Made by a program: the position numbers and the translations under genes. A stretch of DNA of 64,000 bases. It comes from Archivesica marissinica (lineage: Eukaryota > Mollusca > Bivalvia > Venerida > Vesicomyidae). The notes under the pieces were generated by a model, which searched no databases, was not told the DNA's origin, and worked only from the letters and a program-made list of their open reading frames with translations. Within the stretch, counting starts at the first letter, position 1, and the number at the start of each line of letters is the position of its first letter. Below are positions 1-64,000 of this stretch, one piece after another. The stretch covers positions 13,375,311 to 13,439,310 of the forward strand of contig CM026398.1 in NCBI GenBank assembly GCA_014843695.1. The letters run 5' to 3'.

Positions 1-910
1 TACATCAAGTTGGTACAATGAATCATTCATTACATCAAGTTGGTACAATGAATCATTCATTACATCACGTTGGTACAATGAATCATTCATTACATCAAGT
101 TGGTATAATGAATCATTCATTACATCAAGTTGGTACAAACACTCATTCATTACATCAAGTTGGTACAATGAATCATTCATTACATCAAGTTGGTACAATG
201 GCTCATTCATTACATCAAGTTGGTACAATGAATCATTCATTACATCAAGTTGGTACAATCACTCATTCATTACATCAAGTTGGTACAATGAATCATTCAT
301 TACATCAAGTTGGTACAATGACTCATTCATTACATCAAGTTGGTACAATGACTCATTCATTACATCAAGTTGGTACAATGACTCATTCATTACATCAAGT
401 TGGTACAATGACTCATTCATTACATCTAGTTGGTACAATTACATCACTCATTCATTACATCAAGTTGGTACAATCACTCATTCATTACATCAAGTTGGTA
501 CAATCACTCATTCATTACATCAAGTTGGTACAATGACTCATTCATTACATCTAGTTGGTACAATGACATCACTCATTCATTACATCAAGTTGGTACAATC
601 ACTCATTCATTACATCAAGTTGGTACAATCACTCATTCATTACATCAAGTTGGTACAATGACTCATTCATTACATCTAGTTGGTACAATCACATCACTCA
701 TTCATTACATCAAGTTGGTACAATGACTCATTCATTACATCACGTTGGTACAATGACTCATTCATTACATCAAGTTGGTACAATGACTCATTCATTACAT
801 CTAGTTGGTACAATGACTCATTCATTACATCAAGTTGGTACAATGACTCATTCATTACATCTAGTTGGTACAATGACATCACTCATTCATTACATCAAGT
901 TGGTACAAAC
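1..910. repeat. 30-bp minisatellite array
   Basis: About 29 head-to-tail copies of a 30-bp unit that alternates between ...AATGAATCATTCAT and ...AATGACTCATTCAT endings. From about 430 onward some units are longer by an inserted ACATC block. The window edge cuts the array. The reading frames on both strands are open only because 30 is a multiple of three. Confidence 0.97.
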
Positions 911-1184
911 AAATTAATCAGTGCTTACCTTAATATAGATTTTTAGGAATTTTTTTTTTTTATATTTTCAAAATTTCAGGATTTATTTTTTACATAGACA
1001 AAAAACAAAATGTACCAATTTTAGCACAGATTAATGTTGTGTATTATTTACACCGATACCAGTGTTAATATGTCCCCTTAAATTGTATATAATTACAATA
1101 TATACCATAATTATCATATCACTACAAAGCTCTCTAGTTATATCTCAACGAGATTCTCCAACTGTCCTATGGATTCGTACTACT

Positions 1185-1366
1185 ACCGGTATCACATGAG
1201 ATTTTCACCCGCGGGTGAAAAAATGCCATGAGATTTTCACCCCCTCACCCGCCCCCCAATATTTTAACCCTAACCAAGTCTCATAGGGGGGTGAAAATCT
1301 CATGGCATTTTGTTCACCCGCGGGTGAATAAATAGGCGGGTGAAAATATCATATGACACCGGTATT
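1185..1366. repeat. Foldback/MITE-like inverted repeat
   Basis: The two ends are inverted copies starting ACCGGTATCACATGAGATTT and ending in the complement ...ATCATATGACACCGGTAT. Inside, CACCCGCGGGTGAA palindromes and an inner inverted pair (ATGCCATGAGATTTTCACC versus its complement) make the whole 180 bp fold on itself. No coding capacity. It lies just downstream of the TMEM43 3' end. Confidence 0.75.
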
Positions 1367-1444
1367 GTATATTCTTTTTCATCAATACTTGGAAATTAAC
1401 TATTCATACTGTGATAATATATATTTGTATATTCTGATTTTGAT

Positions 1445-1450
1445 TTTATT
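1445..1450 (-). terminator. Putative polyadenylation signal of TMEM43
   Basis: TTTATT on the plus strand, so AATAAA on the coding strand, about 35 bases after the TMEM43 stop codon. It would give a very short 3' UTR. No transcript evidence is available from sequence alone. Confidence 0.45.
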
Positions 1451-1484
1451 ACAAGACATACAGGTGACATATCTAAACCCTGAT

Positions 1485-1693
1485 TCAATCAAACCGACTT
1501 CTGGATGAACCGGCGTTCATTCTGGACATTATGAATGGTGTTGTGGCCAGCGCTAGTATCGATAGTCCAAGGAGCGGTCGGTAGAATATCCAAGCGATTG
1601 CTATGATCGTCAACGATAGACTGATTGATAAACTCATGTTCATCAGGAACACTCCCATGGCAACTATGTCTCGTACAATAGGTAGCCAATCAA
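1485..1693 (-). CDS. TMEM43: TMEM43 exon 11 (last, with stop)
   Basis: 209 nt, 68 codons plus TGA. It begins VDWLPIVRDIV, nearly identical to the family signature, then has two membrane segments and WIFYRPLLG. It ends with a short basic, Ser-rich tail instead of the human KK tail. The acceptor ACTTGCAG|TTGATTGG is the last of about 18 tandem copies. Confidence 0.95.
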
Positions 1694-4600
1694 CTGCAAG
1701 TAAATCAATCATACAATAGGTAACCAATCAATTGCAAGGAAATCATACAATAGGTAACCAATCAACTGCAAGTAAATCATACAATAGGTAGTCAATTAAC
1801 TGCAAGTAAATCATACAATAGGTAACCAATCAACTGCAAGTAAATCATACAATATTTAACCAATCAACTGCAAGTAAATCATACAATAGGTAACCAATCA
1901 ACTGCAAGGAAATCATACAATAGGTAACCAATCAACTGCAAGGAAATCATACAATAGGTAACCAATCAACTGCAAGTAAATCATACAATAGGTAGCCAAT
2001 CAACTGCAAGTAAATCATACAATAGGTAACCAATCAACTGCAAGTAAATCATACAATAGGTAACCAACCAACTGCAAGTAAATCATACAATAGGTAACCA
2101 ATCAACTGCAAGTAAATCATACAATAGGTAACCAATCAACTGCAAGTAAATCATACAATAGGTAACCAATAAACTGCAAGTAAATCATACAATAGGTAAC
2201 CAATCAACTGACAGTAAATCATACAATAGGTAACCAATCAACTGCAAGTAAATCATACAATAGGTAACCAATCAACTGACAGTAAATCATACATGTCACA
2301 GGGTGACAAGTGACCACTCCATATTGAGCATCACTGCGCTAATCAGCCCAAGGATTAATTAGTGAAGTTAGACAGTGGCCATAGCAGATCTTGGAACATT
2401 TGATTGAACAATGCAACTGCAATTACTCCAGCTGTCCGACTAGCGCAGTGGTTAGCGCGCTCGCTTCTCACCAATGCAACCTGGGTTCGATCCTTGGATC
2501 AGTAAGTATGTGAGATGGTACGGTGGTCGCCAGATCGGACAGGTGGGTTTTCTCTGGGTACTCCGGTTTCCTCCCACACGAATGACACACATATATATCC
2601 GCGCCAACGAGAGTGATTAATATAAGTTGATAGAACTTGCTTCGCAATCGTTGTAAAGTAAATACAGTTTAAACTTTTTTAATTACTCCAGCATTACTGA
2701 GATGATCAGAGTGGTTATGTAACTTGTACAAGACATAATGCTATTTGAAGAATATTGGATATTAACTTTATTCAAGTGGGAGAGAGGGCATCATCAAAAT
2801 TAAAAGATTTTAACAATCCAAGGGTCATAACTCTGTTGTTACTTAGACAATCCAAGGCTTATAACTCTGTTGTTACTTAGACATTCCAAGAGTCATAACT
2901 CTGTTGTTACTTAGACAATTATTGCGACAAAAATTGGACAGTAATTACTGCAGCAGACTTGAACCCATCCCTAAACAACTGACCCTAACAACCCCATAGC
3001 ATGCAACCCCTAAACAACCAACGCTAACAAGCCCTAAACATCTGACCTTATCAACCCCTAAACAACCGACCCTAACAACCCATAAACAACCGACCCTAAC
3101 AACCCATAAACAACCGACCCTAACAATCCCTAAACAACCAACACTAACAACCCCTAAACAACAACCCATAAACAACCGACCCTTAACAACCGCTAAACAA
3201 CCGACCCCAACAACCCGTAAACAACCGACCCTAACAATGCCTAAACAACCGACCCTAACAACCCCTAAACAACCCGTAAACAACCGACCCTAACAATCCG
3301 TAAACAACCGACCCTAACAACCCATAAACAACCAGACCCTTAACAACCGCTAAACAACCGACCCCAACAACCCGTAAACAACCGACCCTAACAACCCATA
3401 AACAACCGACCCTAACAACCCATAAACAACCGACCCTAACAACACCTAAACAACCGACCCTAACAACCCATAAACAACCGACCCTAATAACCCGTAAACA
3501 ACCGACTCTAACAACACCTAAACAACCGACCCTAACAACCCCTAAACAATCGACCCTAACATCCCGTAAACAACCGACCCTAACAACCCCTAAACAACCG
3601 ACCCTAACAATCCCTAAACAACCGACCCTAACAACCCCTAAACAACCGACCCTAACAACCCCTAAACAACCGACCCTAACAACATGTACCTAATGTAGTG
3701 ACTATACTGGTGAGGCACGAGAATCCGATAAACATGAGAAGCCATCCTCCAAACCTGACTGCCCACGTGATCACCGAGTTCTGCATCTTCTCCTTGCCAA
3801 ATATCTCCTGTAAATAACAAATTGATGCATGAATATAACTTGAAATACACCAGCAGGCTGTTCTACTAATGCATTGATTAGTACACTCGCTTCTCACCAA
3901 TGCAACCCGGGTTCGATCCTTTGAACTGGGAAGTACTGTATGTGAGATGATGTGGTGGTTGCCAGATCGAACCAGTGGGTTTTCTCCGGGTACTCCCACC
4001 CGAATGACCACATATATACATGTATATACATCATATATATATGTCATCCGCGACAACGAGAGTGATTAATAAATATTGGATCTTACATTCGTGGTGATTT
4101 CATACAATATTTTATGAAGACGAGCTTCATAAAATATGGTATGAAATCATCACGAGTGTAAGTAGATATACCTGAGCTGCCACTGTAGTGGTTATATAAA
4201 TATACCAGAGCTGCCACTGTACTGTGGTTATATAAATATACCTGAGCTGCCACTGTACTGTGGTTATATAAATATACTGGAGCTGCCACTGTACTGTGGT
4301 TATATAAATATACTGGAGCTGCCACTGTACTGTGGTTATATAAATATACTGGAGCTGCCACTGTACTGTGGTTATATAAATATACTGGAGCTGCCACTGT
4401 ACTGTGGCTATATAAATATACTGGAGCTGCCACTGTACTGTGGTTATATAAATATACTGGAGCTGCCACTGTACTGTGGTTATATAAATATACTGGAGCT
4501 GCCACTGTAGTGGTTATATAAATATACCAGAGCTGCCACTGTAGTGGTTATATAAATATACCAGAGCTGCCACTGTAGTGGTTATATAAATATACCAGAG

Positions 4601-7600
4601 CTGCCACTGTACTGTGGTTATATAAATATACCAGAGCTGCCACTGTAGTGGTTATATAAATATACCAGAGCTGCCACTGTAGTGGTTATATAAATATACC
4701 AGAGCTGCCACTGTACTGTGGTTATATAAATATACCAGAGCTGCCACTGTAGTGGTTATATAAATATACCAGAGCTGCCACTGTAGTGGTTATATAAATA
4801 TACCAGAGCTGCCACTGTACTGTGGTTATATAAATATACCAGAGCTGCCACTGTACTGTGGTTATATAAATATACCAGAGCTGCCACTGTACTGTGGTTA
4901 TATAAATATACCAGAGCTGCCACTGTACTGTGGTTATATAAATATACCAGAGCTGCCACTGTACTGTGGTTATATAAATATACTGGAGCTGCCACTGTAC
5001 TGTGGTTATATAAATATACTGGAGCTGCCATTGTACTGTGGTTATATAAATATACCAGAGCTGCCACTGTAGAGGTTATATAAATATACTGGAGCTGCCA
5101 TTGTACTGTGGTTATATAAATATACTGGAGCTGCCACTGTAGTGGTTATATAAATATACCAGAGCTGCCACTGTAGTGGTTATATAAATATACCAGAGCT
5201 GCCACTGTAGTGGTTATATAAATATACTGGAGCTGCCACTGTACTGTGGTTATATAAATATACCAGAGCTGCCACTGTAGTGGTTATATAAATATACTGG
5301 AGCTGCCACTGTACTGTGGTTATATAAATATACCAGAGCTGCCACTGTACTGTGGTTATATAAATATACTGGAGCTGCCACTGTACTGTGGTTATATAAA
5401 TATACTGGAGCTGCCACTGTAGTGGTTATATAAATATACCAGAGCTGCCACTGTAGTGTGGTTATATAAATATACTGGAGCTGCCACTGTACTGTGGTTA
5501 TATAAATATACCAGAGCTGCCACTGTAGTGGTTATATAAATATACTGGAGCTGCCACTGTACTGTGGTTATATAAATATACTGGAGCTGCCACTGTACTG
5601 TGGTTATATAAATATACTGGAGCTGCCACTGTACTGTGGTTATATAAATATACTGGAGCTGCCACTGTACTGTGGTTATATAAATATACTGGAGCTGCCA
5701 CTGTACTGTGGTTATATAAATATACTGGAGCTGCCACTGTACTGTGGTTATATAAATATACTGGAGCTGCCACTGTACTGTGGTTATATAAATATACTGG
5801 AGCTGCCACTGTAGTGTGGTTATATAAATATACTGGAGCTGCCACTGTACTGTGGTTATATAAATATACCTGAGCTGCCACTGTACTGTGGTTATATAAA
5901 TATACCAGAGCTGCCACTGTAGTGGTTATATAAATATACTGGAGCAGCCACTGTACTGTGGTTATATAAATATACCAGAGCTGCCACTGTACTGTGGTTA
6001 TATAAATATACTGGAGCTGCCACTGTACTGTGGTTATATAAATATACTGGAGCTGCCACTGTACTGTGGTTATATAAATATACTGGAGCTGCCACTGTAC
6101 TGTGGTTATATAAATATACTGGAGCTGCCACTGTACTGTGGTTATATAAATATACTGGAGCTGCCACTGTACTGTGGTTATATAATATACCAATATACTG
6201 GAGCTGCCACTGTACTGTGGTTATATAAATATACCAGAGCTGCCACTGTACTGTGGTTATATAAATATACCAGAGCTGCCACTGTACTGTGGTTATATAA
6301 ATATACTGACGAGCTGCCACTGTACTGTGGTTATATAAATATACTGGAGCTGCCACTGTACTGTGGTTATATAAATATACTGAGCTGCCACTGTACTGTG
6401 GTTATATAAATATACCAGAGCTGCCACTGTACTGTGGTTATATAAATATACTGGAGCTGCCATTGTACTGTGGTTATATAAATATACTGGAGCTGCCACT
6501 GTACTGTGGTTATATAAATATACCAGAGCTGCCACTGTACTGTGGTTATATAAATATACCAGAGCTGCCACTGTACTGTGGCTATATAAATATACTGGAG
6601 CTGCCACTGTACTGTGGTTATATAAATATACCAGAGCTGCCACTGTACTGTGGTTATATAAATATACTGGAGCTGCCATTGTACTGTGGTTATATAAATA
6701 TACTGGAGCTGCCACTGTACTGTGGTTATATAAATATACCAGAGCTGCCACTGTACTGTGGTTATATAAATATACTGGAGCTGCCACTGTACTGTGGTTA
6801 TATAAATATACTGGAGCTGCCACTGTACTGTGGTTATATAAATATACTGGAGCTGCCACTGTACTGTGGTTATATAAATATACTGGAGCTGCCACTGTAC
6901 TGTGGTTATATAAATATACTGGAGCTGCCACTGTACTGTGGTTATATAAATATACTGGAGCTGCCATTGTACTGTGGTTATATAAATATACCAGAGCTGC
7001 CACTGTACTGTGGTTATATAAATATACCAGAGCTGCCACTGTACTGTGGTTATATAAATATACTGGAGCTGCCACTGTACTGTGGTTATATAAATATACT
7101 GGAGCTGCCACTGTACTGTGGTTATATAAATATACAGGAGCTGCCACTGTACTGTGGTTATATAAATATACCAGAGCTGCCACTGTACTGTGGTTATATA
7201 AATATACTGGAGCTGCCATTGTACTGTGGTTATATAAATATACTGGAGCTGCCACTGTACTGTGGTTATATAAATATACCAGAGCTGCCACTGTACTGTG
7301 GTTATATAAATATACCAGAGCTGCCACTGTACTGTGGCTATATAAATATACTGGAGCTGCCACTGTACTGTGGTTATATAAATATACCAGAGCTGCCACT
7401 GTACTGTGGTTATATAAATATACTGGAGCTGCCATTGTACTGTGGTTATATAAATATACTGGAGCTGCCACTGTACTGTGGTTATATAAATATACCAGAG
7501 CTGCCACTGTACTGTGGTTATATAAATATACCAGAGCTGCCACTGTACTGTGGCTATATAAATATACTGGAGCTGCCACTGTACTGTGGTTATATAAATA

Positions 7601-10600
7601 TACCAGAGCTGCCACTGTACTGTGGTTATATAAATATACTGGAGCTGCCATTGTACTGTGGTTATATAAATATACTGGAGCTGCCACTGTACTGTGGTTA
7701 TATAAATATACCTGAGCTGCCACTGTACTGTGGTTATATAAATATACCTGAGCTGCCACTGTACTGTGGTTATATAAATATACCTGAGCTGCCACTGTAC
7801 TGTGGTTATATAAATATACCTGAGCTGCCACTGTACTGTGGTTATATAAATATACCTGAGCTGCCACTGTACTGTGGTTATATAAATATACCTGAGCTGC
7901 CACTGTACTGTGGTTATATAAATATACCTGAGCTGCCACTGTACTGTGGTTATATAAATATACCTGAGCTGCCACTGTACTGTGGTTATATAAATATACC
8001 TGAGCTGCCACTGTACTGTGGTTATATAAATATACCTGAGCTGCCACTGTACTGTGGTTATATAAATATACCTGAGCTGCCACTGTACTGTGGTTATATA
8101 AATATACCTGAGCTGCCACTGTACTGTGGTTATATAAATATACCTGAGCTGCCACTGTACTGTGGTTATATAAATATACCAGAGCTGCCACTGTAGTGGT
8201 TATATAAATATACCAGAGCTGCCATTGTACTGTGGTTATATAAATATACTGGAGCTGCTACTGTACTGTGGTTATATAAATATACCAGAGCTGCCACTGT
8301 ACTGTGGTTATATAAATATACCAGAGCTGCCACTGTACTGTGGCTATATAAATATACTGGAGCTGCCACTGTACTGTGGTTATATAAATATACCAGAGCT
8401 GCCACTGTACTGTGGTTATATAAATATACTGGAGCTGCCATTGTACTGTGGTTATATAAATATACTGGAGCTGCCACTGTACTGTGGTTATATAAATATA
8501 CCTGAGCTGCCACTGTACTGTGGTTATATAAATATACTGGAGCTGCCACTGTACTGTGGTTATATAAATATACCTGAGCTGCCACTGTACTGTGGTTATA
8601 TAAATATACTGGAGCTGCCACTGTACTGTGGTTATATAAATATACTGGAGCTGCCACTGTACTGTGGTTATATAAATATACCAGAGCTGCCACTGTACTG
8701 TGGTTATATAAATATACCAGAGCTGCCACTGTACTGTGGTTATATAAATATACTGGAGCTGCCACTGTACTGTGGTTATATAAATATACTGGAGCTGCCA
8801 CTGTACTGTGGCTATATAAATATACCAGAGCTGCCACTGTACTGTGGTTATATAAATATACCAGAGCTGCCACTGTACTGTGGTTATATAAATATACTGG
8901 AGCTGCCACTGTACTGTGGTTATATAAATATACTGGAGCTGCCACTGTACTGTGGTTATATAAATATACCTGAGCTGCCACTGTACTGTGGTTATATAAA
9001 TATACCAGAGCTGCCACTGTACTGTGGTTATATAAATATACTGGAGCTGCCACTGTACTGTGGTTATATAAATATACCAGAGCTGCCACTGTAGTGTGGT
9101 TATATAAATATACTGGAGCTGCCACTGTACTGTGGTTATATAAATATACCAGAGCTGCCACTGTACTGTGGTTATATAAATATACTGGAGCTGCCACTGT
9201 ACTGTGGTTATATAAATATACTGGAGCTGCCACTGTACTGTGGTTATATAAATATACCAGAGCTGCCACTGTACTGTGGTTATATAAATATACTGGAGCT
9301 GCCACTGTACTGTGGTTATATAAATATACCTGAGCTGCCACTGTACTGTGATTATATAAATATACCAGAGCTGCCACTGTACTGTGGTTATATAAATATA
9401 CTGGAGCTGCCACTGTACTGTGGTTATATAAATATACCAGAGCTGCCACTGTACTGTGGTTATATAAATATACTGGAGCTGCCACTGTACTGTGGTTATA
9501 TAAATATACTGGAGCTGCCACTGTACTGTGGTTATATAAATATACCTGAGCTGCCACTGTAGTGTGGTTATATAAATATACCAGAGCTGCCACTGAGTAA
9601 CTCGGGTGAGATAACCTACTATTTGATGACTTTGTACATTTTTGGGCTGTAATGTCACTGAGATTCCCTGCATGTACGAATGGATAACATTTCGGAAGCT
9701 CACTGCCAGTAATTGATTGAGTTGGTTCGCACCAACTCTACTTTGTTCGATGCTAAATAACATAAATATGCTGAACATAAAGATAGATGTTCAGAAGTTG
9801 GTAAGGTTGTTCGCTCAAAAATCATCATTAATATAGACTAGTGAAAATGTATAGGTATTAACCCTTTCAACACCACAGACCTCTAAATAGGCGTACAAAA
9901 AGTGTAGATCCAGATGAGCCGGCTCGTGATGAGCCGTCTCATCAGGATCTGCACTTTTTGCCAGTAATATTACAATTTTTAAACAATAATTTACCCATTT
10001 TGATAAATGAACTGATCCAAATGTAATTTTCTTATTAATTTAATTGGTCTAAAAATGTCATGGACCAGTCTATGGCAGTTACTTGGTGTTGAATGGGTTA
10101 AAGGAAACAAACAAATCACATACCATGAATGCATTCGCACAGCGCTTGTACCTGCATATGGAATCTTAGCTTTACATCTTATGGGGCCTCTCCAACTATT
10201 GGTGGAGGAAGACTCTGGGTGCCCATCCGAGCAGTATTTCAGGCATGGAAGGTCATCCGGGTAGATCCAGCAACCTTCCACAAGCCAGCTGGATGACTTC
10301 CTCACATGAAAAAATTTGACACTCCCAATGGGATTCGAACCTGCCAAAGTGATTTGAAATCGACGACAATAAGCACTCGGCCACGTTTTGTTCATACGTA
10401 ATACTCTGTATAGAATTCAGTAAATGGAACTTTGGATTACTGTCTAACCTGAATTAGATAATGACTAAGTCCAATGAAAAAGCCACATTTCTCGCTTCTA
10501 AATCGTATAGACGAGACCTACTTATGTACGTTGTCTAAGTCTGGTAGATCAACTCATTGGCCCGTCTTAACGATATATACATCTCGCTTCGCTCCGTGTA

Positions 10601-13600
10601 TATTTCGCTAAGACGGGCCAATTCGTGATCTATCCGATACACACATGACATTATGATGGAAAATATTCGAAACAGTTTACCTGTGCTGATAAACTACCCT
10701 CATACAATAGTTCCAGGACGTCGCCAGCTAGGGTCTGGTAAGGCAACAACTTTGATCCCAGTTGCCTGGCTACAATGCTCACCTAAACGGATAAAAGTGT
10801 ATTTATAGTAACACAGACCTTGCAGATGGATCTGTAGTCCAGTGGTAACACGCTGGACTGGTAATCCAAGGATCGCAGGTTCGATCCCCGTCTGACCCTA
10901 ATAAAATTCAGTTGGAACTGTAAGCCGAGGTCTTGTGTCGGTGCTTCACACTGTGCACGTAAAAGAACCAGAGGAGATTCTGGAATGGGTCTCTGTCTGT
11001 ATCATTGCACTATCCTCCAAAATGACTGATCTCTTCAGGAGGCGTCGCTCATATGGACAACCAGTAGCGACGATAAATAAACGTAAAAACACACTCCAGC
11101 ATCACAGTATGTTGAAAACTGTAGTAGTCTGAGATTTGAAAAATGCAATGGGCTGATTGGCCGTAGCCTTTCGAACCACGTTGTAAGCAACTTACCGGAT
11201 GCCAGACATGAAAGCAAAGCGTTGAACCCTGTTTCTCTTACATTACCTGCTTTAGTTAATTGTAACAATGCAGGGTACCAGTCTACAGAATGACATACAC
11301 AATATATCATTACAGAATTACAAGCAACCACACTATTCCTGACTTATAGTACAATGACATATAGTACAATGACATATAATACAATGACATATAGCACAAT
11401 GCCATATAATACAATGACATATAGTACAATGACATATAATACAATGACATATAGCACAATGACATATAGCACAATGACATATAATACAATGACATATAAT
11501 ACAATGACATATAGCACAATGCCATATAATACAATGACATATAGCACAATGCCATATAATACAATGACATATAGTACAATGACATATAATACAATGACAT
11601 ATAGTACAATGACATATAATACAATGACATATAGCACAATGCCATATAATACAATGACATATAGTACAATGACATATAATACAATGACATATAGTACAAT
11701 GACATATAATACAATGACATATAGTACAATGACATATAATACAATGACATATAGCACAATGCCATATAATACAATGACATATAGTACAATGACATATAGT
11801 ACAATGACATATAATACAATGACATATAGTACAATGACATATAGTACAATGACATATAATACAATGACATATAATACAATGACATATAGCACAATGCCAT
11901 ATAATACAATGACATATAGTACAATGACATATAATACAATGACATATAGCACAATGCCATATAATACAATGCCATATAATACAATGACATATAATACAAT
12001 GCCATATAATACAATGACATATAATACAATGACATATAATACAATGACATATAATACATATAATACAATGACATATAATACAATGACATAATACATATAA
12101 TGCAATGACATATAGTACAATGACATATAATACAATGACATATAATACAATGACATATAGTACAATGACATATAATACAATGACATATAATACAATGACA
12201 TATAGCACAATGACATATAGTACAATGACATATAGTACAATGACATATAATACAATGACATATAATACAATGACATATAATACAATGACATATAGTACAA
12301 TGACATATAATACAATGACATATAGTACAATGACATATAATACAATGCCATATAGCACAATGCCATATAATACAATGACATATAATACAATGACATATAA
12401 TACATATAATGCAATGACATATAATACATGTATATAATGCAATGACATATAGTACAATGACATATAGTACAATGACATATAGTACAATGACATATAATAC
12501 AATGACATATAATACAATGACATATAGTACAATGACATATAGTACAATGACATATAATACAATGCCATATAATACAATGCCATATAATACAATGACATAT
12601 AATACAATGACATATAATACAATGACATATAATACAATGACATATAATACATATAATGCAATGACATATAGTACAATGACATATAATACAATTGACATAT
12701 AATACAATGCCATATAGCACAATTGACATATAATACAATGACATATAGTACAATGACATATAATACAATGACATATAGCACAATTGACATATAATACAAT
12801 TGACATATAGTACAATGACATATAGTACAATGACATATAATACAATGACATATAGTACAATGACATATAGTACAATGACATATAATACAATGACATATAG
12901 TACAATGACATATAATACAATGCCATATAATACAATGACATATAGTACAATGACATATAATACAATGACATATAGTACAATGACATATAATACAATGACA
13001 TATAGTACAATGACATATAATACAATGACATATAGTACAATGACATATAATACAATGACATATAATACAATGACATATAATACAATGACATATAATACAA
13101 TGACATATAGTACATATAATACATATAATACAATGACATATAATACAATGACATATAATACAATGACATATAATACAATGACATATAGTACAATGACATA
13201 TAATACAATGACATATAGTACATATAATACATATAGTACAATGACATATAATACAATGCCATATAATACAATGACATATAATACAATGACATATAATACA
13301 ATGCCATATAGTACAATGACATATAATACAATGACATATAATACAATGACATATAGTACAATGACATATAATACAATGACATATAATACAATGACATATA
13401 GTACAATGACATATAATACAATGACATATAGTACAATGACATATAATACAATGACATATAATACAATGACATATAATACAATGACATATAATACAATATA
13501 CAATGACATATAGTACAATGACATATAATACAATGACATATAATACATATATACAATGACATATAATACAATGACATATAATACATATAATACAATGACA

Positions 13601-16600
13601 TATAGTACAATGACATATAGTACAATGACATATAATACAATGACATATAGTACAATGACATATAGTACAATGACATATAATACAATGACATATAGTACAA
13701 TGACATATAATACAATGACATATAATACAATGACATATAATACAATGACATATAATACAATGACATATAGTACAATGACATATAGTACAATGACATATAA
13801 TACAATGACATATAATACAATGACATATAATACAATGACATATAATACAATGACATATAGTACAATGACATATAATACAATGACATATAATACAATGACA
13901 TATAATACAATGACATATAGTACAATGACATATAGTACAATGACATATAATACAATGACATATAATACATATAATACATATAATACAATGACATATAGTA
14001 CAATGACATATAGTACAATGACATATAATACAATGACATATAATACAATGACATATAGTACAATGACATATAATACAATGACATATAATACAATGACATA
14101 TAGTACAATGACATATAATACAATGACATATAATACAATGACATATAGTACAATGACATATAATACAATGACATATAGTACAATGACATATAATACAATG
14201 ACATATAATACAATGACATATAATACAATGACATATAATACATATAATACAATGACATATAGTACAATGACATATAATACAATGACATATAATACATATA
14301 ATACAATGACATATAATACAATGACATATAATACAATGACATATAGTACAATGACATATAGTACAATGACATATAATACAATGACATATAATACAATGAC
14401 ATATAATACAATGACATATAGTACAATGACATATAATACAATGACATATAATACAATGACATATAATACAATGACATATAGTACAATGACATATAATACA
14501 ATGACATATAATACAATGACATATAGTACAATGACATATAATACAATGACATATAGTACAATGACATATAATACAATGACATATAATACAATGACATATA
14601 ATACAATGACATATAATACAATAATACATATAATACAATGACATATAATACAATGACATATAATACAATGACATATAGTACAATGACATATAATACAATG
14701 ACATATAATACAATGACATATAATACAATGACATATAGTACAATGACATATAGTACAATGACATATAATACAATGACATATGTACATATAATACATATAG
14801 TACAATGACATATAGTACAATGACATATATACAATGACATATAATACAATGACATATAATACAATGACATATAGTACAATGACATATAATACAATGACAT
14901 ATAATACAATGACATATAGTACAATGACATATAATACAATGAATATAATACAATGACATATAGTACAATGACATATAGTACAATGACATATAGTACAATG
15001 ACATATAATACAATGACATATAATACAATGACATATAATACAATGACATATAGTACAATGACATATAGTACAATGACATATAATACAATGACATATAGTA
15101 CAATGACATATAATACAATGACATATAATACAATGACATATAATACAATGACATATAATACAATGACATATGGTACAATGACATATAATACAATGACATA
15201 TAATACAATGACATATAATACAATGACATATAGTACAATGACATATAGTACAATGACATATGGTACATAACTGTTGATGAATGGATAAAACAACCCTAAT
15301 CTTACTATTGTTTGAGGTCCAATGTGAGACTTCCCACTGAGTCCAGAATACTCAAACCTTACTCTTACATCTCCAATCTGAAATAGACATGTTTCTCATC
15401 ATTCAGGATATAATATGTAAGCAGCCAGGCTAGCTCAGTCAGTAGAGCGTTCGTCCTGTAAGCAAAAGGTCATGGTTTCGAGCCCCAAATGGGCAGCTCA
15501 TTTTTAACCCTGTGACATCTGGTGCCGATTGGGGAGCCACAACTGAATATATTCTTCAATAACAAGTTTACCTTGTTCTATATCCCTGGAAATTCCATTA
15601 TGGTGGGGAAGTATGTCACAGTAGAGACTGTGGCTAGTCCAACAGCTCAAAATAATGTTGCTTTCAATGTTTATTTGGCGAAATATGATTTAGTTTAAAC
15701 AATATTTTATTTCAATGAATATACATAGTCTAATGATCACAATATGAAAATACATGTAGGATTGAGGAGAAAGCAACTTGCTTATATGGATACCTCTTTC
15801 CTAATATGATTTGCTCACACAAACAAATTTCCTCATTCTATTTATCATAATTTGAATGAAATTTGCATTTCAACTTCATTAAAGCGACATTACATCGGTG
15901 AAAACGCAAATGTCTGGAAAATGTTATTTCCTAATATACCATATAATTTGTTTCCAATATTTGCCTCAAAAACTGAGTATTTCAACAAATAAACAAGCGT
16001 TGTATACGCGGGTTGTTGACATAACAAAATAATTTAAATAGGGTCGACATTCATGCGTAATACAATGTGTGTATCCTGAATAACACGACTTATGGTACAG
16101 ATTTAACGCTATATCTCACATTTGTGCCTATGCATATTTACTTGTCGACTAATCTTAGCTAAATTATCTCTAAACGAAAGTATCGCGCCCGCTTAGTATT
16201 GACTCCAATGACAAACAAACGTCATTTCAGGAGAGTGGATGACCGTTATACGAAATCCTACTTTCACTTTTGAAAGTTTGTAGACCACAAAAACACTGTT
16301 TATTGAATCAATGTTAGTGTTCGAATGTATTCAGAAGAATGTGTAGTAGCAATGCATTTATACGTGAAAACATGCACTTTATTAGCTTTTTGCGATGTAA
16401 TGTCGCTTTAATATGGTCAAGTACAATAGTATAGTGGATGCATAGGGTCGATGCTATGATAAATCTGTCCATCCAGGACGTGTACATCTTCCTTACCTGT
16501 GGATGCATAGGGTCGATGCTATGATAAATCTGTCCATCCAGGACGTGTACATCTTCCTTACCTGTGGATGCATAGGGTCGATGCTATGATAAATCTGTCC

Positions 16601-19600
16601 ATCCAGGATGTGTACATATCTCTTACCTGTGGATGCATAGAGTCGATGCTATGATAAATCTGTCCATCCAGGGCGTGTACATCTACCTTACCTGTGGATG
16701 CATAGGGTCGATGCTATGATAAATCTGTCCATCCAGGACGTGTACATCTTCCTTACCTGTGGATGCATAGGGTCGATGCTATGATAAATCTGTCCATCCA
16801 GGACGTGTACATCTACCTTACCTGTGGATGCATAGGGTCGATGCTATGATAAATCTGTCCATCCAGGATGTGTACATCTCCCTTACCTGTGGATGCATAG
16901 GGTCGATGCTATGATAAATCTGTCCATCCAGGATGTGTACATCTCTCTTACCTGTGGATGCATAGGGTCGATGCTATGATAAATCTGTCCATCCAGGATG
17001 TGTACATCTCCCTTACCTGTGGATGCATAGGGTCGATGCCATGATAAATCTGTCCATCCAGGATGTGTACATCTCTCTTACCAGACACCTCATGTTTTTC
17101 AACACGTAGCTGATGGAAACTGCTGATTCTAGCCTTCAAACCTGAAATGTAAGTTTCGGCAATATTTTACACAAAGTTCACAGAACAGTTACATGCCATT
17201 TCTTAACCCTTTCCTTCATAAAGATTTAGGTTAATATACTATTATATCTCCATACAAAACGACAGCCATTTAGCTATCATGTAGTGGATAAGTAGTCGCC
17301 ATATCTATCCCACCTCCATAGATATTACTGGGACTACATAGAGATTTAGGTTAATACACTATTATATCTCCATACAAACGACAGCCATTTAGCTATCATG
17401 CAGTGGGTAAGTAGTGGCCATATCTATCCCACTTTCATAGATATTACTGGGACTACATGAGATTCTGGCCTTTATTATGAACATTGGTTTGGCTACTACA
17501 TTGTCAATGTATGCCATATTGGTAATGGCGTCAAGAGGTCCTTCTACAAGGGAGAGGGTTAAATGCAGACAAATTGTACCTAACAAACAAATTTTGCTAT
17601 CAAATATCTTATGTTTATAGGGCATAAGTCAGCTCCAAGACGTACACCCCTAGGCGTCCGTGGTCCAGTGGTAGAGCATCGGATTTGGAATCGAACGGTC
17701 CCGGGTTTGATACTCGGTCAGGCCACGTATGTAGTGTCATTGAGCAAAACTAAGCCTGCCCAGGAAAACATGTTTAAGTCCCCGCGAGGGGTTTGACATT
17801 AAAGGAACATACATACATAGAACTAGAACCTAGTCTGTCCAGTTAGCATCTATATGGTTAGAACACTTGCATCTCACCAATGTAAACTGGTTCCATGCTC
17901 ACTAAGCTGAAATCCAGGATACCTAAGTGTATGAATGAATGAATGGTGTTTTACGGCGCATCAACATCTAAGGTCATGTAGCGCGCATTAAAGTTATGTT
18001 TATTGTCGAGTGTATGAAATAAAATTCTATATAAGTATATGCATTACGTAAAAATTAATACTAAGAAGCTATAAAGACGTAAGATTAATTACAGGTAATA
18101 TATGAATGAATGATTACTACAAAGGCATGATTAACAATTGATATCACAGCTTATTATAAATTCCTATTGCCTTGATAAATGATATGATGGACTCTACTCC
18201 CTAAGTGTATACACATTTATTATAGCTCGATTGCGAAACAGGTTCTTACAACTTATATTAATCACTCTCGAGACCTCATTCCTGATGGAATCCATCGCCA
18301 CGAGGGAGAGAGAAGAGGCAATGTGGAATTTAAATGCCTTGCCTAAGGGCACAATCGTAACGGCTCCAGCGGGGCTCGAACTCGGGGCCTTTCGCACCTG
18401 AAGCGAACACGCATCCACTGCGCTATCAGGACTTCCACCTAAGTAATGTAAGTTATTTAAATATATGCATCAAGGGAGCGACAGAATAATTTTAAACTAC
18501 AACTATTATTATATAATGGACTGGTTACCGGCAGTACACATCCAGATTTACTCTATGCACAGTGTAACATTATACAAATATTTCATTGCCATTCGGGGTA
18601 CCGTCTTGCCACAAGATGCTGTGGACCTCCCGATAAACCATTGTCCGAGGCCCGTCCGCATTCCATGTAACAGAAATGACATGCGTTTTCATTGGCTCAA
18701 TTTATAGTGTGACTTGATCCGAGGCAAAGCAAGTCAAATGACTGGCTGTCCAATTAGCGTAATGGTTAGCGCGCTCGCTTCTCACCAATTCAACCCGGGT
18801 TCGATCCTCGGACCGGGAAGTATGTGAGATGGTACGGTGGTCGCCAGATCGGACAGGTGGGTTTTCTCCGGGTACTCCGGTTTCCTCCCACACGTATGAC
18901 CACATTAACGCTTTCATCGGCGCCAACGAGAGTGATTAATATAAGTTGTTAGAACTTGCTTCGCAATCGTTGTAAAATAAGTAAAGTTTAAACATTAAAG
19001 TCAAATGACCAGTCAATAGTAGGGTGAAAAAATTAAAGTACTATTTCCTGCGAATGAAACTGTTTGATAGTCAAGCGACCGAATGTAAAACAATGGGGAA
19101 CACTGAAAACTGACAAATTACAATTTATAAAGGAGGTTGGGTAAAAAATATGTTAATGGCAAAGCAGCTTGATCAAGTGGGGGGGGGGGGGGTGGAATCA
19201 AATCATGTCCACTGTTATGGCCCCATAATAAAAAACATGCCATCATAGTTTTCGTATTTTTCATGACAACATATCAGTATTACCTTCTGACAGAATGAAC
19301 TCTCCAACATTTACAGTGGGTGCGACATATGACTTGCCTTCAACAGCCATTGATCTGTAACATACGAATAAATGCTGCTGGTTAATATGAACATATCTGT
19401 AAAGTATTGCTTTTTTAAAATACTTTTTACGGTCTATGGAAAATTAAAAAATTGAAATTGATCTACCGGAATTATTAATCGGAGAGTTTTACTCATGGAA
19501 CCAGACAAAGCTGCAATGTTATTGGGATTAAGAGTGATGATGATGATGATTGAGCTTATTTACCCTCGCCTCTGGCGAACCATGTGGGCGAGCGAGGGAT

Positions 19601-22600
19601 TAAGTGTGGAGTCATGGTACCCAGGTTTTCCTCCTTTCACACTGCCCCGGGTTGTACAAGACTAAATGCCATGACATCATTTGCAAACAAATTCGAAAAC
19701 AGGTGGCATACTAAAACAGGGCAAGTATTTCTGTGGTGAAATGAGTCTAAACTAAACTTACTTGGCATTTCTGTGTTTAATTTCATCCCAAACTTACTTG
19801 GGATTTCTGTGTTTAATTTCATATCAAACTTACTCAGGATTAATCTGTGTTTAATTTCATCCCAAACTTACTTGGGATTTCTGTGTTTAATTTCATACCA
19901 AACTTACTCAGGATTTCTGTGTTTAATTTCATCCCAAACGTACTCGGGATTTCTGTGTTTAATTTCATCCCAAACTTACTCGGGATTTCTGTGCTTAATT
20001 TCATCCCAAACTTACTCAGGATTTCTGTGGTTAAACGAGTCATCAAAACCATTACTTCTGATAACGTGCGACGACCAGGTCATAGCTGAAATACACAAAA
20101 CGTAACACATTATACATTTCAAATTGTATCACCTGGGTGACCGAATGAACACATTGTATACAAGGCTAATAAGTATATTCATTGCAACTCATTCGTTTAT
20201 CATCATTAAAATATTGTTCGAGATTCATAATTTACATCATAATCATGGTTATGTTATATGCTTAAGCTTGCATTCTACCCATTATCTGATAATATTATAA
20301 TATATTTATAACTTGTAAATTTGTCGACATAAAGAGTTTGGTTTTCCAAAGCTGAATGTCTTTCGAAAACACACTTTACAAAGAGCATGTACAAACTTCA
20401 CGTTTACTGCATCGCTTACTACATCACCTATCAGTGACTACATTACACATTTGGGAAAATAATTTCCATCGAATCTGTTCCATAAACAAAGAAAAGTATA
20501 CGTATTGGTATTGTATTTTGAAATGCACTTGAGAAAATAAAAGATTTTTTTATTTCATACTGTCATGAAGTACAGGTTGTTTTATAATGTACATATTTAC
20601 TAATATTTATTGTCTATGCTACATGTTGTCTACCAGTTAAAGTCATTCTATTTGTACATTTAAAATATCATAGACAAGTTGTAAAATTGCTCTGTATCAT
20701 AGACTAGGTGTACAATTGCTCAGTATCATAGACAAGTTGTAAAATTGCTCGGTATCATAGACAAGTTGTAAAATTGCTCTTTTATCATAGACTAGGTGTA
20801 AAATTACTCAGTATCATAGACAAGTTGTAGAATTGCTCAGTATCATAGACAAGTTGTAAAATTGCTCGGTATCATAGACAAGTTGTAAATTTGCTGATGG
20901 ATGAAGTTGATTTATTGAAATTAATGATGGATGGATGAACATTGAATTCATAAACCCGTTAATATTTTTCAGCGGAATTCTACTGGATAGATGGAAACAA
21001 TATATTAGCGGGAAATATCGGTACTAATTAAGTTGTGGAATGTTTGTGCTTACAAGGAAGTACCATAATACAGTCAAACCTGTGTTAAGCAGCCAACCAA
21101 GGGAATCACAGAAAGTGGCTGCTTAGCACATGTGGCTGCTCAATACAGGTTAAATGCATAACAAAGTAACATATTGGGAATCTGAAAACTGACTGCTAAT
21201 GCAGGTTGGCTGCTTAATAGAGGTGACCACAAACACAGGTTTGACTGTATTACAATTGTCAAAGTAAGATACTAACTGTATGAATATTCTTTCTCCACCC
21301 TTGTTTCTCCATTGCCCTCGTCATACTTCCTGCAATAGCCAAGCATAGACAAACAATTATTCAACTGTCAACATACTTCAAACTGAGAAGACACTCATAT
21401 ATTTACCTTAAGCACCAGAATAATAAGCACTGGTATGTATAATCAAGTATGTATAATCAAGTATGTATAATCAAGGACGTATACTCAGTACGTATAATCA
21501 AGGATGTATAATCAAGTATGTATAATCAAGGACGTATAATCAAGTACGTATAATCAAGGACGTATAATCAAGGACGTATAATCAAGGACGTATAATCAAG
21601 TATGTATAATCAAGGATGTATAATCAAGGACGTATAATCAAGGACGTATAATCAAGGATGTATAATCAAGGACGTATAATCAAGGATGTATAATCAAGGA
21701 CGTATAATCAAGGACGTATAATCAAGGACGTATAATCAAGGATGTATAATCAAGTACGTATAATCAAGGATGTATAATCAAGGACGTATACTCAGTACGT
21801 ATAATCAAGGACGTATAATCAAGTATGTATAATCAAGTATGTATAATCAAGGACGTATAATCAAGGATGTATAATCAAGGATGTATAATCAAGTATGTAT
21901 AATCAAGGACGTATAATCAAGGACGTATAATCAAGGACGTATAATCAAGGACGTATAATCAAGGACGTATACTCAGTACGTATAATCAAGTATGTATAAT
22001 CAAGGACGTATACTCAGTACGTATAATCAAGTATGTATAATCAAGGACGTATAATCAAGTACGTATAATCAAGTACGTATAATCAAGGACGTATAATCAA
22101 GGACGTATAATCAAGTACGTATAATCAAGTACGTATAATCAAGGACGTATAATCAAGGACGTATAATCAAGGATGTATAATCAAGGATGTATAATCAAGT
22201 ATGTATAATCAAGTATGTATAATCAAGTACGTATAATCAAGTACGTATAATCAAGGACGTATAATCAAGGACGTATAATCAAGGACGTATAATCAAGTAC
22301 GTATAATCAAGGACGTATAATCAAGGACGTATAATCAAGGACGTATAATCAAGGACGTATAATCAAGGACGTATAATCAAGGACGTATAATCAAGTACGT
22401 ATAATCAAGGACGTATAATCAAGGACGTATAATCAAGGACGTATAATCAAGGACGTATAATCAAGGACGTATAATCAAGGACGTATAATCAAGGACGTAT
22501 AATCAAGGACGTATAATCAAGGACGTATAATCAAGGACGTATAATCAAGGACGTATAATCAAGGACGTATAATCAAGGACGTATAATCAAGGACGTATAA

Positions 22601-25600
22601 TCAAGGACGTATAATCAAGTACGTATAATCAAGTACGTATAATCAAGGATGTATAATCAAGGATGTATAATCAAGGATGTATAATCAAGGACGTATAATC
22701 AAGGACGTATAATCAAGTACGTATAATCAAGTACGTATAATCAAGGATGTATAATCAAGGATGTATAATCAAGGAAGGACGTATAATCAAGGATGTATAA
22801 TCAAGGACGTATAATCAAGGACGTATAATCAAGGACGTATAATCAAGGACGTATAATCAAGGACGTATAATCAAGTACGTATAATCAAGTACGTATAATC
22901 AAGGATGTATAATCAAGGATGTATAATCAAGGATGTATAATCAAGGATGTATAATCAAGGATGTATAATCAAGGACGTATAATCAAGGACGTATAATCAA
23001 GTACGTATAATCAAGTACGTATAATCAAGGATGTATAATCAAGGATGTATAATCAAGGATGTATAATCAAGGACGTATAATCAAGTACGTATAATCAAGG
23101 ATGTATAATCAAGGATGTATAATCAAGGATGTATACTCAGTACGTATAATCAAGGACGTATAATCAAGGACGTATAATCAAGGATGTATAATCAAGGATG
23201 TATAATCAAGTACGTATAATCAAGTACGTATAATCAAGGATGTATAATCAAGGATGTATAATCAAGGATGTATAATCAAGGACGTATAATCAAGTACGTA
23301 TAATCAAGGATGTATAATCAAGGATGTATAATCAAGGATGTATACTCAGTACGTATAATCAAGGACGTATAATCAAGGACGTATAATCAAGGATGTATAA
23401 TCAAGTACGTATAATCAAGTACGTATAATCAAGGACGTATAATCAAGTACGTATAATCAAGGACGTATAATCAAGGACGTATAATCAAGTATGTATAATC
23501 AAGGATGATTGAAATTTCATCAATTTTATTTCATTCATCAATTTTATTAATAAAGAGGCATTAAATGGTGCACACCTTTTCCTGACCCCGTGCAAGCCGG
23601 GAATATAGCGTACACAGTGCGTTACTGCTAACAAGTCAATGCACTATAAAACCTTAAAATGTACATTATAAAATGACCTTTCTGTTTCATGTTCCTTCCA
23701 CTGGTACATTTCCACAACGCGGTTAAGTTTGACAGCATGTACTGCAATGTTGTACTCTGGATCAATCAGCGCCTAAACACAAGAACAGTCAGACATACAT
23801 AACTATATATACATACACACCAATTACACATACATACATACATACATGTATATACATACACACCAAATACACATACATACATACATGTATATACATACAC
23901 ACCAAATACACATACATACATACATACATACATACATACATACATGTATATACATACACACCAAATACACATACATACATACATGTATATACATACACAC
24001 CAAATACACATACATGTACACACACAATATATATGTATATACATACCAGGGCTCATTGTAGGTCATAAATATTGGTAGAAGTGAGACAGTGACCGATTAC
24101 ACCCGTAAATTGTGTTATTTAATAACTTTGAACATAATAGGGTTAAAAGTCACAATTTGACAATTTTTAATAGGAGTGTGTTATAATGGGCCAGTGTATC
24201 TTACTGGACAATATTTTGCATGAAAATTAAAAAAAAAAATTATTTAGGGAGAAGTGGGGTTCCAGGGAGCGAAGTCAGGGTCACTATGGCGACTATTTCA
24301 CCCTCTAGAACAATCCATGACCTGCACACCATCGTCTTGTACCAGATTAATATTATTATTATACCTTATCAGTTTGAAGGTCGCCAATCAGTTGTACTAG
24401 TTTTCCATTGTTCTCCATGGACACCACTCGTGTACTTGGTAACTTGACCACCATGTCTAACCCCTCATCTAGAGATTTTGCAGTCTGTACTGCCCTTCCC
24501 TAAAATATGTACATGTACATACAAGAACAATATTTCCAGTGGAATTATTATGAATGCTTGCATGGCACAAACCATTCCTGGAGCGTTTGCCCCGAGATAT
24601 TAAAAGTTTTCATACGATTTATTAACAGTAATTTTCATTTTCAGCCAATTTCTGAAAATCATTTGGAATGGATTGTGGAAGTCTTGATAGTGCAGTGGTA
24701 GCGCATTCGCTTGAGGTACGAAAGGCCCAGAGTTTGAGCCCCGATGGAGCCGTTACGACTGTGCCCTTAGGCAAGGCATTTAAATTCCACATGCTTCTTC
24801 TCTCTCCCTCATTGAGATGGATTCCATCAGGAATGAGGTCTAGAGAGTGATTAATATAAGTTGTAACAACTATTTTCGCAATCGAGCTAAAATAAATTTG
24901 TATAAACAATAAACTAATTACAAAATAAGTAGGACCCCTGTTTTCAGGCTAATGTGCTTCTCTATTGCTCTTCTGAGATTCTCATGGGATTTGACATGTT
25001 CGATATGCAGTCAAACCTGTCTTAACCAGCCATCCAAGGGAGTCAGAGAAAGTGACTGCTTAGCACAGGTTGCTGCTTAATAAAGGTAAAATATATAATA
25101 AAACAACCGATTGAGAATCTGGAAACTGGCTGCTTAATACAGGTTGGCTACTTAATGGAGGTAACCACTAACACAGATTTGACTGTAGACCATAGAAAAA
25201 TTGATTTTTCTCTGCCGTTGATAACCAGATTTCTGGTATACCGGTAGGTAAATTATCGGCTTTTATCCATCCTTTGGTATAGATAAGCACATTGTCTTTC
25301 AATAAAAACATAACAGTCAATGTTTTGAATTTGCATAAAAGCATGTTGTATTTAAAGGAATGATATTACTTTTAGCATTCCAAAAATATACCTTTTAGCA
25401 AGTTGTAAAATAAAACCACTGTAACTACATGTAGCATAAATGGGAGGCAACAACTGAGATTTTGGTGAAGAAAAAGGAGGTTTCCGCCTAAAATGCCATT
25501 TTCTGTGAGCTAATAGATGCCAAACTCTATATCATTGTGAAATTATAAAACCTCAGCCACCTGGATGTACCTTACCTGTGCGTAACTAAACATAGGACAG

Positions 25601-26207
25601 TTTCGAGACACAATTAAGTAGAATATGGGTCTGCCGTCACACCACTATATAAAAAAGTAACACCAAAATGTCCACTAAAATGTCCGCCATTTTAGTTTGT
25701 TTACAAAATAGAGCACACAAATTGTTTCGATAACTTTCGTAAATTAGATGGAACCATGTCAAAAAAGTATATTGCAATAAAGAACATCACTTACCTCCTA
25801 ATGTGGCTACGATATTTCAATTGAACTGTTGGTATCTAATAAAAAGAGATTAACTTAGTGACTTATTCTGGTAACATTAAATTTTCGTCAGTGAGTCGAT
25901 GAAATCTCATAAAATCTCGCGACGGCCAAGAACTAACGAGATTGATTACACAACCATGACATGATCCTGTCAATCAAATAGATCCTGGATTTGGATGTAA
26001 AGTAGTGGGGGGTGGGGGTAGAGGGGGTAGGTACTGCAAGATGGGAAACAAAACCATATTTAGCAGACTGACCTCATTCCAAAACAGCAAACAAGAGCCA
26101 ACTACCAACAAGGCTAATCCAACAAGAATTCCAACCAAACTGCTTCCAATTCTGTCAAGAAAACCTTGGTTTCTCTGATATGTCACTCTAGTACGGCCAC
26201 GCTCCAT
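1485..26207 (-). CDS. TMEM43: TMEM43 (LUMA) homologue, spliced, 11 coding exons
   Basis: Homologue of transmembrane protein 43, a four-pass inner nuclear membrane/ER protein that in vertebrates associates with emerin and lamins. Exons run 26208-26073, 24499-24365, 23772-23678, 21329-21277, 20085-20016, 19354-19284, 17141-17017, 15377-15306, 10782-10681, 3807-3690 and 1693-1485. All have AG acceptors and GT donors with matching phases and give 394 codons (human about 400). Family landmarks seen in order: QGFLDR and FWNE|GRA after TM1, VEMYQW, SMAVE, EYSGLSG, SIVARQ, VDWLPIVRD, WIFYRPL. Predicted membrane segments lie near residues 24-42, 306-325, 340-362 and 366-384, with a long lumenal region between the first two. 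The start is the ATG at 26207, one base inside its exon; an upstream non-coding or short coding exon was not found. Introns are dominated by minisatellites, three of which overlap its own splice junctions. Confidence 0.93.
1681..2290 (-). repeat. 34-bp minisatellite carrying the 3' splice site of TMEM43 exon 11
   Basis: About 18 copies with period 34. On the gene strand each unit is roughly 13 intronic bases ending TTTACTTGCAG followed by the first ~21 bases of exon 11 (TTGATTGGTTACCTATTGTA). The lowest-coordinate unit is the real junction. Two distal units read CTGTCAG instead of CTTGCAG but keep CAG|TTG. Confidence 0.95.
2431..2672 (+). mobile_element. tRNA-derived SINE (family 1)
   Basis: The tRNA-like head has an A-box region (GCGCAGTGGTTAGCGCGC) and a B box (GGTTCGATCC). 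A central domain (CAGGTGGGTTTTCTCTGGGT, then CTCCGGTTTCCTCCCACA) and a tail with GAGTGATTAATATAAGTTG then CTTCGCAATCGTTGTAAA follow. It lies in TMEM43 intron 10, opposite to the gene. Related copies lie at 3845, 18744 and 51070. Confidence 0.88.
2813..2914. repeat. Short 34-bp tandem repeat, 3 copies
   Basis: Three units of ACAATCCAAG...CATAACTCTGTTGTTACTTAG in TMEM43 intron 10. Confidence 0.85.
2959..3680. repeat. 24-bp CCCTAA-rich minisatellite
   Basis: Degenerate units of the type AACAACCGACCCTAACAACC with CCCTAAACA or CCATAAACA joins, about 30 copies. Many units contain CCCTAA, the animal telomere hexamer, but the spacing is not hexameric. It begins about seven bases beyond the exon 10 donor of TMEM43. 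Confidence 0.9.
3690..3807 (-). CDS. TMEM43: TMEM43 exon 10
   Basis: 118 nt. It begins EIFGKEKMQNSVITWAVR and carries the second membrane segment (GGWLLMFIGFSCL..., about residues 306-325). The donor TTAG|GTACATG lies only a few bases before a 24-bp intronic array. Acceptor TATTTACAG. Confidence 0.94.
3845..4085 (+). mobile_element. tRNA-derived SINE (family 1), diverged
   Basis: Contains GGTTCGATCC, the GTGGGTTTTCTCCGGGTACT core and GAGTGATTAATA near the end. The 3' end is interrupted by TATA-rich sequence. It is more diverged than the copies at 2431 and 18744. Confidence 0.8.
4150..9595. repeat. 36-bp minisatellite, about 150 copies
   Basis: The unit is TATATAAATATAC-[CTGG/CCAG/CCTG]-AGCTGCCACTGTACTGTGGT, 36 bp, with 33-bp variants (GTAGTGG) mainly in 4150-5540. 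Variant patterns form higher-order repeats: the marker CATTG recurs at 216-bp steps, and 7690-8160 is a run of about 13 nearly identical CCTG units. It fills most of TMEM43 intron 9. Because 36 is 12 codons, ORFs up to 632 codons are open on both strands; these are not genes. Confidence 0.97.
9858..10101 (-). mobile_element. piggyBac-like MITE, copy 1
   Basis: Bounded by TTAA on both sides, with inverted ends (CCCTTTCAACACC / GGTGTTGAATGGG). The centre holds a strong palindrome around GATGAGCCGGCTCGTGATGAGCCGTCTCATC. TTAA duplications with CCC...GGG ends are typical of the piggyBac superfamily. A second copy in opposite orientation is at 33132-33377. Confidence 0.8.
10102..10395 (-). mobile_element. 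tRNA-Leu-like SINE (family 2), minus strand
   Basis: On the minus strand the head reads GTGGCCGAGTG... with GGTTCGAATCCCATTGGG, a class II (long variable arm) tRNA layout. Then come TTTTCATGTGAGGAAG and CATGCCTGAAATACTGC. A sister copy with the same order is at 36735-36962 on the plus strand. Confidence 0.82.
10546..10632. repeat. Small foldback element
   Basis: TTGGCCCGTCTTA and TAAGACGGGCCAA are separated by about 45 bases, with outer GTAGATCA/TGATCTA and inner ATATACA/TGTATAT also pairing. The hairpin lies about 50 bases downstream of the exon 9 donor of TMEM43. Confidence 0.75.
10681..10782 (-). CDS. TMEM43: TMEM43 exon 9
   Basis: 102 nt, 34 codons, phase 0. It encodes VSIVARQLGSKLLPY followed by an acidic-hydrophobic stretch, matching the human VIARQRGDQLVPF block. 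Acceptor CGTTTAG, donor CACAG|GTAAAC. Confidence 0.93.
10822..11105 (+). mobile_element. tRNA-Thr-like SINE (family 3)
   Basis: The tRNA-like head is GGATCTGTAGTCCAGTGGTA with a CTGGTAA anticodon loop (anticodon GGT) and GGTTCGATCCCC. An unrelated body follows to about 11105. It lies between TMEM43 exons 8 and 9. Without a matching 3' acceptor stem end or adjacent terminator it is called a SINE and not a tRNA gene. Confidence 0.8.
11341..15268. repeat. 15-bp minisatellite, about 260 copies
   Basis: Units of ACATATARTACAATG with scattered variants (GCACAATGCC, ATACATATAATGCA, GACATATGGTAC). It fills most of TMEM43 intron 8 and stops about 35 bases short of the exon 8 donor. All frames are open for long distances (up to 1327 codons on the minus strand) because the unit is five codons. 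The uniform low-complexity translations argue against coding. Confidence 0.97.
15306..15377 (-). CDS. TMEM43: TMEM43 exon 8
   Basis: 72 nt, 24 codons, phase 0. It encodes IGDVRVRFEYSGLSG, a close match to the human VGDLRVSFSYAGLSG. Acceptor CTATTTCAG, donor ATA|GTAAGA. The 15-bp mega-array ends about 35 bases beyond the donor. Confidence 0.94.
15421..15500 (+). mobile_element. tRNA-related SINE fragment
   Basis: GGCTAGCTCAGTCAGTAGAGC (A-box) followed by GGTTTCGAGCCCC (B-box-like) about 30 bases later. The acceptor ends do not pair well, so it is not a tRNA gene. It lies close to the exon 8 acceptor of TMEM43. Confidence 0.65.
15883..16407. mobile_element. MITE with TTAA target sites
   Basis: TTAA flanks at 15879-15882 and 16408-16411, with perfect inverted ends AGCGACATTACATCG / CGATGTAATGTCGCT. 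525 bp, no ORF of interest. TTAA with AG ends would suit Kolobok or piggyBac-related families; the superfamily is not settled. Confidence 0.8.
16437..17081 (-). repeat. 65-bp minisatellite built from the tail of TMEM43 exon 7
   Basis: About ten copies. On the gene strand each runs from GTAAG(A/G)AGATGTACAC to CTATGCATCCACAG. The copy nearest the gene's 5' side (17017-17081) is exonic and in frame; the others are intronic. Each copy boundary reads CACAG|GTAAG, a strong 5' splice site. The terminal copy at 16437 ends CATCCAC without the donor. Confidence 0.94.
17017..17141 (-). CDS. TMEM43: TMEM43 exon 7 with tandemly duplicated tail
   Basis: 125 nt, 41 codons plus two bases completing Gly. 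It reads LKARISSFHQL and later HILDGQIYH then DPMHPQ, aligned to human FFYHSENPKYPE. I read through an internal GTAAG at about 17081 because the family alignment continues there. The chosen donor CACAG|GTAAG is formed where the exon's last 65 bases meet the next copy of a 65-bp array. Splicing at the internal GTAAG would remove the conserved YH...P segment. Confidence 0.82.
17142..17645. other. TMEM43 intron 6 sequence, with a short direct repeat
   Basis: A roughly 120-bp segment (AGATTTAGGTTAATA... to CCACCTCCATAGATATTACTG) occurs twice, at about 17222-17340 and 17341-17456. No gene or structural RNA is seen. Confidence 0.6.
17646..17806 (+). mobile_element. tRNA-derived SINE (family 4)
   Basis: The head GGCGTCCGTGGTCCAGTGGTAGAGC with GGGTTTGATACTCGG resembles a tRNA with both internal promoter boxes. 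The body GAGCAAAACTAAGCCTGCCC ends in GTCCCCGCGAGGGGTTTGAC. Confidence 0.75.
17930..18204. other. AT-rich intronic stretch
   Basis: Contains a short (ATGA)n-like run and a GTGTTTTACGGCGCATCAAC segment that looks like part of a dispersed repeat. No gene is seen. Confidence 0.4.
18205..18437 (-). mobile_element. tRNA-derived SINE (family 5), minus strand
   Basis: On the minus strand, AGTCCTGATAGCGCAGTGGA then GAGTTCGAGCCCCGC form the tRNA-like head. The body is GTTACGATTGTGCCCTTAGG, and the tail has GAGTGATTAATATAAGTTG. The copy at 24672 is the same family. The tail is shared with family 1. Confidence 0.85.
18744..18992 (+). mobile_element. tRNA-derived SINE (family 1), well preserved
   Basis: Head CTGTCCAATTAGCGTAATGG with GGGTTCGATCCTCGG, the full GTGGGTTTTCTCCGGGTACT core, and the tail GAGTGATTAATATAAGTTG with CTTCGCAATCGTTGTAAAAT, ending AAGTTTAAAC. 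It is the best reference copy of this family here. Confidence 0.88.
19284..19354 (-). CDS. TMEM43: TMEM43 exon 6
   Basis: 71 nt encoding SMAVEGKSYVAPTVNVGEF and LSE, aligned to the human A-M-A-V-E-S-F-T-A-T-A-P block. Acceptor GTTACAG, donor GAAG|GTAATA. Phases fit exons 5 and 7. Confidence 0.92.
19548..19612 (-). mobile_element. 5'-truncated tail of family 2 SINE
   Basis: TTGAGCTTATTTACCCTCGC...GAACCATGTGGGCGAGC is the reverse complement of the 3' end of the SINE at 36735-36962. Similar tails occur at about 32715-32765 and 63550-63605. Confidence 0.7.
19746..20030 (-). repeat. 36-bp minisatellite carrying the 5' splice site of TMEM43 exon 5
   Basis: About eight copies. On the gene strand each unit has CACAGAAATCC(TGA or CAA) from the exon tail, then GTAAGTTTGGGATGAAATTA from the intron. 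Each unit keeps GTAAGT. The unit nearest 20016 is the real junction. Confidence 0.93.
20016..20085 (-). CDS. TMEM43: TMEM43 exon 5
   Basis: 70 nt. It starts by completing Thr and reads M-T-W-S-S-H-V-I-R-S-N-G-F, aligned to the human T-E-W-R-S-E-I-I-N-S-K-N-F, and ends at N-P. The donor CCTGA|GTAAGTT is the first of a row of similar sites, because the exon tail plus donor is tandemly repeated downstream (19746-20030). Confidence 0.88.
20665..20895. repeat. 29-bp minisatellite, about 8 copies
   Basis: Units of ATCATAGACAAGTTGTAAAA with TTGCTC(A/G)GT, in TMEM43 intron 4. The last copy runs into unrelated AT-rich sequence. Confidence 0.9.
21071..21247. mobile_element. Tc1/mariner-like MITE, copy 1
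   Basis: Ends CAGTCAAACCTGTGTTAAG and ...ACACAGGTTTGACTG with TA on both sides. The internal GGCTGCTTA motif occurs in both orientations. Copies at 25008-25185 and 59269-59404. Confidence 0.82.
21277..21329 (-). CDS. TMEM43: TMEM43 exon 4
   Basis: A 53-nt micro-exon with phases that match both neighbours. It encodes KYDEGNGETRVEKEYSY, aligned to the human segment ending in YSYN. A Tc1/mariner-like MITE starts about 30 bases downstream, and the 14-bp array begins 100 bases upstream. Confidence 0.88.
21430..23505. repeat. 14-bp minisatellite, about 148 copies
   Basis: Units GTATAATCAAGGAC with variants at two positions (GGAC, GGAT, GTAC, GTAT) and occasional GTATACTCAGTAC joins. Blocks of variant order recur, for example around 22620-22790 and 22870-23050. 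Stop codons in the unit prevent long ORFs. It occupies TMEM43 intron 3. Confidence 0.97.
23678..23772 (-). CDS. TMEM43: TMEM43 exon 3
   Basis: 95 nt beginning ALIDPEYN and containing the conserved VKL...VEMYQW block of the lumenal domain. Acceptor GTGTTTAG, donor AAAG|GTCATT, ending with two bases of an Arg codon completed by exon 4. Confidence 0.92.
23800..24045. repeat. CATA-rich microsatellite/minisatellite
   Basis: (CATA)n runs interspersed with a GTATATACATACACACCAAA block repeated about five times. It lies just upstream of exon 3 of TMEM43 (intron 2). Confidence 0.92.
24365..24499 (-). CDS. TMEM43: TMEM43 exon 2
   Basis: 135 nt, 45 codons, phase 0 at both ends, opening with GRA directly after FWNE as in the human protein. 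Continues K-S-L-D-E-G-L and later G-K-L-V-Q-L-I-G, matching the start of the lumenal domain. Acceptor ATTTTAG, donor AAG|GTATAA. Confidence 0.92.
24672..24905 (+). mobile_element. tRNA-derived SINE (family 5), plus strand
   Basis: GATAGTGCAGTGGTAGCGCA head, GAGTTTGAGCCCCGATGG, body GTGCCCTTAGGCAAGGCATT, tail GAGTGATTAATATAAGTTG. It is the sister of 18205-18437. Confidence 0.85.
25008..25185. mobile_element. Tc1/mariner-like MITE, copy 2
   Basis: Begins CAGTCAAACCTGTCTTAACC and ends CACAGATTTGACTG. Same internal order as the copy at 21071. Confidence 0.8.
25186..26072. other. TMEM43 intron 1, unique sequence
   Basis: About 890 bases of mostly unique AT-rich sequence. A G-rich run (GTGGGGGGTGGGGGTAGAGG) lies near 26010. 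No gene or array is seen. Confidence 0.5.
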
Positions 26208-26208
26208 A
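26073..26208 (-). CDS. TMEM43: TMEM43 exon 1 (first recognised coding exon)
   Basis: Codons 1-45. The acceptor TTTCTTCAG precedes T-ATG, so the ATG may be the start with a 5' UTR intron upstream. It carries the N-terminal segment ending QRNQGFLDRIG and the first membrane helix (about residues 24-42), closing with FWNE. It ends in phase 0 at GAG|GTCAG. Human TMEM43 has about nine more residues before the same motif. Confidence 0.9.
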
Positions 26209-26339
26209 CTGAAGAAAGTAACAATTGTCATCTATATGTAATCATCATAATTATGTAAATATCATTTTTAACTAACGTCTATAACATGGAATTAATTAGT
26301 ATCCGAAATGGGCTCAGACTAAAACGCAGACAATATGTA

Positions 26340-26815
26340 TTATATAGGAAAACGCAGACAACAAAGGTATATAGTGATATTGGAAAACGCAGACAACAAA
26401 GGTATATAGTGATATTGGAAAACGCAGACAACAAAGGTATATAGTGATATAGGAAAACGCAGACAACAAAGGTATATAGTGATATAGGAAAACGCAGACA
26501 ACAAAGGTATATAGTGATATAGGAAAATGCAGACAACAAAGGTATATAGTGATATAGGAAAACGCAGACAACAAAGGTATATAGTGATATTGGAAAACGC
26601 AGACAACAAAGGTATATAGTGATATAGGAAAACGCAGACAACAAAGGTATATAGTGATATTGGAAAACGCAGACAACAAAGGTATATAGTGATATTGGAA
26701 AACGCAGACAACAAAGGTATATAGTGATATAGGAAAACGCAGACAACAAAGGTATATAGTGATATTGGAAAACGCAGACAACAAAGGTATACAGTGATAT
26801 TGGAAAGTGCAGACA
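26340..26815. repeat. 34-bp minisatellite upstream of TMEM43 exon 1
   Basis: About 14 copies of GGAAAACGCAGACAACAAAG-GTATATAGTGATAT, with T/A variation at one site. It lies about 130 bases upstream of the first recognised exon, so it is in the promoter or a 5' UTR intron. Confidence 0.95.
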
Positions 26816-27060
26816 AAAGGAATATATAGAGAAAACGCAGACCAGTTGAACATAGAACAAATGTATCTGTTTTAATGCAGACACATTGAATATATAGAGA
26901 AAACGCAGACCAGTTGAACATAGAACAAATGTATCTGTTTTAATGCAGACACATTGAATATATAGAGAAAACGCAGACCAGTTGAACATAGAACAAATGT
27001 ATCTGTTTTAATGCAGACACATTGAATATATAGAGAAAACGCAGACAAGTTGAAAATAGA
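26816..27060. repeat. 68-bp minisatellite, about 3.5 copies
   Basis: Units contain GAGAAAACGCAGACCAGTTG, AACAAATGTATCTG and GCAGACACATTGAATATA. They share AAAACGCAGAC with the neighbouring 34-bp array, suggesting a common origin. Confidence 0.9.
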
Positions 27061-27110
27061 GTAAAATTGTTTTAGCGGTACCTCATTCTCAGTAATCTGG
27101 AATGACGTCA

Positions 27111-27528
27111 CATGTTTTCGCCTAACTGTGGAAATTGCCTACAGCGCGAGCATTAGTATGTAAGCAACAGTTCTCTTTTAACAAAACAATATAAATAAGG
27201 AAGACTTACTTTAATAACTGGCTTAATTTATCATTTTCACTCAAAATTCATTTTTTGGACAGCATTTTGTCTATATACTGTATCTAAAACACTAACATTT
27301 AGTTTAACTTAGACAAACACACGGGGCATAAGAAGTTGTCACCCCTCCTAATTACTCTGATTGGGTGCAGAACCATAACGTTTTCACTGCTTATTTACCT
27401 GTCTGATCTCTATGTTAGAAATAGATTGGAAGTGCACAAGGTATGTTTATTTATAATTCCGGTAATTGAAGCGTGAAATATCGAGTGATCTCTCGCGACT
27501 TGCTATTCCACAGTTAGGCGAAAACCCG
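27111..27528. mobile_element. Foldback/MITE-like element with 20-bp inverted ends
   Basis: GTTTTCGCCTAACTGTGGAA at the left and its complement TTCCACAGTTAGGCGAAAAC at the right, with further pairing (GCGCGAG/CTCGCG) inside. No ORF. No clear target duplication was found. Confidence 0.65.
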
Positions 27529-29512
27529 TTCTGGGCGAAAATTCTTCACACCGGGATACCTCATATTGAAGAGTAAACATAATTTGTTGGGTATTAAATT
27601 CCTCCGTTTCGAGTAACAATTATTACTATGCCCAATGTTATTTTTTAACTTAACTGTAATCAACATTTCTGTTACATGAATTTTCAAGGTCAGCAGATAA
27701 TAGGTACTTTTTTCAACACCATGTTGAAATCACAAGCGAGTGAAAGTGTATTTTATTTTGAACATTTGTTATGCAATCACAGTTTAGATAAATGCAGAAA
27801 TGATCAGTTTACTTAGTAATACTATTCCACTTGCTGTAAAAGAGACCAACTAGAAGATATTCACTGAAAAGCCGTAGACGGCCGATTACTGGTACCCCAA
27901 TGGTAATACATATCGTCTGCATAAGCGTCTGCGTTTTAGCCTAACCAATAATACACTATATCCGAAATATGTTAAAGTCATTACCCTTATATATATACCG
28001 TTATGTAAGGTGTCACTATATATCGTTATGTTCGCCTCGAAGCAGACAATATCACATATACATAACTAGATAGCGATTATTAGTTTCTCAAATGAAAACG
28101 ATATAAACATGAGATGTTTATTATTTTAAAAAGCAAATGAAGCCGGAAGAAGTCGTCAGTGTTTACACGGTGTCGTAAGAAAGACACGTCAATATATATT
28201 GTTAGTCATGGGGATACCACATGTCCAATGCTGCATCATACTCGTAAGGAGGGATTTGCCAAATTGAAACAACTAGTGGTATCCATCATAGGAGCGCATA
28301 AATACAACAAACTCTTCTGTGACAAACATGCAATCACAAGTCTTAAAATCGACTGCACTAACTACAAGAATGTTATAACTAAACCTGAAGATATTAATCC
28401 TCTGAGTTGTGTCACAAACTCCATATGTGTGTGTGTGTGCTTGCGTGCGTGCGTGCGTGCGTGTGTGCGTGTGTGCGTGCGTGCGTGCGTGTGTGCGTGC
28501 GTGCGTGCGTGTGTGATAATGTTGATCACATGACTGCGTAAGTGTGTGTCCAGTCATGTGATATGGTGTGACAGTTCGTCAGTTCTACGCTAGACATAGA
28601 TCAGACCCACATGCAATTTTGCTATTCAAATTCGAATCACCACGGGAAGGGGAGTTCTTCTTCTCTGTTAATGTGTTAATGGCTAACAGTCAACAATTGA
28701 GCTATTATGGCCATACGTGGGGATTAGAAAATTGAGCTACCAAGCCTCCTCAACTACTATAATTCCCTCAATTTTCCGACACTTTTCCATACAGGTAACC
28801 TCAACTTCCCGATGTAAGTTTTATTATCATACAGTACTAGGATGCATTATGGGTACATCGCGGTACTAGCTATTAAAAACCAAACTACAGATATACTATT
28901 ATGTACCTGAATTTAAAACTCATTTTGCATCATCTTATGACTTCTCCACTTCAACATTACACATACACAAAGAAGAAATATTATTGGGAATCACTTGTGT
29001 GTATCATGTTTTTGGCGCCATCGTGTCAGCAGTTACGTAGTCAGTAGTTCCGAGTATACCGCGGCAAATGGCCGATGCCCTGATTTGGGTGTTTATACAA
29101 AGGTAGTCATAATAAAATTATGTGAGTATTTGATAGAGACCTTAATCTGTATAATATGTAAGTCTAGCAGTAAATTTGTCATTTTAACATAACACATGAA
29201 TATCTTTTTAATCTCCCACCAGAAAACAACAAACAGCCTTAGGCCCACGATGGGCCTACTTTTTATGAATAATAAAATGCGGGAATCTGGCTATATCACC
29301 ACATGTAAGATTTACATCACGGAAGAAAGTTCAATAGATATGAACATCAACTTGTTTTTAATTAAAAAAATACTAACTTTGGTGGGAAATCTGTTTTGAA
29401 AAATAATCATTCAGTAGAAAAAGCGCGTCTCGGACCTTAAAATGATGCCCATATTTGGTAATACGGGAATTACGTAAGTAACCTAAACATGTGATCAAAA
29501 CAGCTTCATTCA
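27529..29512. other. Mostly unique sequence upstream of TMEM43
   Basis: AT-rich sequence with no recognisable gene apart from a short unrecognised ORF at 28159-28420 that runs into a microsatellite. It may contain the TMEM43 promoter or first exon, but nothing diagnostic is visible. Confidence 0.4.
28424..28516. repeat. GTGT/GCGT dinucleotide microsatellite
   Basis: An alternating purine-pyrimidine run of GT with interspersed GC, about 90 bases. Such runs can adopt Z-DNA. Confidence 0.95.
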
Positions 29513-29764
29513 TAGATACCTGCAGTGCGTTCAGTAAAGGAAAACCTAAGCGAACATTCAGTAACGGTCGGAACTGAACGGTGTGTTAGCCGAAACCGTT
29601 TGCAACCAATAGCTAACACGTTTACTGGGTAGTGCGCGAAGAAAACCAAAATGGCAGGTCTCACTATTTGCCGACTAGAACCGTATAGAGCCGACTAGAA
29701 CCGTCTAGAGCCGATTAGAGGGTTAATTATTTGTGATATATATCAAACATTATATATATATATA

Positions 29765-30060
29765 TATAAAATTTGCCCTTTTCTCAAATGGTTCGTTGTT
29801 TAGTTTTCTCAAAAAAATAGTCTCTATCTGGACACCTTCACCCAAATTTCCATTTTCAGCATACCCTTTCAATCGCTTTAAAGACATGTCAAAATTAAAT
29901 TCGCCATCATCGAGTGTTGTACATCTGAAACAAAAATAATCACCTGAAGAATTAGTTAAAATATCCAGTTGCTTCTTTGACAGTTGTTGACATTTCGAAT
30001 GGAACCACTTGTCACACTTCTCACAAGCAATGCACCAACGGAGACAGTTCCCCAATCGCC
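29765..30060 (-). pseudogene. PHD-finger-like fragment
   Basis: An open frame with CIACEKCDKWFHSKC then, about 20 residues later, CFRC: the Cys/His spacing of a PHD finger. Similar zinc fingers occur in ORF1 proteins of CR1-like retrotransposons and in other mobile elements. There is no convincing start or extension, so it is called a remnant. It lies inside the 2.0-kb element. Confidence 0.55.
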
Positions 30061-30514
30061 ACAAGGATACGCCATTGTCAAACAACAAAAGCAAACAATA
30101 TAATAATAATATAAGTAATACAATGATAATACCAGCAGCAGCAAAAATAATATCAGCAAATATATATCAATTGTCAACTCAATTCTCTGAAATTTACGCA
30201 AAAGCACTACACAACAATATAGCAGCACAACACAAGATAGCAAGTGAATACAACAAGCAGACTTGATGTTTACACATAGAGTGTAATGCAGATACTTTCT
30301 ATATTCGTTTTTATACGTAACATTTATGGTACTCAAAGCCATGATGTTTGCAATGTCAACTAGGTATTACAATACACGCACACGCGGGTCTTTCATAGGC
30401 GGCGTGGCGTGCATGTTTGTCACAACCAGAAAGATGTTAATTATATATAATCAGATACAAACACATCTGTACACGGGCATACTTTCACACATTATGAAAA
30501 CAAATACCGGTAAA

Positions 30515-30910
30515 TCTCTAGTCGGCAATTCTGATCCTATGATGCTCTCTGTATTCTGTAGTCGGTATAACATTATGATTTTATGGATCTACATGTATGA
30601 CATTAATAAATCTCTAGTCGGCCATTCTTACACGCTATATTATCTGTATTCTGTATAAAATTATGATTTTATGGATCTACATGTATGACATTAATAAATC
30701 TCTAGTCGGCCATTCTTACACACTATATTATCTATTCTGCGGTCCGTACAAAATTATGATTTTATCTACATGCGTACACATGTATGACATTAATAAATAT
30801 CTAGTCAGCCATTCTTACACACTATACTCTCTGTGTTCTGTGGTCGGTACAAAATTATATTCTGATATTCTATATATGTATATTATGTTGCGTTGTTCCT
30901 CAGGTTACCA
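30515..30910. repeat. Tandem repeat of about 110 bp, 4 diverged copies
   Basis: Each copy contains AATCTCTAGTCGGCCATTCT, AAAATTATGATTTTATG and ACATGTATGACATTAATAA. The CTCTAGTCGG motif links it to the element's subterminal arrays. Confidence 0.85.
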
Positions 30911-31394
30911 TTCAACATAAATCTCTAGTCGGTAAATCATCGGTATGTATTGTGTATCTGTGTGTATGTGTATATTATGTGTGTAGATGTAGAAATATAC
31001 ACACATAATATATCATAGTGCATATATGTGTAAAAAGTTCTATGTTCCATTTCATCTGTTCATTTTGTTATCAATTGGCTGTGTTTATTATGTACATGTA
31101 TCTCATCATATGGTGGAATAAAAGATATCTATATATCTATTATCTATTATCTATCTATTATACGACGTTGAAAAGATAGACAACTCATAACTAACCAGTT
31201 TTCCAATATTGTACTAGCTATCTCCCTTGGTATTCTCAGGTCGGCCTTTCAGAATCTCTAGTCGGTACTGTGTCGTGGATAAATAATAGCTAATATAGCT
31301 TCATAACAGGACGAATTTTATAGAACTTGAGTTGTATGGCCTTATATATATATATGTTTAATTTATTTCTTCTGGTCGGCAAAACAAATAATTA

Positions 31395-31675
31395 AATAAC
31401 CCTCTAGTCGGCTCTAGACGGTTCTAGTCAGTCGGCTCTGACGGTTCTAGTCGGCTCAGACGGTTCTAGTCAGTCGGTCTAGACGGTTCTAGTCAGTCGG
31501 CTCTAGACGGTTTAGTCAGCGGTCTAGTCAGTCGGCTCTAGACGGTTCTAGTCAGTCGGCTCTAGACGGTTCTAGTCAGTCGGCTCTAGTCAGTCGGCTC
31601 TAGACGGTTCTAGTCAGTCGGCTCTAGACGGTTCTAGTCAGTCGGCTCTAGACGGTTCTAGTCGGCAAATAGTGA
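31395..31675. repeat. 24-bp subterminal array (copy 1)
   Basis: Units GTCGGCTCTAGACGGTTCTA-GTCA, about 11 copies, containing the palindrome TCTAGA. This is the right subterminal region of the 2.0-kb element. Confidence 0.9.
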
Positions 31676-31688
31676 GACCGAAAATGGC

Positions 31689-32280
31689 TGACGGGTAAAC
31701 TGAACATTTTATTATGTTGCGTTGCTCCTCAGGTTACCATTCAACATAAATCTCTAGTCGGTAAATCTTATCACCTCCTATTATACAACGTTGAAAAGAT
31801 AGACAACTCATAACTAACCAGTTTTCCAATATTGTACTAGCTATCTCCCTTGGTATTCTCAGGTCGGCCTTTCAAAATGGCGGCCAGAATCTCTAGTCGG
31901 TACTGTGTCTTGGATGAATAATAGCTAATATAGCTTCATAACAGGACGAATTTTTATAGAACTTGAGTTGTATGGCCTTATATATAATGTTTGATTTATT
32001 TCTTCTGGTCGGAAACAAAATAAATAAATAACCCTCTAGTCGGCTCTAGACGGTTCTAGTCAGTCGGCTCTAGACGGTTCTAGTCGGTCGGCTCTAGACG
32101 GTTCTAGTCGGTCGGCTCTAGTCAGTCGGCTCTAGACGGTTCTAGTCAGTCGGCTCTAGACGATTCTAGTCAGTCGGCTCTAGACGGTTCTAGTCAGTCG
32201 GCTCTAGACGATTCTAGTCAGTCGGCTCTAGACGGTTCTAGTCAGCAAATAGTGAGACCGAAAATGGCTGACGGGTAAGC
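31689..32280. repeat. Tandem duplication of the element's right end plus exon 1
   Basis: 31717-32279 repeats 30888-31694 with an internal deletion. Shared blocks include GTTGCGTTG(C/T)TCCTCAGG, GACAACTCATAACTAACC and the TCTAGACGG array, ending in GTGAGACCGAAAATGGCTGA at both. The two copies of the start exon lie at 31684 and 32264. Confidence 0.88.
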
Positions 32281-35200
32281 TGAACATTTTAACTTTCGTC
32301 AATAATCTGTTATAATTACTCGCTGCAACATATTTCTTGGATATTTTTGTGTGCCATTACAATTTTAACATATTCTCTAAACTTTTCAATAACAAAATAA
32401 GGCGTATGTATTATTTTTGTCCCAAATCGGGTCAAATACGCAAAATTCTTTACACTTTCCAAACTTCAAGTTAAATTCAGGCACATTGTCTCGTTGATTT
32501 TCCTTTTAAGGTTATAGTTTTGTTAGAATTTCATTAAATACCTTTGTGTACATGCTTTGCCTAGATAAGACGTAACTTTGACTGTCCACATTTCGTGTAG
32601 TAGATAGGTAGTACCAGGACGATTTGCCCCCAACTGCACGAGCGAATTTACACCCACTCGACCCAAGCCAGTTTACCGGAGAATTCCACTCCCAAGACAA
32701 TTTGACCCCATTCAAATGATCGAGCTTAGTTACCCTCGCCTCCCCTCGAACCATATGGGTGAGCATGTGGAATTATAGATCTAATATATAAATAGCAATT
32801 ATCACAAATCTGTGATGGCTAACGAAAACAGGATTGTTAGTTGTAATAATACTGTGACTGTACCCCTCACATTCCAAGACATTTTTCTTTGAACAATTAA
32901 TGAAAAGTCCTTTTAATTTCAGTACTATTTTCTCATCGGGGTGGAAACAGTTAACTCTACAGTTCGATGATGGCTCTTCAACTGCTGTATCGATTGAGAC
33001 GAATGTGTATGATGCCATTGTAAATAAAAAAGGTACATTTTGATAAGTTTTATTAATCTTAAATGATATTTGATTTACACTATTTTGCATTGATTGTTTG
33101 ATATTTAATCCTGTTGATATTTTGAAGTTTATTAACCCATTCAACCCCAAGTAACTGACATGGACTGGTCCATGATATTTTCAGACCAATAAATTAATAA
33201 GAAAATTACCTTTGGACCAGTTCATTTATCAAAATGGGTAATTTTATCTAAAAATAGTAATAATTATTACTGGCAAAAAAGTGCAGATCCTGATGAGACG
33301 GCTCGTTGCGAGCCGGCTCATCTGGATCTACACTTTTCATAAGCCTATTTAGAGGCATGTGGGGTTGAAAGGGTTAAAGGCATGTATAGGGAAGACCACT
33401 AAACTTCAGTGAAACTTTTCCTGTTTGTTTTATATATACAATTGTATTGTTTTTCTGTCGACATTTAGAAATTCACCGACCCAAAAGCATTTTGTTATGC
33501 TGAAATACAGCGACTAATGTGCTATTTTGCTTTTTCAGACCAGGAAGTAACCAAAAGACTTACAGATGGTTACAGAGAGTTATATGGTAATTAACAATTG
33601 TTAAGATAGAGTTAGAGTTTGTTTATGTACAGTGAGGTATGCAATCTGCCAAACTGCAGTGCGACAACATTGCTGACCTTTGATCACTTTGCTCAAACCA
33701 GTGTCAAAAAATTCCCATGCACTATTGGGCCACTACTGTCAGTGCGGTTAAATACTATGATAAAAATAGTTAAGTTTCTCCATAGGTACTCATCCCGATC
33801 ACTGATATGATAAAATCTGAATAAACTGTAGTTTACGTTAGATGCCGTTTTAGCGTCGCATGTTTTCAAAGTTGATTGACAAAAATTATTTCCATATATG
33901 AAATTGCATTATTTATAAAGGCTTTTTAATAAATTTCAGTTACAACGTATAATAACTAACAGACATCAATTAATATTATCCAATAATTATAATTTATATA
34001 CATGTAGTACCACAGGCACCAGACACAAAAACATTTTTTTTAAATTTTTGGCCTATGGTCATATATTAAGTAATATTATATATTACTTACTATATGACCA
34101 TAGGCCAAAAATAACAAATACAATTTGTGTCTGGTGCCTGTGTGTAGTACTATATACAATGTTTGGTTGTTTTCTATAAATGTTGGCAATAAACACTACC
34201 AAAATGTTATGTGGTTTGCGTTCATGTATTAAGAAGGTACATCATCTATTTTGGCATGTAAAATTCTACTAACTACATAAATATCGGCGAGGCTTTACCA
34301 GTTACAAATATTGTTATGTAGTAGTACTGTAGGAATTAAAAGCATCATTACAATTTAAATAACTTATTTTTTGTTTACAGGAGATAAGAATGTAGTTGCT
34401 GTGATAGCCGAGGAGGGTACTGGTGGTGAAGGTGTGTATTGTTATCATAAGCTAGTTTTGATACATATACACTCATCAATTGTTATGACCCCATGATCAA
34501 ATTATTGTTTTTTGCCTGTTTGTCAATAAATGTCATAAGACAGTCTTTCCGACTGCCATGTCAGACAAAAAATCCTTTGTCAGACAATATATAGTGGAAT
34601 TTTATGTGCATTTTAATCATTTGTCTGATTGATGTCAGGCAAACTCTGGTAAAGTTTCGTGAAGACTTCATAAGACTGTAACCATTAGCGTCTAAGTTTA
34701 CAGGTAAGCTAGACTCAGCTTTTGATATACGACATGTGTACCCCTATTATCGCCATTTGATGAAATTCAAATTACTTGGGTACATGGATTCAAGTGCTAT
34801 GAAATAACATGCATTCAAATACACCTGCGGGAAACCATGATGATATGAGCATGTATCATGGACGAAATAATAGTTGTACTGTGAAATCATGTTCTTAGTA
34901 CTACATACTTACTATTAATATTATGTAATAGTGTTTCATTTATTTAGAAACTGTGACAGAGACTGAGCCAGCCACGCCAGATGTGGAAGACAGCCGAGCG
35001 AGTGAGGGAATAAGTGAAAGTACATGTATGTATCTTTAAACATTTGTGTGCAATAAATAAACAGTTTCTTTGCCAGTCTTTCAGTTTGTGATACTCAAAA
35101 TCTTATATCAAAACTGTGTACCATTTTACTGTGAATGTCATGATCTTTTCTAATTTGTAATTCACCACCAACCACTGTTGTACGTGGGAAGATTGTGCGG

Positions 35201-37558
35201 TCGTTTGTTGTGCACTGAGGTTGACATTGCACGGTCACTCTGGCTTAGAGTTGCAACACATAATTATTCTCCCCAGATAGACATATTCATTTTGGACTTT
35301 CTGTCCGTCTGTCACAAAGTTTGTCCGGACAAGATCTTCTCAACCCTTGGTAGGATTTTCACAAAACATCACAGGAATGATCGATACCAAACCTAGTTGT
35401 GCATATCATCTTTGTGTTCCGCTTGCTTGATTTGTCAGAGTTATGACCCTTTGAAGATTTTTAAATACCACACTTGTCCCTTTGAATATTTGTAAATACA
35501 GCTTGTCCGGACTGCTTCTGCTATATCTGTAGCCAGAATTCAATTCTACTTGCACACAATGATCAGTACCAAACCTAGTTGTGCATATCATCTTAAACCT
35601 AGTTGTGCATATCATCTTAAACCTAGTTGTGCATATCATCTTAAACCTAGTTGTGCATATCATCTTAAACCTAGATGTGCATATCATCTTAAACCTAGTT
35701 GTGCATATCATCTTAAACCTAGTTGTGCGTATCATCTTAAACCTAGTTGTGCATATCATCTTAAACCTAGTTGTGCGTATCATCTTAAACCTAGTTGTGC
35801 GTATCATCTTAAACCTAGTTGTGCATATCTTCTTTGCTTTACACTCAGTTCATTTTTCACACAGTTATGGCCCTTTGACGATTCATTGCCACAATTGTAC
35901 TTAATTTATTCACCTCATTACTCCACTGATGCAACTCTGCTGAAGAGACATGCATTTTTTTCACTCTCTAGTTTATTATATGCATTTAAAATAACAAATC
36001 CGTACTATCTTTTTGTTTGTAGCCCACATGTGGAAGCATGAAAGTGTACTGCTATTGATAAGCATTGTACGCCGAGTACAAGGATCGGTTCAACTCCTCC
36101 TCATACAAACAAAAGGATGTATGGAAGACGATAGAGAGGAGAATGAAAGAGCAGGGCTACAGCATGAGCAGGGCTACAGCATGAGCGCCATGCAGTGCAA
36201 TGAGAAGTTCCGTTCCCTGAAACATAGGTAACATTTATAATTATAAGCCGAAAAGTTATTCTATGTATAAAGATTAAATGAACGTTGTAGTAGGTGGCCA
36301 ACAATTCGTAGGCAGGACAGTTAAAATGGGCTGTTTTATGCATTCGATTATATGACCTAGATTGAGCAGAAATGTTTCTCACATGACAACATTGTGTGAA
36401 ATGTTTAACAAAGTACGTAAAAAGTCGTTTGGAAGCCTTCAAGTGGTAGACACCCAGTATGGAATGGATTATTGGTTTTACCTAAAATAATTTGTTTTGA
36501 AGGCACAAGGTCATCACCGACTAATGAGAAGAGCGGAAGGGGGAGGCGTAGCTGGCAGTACTTTAATGCCATGGAGGAGCTGCTTGCTGGAGATCCAGCT
36601 GTAAGGCCAGTCAGGGTTGTATCGTCAGCAGAAACTTCAAAAGGTTAGATCATCCACTGATCCTTGAAAGAATTCAGTTTTTTTCATGTTATATGGGAAT
36701 TCAACAAATAAGTGGCAGTTCGAATTCCTGATATCATTGAATGGCCGAGTGGTTACGGTTGTTGACTTCAAATCACTTGCCTCTCACTGCTGCAGGTTTG
36801 AATCCCACTGGGTGTTGTATTTTCATGTGAGGAAGCTTGCTTGTGGAAGGTTGGTGGTTCAACCCGGGTGCTCCATGCCTGAAATACTGCACAGAGGGAT
36901 CTTCCTCCACCAATAAAAGCTGGAGCTCGCCCAGATGGTTTGCCAGTGGCGAGGGTAAATAAACCTAATTAAAAAAATGATATCATTGGTCTCGGGGCCT
37001 CCACCAATGATATCATTGGTCTCGGGGCCTCCACTAGGATTTGCCAATGGAGACAAATGAGAAAGAAATTTAATATTGGTGATACAATTTTTCTATTTGG
37101 CGACAATAATTTGCGATTATATACCAAAAAAGGAAATTTAACTTGAATTTGATAAACTATGCATACTTCCATTGATGCTATTGTCTAAATAGCTTAATGG
37201 GCCATTTGTTGACATCACTGTGCGACTATATTCTATTTCAATACTATGTCATAGATTTTCACACCATACACAGCAATATGTAATTTCTATCATTTTAGAT
37301 TGTGGTACCAAATCTCTAGCAACTAAGCCACCACTACCTCAGAGTGTAAGATCACCTTCACCGCAGACAAGACCCAACACACCCGATGATGAGGCTCAGC
37401 GCCCGGAAACTCCCGTAATTAAAAGGAGAAGGAGAAGTGGAGAGACCCCAGAGTGGTTCAGGGCTTATGCTGAGGAAAATAGCAAACGATTGGACACTTT
37501 AGAGCAAGCAAACACAAGAATGATTGCAATTGCGGAGGAGAATTTGTGTGTAGGCTGA
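32264..37558 (+). CDS. Harbinger-associated Myb/trihelix-like protein, spliced
   Basis: Second protein of the Harbinger element; in this superfamily a Myb/SANT-like DNA-binding protein assists the transposase. Exons: 32264-32274, 32923-33032, 33539-33586, 34381-34431, 34948-35025, 36023-36227, 36510-36643, 37299-37558, with GT-AG borders and matching phases. The DNA-binding part is exons 6-7 (W-K-H-E-S-V-L-L-L-I, then CNEKFRSLKHR and RGRRSWQYFNAMEELL). The C-terminus is Arg/Lys-rich followed by an acidic helix. Exon 6 carries an extra G at 36067 and a 17-bp tandem duplication (36150-36183); the two restore frame but scramble about 30 residues between them. The first exon is tiny (MADG) and duplicated at 31684. 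Probably no longer functional. Confidence 0.72.
33132..33377 (+). mobile_element. piggyBac-like MITE, copy 2
   Basis: TTAA flanks, ends CCCATTCAACCCC / GGGGTTGAAAGGG, and the same central palindrome (GAGACGGCTC...GAGCCGGCTC) as 9858-10101 but in the opposite orientation. It lies in an intron of the Myb-like gene. Confidence 0.83.
34007..34150. mobile_element. Foldback element in Myb-like gene intron
   Basis: GTACCACAGGCACCAGACAC pairs with GTGTCTGGTGCCTGTGTGTA, and inner GGCCTATGGTCATAT with ATATGACCATAGGCC. A near-complete hairpin of about 140 bp. Confidence 0.78.
35155..35540. repeat. Dispersed-repeat-like segment feeding a minisatellite
   Basis: Contains the phrase CCAAACCTAGTTGTGCATAT once near 35389 and again at 35571, where it becomes the unit of the next array. 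TTTGTCCGGACAAG and related TGTCCGGAC motifs are repeated. No gene is seen. Confidence 0.5.
35571..35840. repeat. 24-bp minisatellite, about 11 copies
   Basis: Units AAACCTAGTTGTGCATATCA-TCTT with A/G variation at one site. It lies in the intron before exon 6 of the Myb-like gene. Confidence 0.95.
36735..36962 (+). mobile_element. tRNA-Leu-like SINE (family 2), plus strand
   Basis: Head ATGGCCGAGTGGTTACGG with a TTCAAAT anticodon loop (CAA) and GGTTTGAATCCCACTGGG. The body is TTTTCATGTGAGGAAGCTTG, and the tail is CGCCCAGATGGTTTGCC...GCGAGGGTAAATAAACC. It lies in the last intron of the Myb-like gene. Confidence 0.85.
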
Positions 37559-37653
37559 TATGGGGCTTTGCTCGAAGACCCATTTTGTCATACTTATTGA
37601 TATATTAAATATGAATTAAATAGAGAATTTAACTCATATCCCAGCCTTTCAAT

Positions 37654-37700
37654 TTTATTTTTCTCCAATACCACCTCAGAACTATTTAACGTCAAATAAA
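37654..37700. terminator. Overlapping convergent poly(A) signals
   Basis: AATAAA on the plus strand at 37695-37700 serves the Myb-like gene, and TTTATT (AATAAA on the minus strand) at 37654-37659 serves the transposase. The two 3' UTRs would overlap by about 40 bases. Confidence 0.5.
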
Positions 37701-37809
37701 TCACAGCTAGTCAAGTATTATTTCAATTGTGACATCAAAAGACTTATTGGATACATGTGAACAAAAGCACGTTCTAAAGATGTATACAACTCGTTAAAAG
37801 GTCCTATAT

Positions 37810-40800
37810 TTACAGCATGTTTGCTATGGTACGCCTCTTTTCTTCCCCAAGTAGATTGACGCATTCAGTGTTAGCATCTTGATCAACTGCTACCTCTGTT
37901 TCATTCATCACTAGGTCACTTTCTTCATCTACTTCACTGCCCAGTATGAAGTTGTGCAACACACAACATGCTGTGATAACTTCTGGAATTTTGTCTTTCA
38001 AAATCATATCAAGTGACTTCATACGTCTAAATTTACATTTTAATAGTCCAATGGCCCTCTCCACATCAACTCTTGTCGAAGATTGTACCTTGTTAAATTT
38101 CTTTTGTATCCTGTCCAAGTGGCCATTATCTCTGTATGGCACAAGCATCTTGGGAGACAGAGGATATGCTGAATCCCCAAGAACATGGAAGTCACCAGGT
38201 AGATTCTCTATATAATCCTTTACAGGACTGTTCCTATAAACTCTGGCATCATGAACTGATCCTGGCCATCCAGTGTATGTGTCCAGGAACATTAGTTTGC
38301 TGTCGCACACTACCTGGAGCTGTATGCTGCCAAAACCCTTCCTGTTAATATAAGAAGCCCTGTGTTCAGAGAGTGGTGCAGGTACAGGAATGTGCGTTCC
38401 ATCTATTGCTCCTACAACCCCTGGAAATCCAGTTTTCTCACAAAACCCCTCGGCAACTAGCTCCAACTCGTTCCGTGTCTCTGGAAGCTTAATGTAGTTG
38501 CCTTTCAGTGTTGACAGAGCTTTACTGGTCTGTAGGACAGTTAGGTGGAGAGTTCCTGAAAGAGAATGTTTAGAATTATAAAAGTAAAACTAGTGTGTGT
38601 ATAACCATGAATCTGTAAGTTTTTTACCAGCATGTGGGCAATTCAGTAGGCTGTCCGGTAAGCTCAGTCGGTTAACACGGTGAGCTGTCACCAATGCGGC
38701 ACAAAATTGATTGATACCAGATCGGACAGGGGTTTTCTCCGGGTACTCCAGCTTACTCGCACATAAAGAATCATACACTTTCGATAAAATAGTCAACAGC
38801 CTTGATGAATACAAGTTACATAACTTATTTCAAAATTATATTATACGTTTAAACACTTGGAATAAACTAGAGATTGTTTCTGAAAAAACAAACTTGGATC
38901 TCCAGATACACGGTCGCATGCTCTACTGACTGAGCTAAGATGTACTGCAGTCGTGACACACGGCGCATGCTCTACTGACTGAGCTAACACGTACTGCAGT
39001 CGTGACACACGGTCGCATGCTCTACTGACTGAGCTAACATGTACTGCAGTCGTGACACACAGTCGCATGCTCTACTGACTGAGCTAACATGTACTGCAGT
39101 CGTGACACATGGTCGCATGCTCTACTGACTGAGCTAACATGTACTGCAGTCGTGACACACAGTCACATGCTCTACTGACTGAGCTAACATGTACTGCAGT
39201 CGTGACACACGGTCGCATGCTCTACTGACTGAGCTAACATGTACTGCAGTCGTGACACACGGTCGCATGCTCTACTGACTGAGCTATCAAGGACAGCAGT
39301 CGTGACACATGGTCGCATGCTCTACTGACTGAGCTAACATGTACTGCAGTCGTGACACACGGTCGCATGCTCTACTGACTGAGCTATCAAGGACAGCAGT
39401 CGTGACACATGGTCGCATGCTCTACTGACTGAGCTAACATGTACTGCAGTCGTGACACACGGTCGCATGCTCTACTGACTGAGCTAACATGTACTGCAGT
39501 CGTGACACACGGTCGCATGCTCTACTGACTGAGCTATCAAGGACAGCAGTCGTGACACATGGTCGCATGCTCTACTGACTGAGCTAACAAGTACAGCAGT
39601 CGTGACACACGGTCGCATGCTCTACTGACTGAGCTATCAAGGACAGCAGTCGTGACACATGGTCGCATGCTCTACTGACTGAGCTATCAAGGACAGCAGT
39701 CGTGACACACGGTCGCATGCTCTACTGACTGAGCTATCAAGGACAGCAGTCGTGACACACGGTCGCATGCTCTACTGACTGAGCTATCAAGGACAGCAGT
39801 CGTGACACACGGTCGCATGCTCTACTGACTGAGCTATCAAGGACAGCAGTCGTGACACACGGTCGCATGCTCTACTGACTGAGCTAACACGTACTGCAGT
39901 CGTGACACGGTCGCATGCTCTACTAACTGAGCTAACACGTACTACAGTCGTGACAGATGATTGACTAACAGAAAATTGTCACGTCACATCTAGGGTTTCT
40001 TTCCGGGATTCCCGGCAATTTATTTTTCTCATTTCCCAGGATAAAAGTTATCGGGATCCCGGGAAATGATAGTTTTAGGAAATTGAATCTGAAAGTAGGC
40101 TTAATACCAAGAATCAGTGTTAAATCTTGGAATTAAATCTGAAAGTACAATTATAACCAAGAATCAGTGCTAATTCTTGGAAATTGAAGCTGAATGTACA
40201 ACAGTTACCAGGACATTTCTCACTTTTCCTGGAATTTGTTGAACCTGCAGATCCAGATTAACCATTCATTGGCATTCAAGTGGGTGGACTTGCTGTTTCA
40301 TGTCACACATTAGTACTTTAGTAGTGTTTAATAATGTCTCGTTCGACTGCATGGAATCATTTCGAAAGGAAATCTGTTGACTTGGCTGAGTGCAGTTTAT
40401 GTAAGAATGTGATAAAAACTAAAAGTGGATCGACAAGCGGACTGATAAGACACTTGAGGGAGAAGCATGGCATCAAAGCTGTTTCATCCAGCCAGTCTAC
40501 GTCTACTGGTGCAACTGCAAGTACCAGTGCCTGTGCATCGTCAAGCAAAAGGCCTGTATGCCATTCTGCTTCTAGTGCGCCATTGGGGTTGTCCGATCCA
40601 AAGCAGAGAACTCTGAACTTTGTTGTTAAGAGCAAAAACTCACTAGAAGAAACTGTCGCCCGATTGGCAGCACAAGATGGGTTCTCTATCAATGGGATCA
40701 CTAACAGTGTCTTCATTCGACGTGCATTCGCAAAAGAAGGTCATAAATTGCCAATAAATAACACAATCGTGATGAGTTTGGTGAAGACATTCTACGATGA

Positions 40801-43800
40801 AACCTGTGAACTGATTCGATGTGTAAAATTGAAAAGGGTCAGAGATTCAGCTTGTCTACAGACGAGTGGACCAGTGTTGCCAACAGGCGTTATTTTAATG
40901 TGAATATTCATGGCACAGACGAATTTGTATGCAACCTGGGGTTGGTCAGAATTTTGGAGTCCTTCACTTCAGAGAGGACATTAGAGTGTGTTAAGGAACA
41001 TGTGGCAGAATTCGGGATCGATCTCGAGAAGCACTGTGTGGCTGTTACGGCAGATGGGGCTTCAGTTATGGTGAAATTTGGACGACTCTCCCCTATGGAA
41101 TACCAAGGATGTTGGGCCCATGCACTTCATCTCGCTGTCTGCGATTTTCTCTATTCAGGAAAGTCAACCACACAAACCAGTGGCACTGACACTACAGAAG
41201 ATGTGGAATTACCCAACAGTTCTGATTCTGAAACAGATGACGAATCGGCTGCCATTTTTGGTCTGAGTTCCGGAGGTCCATAATGTCTTTTCATCACTCA
41301 GTTTGATGAATCGATGATGAATTGAATTCAAGATCACGAAAGAGAAGTTGAAAATTATTTGTCGAATCTTGGTTTGGGCATCATTTTGGGTGAGAATACG
41401 GGAGTTCCAAACAAAACAAGACTAAACTTAAAGAACTTACCAGAAAATGAGACATTGCCAAATTCCTGTCAATCAACCATAAAACCTTAAGTTTAGTCTT
41501 GTTTTGTTTGGAACTCCCGAATTCTCACCCAAAATGATGCCCAAACCAAGATTCGACAAATAATTTTCACGATCTAACAATTGTCTCAATTTCCCGGGAT
41601 CTAACTGAAACATTTCTCAATTTCCCGGGATAAGGTTGTCCGGGATATAGACAAACCCTAGTCACATCTCACAGGGACCAACAACATGGCGTAAAGATTA
41701 TTTTATACATATTATTTTGTATTTTTGTTATTGTCTTTTGTGGGTATTGTCGGCATAATAAACCAACATAGATTTGCTATCGATGAAATACCTTTACTAA
41801 TTCCAAAGCGGTCTGCAACACTTCTGTAGCATTCCAAGTTACCAAGCATCCACAATGTTGTCAACATTCTTGTCTGCAGGTTTACGGACCGTTCTCGTGT
41901 CATGATTGTGCCACGGCTCTGCATAACTCCTGTAAGACAAATGCATTTACGGTTAAAACCAAGATGCCAGATAATAGCAACATCCCTGCTAGAGAAAAAT
42001 AGTAAACTGTTAAAAAACCAACAGTCTATTTCGAACTATATATACCACCTTTTAATTAAATATACTTTGATGACGTTAGCAACACAATAAGTAATGGTAT
42101 TTACAATTGCAGTCTCAGAGACTCCTTTATATTTTATGCGATACTAGAGATATAGATCTACATATGCAAGTAGCTCATTACTGTAACAGAGCAGGAAATT
42201 AATCTACCTCAAATGTTGATCTTCGCATTCGGAAATGTGACTTAAACTCCATGTCAGAGTATATGTGCACAACCTCTTGCACATAGCCCTCAATACGGAC
42301 AGGATCACCGTCACTAGATGCAAGTAAAGCAGCTCCTGAAATGTTAAGCATCAGCCCTGAGGAAACATTTAATTATATGCTTATATCTAGGGTTCCAAGG
42401 TATTAATTAACTACATTTGTCTATTGTATGATATTGGGTTCGGGACTGAGGAATTAAGTAGTTCAGGTTCCTTGTGTGCGTTAGGTGGTTGTGGTCGGCG
42501 CATACCAAGTTATTTTGGATTTTATATAGGTATATTACTGATGATTGTATGCGTTGATATTCAAGTGTTTGCCAGTTCAGGGAGTTGATCATTTTTGTTA
42601 CACTGCTTGTATAGTTATAGTCATTGCAGACATAGCGTGCGGCTGATCTTTGCACTCTTTCTGGTTTATAGGTGAGATACTTTTGCCAGACAGTTGAGCA
42701 ATACTCTAGTTGGGGACGTACATATGTGTTATAAGCTTTTTCTTTAACCTTCTTGTTACTGGTCTTTACATTCCATTTGATGAATCTGAGAGAATTCTAA
42801 AGTAGCTTTGGATGTTGTTTATGTGGTTAGACAAGTTTAAATCTTTACTAATTGTAACACCTAGATATTTGATGGAATCGTTTGATTTTAGTTCCATGTT
42901 ATGGAGTGTTAACACCTAGATATTTGATGGAATCGTTTGATTTTAGTTCCATGTTATGGAGTGTTAACACCTAGATATTTGATGGAATCGTTTGATTTTA
43001 GTTCCATGTTATGGAGTGTTAACACCTAGATATTTGATGGAATCGTTTGATTTTAGTTCCATGTTATGGAGTGTTAACACCTAGATATTTGATGGAATCG
43101 TTTGATTTTAGTTCCATGTTATGGAGTGTTAACACCTAGATATTTGATGGAATCGTTTGATTTTAGTTCCATGTTATGGAGTGTTAACACCTAGATATTT
43201 GATGGAATCGTTTGATTTTAGTTCCATGTTATGGAGTGTTAACACCTAGATATTTGATGGAATCGTTTGATTTTAGTTCCATGTTATGGAGTGTTAACAC
43301 CTAGATATTTGATGGAATCGTTTGATTTTAGTTCCATGTTATGGAGTGTTAACACCTAGATATTTGATGGAATCGTTTGATTTTAGTTCCATGTTATGGA
43401 GTGTTAACACCTAGATATTTGATGGAATCGTTTGATTTTAGTTCCATGTTATGGAGTGTTAACACCTAGATATTTGATGGAATCGTTTGATTTTAGTTCC
43501 ATGTTATGGAGTGTTAACACCTAGATATTTGATGGAATCGTTTGATTTTAGTTCCATGTTATGGAGTGTTAACACCTAGATATTTGATGGAATCGTTTGA
43601 TTTTAGTTCCATGTTATGGAGTGTTAACACCTAGATATTTGATGGAATCGTTTGATTTTAGTTCCATGTTATGGAGTGTTAACACCTAGATATTTGATGG
43701 AATCGTTTGATTTTAGTTCCATGTTATGGAGTGTTAACACCTAGATATTTGATGGAATCGTTTGATTTTAGTTCCATGTTATGGAGTGTTAACACCTAGA

Positions 43801-45043
43801 TATTTGATGGAATCGTTTGATTTTAGTTCCATGTTATGGAGTGTTAACACCTAGATATTTGATGCAATCGTTTGATTTTAGTTCCATGTTATGGAGTGTG
43901 TAAGGGAAAATAAGTGGTTTTCTTTTGAGAGTTATTCTCAGCACCTCACACTTGTCTGGATTGAACTCCATGGACTCCAGTTACTTACTGGGAGTTCAAA
44001 ACTACGAAGTCCTGTGCTCAGAGGTGCCTGGTGCACCTGACCAATTTCGTCAATGTCCCAAAGAATAATTGTTTATAATGAATGAACCAACACTAATAAT
44101 AACAACAATGGGTAGTTAGCAGTTTTATATCAGTCGCTTGTTAATTAATTATCAACAAATACCAAATAACATGTTTTGTACGACATGAATAGGGTACGAA
44201 ACAAAACCAAAAATGTAAACAACATGCCAATTGTATGTGTAGACCGGGGAGTTTATAGATATGACAAACTATGGTTGTTTTCGTATTTTCGTATATATGG
44301 ATATAAAGAGCCTGTAAAATACAATATATGCATACTATTATTATGTACAAATCATTCTACTTAATTTCACAATACAAAATAGTAAATACACAATTCCAAT
44401 TCAAGCAGTTCAAATATATATTTTACAATGTAAAATATCAAAGATAAAACATTACATTACCAGAGTCCGGCTATCAGCTGATACATATAATGTATATATG
44501 TATATAGTTACTATATAGTTACTAGTAAAGTATATATTAACGTAAACAGGATAGCTTTGCAACGTATCCGTTTGACTAGTAGAGATAGAGTGTGGGATAA
44601 GGGTCTTGAACAAGTTAGTTGGAAAGTGCACCTAATTAGTTGAGTTAGTTCACTCATTCACACATCTGACCTGATTGTCACTCACAATCACTCACCCATA
44701 ATACTTTATACACAATAGTAGTGAAGACTAGTATATATTATACAAAGACATAGTATGGGACCAGGCTATATAATTATGATATGATTCAGACCAGTGATTA
44801 TATTAGGCCATATAGGGGAAACTATTGGGTGGTACGCTTGCAGCAGGGTTTGGAAACATTATAATGTACATGTACTAAATATCAATAATTATTTCCCTTT
44901 AACATAAATATGACATGGGTTACATATGAATACAATGACATAGCATTTATTAATTTGTCACACTTACCTGAAGCAATGTGAACGGAATCTACAGCAACTC
45001 TTCTATTGGTCTGAATTTGTTGAAAAATCTCATTTTCAGACAT
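37810..45043 (-). CDS. Harbinger (HARBI1-like) DDE transposase, spliced
   Basis: Catalyses cut-and-paste transposition. Exons 45043-44968, 42335-42208, 41918-41792 and 38555-37810 give about 358 residues, the usual size. Landmarks: FKSHFRMRRSTFE, LECYRSVADRFGISKG (helix-turn-helix region), GAIDGTHIPV (first Asp), LGDSAYPL (second Asp) and VERAIGLLKCKFR (Glu). Exon 3 could also start at 41929, but only the CAG at 41919 keeps phase and avoids a stop. The upstream ATG at 45092 would start MADREL but is thrown out of frame by a 7-bp GAGCTAT duplication (45067-45080), so the start is taken at 45043. The third intron contains a whole hAT element and a 1-kb array. Otherwise the frame is intact. Confidence 0.85.
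38640..38785 (+). mobile_element. tRNA-related SINE fragment (family 1 core)
   Basis: GGCTGTCCGGTAAGCTCAGTCGGTTAACAC resembles an A-box head. GATCGGACAGGGGTTTTCTC and CGGGTACTCC are the family 1 core. The B box is not convincing and the 3' end is lost. Confidence 0.65.
38895..39955 (-). repeat. 50-bp minisatellite with tRNA A-box-like motif
   Basis: About 21 copies. On the minus strand each reads TAGCTCAGTCAGTAGAGCAT then GCGACCGTGTGTCACGACTG and CAGTACATGT or CTGTCCTTGA. The first block matches the D-arm/A-box of tRNAs. No B box (GGTTCRANNCC) occurs in the unit. Two spacer types (ACATGTACTGC, TCAAGGACAGC) alternate in blocks. It lies in transposase intron 3. Confidence 0.93.
40334..41283 (+). 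pseudogene. hAT transposase, frameshifted and truncated
   Basis: The first frame (40334-40903) begins MSRSTAWNHFERKS and has a BED zinc finger (CSLC ... HLREKH). A frameshift near 40800-40835 leads to a second frame (to 41283) with STDEWTS and VTADGAS (two catalytic Asp regions of hAT) and CWAHALHLAV, the conserved C-x2-H block. The C-terminal part with the catalytic Glu and dimerisation region is missing. ZBED/hAT-type; non-functional. Confidence 0.85.
41349..41568. repeat. Long inverted repeat inside the hAT element
   Basis: Two arms of about 78 bp: TCGAATCTTGGTTTGGGCAT on through GTTTTGTTTGGAAC..., and the complement from 41489. They are separated by about 55 bases, and arm identity is very high. 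It may have replaced the lost 3' end of the transposase. Confidence 0.85.
42407..44000 (-). pseudogene. LINE reverse transcriptase C-terminal fragment (CR1/L2-like) split by an array
   Basis: On the minus strand, MEFNPDKCEVLRIT (43990-43930) leads into LHNMELKSNDSIKYLGV, typical of the region after the reverse-transcriptase catalytic core. After the 55-bp array it resumes as NLSNHINNIQ, with LEYCSTVWQ and VQRSAARYVCNDY and TSSVTKMINSLNW following, ending at 42407. Frames change several times, so it is a relic. It lies in intron 1 of the Harbinger transposase. Confidence 0.8.
42850..43900 (-). repeat. 55-bp minisatellite derived from LINE reverse transcriptase codons
   Basis: About 19 almost identical copies of CACCTAGATATTTGATGGAA...TTATGGAGTGTTAA. 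On the minus strand the unit encodes the HNMELKSNDSIKYLGV segment of the surrounding LINE. Period 55 shifts frame at each copy. Near-perfect identity implies recent expansion. Confidence 0.95.
44001..44960. other. AT-rich intronic stretch
   Basis: No recognisable gene. Short alternating AT runs near 44490-44540. It lies within intron 1 of the Harbinger transposase. Confidence 0.4.
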
Positions 45044-45595
45044 TTCTTCCAACAAAATCGCTGCCAATAGCTCATAGCTCGCGGTCGGCCATCTTTAAAC
45101 ATCAGCAGGAAACGTGCGTAGCGTACATGTCGTTCAATTAAGTAGTTAGCAAGGCGAACTGTGATTGGCTAACGTAAGCTGCAACTGAATGCACTACAGG
45201 TAGCAGACCGCCATTTTACAAAGTTGGAATGAACATAAATATATATTATGGACATTTGGAGCATTTGATCAGATAAAGGGGTGGGGTAATTTTGCATAGA
45301 TCTTGATATTCAGGTAAGCATCTTGCATCAGTAATTTTCGAACCACTTACGTTGACAGTTTATGATTTCTTGTTTATCAACACATGTTTACCTTTCTGGG
45401 TCAACACTGATCCAATGTAAAGAATGATAGGTGGCGTTATTTTACCTCGTTCTGAAAAAGTGTGGATGCCTCGGTATGTTACGACCAGCGGTATGTTAAG
45501 AAACGACTATACTACAAAATCATTCTCACAAAGTTCTATTGCTGTGGGGGTATTATCTGTATGTCCATGAGTATTTAATAGCTCTGATCTGTCGT

Positions 45596-46030
45596 CTATC
45601 TTGACATGTGTGTTTTGTTCAATGCTTTCATTTTTTGTTGTTGTTTGGCTCTAATTTTCAGTCGGTGGTTTTGTGAAGCTATGTTTCTCCCATTGGCAAT
45701 TGGTATTTTCATTAAAACCATTTTCCGTATATCACGCATGGTTGTTTCTCTGGTCATAATGTGTTGGTCAGATATACCCACTACACTATGTACCTTCATT
45801 GTACCCTTAACAGGTTTTATTTCCCTGTTTCTAAGTTCAACTTCGATTTTACTTTTGTCGAAATCATCCTGTGTAATTAGCTGGTATTCTATCTGCCTTT
45901 CAGACCCTTTTGCCCATGCAAAGAAATCATTGGCATCCTGAATAACCGCCTTTCCCTGTTTAGTTTTATTCCTATACTGTGATGTTGGGGAATCTGTCCA
46001 AAATGCAGATAACACGATTTTAATCTCCAT
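45596..46030 (-). CDS. Unrecognised 144-codon ORF
   Basis: A complex, non-repetitive frame beginning MEIKIVLSAFWTDS, with QGKAVIQDANDFFAWAKGSE, IKPVKGTMKVHSVVG and a basic C-terminus (KIRAKQQQKMKALNK). A stop lies six codons upstream of the ATG. Composition is far from the neighbouring arrays and looks protein-like, so it may be an exon or a mobile-element protein fragment. I do not recognise the family and assign no function. Confidence 0.45.
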   Translation of the reverse strand: MEIKIVLSAFWTDSPTSQYRNKTKQGKAVIQDANDFFAWAKGSERQIEYQLITQDDFDKSKIEVELRNREIKPVKGTMKVHSVVGISDQHIMTRETTMRDIRKMVLMKIPIANGRNIASQNHRLKIRAKQQQKMKALNKTHMSR

Positions 46031-46985
46031 GAGGAACTTCGAAAGCTACACCATCACCTACACACTACGACAATTTGGTCTGGAGATTCATAGATATGGA
46101 AAACTAGTTTCATTACTGTGAAGTGCAAACATCTTGAACAAAAATAAATCTGCAAATACTCACCCAAAATTCACTTTTCTTGACAAATGCCACATGACAA
46201 ATAGTTTCAAAAATATGGCGGCTGTCTAGTTTTTTCTCATCCGGGCTATCTTTATTTACGTAATGAAAGCAAAAGAAACATAAAGAGGCAAAATATAATG
46301 TGATACAGGCAGGAACATTTAACTTTCGTCCTGTAAATGGTGACTCGTAAATGATGCTTTTTTAAATTATATTTTATTCATGGCTATTTCTTCCAAACTT
46401 AGAATATTTAAACTAGATTAAAATGGGTTTGAAAGGTAGCCATATGTATATAGAATGGCTTGACGCCTGTTGTTCCATAATAACATTTGTATTGAACACA
46501 TATGACCAATCACAGGGAAAGTCTCGTAAATGATATGTCAAAAATTACGGTAACTTTTCATACACAGATCCATAAATTGTGTTTTACCTGCTGTAAATGA
46601 CATAAAATAAGTAATATTATCCTGTTTTTTATCATATTAATTGTCTAAATTCTTGTCTTTAGTCAGCATAATCAAAGTATTGGTTTGTTAAATGCAGTAC
46701 AGTAGTTTGGACTCGTAAATGATATGCATTTTGGGGACAGGTATACATTAAATAATTGAAACGACAATATATTGTGTTACCTTAATCTCAATATTTATAA
46801 ACAAACTATGGCATGCCAATCATTTAATTTGTGTAGAATGTGTCAATAAAAGTGATTCTAAATGATTCAAAATTGGGCCTATCTCCACATGTTTTTACCT
46901 GGGGACACCTGATTTTTGATACCACTGCGTTATAATATGGTTTTTTCAAAATCAATAGTTTATTTTAGAAGCTATCTCAATATTT
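46031..46985. other. AT-rich intergenic sequence
   Basis: No gene recognised. The phrase CTCGTAAATGAT recurs three times (about 46332, 46523 and 46709), which hints at old repeats. Confidence 0.4.
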
Positions 46986-46989
46986 TAAG

Positions 46990-47385
46990 TTATCGTACAT
47001 ATATTGATATAGTTATCGTACATATATTGATATAGTTATCGTACATATATTGATATAGTTATCGTACATATATTGATATAGTTATCGTACATATATTGAT
47101 ATAGTTATCGTACATATATTGATATAGTTATCGTACATATATTGATATAGTTATCGTACATATATTGATATAGTTATCGTACATATATTGATATAGTTAT
47201 CGTACATATATTGATATAGTTATCGTACATATATTGATATAGTTATCGTACATATATGGATATAGTTATCGTACATATATTGATATAGTTATCGTACATA
47301 TATTGATATAGTTATCGTACATATATTGATATAGTTATCGTACATATATTGATATAGTTATCGTACATATATTGATATAGTTATA
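46990..47385. repeat. 23-bp minisatellite, about 17 copies
   Basis: Units TATCGTACATATATTGATATAGT, nearly identical, directly followed by the 42-bp array. Confidence 0.96.
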
Positions 47386-47394
47386 GCAGCATAT

Positions 47395-48790
47395 TCAACC
47401 ATCCATATGTCTCCATATCTTTGATGTATAGTGTTATATGCCATCCATATGTCTCCATATCTTTGATGTGGAGTGTTATATGCCATCCATATGTCTCCAT
47501 ATCTTTGATGTGGAGTGCTATATGCCATCCATATGTCTCCATATCTTTGATGTGGAGTGTTATATGCCATCCATATGTCTCCATATCTTTGATGTGGAGT
47601 GTTATATGCCATCCATATGTCTCCATATCTTTGATGTGGAGTGTTATATGCCATCCATATGTCTCCATGTCTTTGATGTGGAGTGTTATATGCCATCCAT
47701 ATGTCTCCATGTCTTTGATGTGGAGTGTTATATGCCATCCATATGTCTCCATGTCTTTGATGTGGAGTGTTATATGCCATCCATATGTCTCCATGTCTTT
47801 GATGTGGAGTGTTATATGCCATCCATATGTCTCCATATCTTTGATGTGGAGTGTTATATGCCATCCATATGTCTCCATATCTTTGATGTGGAGTGTTATA
47901 TGCCATCCATATGTCTCCATATCTTTGATGTGGAGTGTTATATGCCATCCATATGTCTCCATATCTTTGATGTGGAGTGTTATATGCCATCCATATGTCT
48001 CCATATCTTTGATGTGGAGTGTTATATGCCATCCATATGTCTCCATATCTTTGATGTGGAGTGTTTATATGCCATCCATATGTCTCCATATCTTTGATGT
48101 GGAGTGTTATATGCCATCCATATGTCTCCATATCTTTGATGTGGAGTGTTATATGCCATACATATGTCTCCATATCTTTGATGTGGAGTGTTATATGCCA
48201 TCCATATGTCTCCATATCTTTGATGTGGAGTGTTATATGCCATCCATATGTCTCCATATCTTTGATGTGGAGTGTTATATGCCATACATATGTCTCCATA
48301 TCTTTGATGTGGAGTGTTATATGCCATACATATGTCTCCATATCTTTGATGTGGAGTGTTATATGCCATCCATATGTCTCCATATCTTTGATGTGGAGTG
48401 TTATATGCCATCCATATGTCTCCATATCTTTGATGTGGAGTGTTATATGCCATCCATATGTCTCCATATCTTTGATGTGGAGTGTTATATGCCATCCATA
48501 TGTCTCCATATCTTTGATGTGGAGTGTTATATGCCATCCATATGTCTCCATATCTTTGATGTGGAGTGTTATATGCCATCCATATGTCTCCATATCTTTG
48601 ATGTGGAGTGTTATATGCCATCCATATGTCTCCATATCTTTGATGTGGAGTGTTCTATGCCATCCATATGTCTCCATATCTTTGATGTGGAGTGTTATAT
48701 GCCATCCATATGTCTCCATATCTTTGATGTGGAGTGTTATATGCCATCCATATGTCTCCATATCTTTGAATGTGGAGTGCTATATGCCAT
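47395..48790. repeat. 42-bp minisatellite, about 33 copies
   Basis: Units CCATCCATATGTCTCCATAT-CTTTGATGTGGAGTGTTATATG. Variants CATGTC (47650-47800) and CATACATATG (48150-48340) are clustered. Because 42 is 14 codons, ORFs of 463-467 codons are open on both strands; no gene is called. Confidence 0.96.
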
Positions 48791-48970
48791 AGACACCATT
48801 TGTCACCTTTAGCTGAGAATGACTCCAAAGAGGACACTGGTAGTGTGATTAAAAAAAGTGCAAACACCTAACACCTTAAAAGCCCTTAAGCTTACAATAT
48901 GTACATAACTATAAGTGTGCAAAGAGAGGTTAGTAGTTGTTAAGAACAAGATAAAAACAAGTGTGTTTTG

Positions 48971-49178
48971 TTATGGCTTCATCATCGATGCAGCCAGCGC
49001 TGACTTAAATCCTGCGATAGAGTCAGCACTGACTTCATGAGATGGCAGTATGTTCCATTGAACAACTGTTCTCGGAAAGTATGAGCACTTAAAATAGTCA
49101 ACTGTTGTGAATGGAATGTGATATGCCAAATGGTGGTAATGTTGTGATTGTTTGCTGTAAGGTGTGATATATGGTGAC
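48971..49178 (-). pseudogene. LINE ORF2 C-terminal tail
   Basis: On the minus strand, TTVDYFKCSYFPRTVVQWN then ILPSHEVSADSIAGF and KSALAASMMKP-stop: the typical last residues of CR1/Jockey-like LINE ORF2. The 5' part is missing. Confidence 0.75.
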
Positions 49179-49189
49179 GATAATAGGTT

Positions 49190-49312
49190 ATAGGTCTATT
49201 TATCTGTCCATAGACCCTCTAGAGGTTATAGATAACGATATGTCCATAAGCCCTCAAGAGGTTATTTGTAACGATGTGTCCATGAACCATCTAGAGGTTA
49301 TAGGTAACGGCA
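49190..49312. repeat. 42-bp tandem repeat, about 3 copies
   Basis: Copies of AGAGGTTATAGATAACGATA-TGTCCATA-related units, next to the TAG-rich array. Confidence 0.8.
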
Positions 49313-49315
49313 TGT

Positions 49316-49317
49316 AA

Positions 49318-49371
<54 letters not shown>

Positions 49372-49372
49372 C
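49316..49372. repeat. (TAG)n microsatellite
   Basis: About 18 TAG triplets, grading into a GCA-rich region. Confidence 0.95.
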
Positions 49373-50306
49373 AGAAGCAGCAGTAGTAGCAGCAACAGCA
49401 GCAGTAGTAGTAGTAGCAAATCAACTGCAACAGCGTATGCAGTGGTGCCATCTGTAATAGTAACAGCAGCAAATGCAGCAGATGTAGTAGCGCAAGTGAC
49501 ACTGATAACAACAACAGCAGCAACAGCAGCTGTAGCAACAGCAGCAGCTGTACATAGTCGCCGTAGTAGTATCAGTGGCACACTGGCAGTAGCAGCAACA
49601 GCAGCTGTAGCAACAGCAGCAGCTGTACATAGTCGCCGTAGTAGTATCAGTGGCACACTGGCAGTAGCAGCAACAGCAGCTGTAGCAACAGCAGCAGCTG
49701 TACATAGTCGCCGTAGTAGTATCAGTGGCACACTGGCAGTAGCAGCAACAGCAGCTGTAGCAACAGCAGCAGCTGTACATAGTCGCCGTAGTAGTATCAG
49801 TGGCACACTGGCAGTAGCAGCAACAGCAGCTGTAGCAACAGCAGCAGCTGTACATAGTCGCCGTAGTAGTATCAGTGGCACACTGGCAGTAGCAGCAACA
49901 GCAACTGTAGCAACAGCAGCAGCTGTACATAGTCGCCGTAGTAGTATCAGTGGCACACTGGCAGTAGCAGCAACAGCAGCTGTAGCAACAGCAGCAGCTG
50001 TACATAGTCGCCGTAGTAGTATCAGTGGCACACTGGCAGTAGCAGCAACAGCAGCTGTACATAGTCGCCGTAGTAGTATCAGTGGCACACTGGCAGTAGC
50101 AGCAACAGCAGCTGTACATAGTCGCCGTAGTAGTATCAGTGGCACACTGGCAGTAGCAGCAACAGCAACTGTAGCAACAGCAGCAGCTGTACATAGTCGC
50201 CGTAGTAGTATCAGTGGCACACTGGCAGTAGCAGCAACAGCAGCTGTACATAGTCGCCGTAGTAGTATCAGTGGCACACTGGCAGTAGCAGCAACAGTAA
50301 CAATGT
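49373..50306. repeat. 75-bp GCAGCA-rich minisatellite
   Basis: About 11 copies of a unit with GTAGCAGCAACAGCAGCTGT, CATAGTCGCCGTAGTAGTAT and CAGTGGCACACTGGCA; some copies lack a 24-bp GTAGCAACAGCAGCAGCT-like block. The plus frame (288 codons) would be Ala-rich with RRSSISGTL, and the minus frames are Leu-rich or Cys-rich. It is open because the units are multiples of three. Not called as a gene. Confidence 0.93.
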
Positions 50307-50309
50307 AGC

Positions 50310-51068
50310 AGAAATAATTTGATTTGATAATATTGTATTGCTATATATACATGTATGTAACCATTACACTCATATTACAAATACATAATTACCAAATGGG
50401 GTTGTTCACAAAGGGAGACAATGCATTGCGGGTGTATACATGTGCCTTGCATAAGGACACCGTGAACTGGCACAGTAGGCCTACGTGGTACTGGTGAAAA
50501 GTTTCCAGGCCCATATATGTACCGCCATCACCACAACTCACCCAGTGTTTATAACCTTTTCGTTATTTTAGAGTTTTCATTTTCTTGGACAATCTGCAGG
50601 ATCTGCCTTCAGCGCCTGATTATTTACAATATATTATATTATATAATTAATACGTGCATGAACTATGCATATTCATATCTGTTCTTGGAACGAGACACGG
50701 ACACAATCCCTACCGTACATGTATAACCCATCCAACCCCATGTTTTAGCACAAACTCTAGTCTAGTTAGTGTTTGGATCCAATCTTGAATCTCAATTGGC
50801 GGGAGGGGGGTATATTAATGGTCATTATGTTCGTCTGTATCAAACCTCATGGGTGGGGTTATGTCAGGGTATGGGGAGCGGTATAAATCCAGTACAGTAG
50901 TAGGTTGCAAGAAGGACCTAATGAGAAGCGGCGTTCATGGTCCAAATGGGTTTAACCCCAAATGTTGCGTATAAAATATACCGAACCTACGTATTCTCCA
51001 TACTCATTAACAGGAGAGAAGCTCTTACATTATCAACCTGGTAAGTCAATCTACTACATGCAGTTACA
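50310..51068. other. Unique intergenic sequence
   Basis: No gene recognised; AT-rich with a short GGGAGGGGGG run near 50805. Confidence 0.4.
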
Positions 51069-51069
51069 C

Positions 51070-51270
51070 AGTCAAAGGCTGTCCAATTAGCACACTGTTT
51101 CGCACGCTCGCTTCTCACCAAAGAAACCTGGGTTCGATCCTCGGACCGAGAAGCATGTGAGATGGTACGTACAGTTGTCACCAGGTACTCCGGTTTCCTC
51201 CCACACTAATGACCGCATATATTATATATACTCTTTCAACAGGAGTGATTAATATAAGTTGTTAAAGCTT
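51070..51270 (+). mobile_element. tRNA-derived SINE (family 1), diverged
   Basis: GGCTGTCCAATTAGCACACT, GGGTTCGATCCTCGGACC, GGTACTCCGGTTTCCTCCCA and the tail GAGTGATTAATATAAGTTG. It lacks part of the core seen at 18744. Confidence 0.83.
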
Positions 51271-51275
51271 GATTG

Positions 51276-51763
51276 TCTGGACAGTTTGTACACTAGGATT
51301 AAGGGTTAATGTTAAGATTTAAGAATGTTTTGTACCCAAGTCTGGACAGTTTGTACACTAGGATTAAGGGTTAATGTTAAGATTTAAGAATGTTTTGTAC
51401 CCAAGTCTGGACAGTTTGTACACTAGGATTAAGGGTGAATGTTAAGATTTAAGAATGTTTTGTACCCAAGTCTGGACAGTTTGTACACTAGGATTAAGGG
51501 TGAATGTTAAGATTTAAGAATGTTTTGTACCCAAGTCTGGACAGTTTGTACACTAGGATTAAGGGTTAATGTTAAGATTTAAGAATGTTTCGTACCCAAG
51601 TCTGGACAGTTTGTACACTAGGATTAAGGGTTAATGTTAAGATTTAAGAATGTTTCGTACCCAAGTCTGGACAGTTTGTACACTAGGATTAAGGGTTAAT
51701 GTTAAGATTTAAGAATGTTTCGTACCCAAGTCTGGACAGTTTGTACACTAGGATTAATGGTAA
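51276..51763. repeat. 65-bp minisatellite, left half
   Basis: About 7.5 copies of GTCTGGACAGTTTGTACACT-AGGATTAAGGGTTAATGTTA-AGATTTAAGAATGTTTTGTA-CCCAA. It is interrupted at 51763 by a 7-kb LINE block and resumes at 58748-58855. Confidence 0.95.
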
Positions 51764-52324
51764 TTTAGTTTAGTTTAATCATATTTTATTGCATTCTATA
51801 TATACAATGTACAATACAAAACAAATGAACAAACTTGTATAACTATCCATAATGCATGATTCGTGGCATTGTTTGCTCAAGGATTGTCATTATATGTTGA
51901 AGCAAATGGGTTGGGCCACAAGTTTTAACAACATTGGTTACGGCCCTCCCCATAAGACTAGATTGTAATTAACAAAGAGACTGAATACAAGAGTTGTGCT
52001 AGTACTTTACTAATTTAATGATACTAATAGAAAAAGGGTAAAATGATTAAGAGAATAAGCAGCATTTAGGTAATAAGAATTTAGAAACAAAAAACAACAA
52101 TAAACAAACCAAAAAAGTTTAGGAAATGTAACTAATAGCTACTACTATCAAGTGTCCCACCATACAACGTTACCCAGCCAACCACACCCGTCACCACACC
52201 CTAACATAGATCGTCACAAGAGAACAGCCTATGTATATATATATATATATATACAGATCATGTGGTTATTTACTCGAAGCGTTTAGTCGTTTTAATATAT
52301 GTTTGAACTTGTGTGAAAATATAT

Positions 52325-54823
52325 TCGTTTTCATTGTCCGCTAAGTTTTCGAAGCCTAACAGTAGTTTTCTTGTATTTAAGGGATGATAAAACATTTGAG
52401 TCGTTGGATGTCATTGCCAAGGAACTATCATCAGCAATTAATCTTGTTAGACTATAAAGAGATTCAGTAATGTCATTGACGTATATTAAAAAAAGTAAGG
52501 GTACCAAGACAGAGCCTTGTGGTACACCAGCATTAAGACATTATTCATTAGAGAATGCAGATCCAACAAAAACCTTTTGTCGCCGTTCATTAAGATAGCT
52601 AGATAACCACTTGATTATGTTTCCCGAAATGCCATACTGTCGAAGTTTGAAAAGAAGACCTTTGTGCCAAACTCGGTCAAATGCCTTACTAATATCACAG
52701 AATATAATACAAGTTGATTTACGTTCATCAAAGGCCTTACAAATTTGGTTGTAAATGTCAATTAACTGATACACGGTAGAGTGTCCCGGGAGGAAGCCCG
52801 ATTGTCTTTTGTATATTAGTTCATTGTCGTGCAAATAGTTATATAAATATTTGAACATAACTCGTTCCATTACTTTTCCTACGCAACTAATTAAGGAGAT
52901 AGGTCTATAGTTTGATGGAATATCGCGGTCACCCTTTTTGAACAGTGGCATGACATTTGCACTTTTCCAGCTAGCTGGATAAGTCTGTTCTTGTATTGAC
53001 CTATTAAAAAGTATACAAAGCGGACGACTTATAGTGCGAGAGGTTTCTTTAAGCATACGATGGCTAATTTCATCTGGCCCACTGGATTTTTTTACTATTA
53101 AATTTGATAAGATGTAGGTAATGTCTTGTTCAGTGATGACTATATTTGTGATTGATGAATCTGTTTTTAAACTAAAATTTGGCAGATCTGTTTGAGAATC
53201 GTTTATTGTCGAAATGGATGCACAGTAGTCGTTAAGAGTATTGGCTTTATCTAAATCCGAGACGGAATATGAATTATCATTTCTTAACAGTGGTGGTATC
53301 TTTTCACATTTTGTAGAATTTTCCGTAACTAACATTTTAACTATTTTCCAATATTGTCGCGGATTGGATGAGTTTAAGTCATTTAGTGTAAATTCAATGT
53401 TATTAAAAAATAGTTCTTTTGCGTGTTTTTTCATATTATTTACCTTGTTTCTCAATCTTTTATAACTGATCCAGTCATCTAATTTTCCTGTACGTATTGC
53501 AGTACTTTTATGCCTGTCGCGCTGTCTAGATATTTTCCTTAATTCTGAGTTATACCATGGTTTGTCGTTTGGACGGACTGTAACTAAATAAGTTGGTATA
53601 CATGACTTTACTATGTTTAAGAATGTATCAATAAAAAGAGAAGTAGCAGTATCTAGATTATGTGAGTAAATAAATGACCAATCAGTTACACGTATTATGT
53701 TATTTAGTGATTCAAAATTAGCACGTTTATAGTTCCATACCCTTCGTTTATAAGGTCCATTCGACTGAAAATCGACTTTGATGTACGCAAAAGTACCGAA
53801 ATGATCACTAATTCTATTTTCTGTTTCAAAGATACCCGAGTGTAATGAAGTAATGCTATTTGTAATTGCCACAGGATCAATTAATGTTCTCGAATGATTA
53901 GTTACTCTAGTAGGTTCATTAATAATGTTGGTCATATTGTTTAGTAGTAGGATGTTTCTTAATTTAGAATTGTTGTAATTCATTTGATCTTCATTAATAT
54001 CTCCGACTAAGACAATATTTGTTGACATTTCGGATGCTCTTTCTATACACACATTAATGTTATCCCATAAGTCAACTGTAGAATTTGGAGGCCGATATAA
54101 ATTGCAAATTAAATATTTTTTGGAATGGTCTTTAATTTCGATCCACATTGATTCAGCGAGTATATTCTCTAGTTCAATAATTCTTTTTGGTCTTAAATGA
54201 GATGAGGCATAAATCAATAATCCTCCAGAATGGGCTGTGTTATCTTTTCGAAACATTGTATCAAAACCTTCTAACCATATATAGTCATCATTAACTTCAT
54301 GTGTGAGATGCGATTCAGTTATACATAAAATGTCAAAATCAAGAAAATTATCATTAATATAATCCAGCTTGTTTCTAATACTTCTAATATTTTGATGCAA
54401 TATAGAAAAACAATTATTATAATTTATATCCGGTCCTGGATTTGTTTCAATATCTCCAGACAGTAATAACAGTAGTTGAATAAGTAAAGTATAGCCAATG
54501 TTTGTACTAAATGTTTCGCACATATCCATAGTTGAGACACTGTATGTTGATGAAATAATATATTTATGACCTGTACTAAGTAAAGCAGTAGTAGCAAAAT
54601 TCAAATTGTAAGTGCTTGTATACAGTAATGTATTCAATACGAAAACCAGTTTATACAGTTTACAAAGCATTTGTCTAAGTGCATACAATAATGATTTTAA
54701 AGGATATGAATAGAAGGTGCATGATTTCGTTATCGGCTGTCCTCTACTAATATGATATAGACCAATACTCGATCTCCAAGAGCTCAAATCATTACCCATT
54801 CTGGAACAGTACAATATAATCAT
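52325..54823 (-). pseudogene. LINE ORF2: 2A-like peptide, APE endonuclease, reverse transcriptase
   Basis: The N-terminal ~130 residues end in a 2A-like motif. The endonuclease follows (HQNIRSIRNK, ITESHL, NLYRPPNS, LVGDINED, ISDHFG), then the reverse transcriptase (VMPLFKKGDRDIPSNYRPIS, FCDISKAFDRVWHKGL). A TAA at 52541 interrupts the frame just before GVPQGS (52520-52500). The frame then continues with LFLIYVND and LIADDSS, where the usual FADD catalytic box has Ile for Phe, and is lost near 52325. CR1/L2-like. A relic, but the first 760 codons are open. Confidence 0.87.
54430..54460 (-). other. 2A-like translational skipping motif
   Basis: Encodes LLLLSGDIETNPGP, matching the D-[V/I]-E-x-N-P-G-P consensus after a hydrophobic stretch. 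In 2A peptides the ribosome skips the last Gly-Pro bond. 2A-like sequences are known at the N-termini of several non-LTR retrotransposon families. It lies about 130 residues from the ORF start and immediately before the endonuclease. Confidence 0.85.
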
Positions 54824-55381
54824 ATGAGACCGTGTATCGGACTATATTCATAGCAAAACGGGAGAGGAGACGTGGGAGGCTGGCATCGGACGGGCACACA
54901 CAGGACATGGACAGGAGCAAACTACTAACAAACAACATCTCCTTAACAAGAGACGAATGAAAAAAGTACTTTCAGCTAATGAATAAAAAGCGTTTCCTGG
55001 TAAAAGATATACATATATTGAGTATAATATTATATAGTTATTCTGGCAGAAACAACATTTACAGATTACAGATGAAATGCGAACCTATTGTGTAAATTCG
55101 AATTACTAAACAGTATTGATACAAAACGACAGAAAGGTTTGGACGTTATAAACAAATAAGAAAAATAAAAAGTCTTTATAACAATGGGAGGCAAATAACG
55201 AGAGTGCTATAAGCAGGTGGGTTTTAACAAAATTGGTACGTGTGAAGGGGTTGTTTTAACAATACCCGAAACCATTACGAAGAACTTCGAGACAAAAGCA
55301 GTAAGCAATGTATGACAGCATAGAGGAAGCTGGGAATATAAACATGTATGTACACGCCTGAAGGTTCTTCCGAGTTGTGGA

Positions 55382-55660
55382 CACATTACATATTAACAAG
55401 TATATTACATATATATACAACAACAAACCAATAATAATTCATATTCTATAAAGCGAGATATTTTCGTCAGTAAGTCGACGTGTATTTCTGTAAGCGGGTC
55501 AGAAATACCGAGTTGTGGACATATTACATATTAACAAGTATATTACATATATATACAACAACAAACCAATAATAATTCACATTCTATAAAGCGAGATATT
55601 TTCGTCAGTAAGTCGACGTTTATTTCCCTTTAACTAACTGTAAGCGGGTCAGAAGTACAT
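55382..55660. repeat. Two-copy direct repeat of about 125 bp in LINE 5' region
   Basis: GAGTTGTGGACA(C/T)ATTACAT through AGCGAGATATTTTCGTCAGT and TAAGCGGGTCAGAA, twice in tandem, upstream (minus sense) of the 2A-LINE ORF. Confidence 0.88.
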
Positions 55661-55945
55661 TTGATTTCGGACTATTCCTCGTGCATATAAGTGATTATAA
55701 TCACTAGTAGATCTACATACATTTAAATCAAGAAATAAGATAACATACTGTAACTTTAGCCAAGTTAGGTACTGACGTCTGTTGGACGGTAAGCATAATC
55801 TAGCATGTTTTGTGCAGAGCATTATACAGTCAGTAAATCTAACTTCCAAGTTGCGTCAAACAGGTCAATTATCAATAGTATTTCACTCGGATCAATAAAA
55901 CTGCCAAGTGTTAAAAATTTATTTGTACGGAGACGCGTCAGTTGT

Positions 55946-56473
55946 TAATTTTGAGTACAGAAATAATGGATTACTCCTATTGTATGGACTATATAGATAC
56001 ATGTGTAAACATCATTACCGTGTACGCATGAACATCTGCAAACAAAATACATAACGGTATAATGCAATCAGTAAGTTTGAGGTTAAACGGTATTTGTAGC
56101 ACATAACAATTATATATTATATATATCTATAAATGTACATTGCAGCTCAGTATCTGTCACGTGTTGTAATAATTTACTGTGAATAAGAAACGTCTATATA
56201 GTGATTATTGTTAATTTTGAGTACAGAAATAATGGATTACTCCTATTGTATGGACTATATAGATACATGTGTAAACATCATTACCGTGTACGCATGAACA
56301 TCTGCAAACAAAATACATAACGGTATAATGCAATCAGTAAGTTTGAGGTTAAACGGTATTTGTAGCACATAACAATTATATATTATATATATCTATAAAT
56401 GTACATTGCAGCTCAGTATCTGTCACGTGTTGTAATAATTTACTGTGAATAAGAAACGTCTATATAGTGATTA
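55946..56473. repeat. Two-copy direct repeat of about 262 bp in LINE 5' region
   Basis: TTGTTAATTTTGAGTACAGA to GAAACGTCTATATAGTGATT, two essentially identical copies. The position at the 5' end of the 2A-LINE resembles promoter monomers of some LINEs. Confidence 0.9.
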
Positions 56474-56639
56474 TAAGGTATATATTCTTTATTTATCCTC
56501 CAGTATTGAAGAGCATACAATTCACATATTACAAGAACAATTACAACAGTGAAATATATTACAATGTTATAAGGAAATTAAGTAACAGAAATAAACGCTT
56601 ATATACATATTCTATATATAATCGCAACAGGCGATGTGT

Positions 56640-56815
56640 AGTACCATATAATAACACACATGTATACATATATACACACACCAAGCATATGTATATATAC
56701 ATAATACACGCATACACACACATGTATATATATACATACATATACATACATACGTATACATACACACATGCGTATACATATATTATACCAATACAAACAT
56801 ATACATATCACTGTA
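56640..56815. repeat. CATATA/CACA-rich simple repeat
   Basis: ACACATGTATACATATATAC-type runs in the 3' UTR of the upstream LINE (minus sense). The ORFs here are shadows. Confidence 0.85.
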
Positions 56816-56993
56816 ATATTGTATTACTCGCTTATACTACATGTATAAAGCATACCGAAAATAAATTCAATTGTTACAGTATCTCTTACATTACTGCAAG
56901 TGTTACCCCCTTACCGAAACGAAACTCTAAGAGAGGTATGTGCAGAGTAGCGTAGATAGGGATGCTGGTACATATATTTGCTTTAGTACTGTC

Positions 56994-57632
56994 TCATAAC
57001 CAATTCATGTAATAGGCAGATTGTAAAAACACTTTAAAGCTTGCTACTCTCTGATCGTCTGTCAATAGAAATGCTGTAAAGCCACGGAATATTTCAATGA
57101 GTTGCAGATCTGGTGAGAGTGAGCAGAGACTTTTAAAGGTACTGGTACCTAGAGACTTAGAGAGTTTCATCCAGAGTGTGGTTCTCCATTTGTCATTAAA
57201 TGGGCAAAACAACAGTATATGTCTGCTAATCTCGTCTGTGACCAAGTGACATTTCATACACTGTATATCGTATTTATGAGAGAAAAACCTACACATTAGG
57301 ATAAAGACGGATGTACAATGTGGCTGTAGGTATGTGTATTCTCTACAGAAATTCCATAGGTTACAAGTTTCATATTCTGACTGGACTAGGGAGAAAGTAT
57401 TTAAACTTGCATCGCAAAGTAACCTACTATTCCAGTCGAATACTACCTGGTTTTTTACTGCCAGTTTAACGTTATATTTCCATACACCTACGCTTGGGAA
57501 TATACCATCGTGTAAGTAATCTAAGAAAAACTGTGTCAGATTATATTTTCCTAGAATTCTATATATATCGGGGATAAAACCTTTTGCAATTTTGGGAGAT
57601 GTCATGAATGATGTGGTTCTATGCACAAACAC
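56994..57632 (-). pseudogene. LINE ORF2 C-terminal domain, detached
   Basis: 212 codons to a stop with a Cys/His cluster CMKC ... H ... HILLFC near residues 130-160, the kind of motif that follows the reverse transcriptase in many LINEs. No reverse-transcriptase core precedes it. The 220 bases up to ORF1 are too few, so most of ORF2 was deleted. It ends about 500 bases before an AATAAA (minus strand, 56493-56488). Confidence 0.68.
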
Positions 57633-57851
57633 GTCTTTGATTTTAAACTTAGTATCTAATCGACAGAGTTGACCAATCCTTTCGGGTCACGCTATATATA
57701 GAAACTAAGAGTTTAAACATCATATATATAGTTAGGGTCAAGCTATTAATAGTAAAATATCACAATATGATCATAGTTGACCAATCAGCTCAGACTATAT
57801 ACACTGTCACATGATGTCAATATTTACTTGTCTATTATTTACACACACGCG

Positions 57852-58742
57852 TTAAACAGGTCTGCCTTCCCTGATGCACTCCACTATGTCCATGTCCTTT
57901 ATCAGCACCTTTTTGTCCGTGTTCCTGTCATTTCCTGGTATGGTGCCATATACACGACAACCAGCTACCCATGTTTTGGTGAGCCTTTTGGTTCGCACTA
58001 ACTGCCTGGCCTCAAACGAAAGCCGCTCTCGGTATCGTGTGAGGTTCTCCTGCACGAAAATGCCATCCCCCAGGGTTTTCCTTGCTGAATATACACGATC
58101 GCGAGCCTTAGAGTTTGTGAATTTCACGATCACTTTCCGATTTGTAGTGGTTGCGGTTTTACTGCCTAGTCTGTGGCACTTGTCGATGTCTCCACTTGTC
58201 AACTGCAGCCCTTTGCTGGATGCATGGTCCAGGATTTTGCGTTCAATGTTTTCGTTGAAATCACCAGTATCCCCACAAGTACCTGATATATTTAGACACA
58301 TGCGTCTACCATATTGGTCCAGATCGTTCAGCTCAAGCATGGTATATTTCTGTGCATTCCGTAAATCCTTATTTTCGGCCCTCATATTGTCATTTACCTT
58401 TTTTAATTGGGACATCTCCTCGTTAAGAAATTTAGTTTCAGCTTTTACTAGAGCTTGTATTTCTCCTTTCACTGCTTGTATAATATCTTCTTTAATTTCA
58501 AGGATCAACATAGCACCGAGTTTCTTCAGGTCATCATGGGATAGACTAGTGGCCATTTTTGTAGTGGGTGGGATATTTGAATGTTTTAGTGTTACCTCCG
58601 AGTCCGAATCATTAATCGTATCGAAATATAAACTCCCCTCGCTATCACGATCTTCACTAAATGTTCTATGTGTTTTCTGGCTTGGATTTATTGGTGAGGA
58701 TTTGTTACGCTTACGATTCTTTTTACGATTATTGGTCGACAT
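57852..58742 (-). CDS. L1-type LINE ORF1 protein
   Basis: 296 residues, intact. Basic N-terminus (RKKNRKRNK), a coiled coil at about 75-140 (EEMSQLKKVNDNMRAENKDL), then an RRM-like and C-terminal domain with LDQYGRR, CHRLG, VIVKFTN and QENLTRYRERL. This matches the ORF1/Transposase_22 family of L1-like elements, RNA-binding chaperones packaged with LINE RNA. Its ATG is only about six bases from the 5' edge of the insertion, so the 5' UTR is truncated away. Confidence 0.82.
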   Translation of the reverse strand: MSTNNRKKNRKRNKSSPINPSQKTHRTFSEDRDSEGSLYFDTINDSDSEVTLKHSNIPPTTKMATSLSHDDLKKLGAMLILEIKEDIIQAVKGEIQALVKAETKFLNEEMSQLKKVNDNMRAENKDLRNAQKYTMLELNDLDQYGRRMCLNISGTCGDTGDFNENIERKILDHASSKGLQLTSGDIDKCHRLGSKTATTTNRKVIVKFTNSKARDRVYSARKTLGDGIFVQENLTRYRERLSFEARQLVRTKRLTKTWVAGCRVYGTIPGNDRNTDKKVLIKDMDIVECIREGRPV

Positions 58743-58747
58743 TGATT

Positions 58748-58855
58748 TTGCGATTAATGGTAAGATTTAAGAATGTTTCGTACCCACGTCTGGACAGTTT
58801 GTACACTAGGATTAAGGGTTAATGTTAAGATTTAAGAATGTGTTGTACCCAAGTC
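58748..58855. repeat. 65-bp minisatellite, right remnant
   Basis: About 1.6 units of the same array as 51276-51763 (GTCTGGACAGTTTGTACACT), the other side of the LINE insertion. Confidence 0.93.
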
Positions 58856-59268
58856 CATTGAAAATGAAAAGGAAGAACATAAAAACGAATTGTAAAATAT
58901 ATTATAACATTGCAGCTAATTATCACCCCAGATGTCCTTCTCGTCTATGGTCTATGTCTGGTCTAGTCTATGTCTGGTAAAACTACTATAATATTATTGT
59001 ACGTAGCTATAGAAAACATAATATATGTAATTAGTTTCAGTTTCTTAACCCAAACCTCGCTTCAATAACGGATAACGTGATCTGAGAACACGAACATCTG
59101 TCCACGAGAATACCAACGTGTTTATATCATGTATAGTAAAGGAAACAATCCATGTTTTAATACATCTCTTATTTCACTATGTTCTTGTCGGTTTACGATA
59201 TTCACAGCCCACGACATCTGCTAATGTCTGATATGAGCCATTTTCCTGTTTATAAATACAAGCACATA
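58856..59268. other. Unique intergenic sequence
   Basis: No gene or array recognised. Confidence 0.4.
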
Positions 59269-59404
59269 CAGTCAAACCTGTGTTAAGCAGCCATCCAAGA
59301 GAATCACAGAAAGTGGCTGCTTAGCACAAGTTGCTGCTTAATAGAGGTAAAATGTATAGTAGAACAACATATTGGGAATCTGGAAACTGGCTGCTTAATA
59401 TAGG
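59269..59404. mobile_element. Tc1/mariner-like MITE, copy 3 (truncated)
   Basis: Begins TA-CAGTCAAACCTGTGTTAAG like the copies at 21071 and 25008, but stops at GGCTGCTTAATATAGG without the right end. Confidence 0.8.
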
Positions 59405-59559
59405 ATTAAGGATGAGGGTTAGCGACGTTTCGTACCAAGGGTTTTGTACTATATCTGTATTAATGCGAAAAACACAGTACACAAAACAGTTTGGTCATAT
59501 ACGAAATTTTCCGATATGTATATATATGGTACAAAACATTTAATTCTAGGGTACGAGAC

Positions 59560-60745
59560 TTGCGTACGAATCATCTCGGACATTGTGCACGAATCATCTC
59601 GGACATTGTGCACGAATCATCTCGGACATTGTGTATGAATCGACTCGGACATTGTGTATGAATCATCTCGGACATTGTGTATGAATCATCTCGGATATTG
59701 CGTACGAATCATCTTGGACATTGCGTATGAATCATCTCGGACATTGCGTATGAATCATCTCGGACATTGCGTATGAATCATCTCGGACATTGTGTATGAA
59801 TCGACTTGGACATTGTGTATGAATCTACTTGGACATTGTGTATGAATCGACTCGGACATTGTATATGAATCATCTCGAACATTGTGTACGAATCATCTCG
59901 GACATTGTGCACGAATCATCTCGGACATTGTGCACGAATCATCTCGGACATTGTGTATGAATCGACTCGGACATTGTGTATGAATCATCTCGTACATTGT
60001 GTATGAATCATCTCGGATATTGCGTACGAATCATCTTGGACATTGCGTATGAATCATCTCGGACATTGCGTATGAATCATCTCGGACATTGCGTATGAAT
60101 CATCTCGGACATTGTGTATGAATCGACTTGGACATTGTGTATGAATCGACTTGGACATTGTGTATGAATCATCTCGGACATTGTGTATGAATCATCTCGG
60201 ACATTGTGTATGAATCGACTCGGACATTGTGTATGAATCATCTCGGACATTGTGTATGAATCGACTCGGACATTGTGTATGAATCGACTCGGACATTGTG
60301 TATGAATCGACTCGGACATTGTGTATGAATCGACTCCGACATTGTGTATGAATCGACTTGGACATTGTGTATGAATCGACTCGGACATTGTGTATGAATC
60401 GACTCGGACATTGTGTATGAATCGACTCGGACATTGTGTATGAATCGACTCCGACATTGTGTATGAATCGACTTGGATATTGTGTATGAATCGACTCGGA
60501 CATTGTGTATGAATCGACTCCGACATTGTGTATGCATCGACTTGGACATTGTGTATGAATCATCTCGGACATTGTGTATGAATCATCTCGGACATTGTGT
60601 ATGAATCATCTCGGACATTGTGTATGAATCGACTTGGACATTGTGTATGAATCATCTCGGACATTGTGTATGAATCATCTCGGACATTGTGTATGAATCG
60701 ACTCGGACATTGTGTATGAATCGACTTGGACATTGTGTATGAAAC
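59560..60745. repeat. 23-bp minisatellite, about 51 copies
   Basis: Units ACATTGTGTATGAATCATCTCGG with CGACT/CATCT and TGTGTATG/TGCGTACG variants. Two blocks around 59565-59780 and 59885-60110 share variant order. ORFs of about 100-150 codons (e.g. 60077-60526) are array artefacts. Confidence 0.96.
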
Positions 60746-60759
60746 GTTCAAACTGGTTA

Positions 60760-61240
60760 CAAGTTCTTACAACATTAGAGACGACTCTTCCCAATATTTA
60801 AATGTATTATGTATTGAATGTTATGAAATGTATGTATTCAATGTTATGCATGTATAAATGTTATTAATAATTAAATTAATATTTAACATTTGACATGTTT
60901 TACTTTATTCACTATTGTATGTTCACTATTTGTCGATCATGACATAAACGGACATACTAATGTATAAGCCATCAGGGAGTAACCTAAATCCAAAATGTAG
61001 CGGAGAAAGGTTCACCCCCCCCCCTAGCCAATTTAGGGAGAAGTGAGAGGAAATCCGGGGAATATGTGTGTTTCATCTATATCAGTGTTTGTAATGATTT
61101 TGGCAATGTTGTCGGAAAAAGTAGGATTTCTAGCCATTTTTCAAGAACAATTTGGGCTTCTTAAAAATAAATGCCTGGTGTTAAACCATAAATTATGTAA
61201 ACATTGGCAGCAAGTGGATCATCGAACCAGACATGCAGAA
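60760..61240. other. Unique intergenic sequence
   Basis: AT-rich sequence with a C-rich run (CACCCCCCCCCC) near 61012. No gene recognised. Confidence 0.4.
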
Positions 61241-61244
61241 GTAA

Positions 61245-63112
61245 AAATCTAGTAGATGGTTTCTCCGAGTACACTTGGCTTTATATCAGCAAATGGTTTC
61301 TCCGAGTATGCTTGGCTTTATATCAGCAAATGGTTTCTCCGAGTACGCTTGGCTTTGTATCAGTAGATGGTTTCTCCGAGTTAGCTTGGCTTTGTATCAG
61401 TGGATGGTTTCTCCGAGTACGCGTGGCTTTGTATCAGTTGATGGTTTCTCCAAGTATGCTTGGCTTTGTATCAGTGGATGGTTTCTCCGAGTTAGCTTGG
61501 CTTTGTATCAGTATATGGTTTCTCCGAGTTAGCTTGGCTTTGTATCAGTAGATGGTTTCTCTAAGGACGCTTGGCTTTGTATCAGTTGATGGTTTCTCCA
61601 AGTACGCTTGGTTTGGTATCAGTTGATGGTTTCTCCGTGTATGCTTGGTTTGGTATCAGTGGATGGTTTCTCCAAGTAAGCTTGGCTTGGTATCAGTGGA
61701 TGGTTTCTCCAAGTAAGCTTGGCTTGGTATCAGTGGATGGTTTCTCCAATTACGCTTGGCTTTGTATCAGTAGATGGTTTCTCCGAGTACGCTTGGCTTT
61801 GTATCAGTTGATGGTTTCTCCAAGTACGCTTGGCTTGGTATCAGTGGATGGTTTCTCCGAGTTAGCTTGGCTTTGTATCAGTTGATGGTTTCTCCGAGCT
61901 AGCTTGGCTTGGTATCAGTTGATCGTTTCTCCGAGTTAGCTTGGCTTTGTATCAGTTGATGGTTTCTCCGAGTTAGCTTGGTTTGGTATCAGTGGATGGT
62001 TTCTCCGAGTACGCTTGGCTTTGTATCAGTTGATCGTTTCTCCGAGTTAGCTTGGCTTTGTATCAGTGGATGGTTTCTCCGAGTACGCTTGGCTTTGTAT
62101 CAGTAGATGGTTTCTCCGAGTTAGCTTGGCTTTGTATCAGTCGATGGTTTCTCCGAGTTAGCTTGGCTTGGTATCAGTGGATGGTTTCTCCGAGTTGGCT
62201 TGGCTTTGTATCAGTTGATGGTTTCTGCGAGTACGCTTGGTTGGCTTGGTATCAGTGGATGGTTTCTCCGAGTTAGCTTGGCTTGGTATCAGTGGATGGT
62301 TTCTCCAATTACGCTTGGCTTTGTATCAGTAGATGGTTTCTCCGAGTACGCTTGGCTTTGTATCAGTTGATGGTTTCTCCAAGTACGCTTGGCTTGGTAT
62401 CAGTGGATGGTTTCTCCGAGTTAGCTTGGCTTTGTATCAGTTGATGGTTTCTCCGAGCTAGCTTGGCTTGGTATCAGTTGATCGTTTCTCCGAGTTAGCT
62501 TGGCTTTGTATCAGTTGATGGTTTCTCCGAGTTAGCTTGGTTTGGTATCAGTGGATGGTTTCTCCGAGTACGCTTGGCTTTGTATCAGTTGATCGTTTCT
62601 CCGAGTTAGCTTGGCTTTGTATCAGTGGATGGTTTCTCCGAGTACGCTTGGCTTTGTATCAGTAGATGGTTTCTCCGAGTTAGCTTGGCTTTGTATCAGT
62701 CGATGGTTTCTCCGAGTTAGCTTGGCTTGGTATCAGTGGATGGTTTCTCCGAGTTGGCTTGGCTTTGTATCAGTTGATGGTTTCTGCGAGTACGCTTGGT
62801 TGGCTTGGTATCAGTGGATGGTTTCTCCGAGTTAGCTTGGCTTGGTATCAGTGGATGGTTTCTCCAAGTTAGTTTGGCTTGGTATCAGTAGATGGTTTCT
62901 CCGAGTACGCTTGGCTTGGTATCAGTTGATGGTTTCTCCGTGTAGGTTTGGCTTGGTATCAGTTGATGGTTTCTCCGTGTAGGCTTGGCTTGGTATCAGT
63001 ATATGGTTTCTCTGAGTACGCTTGGCTTGGTATCAGTTGATGGTTTCTCCGAGTAGGCTTGGCTTGGTATCAGTAGATGGTTTCTCTGAGTAGGCTTGGC
63101 TTGGTATCAGTT
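61245..63112. repeat. 37-bp minisatellite, about 50 copies, with a higher-order repeat
   Basis: Units GATGGTTTCTCCGAGTACGC-TTGGCTTTGTATCAGTT. A block of about 559 bp (around 61740-62298) is repeated exactly or nearly so at 62299-62857, including a 4-bp expansion (TTGGTTGGCTTGG). Confidence 0.95.
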
Positions 63113-63540
63113 ATACAAATGAAATAGTTATACCGAATTGTTATTTGTATGAAAATCTACACCTAACCAGAAAATAGATTCTATACAATTTCTGATTAAG
63201 ACTAATAAGTGTTTTTATTCAATGATGTATTATTATATCAAAATAAGATATTCAACAAGGTATGGTGAATACATAAAAAAGTAACAAGTACGCCATATAT
63301 CAGTTCCCCATATAAATGGGTGCCGATCCGACACCGTTGCGATAGCTGTATTGAGCAGCAAGGTCATGTGATGAAGCTAAAACTGTCAACAAGAGTTTTT
63401 TTAAAAGTTGTTTTCACTTCTTAAGAAAATAATAATATATGGCAAGTGCAATTAACATTATTTACTGGCCATTATATGTGGGATTTACGCTGAGCATTGG
63501 TTCCACCACTCTACAAAATGGACGTGTTTCTATCTAGTGA
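63113..63540. other. Unique intergenic sequence
   Basis: No gene recognised. Confidence 0.4.
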
Positions 63541-63544
63541 TACA

Positions 63545-63605
63545 TTTATGATGATGATGATTGAGCTTATTTACCATCGCCGCCGGCGAACCATATGGGC
63601 GAGCT
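63545..63605 (-). mobile_element. 5'-truncated tail of family 2 SINE
   Basis: TTGAGCTTATTTACCATCGC...GAACCATATGGGCGAGC matches the reverse complement of the 3' end of the SINE at 36735-36962. Confidence 0.7.
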
Positions 63606-63674
63606 TACTAAGAAGTTTAGTTAACACTCATACAATTATAAACTAAGGTGATTAAGTTGTGTGTGTTAATAATA

Positions 63675-64000
63675 CGATTTGAATGCTCAGCCCGGCCATA
63701 GATTAGGCTACAAGCATCAAAATGTATAGGGTCAGTACAGGAGTCACTCTATACTGTCTCACATCTCATATTCGTAAATGTATGAATATGTTTGATGTAT
63801 AATATTATTTGCATGCTCAGCCCGGCCATAGATTAGGCTACAAGCACCAAACTATATAGAGTCGGTACAGGAGTCACGCTGTACTAACACGCATCTTAAT
63901 TATATAATGTGTGAATTAGATGAGTAATGTCATTTGATAACTCAGCCCGACCATAACTTAGGCTACAAGCATCAAAATACATAGGATATGTTTAGGAGTC
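63675..64000. repeat. Tandem repeat of about 130 bp, at least 2.5 copies
   Basis: Copies starting near 63682, 63812 and 63941 share CTCAGCCCGGCCATAGATTA, GGCTACAAGCA and AGGAGTCAC. The window end cuts the last copy. They are diverged, so older than most arrays here. Confidence 0.85.

Follow-up and report, generated by a model that had tools for sequence, protein, structure and literature searches.

Three tandem arrays in the TMEM43 gene of the clam Archivesica marissinica each repeat one of the gene's own splice sites, namely the acceptor of exon 11 and the donors of exons 5 and 7. In all three, the splice junction is within the repeat, with both intron and exon sequence included in the unit, and the authentic boundary is at the exon edge with the duplicates lying in the intron. 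The copy that preserves the protein is always the exon-proximal one, which is the first site for the donors and the last for the acceptor. Together the arrays place 31 decoys with an intact GT or AG (16 acceptor, 7 and 8 donor) in the TMEM43 introns. The reading preferred here, at a probability of about 0.68, is that these are splice-site 'mirages' as known from lancelets, in which a boundary-crossing tandem duplication has grown as a minisatellite and survives since splicing selects the copy adjoining the exon. The window analysed is a stretch of 64,000 nucleotides (GenBank CM026398.1, positions 13,375,311 to 13,439,310); all positions given below are those of the window.

The TMEM43 gene

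1485..26207, minus strand: TMEM43 gene, 11 coding exons, 394 aa (GT/AG exon assembly, Pfam, homologue identity)
20016..20085, minus strand: coding exon 5, donor TGA|GTAAGT after 20016 (exon assembly)
17017..17141, minus strand: coding exon 7, donor CAG|GTAAGG after 17017 (exon assembly)
1485..1693, minus strand: coding exon 11, real acceptor AG just before 1693 (exon assembly)

The exons assemble from 26207 to 1485 with GT/AG at all internal junctions and without an early stop. The assembled protein matches the Pfam family TMEM43 (PF07787, E 1.5e-83). A search for relatives found 2416 within the 8000 candidates scored; among the best 120 of these 2416, which were the matches listed, the closest is TMEM43 of Mercenaria mercenaria (83% identity) and most of the next-closest named relatives are bivalves. 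A human TMEM43 sequence served as the tblastn query and located nine of the 11 exons, exons 5 and 6 weakly (E 0.20 and 0.04). Exons 7 and 4 were added outside tblastn, exon 7 by eye. The original prediction had numbered the exon at the array 11, as does the assembled gene model.

The introns are 592 to 6873 nt, and those flanking exons 5, 7, and 11 are 661-2142 nt. There is no insert at the exon joins 5/6, 7/8, and 10/11 in any of 15 aligned homologues, which were chosen out of the 120 listed of 2416, come from other species, and may be without arrays. An acceptor-like TTCAG is directly upstream of the ATG; a 5'UTR exon may therefore precede coding exon 1. Near exon 11 there is a poly(A)-like AATAAA at 1450. 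TMEM43 is the single complete cellular gene recognised in the window, where Pfam was applied to nine further open frames only.

An array of exon 11 acceptors

1674..2293, minus strand: Array 1, 34-bp unit with the exon 11 acceptor (gatttacttgcag|TTGATTGGTTACCTATTGTAT), 18 copies (Tandem Repeats Finder, acceptor register)
1732..1733, minus strand: AG lost (CAA) in the copy adjoining the real acceptor (copy-by-copy comparison)

Tandem Repeats Finder reports this array at 1674-2293 with a period of 34, 18.1 copies, 94% matches, and a score of 1085. An array of 18 copies with 94% matches is beyond chance. It had been predicted at 1681-2290, and is at that place but extends slightly wider. Each unit contains gatttacttgcag or a variant of it, then the first 21 bases of exon 11, with 0-3 base differences between a copy and the majority unit. 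It had been proposed that the repeated site is TMEM43's own acceptor of exon 11, and the exon assembly and the copy comparison bear this out. The location given for the real exon start was also right, although its first base is 1693 rather than 1694. Across this junction, the assembled protein and all 15 homologues read T-[LI]-V-[DG]-W with no insert, which supports the start assigned to exon 11.

Set in register by their acceptors, the 18 copies are 34 bp apart at 16 of the 17 spacings; the one adjoining the real exon is 38 bp. The AG is intact in 17 copies. The exception is the copy directly upstream of the real acceptor, which has CAA at 1731, and a 4-bp insertion is found in the same interval, beside the real acceptor. 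The real exon 11 acceptor therefore lies 72 nt from the AG before it. The corresponding interval is 34 nt in all but one of the 17 other copies, the exception being the outermost, with 41 nt.

Arrays of exon 5 and exon 7 donors

19754..20034, minus strand: Array 2, 36-bp unit with the exon 5 donor, the real donor and 7 decoys (Tandem Repeats Finder, copy comparison)
16434..17082, minus strand: Array 3, 65-bp unit, its first copy being the end of exon 7 at 17082-17017 (Tandem Repeats Finder, copy comparison)

In array 3 the exon 7 donor coincides with the first junction between units and recurs at the later ones, giving the real donor and eight downstream decoys; the last copy ends without a donor. 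The copies have 0-4 base differences from the majority unit. At the array edge (17082), inside exon 7, there is also a weaker donor-like CTG|GTAAGA that matches 7 of 9 consensus positions.

Donor strength was taken as the count of matches to CAG|GTAAGT. The real exon 5 donor has 6 of 9 and its seven decoys have 6 to 8 of 9. For exon 7, the real donor and all eight downstream decoys have 8 of 9. By consensus matches the decoys equal or beat the real donors, and donor strength was rejected as the basis of site choice. The acceptors were compared by AG, pyrimidine count, branch-point-like motifs, and AG-free distance only. TMEM43 pits its real sites against seven decoy donors at exon 5, eight at exon 7, and 16 decoy acceptors at exon 11, and is a natural test of splice-site choice.

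Predicted outcome of decoy use

On paper, a shortened protein results from all 17 upstream acceptor copies, from the 7 and 8 donor decoys, and from the exonic donor-like site. Use of an upstream exon 11 copy ends the protein at 332 aa (16 of the 17 copies) or 327 aa (one copy). It had been expected that any earlier copy would read V-D-W-L-P-I-V and then a stop. This is exact in 13 of the 17 upstream copies, including the AG-less copy at 1731, and four deviate: those at 2173, 2071, and 1867 differ by one residue and that at 1799 reads V-N-stop. The predicted loss of the last two membrane segments is compatible with hydropathy, since windows that start at residues 335-345 and 349-358 would be lost. 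Translation of each copy and the exon assembly confirm that full protein comes from the exon-touching copy alone.

The stop reached through an exon 11 decoy is in the last exon, 23 nt past the last junction, in the two of 17 copies for which this was computed; for the remaining copies, the protein lengths place it at or before the same point. A stop in the last exon should not trigger the usual junction-dependent decay, and nonsense-mediated decay is therefore unlikely for the exon 11 decoys. Exon 5 decoys lead to a stop at 163 aa and exon 7 decoys to a stop at 250 or 253 aa, with the exonic donor-like site giving 214 aa. The intronic donor decoys of these two exons number 15, and their stops are 279 to 743 nt ahead of the last junction, so that nonsense-mediated decay would be expected.

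It is possible that the arrays act as a copy-number rheostat, as the original prediction also considered, with some transcripts using decoys and array length setting the amount of full TMEM43. Exon 5 and exon 7 decoys would then feed nonsense-mediated decay and exon 11 decoys would give a shorter protein. GT or AG is intact in the decoys, save one of the 17 acceptor copies, every decoy shortens the protein on paper, and repeat-borne donors are usable in mRNA in human IFI6 (PMC4526556, in the text available). Against this, there is no sign of selection keeping the arrays, and many arrays in the window are away from splice sites. Decoys of exon 11 would escape junction-dependent decay, and the lancelet mirages leave splicing undisturbed by RT-PCR, as far as the available text of PMC3087553 reports. 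The analysis yielded no support for tuning by copy number, and this use of the arrays is considered unlikely.

Proposed choice of the exon-proximal copy

The preferred reading is that an intron-exon boundary chanced to fall within a short tandem duplication, which later expanded like any other minisatellite in an array-rich stretch of the clam genome. Such an array would survive because splicing still chooses the copy touching the exon, with exons presumably recognised as units (exon definition). The arrays would then be nearly neutral, tolerated rather than used. The intact and conserved protein suggests that TMEM43 is spliced regularly despite them.

The 'distal-choice rule' offered earlier for exon 11 asked the right question, but the exon 5 and exon 7 donor arrays require the wording 'exon-proximal'. 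Rules such as 'first transcribed' or 'closest across the intron' fail for the two kinds of array together, because the exon-proximal site is the first donor and the last acceptor. A rule of 'closest across the exon' can fit the donors and the acceptor alike. Exon definition is the likeliest such rule because the introns beside exons 5, 7, and 11 are at least 661 nt. It is reported to take over above intron lengths of 200-250 nt (PMC9225289), and the 661-2142 nt introns here exceed this threshold as given in the available text of that paper.

In the text available, Carranza et al. describe minigenes in which two identical strong donors competed and the flanking introns were 365 nt long; all of these used the upstream, exon-proximal donor exclusively (PMC9225289). 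As described there, TMEM43 exons 5 and 7 are in this same situation. Their survey of human events found the upstream donor in use in 60% of equal-strength events, which is a tendency, and before strength matching the downstream donor was used in most events; minigenes with larger exons skipped them once both donors had been weakened (PMC9225289, same portions). For human acceptors, the upstream site is less strongly preferred when introns are long, with no reversal stated in those portions (PMC9225289).

Exon definition is therefore well supported for the donor arrays and more weakly for the exon 11 acceptor array, because long introns only reduce the upstream preference while exon 11 needs the most downstream of its 17 AG copies. 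Exon 11 may be helped by the AG-dead copy, by sequence within the exon, or by pairing with the AATAAA poly(A) signal close by at 1450. The CTG|GTAAGA inside exon 7 is a further complication. A rule of the shortest exon would misfire there by giving a shorter exon than the real donor, though the consensus match of this site is lower.

Alternatively, the real exon 11 acceptor may be marked locally. The AG-dead copy and the 4-bp insertion create the 72-nt AG-free stretch, and branch points in the last two units would serve the real AG only. In keeping with this, the AG-free distance is 72 nt at the real acceptor but 34 nt at nearly all upstream copies (16 of 17; the outermost has 41 nt), and some such help may be needed where the exon-proximity rule is weak, as it is for acceptors. 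However, the mark is one substitution and one insertion, each a coincidence of about 1 in 17. Array edges are also expected to diverge, as homogenisation spares them in the lancelet mirages (PMC3087553, in the text available), and the two donor arrays are left unexplained. As a full account, the local mark is improbable, to about the same degree as the rheostat.

A broader reading joins these elements and is less probable again, a long shot in its entirety. It takes TMEM43 as a three-site splice competition in which 31 nearly identical decoys in the introns have to be ignored, the acceptor goes beyond the proximity rule, exon 7 has a self-healing ladder, and mirages are general. The ladder refers to array 3, where the extra n x 65 nt from a decoy donor starts with GT and ends with AG in all eight cases, and every unit except the last has CACAG|GTAAG at its end. 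Judging from these motifs, a second (recursive) splice could excise the exon 7 extension and thereby restore the exact exon. Rescue by a second splice was rejected for exons 5 and 11, where the two extensions examined for each do not run from GT to AG. Were the joint reading true, such junctions would be buffered against array growth, and mirages would be general and overlooked in minisatellite-rich invertebrate genomes.

That the arrays were misplaced by assembly or TMEM43 is a pseudogene is very unlikely: long arrays are hard to assemble, and the copy number in the one haplotype examined may be wrong, but the 394-aa frame is intact, with GT/AG at all internal junctions and strong conservation, and the patchy differences between copies (0-3 in array 1, 0-4 in array 3) are unlike the stutter of one sequence.

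Origin of the arrays

The intron side of array 1 begins ...ACATGTATGATTT and its exon side continues ...ATTGTACGAGA. A duplication between the two TGTA words at exon 11 yields exactly the 34-bp unit. At exon 7, GGTAAGAGAGATG in the exon and GGTAAG at the donor are 65 bp apart, and the array 3 unit is the segment between them. The founding duplications may thus have used short microhomology, TGTA at exon 11 and GGTAAG at exon 7.

All nine non-exonic copies of array 3 have a Ser codon where exon 7 has Gly, and the homologues at this position have Ser in 12 of 15, Gly in two, and Thr in one. The Ser shared by the nine copies and 12 homologues suggests that array 3 probably came from exon 7 and preserves an older state of the exon. 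Just past array 2, the intron has a diverged 21-bp piece (19727-19747) that agrees with the tail of exon 5 at 19 of its 21 bases, a sign of an earlier, longer duplication.

Mirages in other genomes

Lancelet 'mirages' are described as tandem repeats over 5' or 3' exon boundaries; their units measure 10 to 160 bp, their copy number is unstable, and RT-PCR shows that splicing is regular (PMC3087553, PMC3902484, in the text available). The genes named there are Adh3, the globins BflGb6 and BflGb9, TnC, and PGBD5 (PMC3087553). On that description, the TMEM43 arrays belong to the same class, here in a mollusc. The phenomenon is already described in lancelets; new are the phylum, the copy number, and the presence of three arrays in one gene. 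The clam arrays have about 18, 10, and 8 copies, in comparison with 3 or 6 for lancelet BflGb6, and the available text reports PGBD5 with two repeats at splice sites. TMEM43 also adds donor and acceptor arrays together, and donor decoys that equal or exceed the real site by consensus match. Normal splicing was demonstrated by RT-PCR in the lancelets according to that text, whereas for the clam it is expected from the intact, conserved protein. The extension of mirages from lancelets to a mollusc suggests that minisatellite-rich genomes generate them repeatedly.

In human IFI6 (6-16, G1P3), a minisatellite supplies several donors (Turri 1995, as cited in PMC3618361 and PMC4526556). The accounts in these citing papers, as far as available, have two downstream repeat units serving as donors to give isoforms, whereas the clam decoys would shorten the protein. 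Donors only are involved, with no acceptor array mentioned in those accounts, whereas TMEM43 has an acceptor array too. The predicted premature stops from interior donors argue against an isoform use of the IFI6 type in clam TMEM43.

A tandem duplication over an intron-exon boundary, carrying the 3' splice site and the exon start, is reported in potato RdRp (PMC4974935). In the text available this is one extra copy that gave a new intron by RNA-seq, and no array, unlike the clam. Human segmental duplications have internal tandem repeats at exon-intron boundaries with units of about 30 bp (PMC2812944). As described in the available text, the paralogues are young, half of the repeats are coding, and the boundary repeats can form introns and so lead to mRNA changes (PMC2812944), unlike clam TMEM43, where the mRNA would be expected to be unchanged. 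No bivalve or mollusc mirage was among the matches listed from the openly licensed literature, at the level of titles and abstract openings. An abalone gene with a 27-bp minisatellite was considered as a mollusc case and rejected, its repeat being intronic, with no splice-site duplication described in the text available.

Tandem arrays across the window

Tandem arrays make up 43% of the window, 58% of the TMEM43 span, and 105 of the 1185 coding bases, counting 39 arrays, two of which overlap slightly, hand-picked from 76 Tandem Repeats Finder rows. Units range from 3 to 266 bp. Several arrays are kilobases long, among them those at 4166-9595 and 11340-15261, which are both in TMEM43 introns.

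The same 39 arrays were used in a rotation test along the gene with 21 junctions, including the putative 5'UTR acceptor. Three of the 21 are inside arrays, fewer than in the rotated sets (mean 12.3, P 0.006), as expected because of selection on exons. Four of the 21 are within 30 bp of an array edge, in comparison with a mean of 1.1 (P 0.015). These are the exon 3 acceptor, exon 5 donor, exon 10 donor, and exon 11 acceptor, and include only two of the three mirages. The case for a special attraction of arrays to splice sites is weak. The pattern could reflect survivorship, with arrays inside exons lost and those straddling a boundary spared. The array beside exon 10 was considered as a further mirage and rejected, its splice site being outside the repeat:

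3004..3683, minus strand: 24-bp array in intron 10, edge 6 bp from the exon 10 donor at 3690/3689 (Tandem Repeats Finder)

Of the nine other open frames, four had Pfam matches: three to transposon-type domains, and a fourth that fell below the curated cut-off. The transposable-element-like frames are at 37810-38589 (DDE_Tnp_4 transposase), 40325-40903 (BED zinc finger), and 52541-54841 (RVT_1). By eye, a 55-bp unit repeated 19 times with 99% matches at 42855-43899 (Tandem Repeats Finder) appears to be within a LINE-like reverse transcriptase region, the array reading like ELKSNDSIKYLGV with RT-like flanks; the flank at 42407-42796 has no Pfam match. Just downstream of the TMEM43 poly(A)-like signal, at 1184-1364, are nested inverted repeats with 29-nt and 25-nt arms that resemble a small MITE-type element.

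ARAGORN identified a tRNA-Thr at 10828-10899 (plus strand) and a tRNA-Leu at 18362-18433 (minus strand), both in TMEM43 introns; each could be a tRNA gene or an element of tRNA origin. At 38908-39955, 21 repeats of a 50-bp unit resemble the D-arm portion of a tRNA (TAGCTCAGTCAGTAGAGC, minus strand) and perhaps come from a tRNA-derived SINE; ARAGORN found no tRNA at this site. Two adjoining 266-bp copies at 55942-56474 have 100% matches, a very recent tandem duplication.
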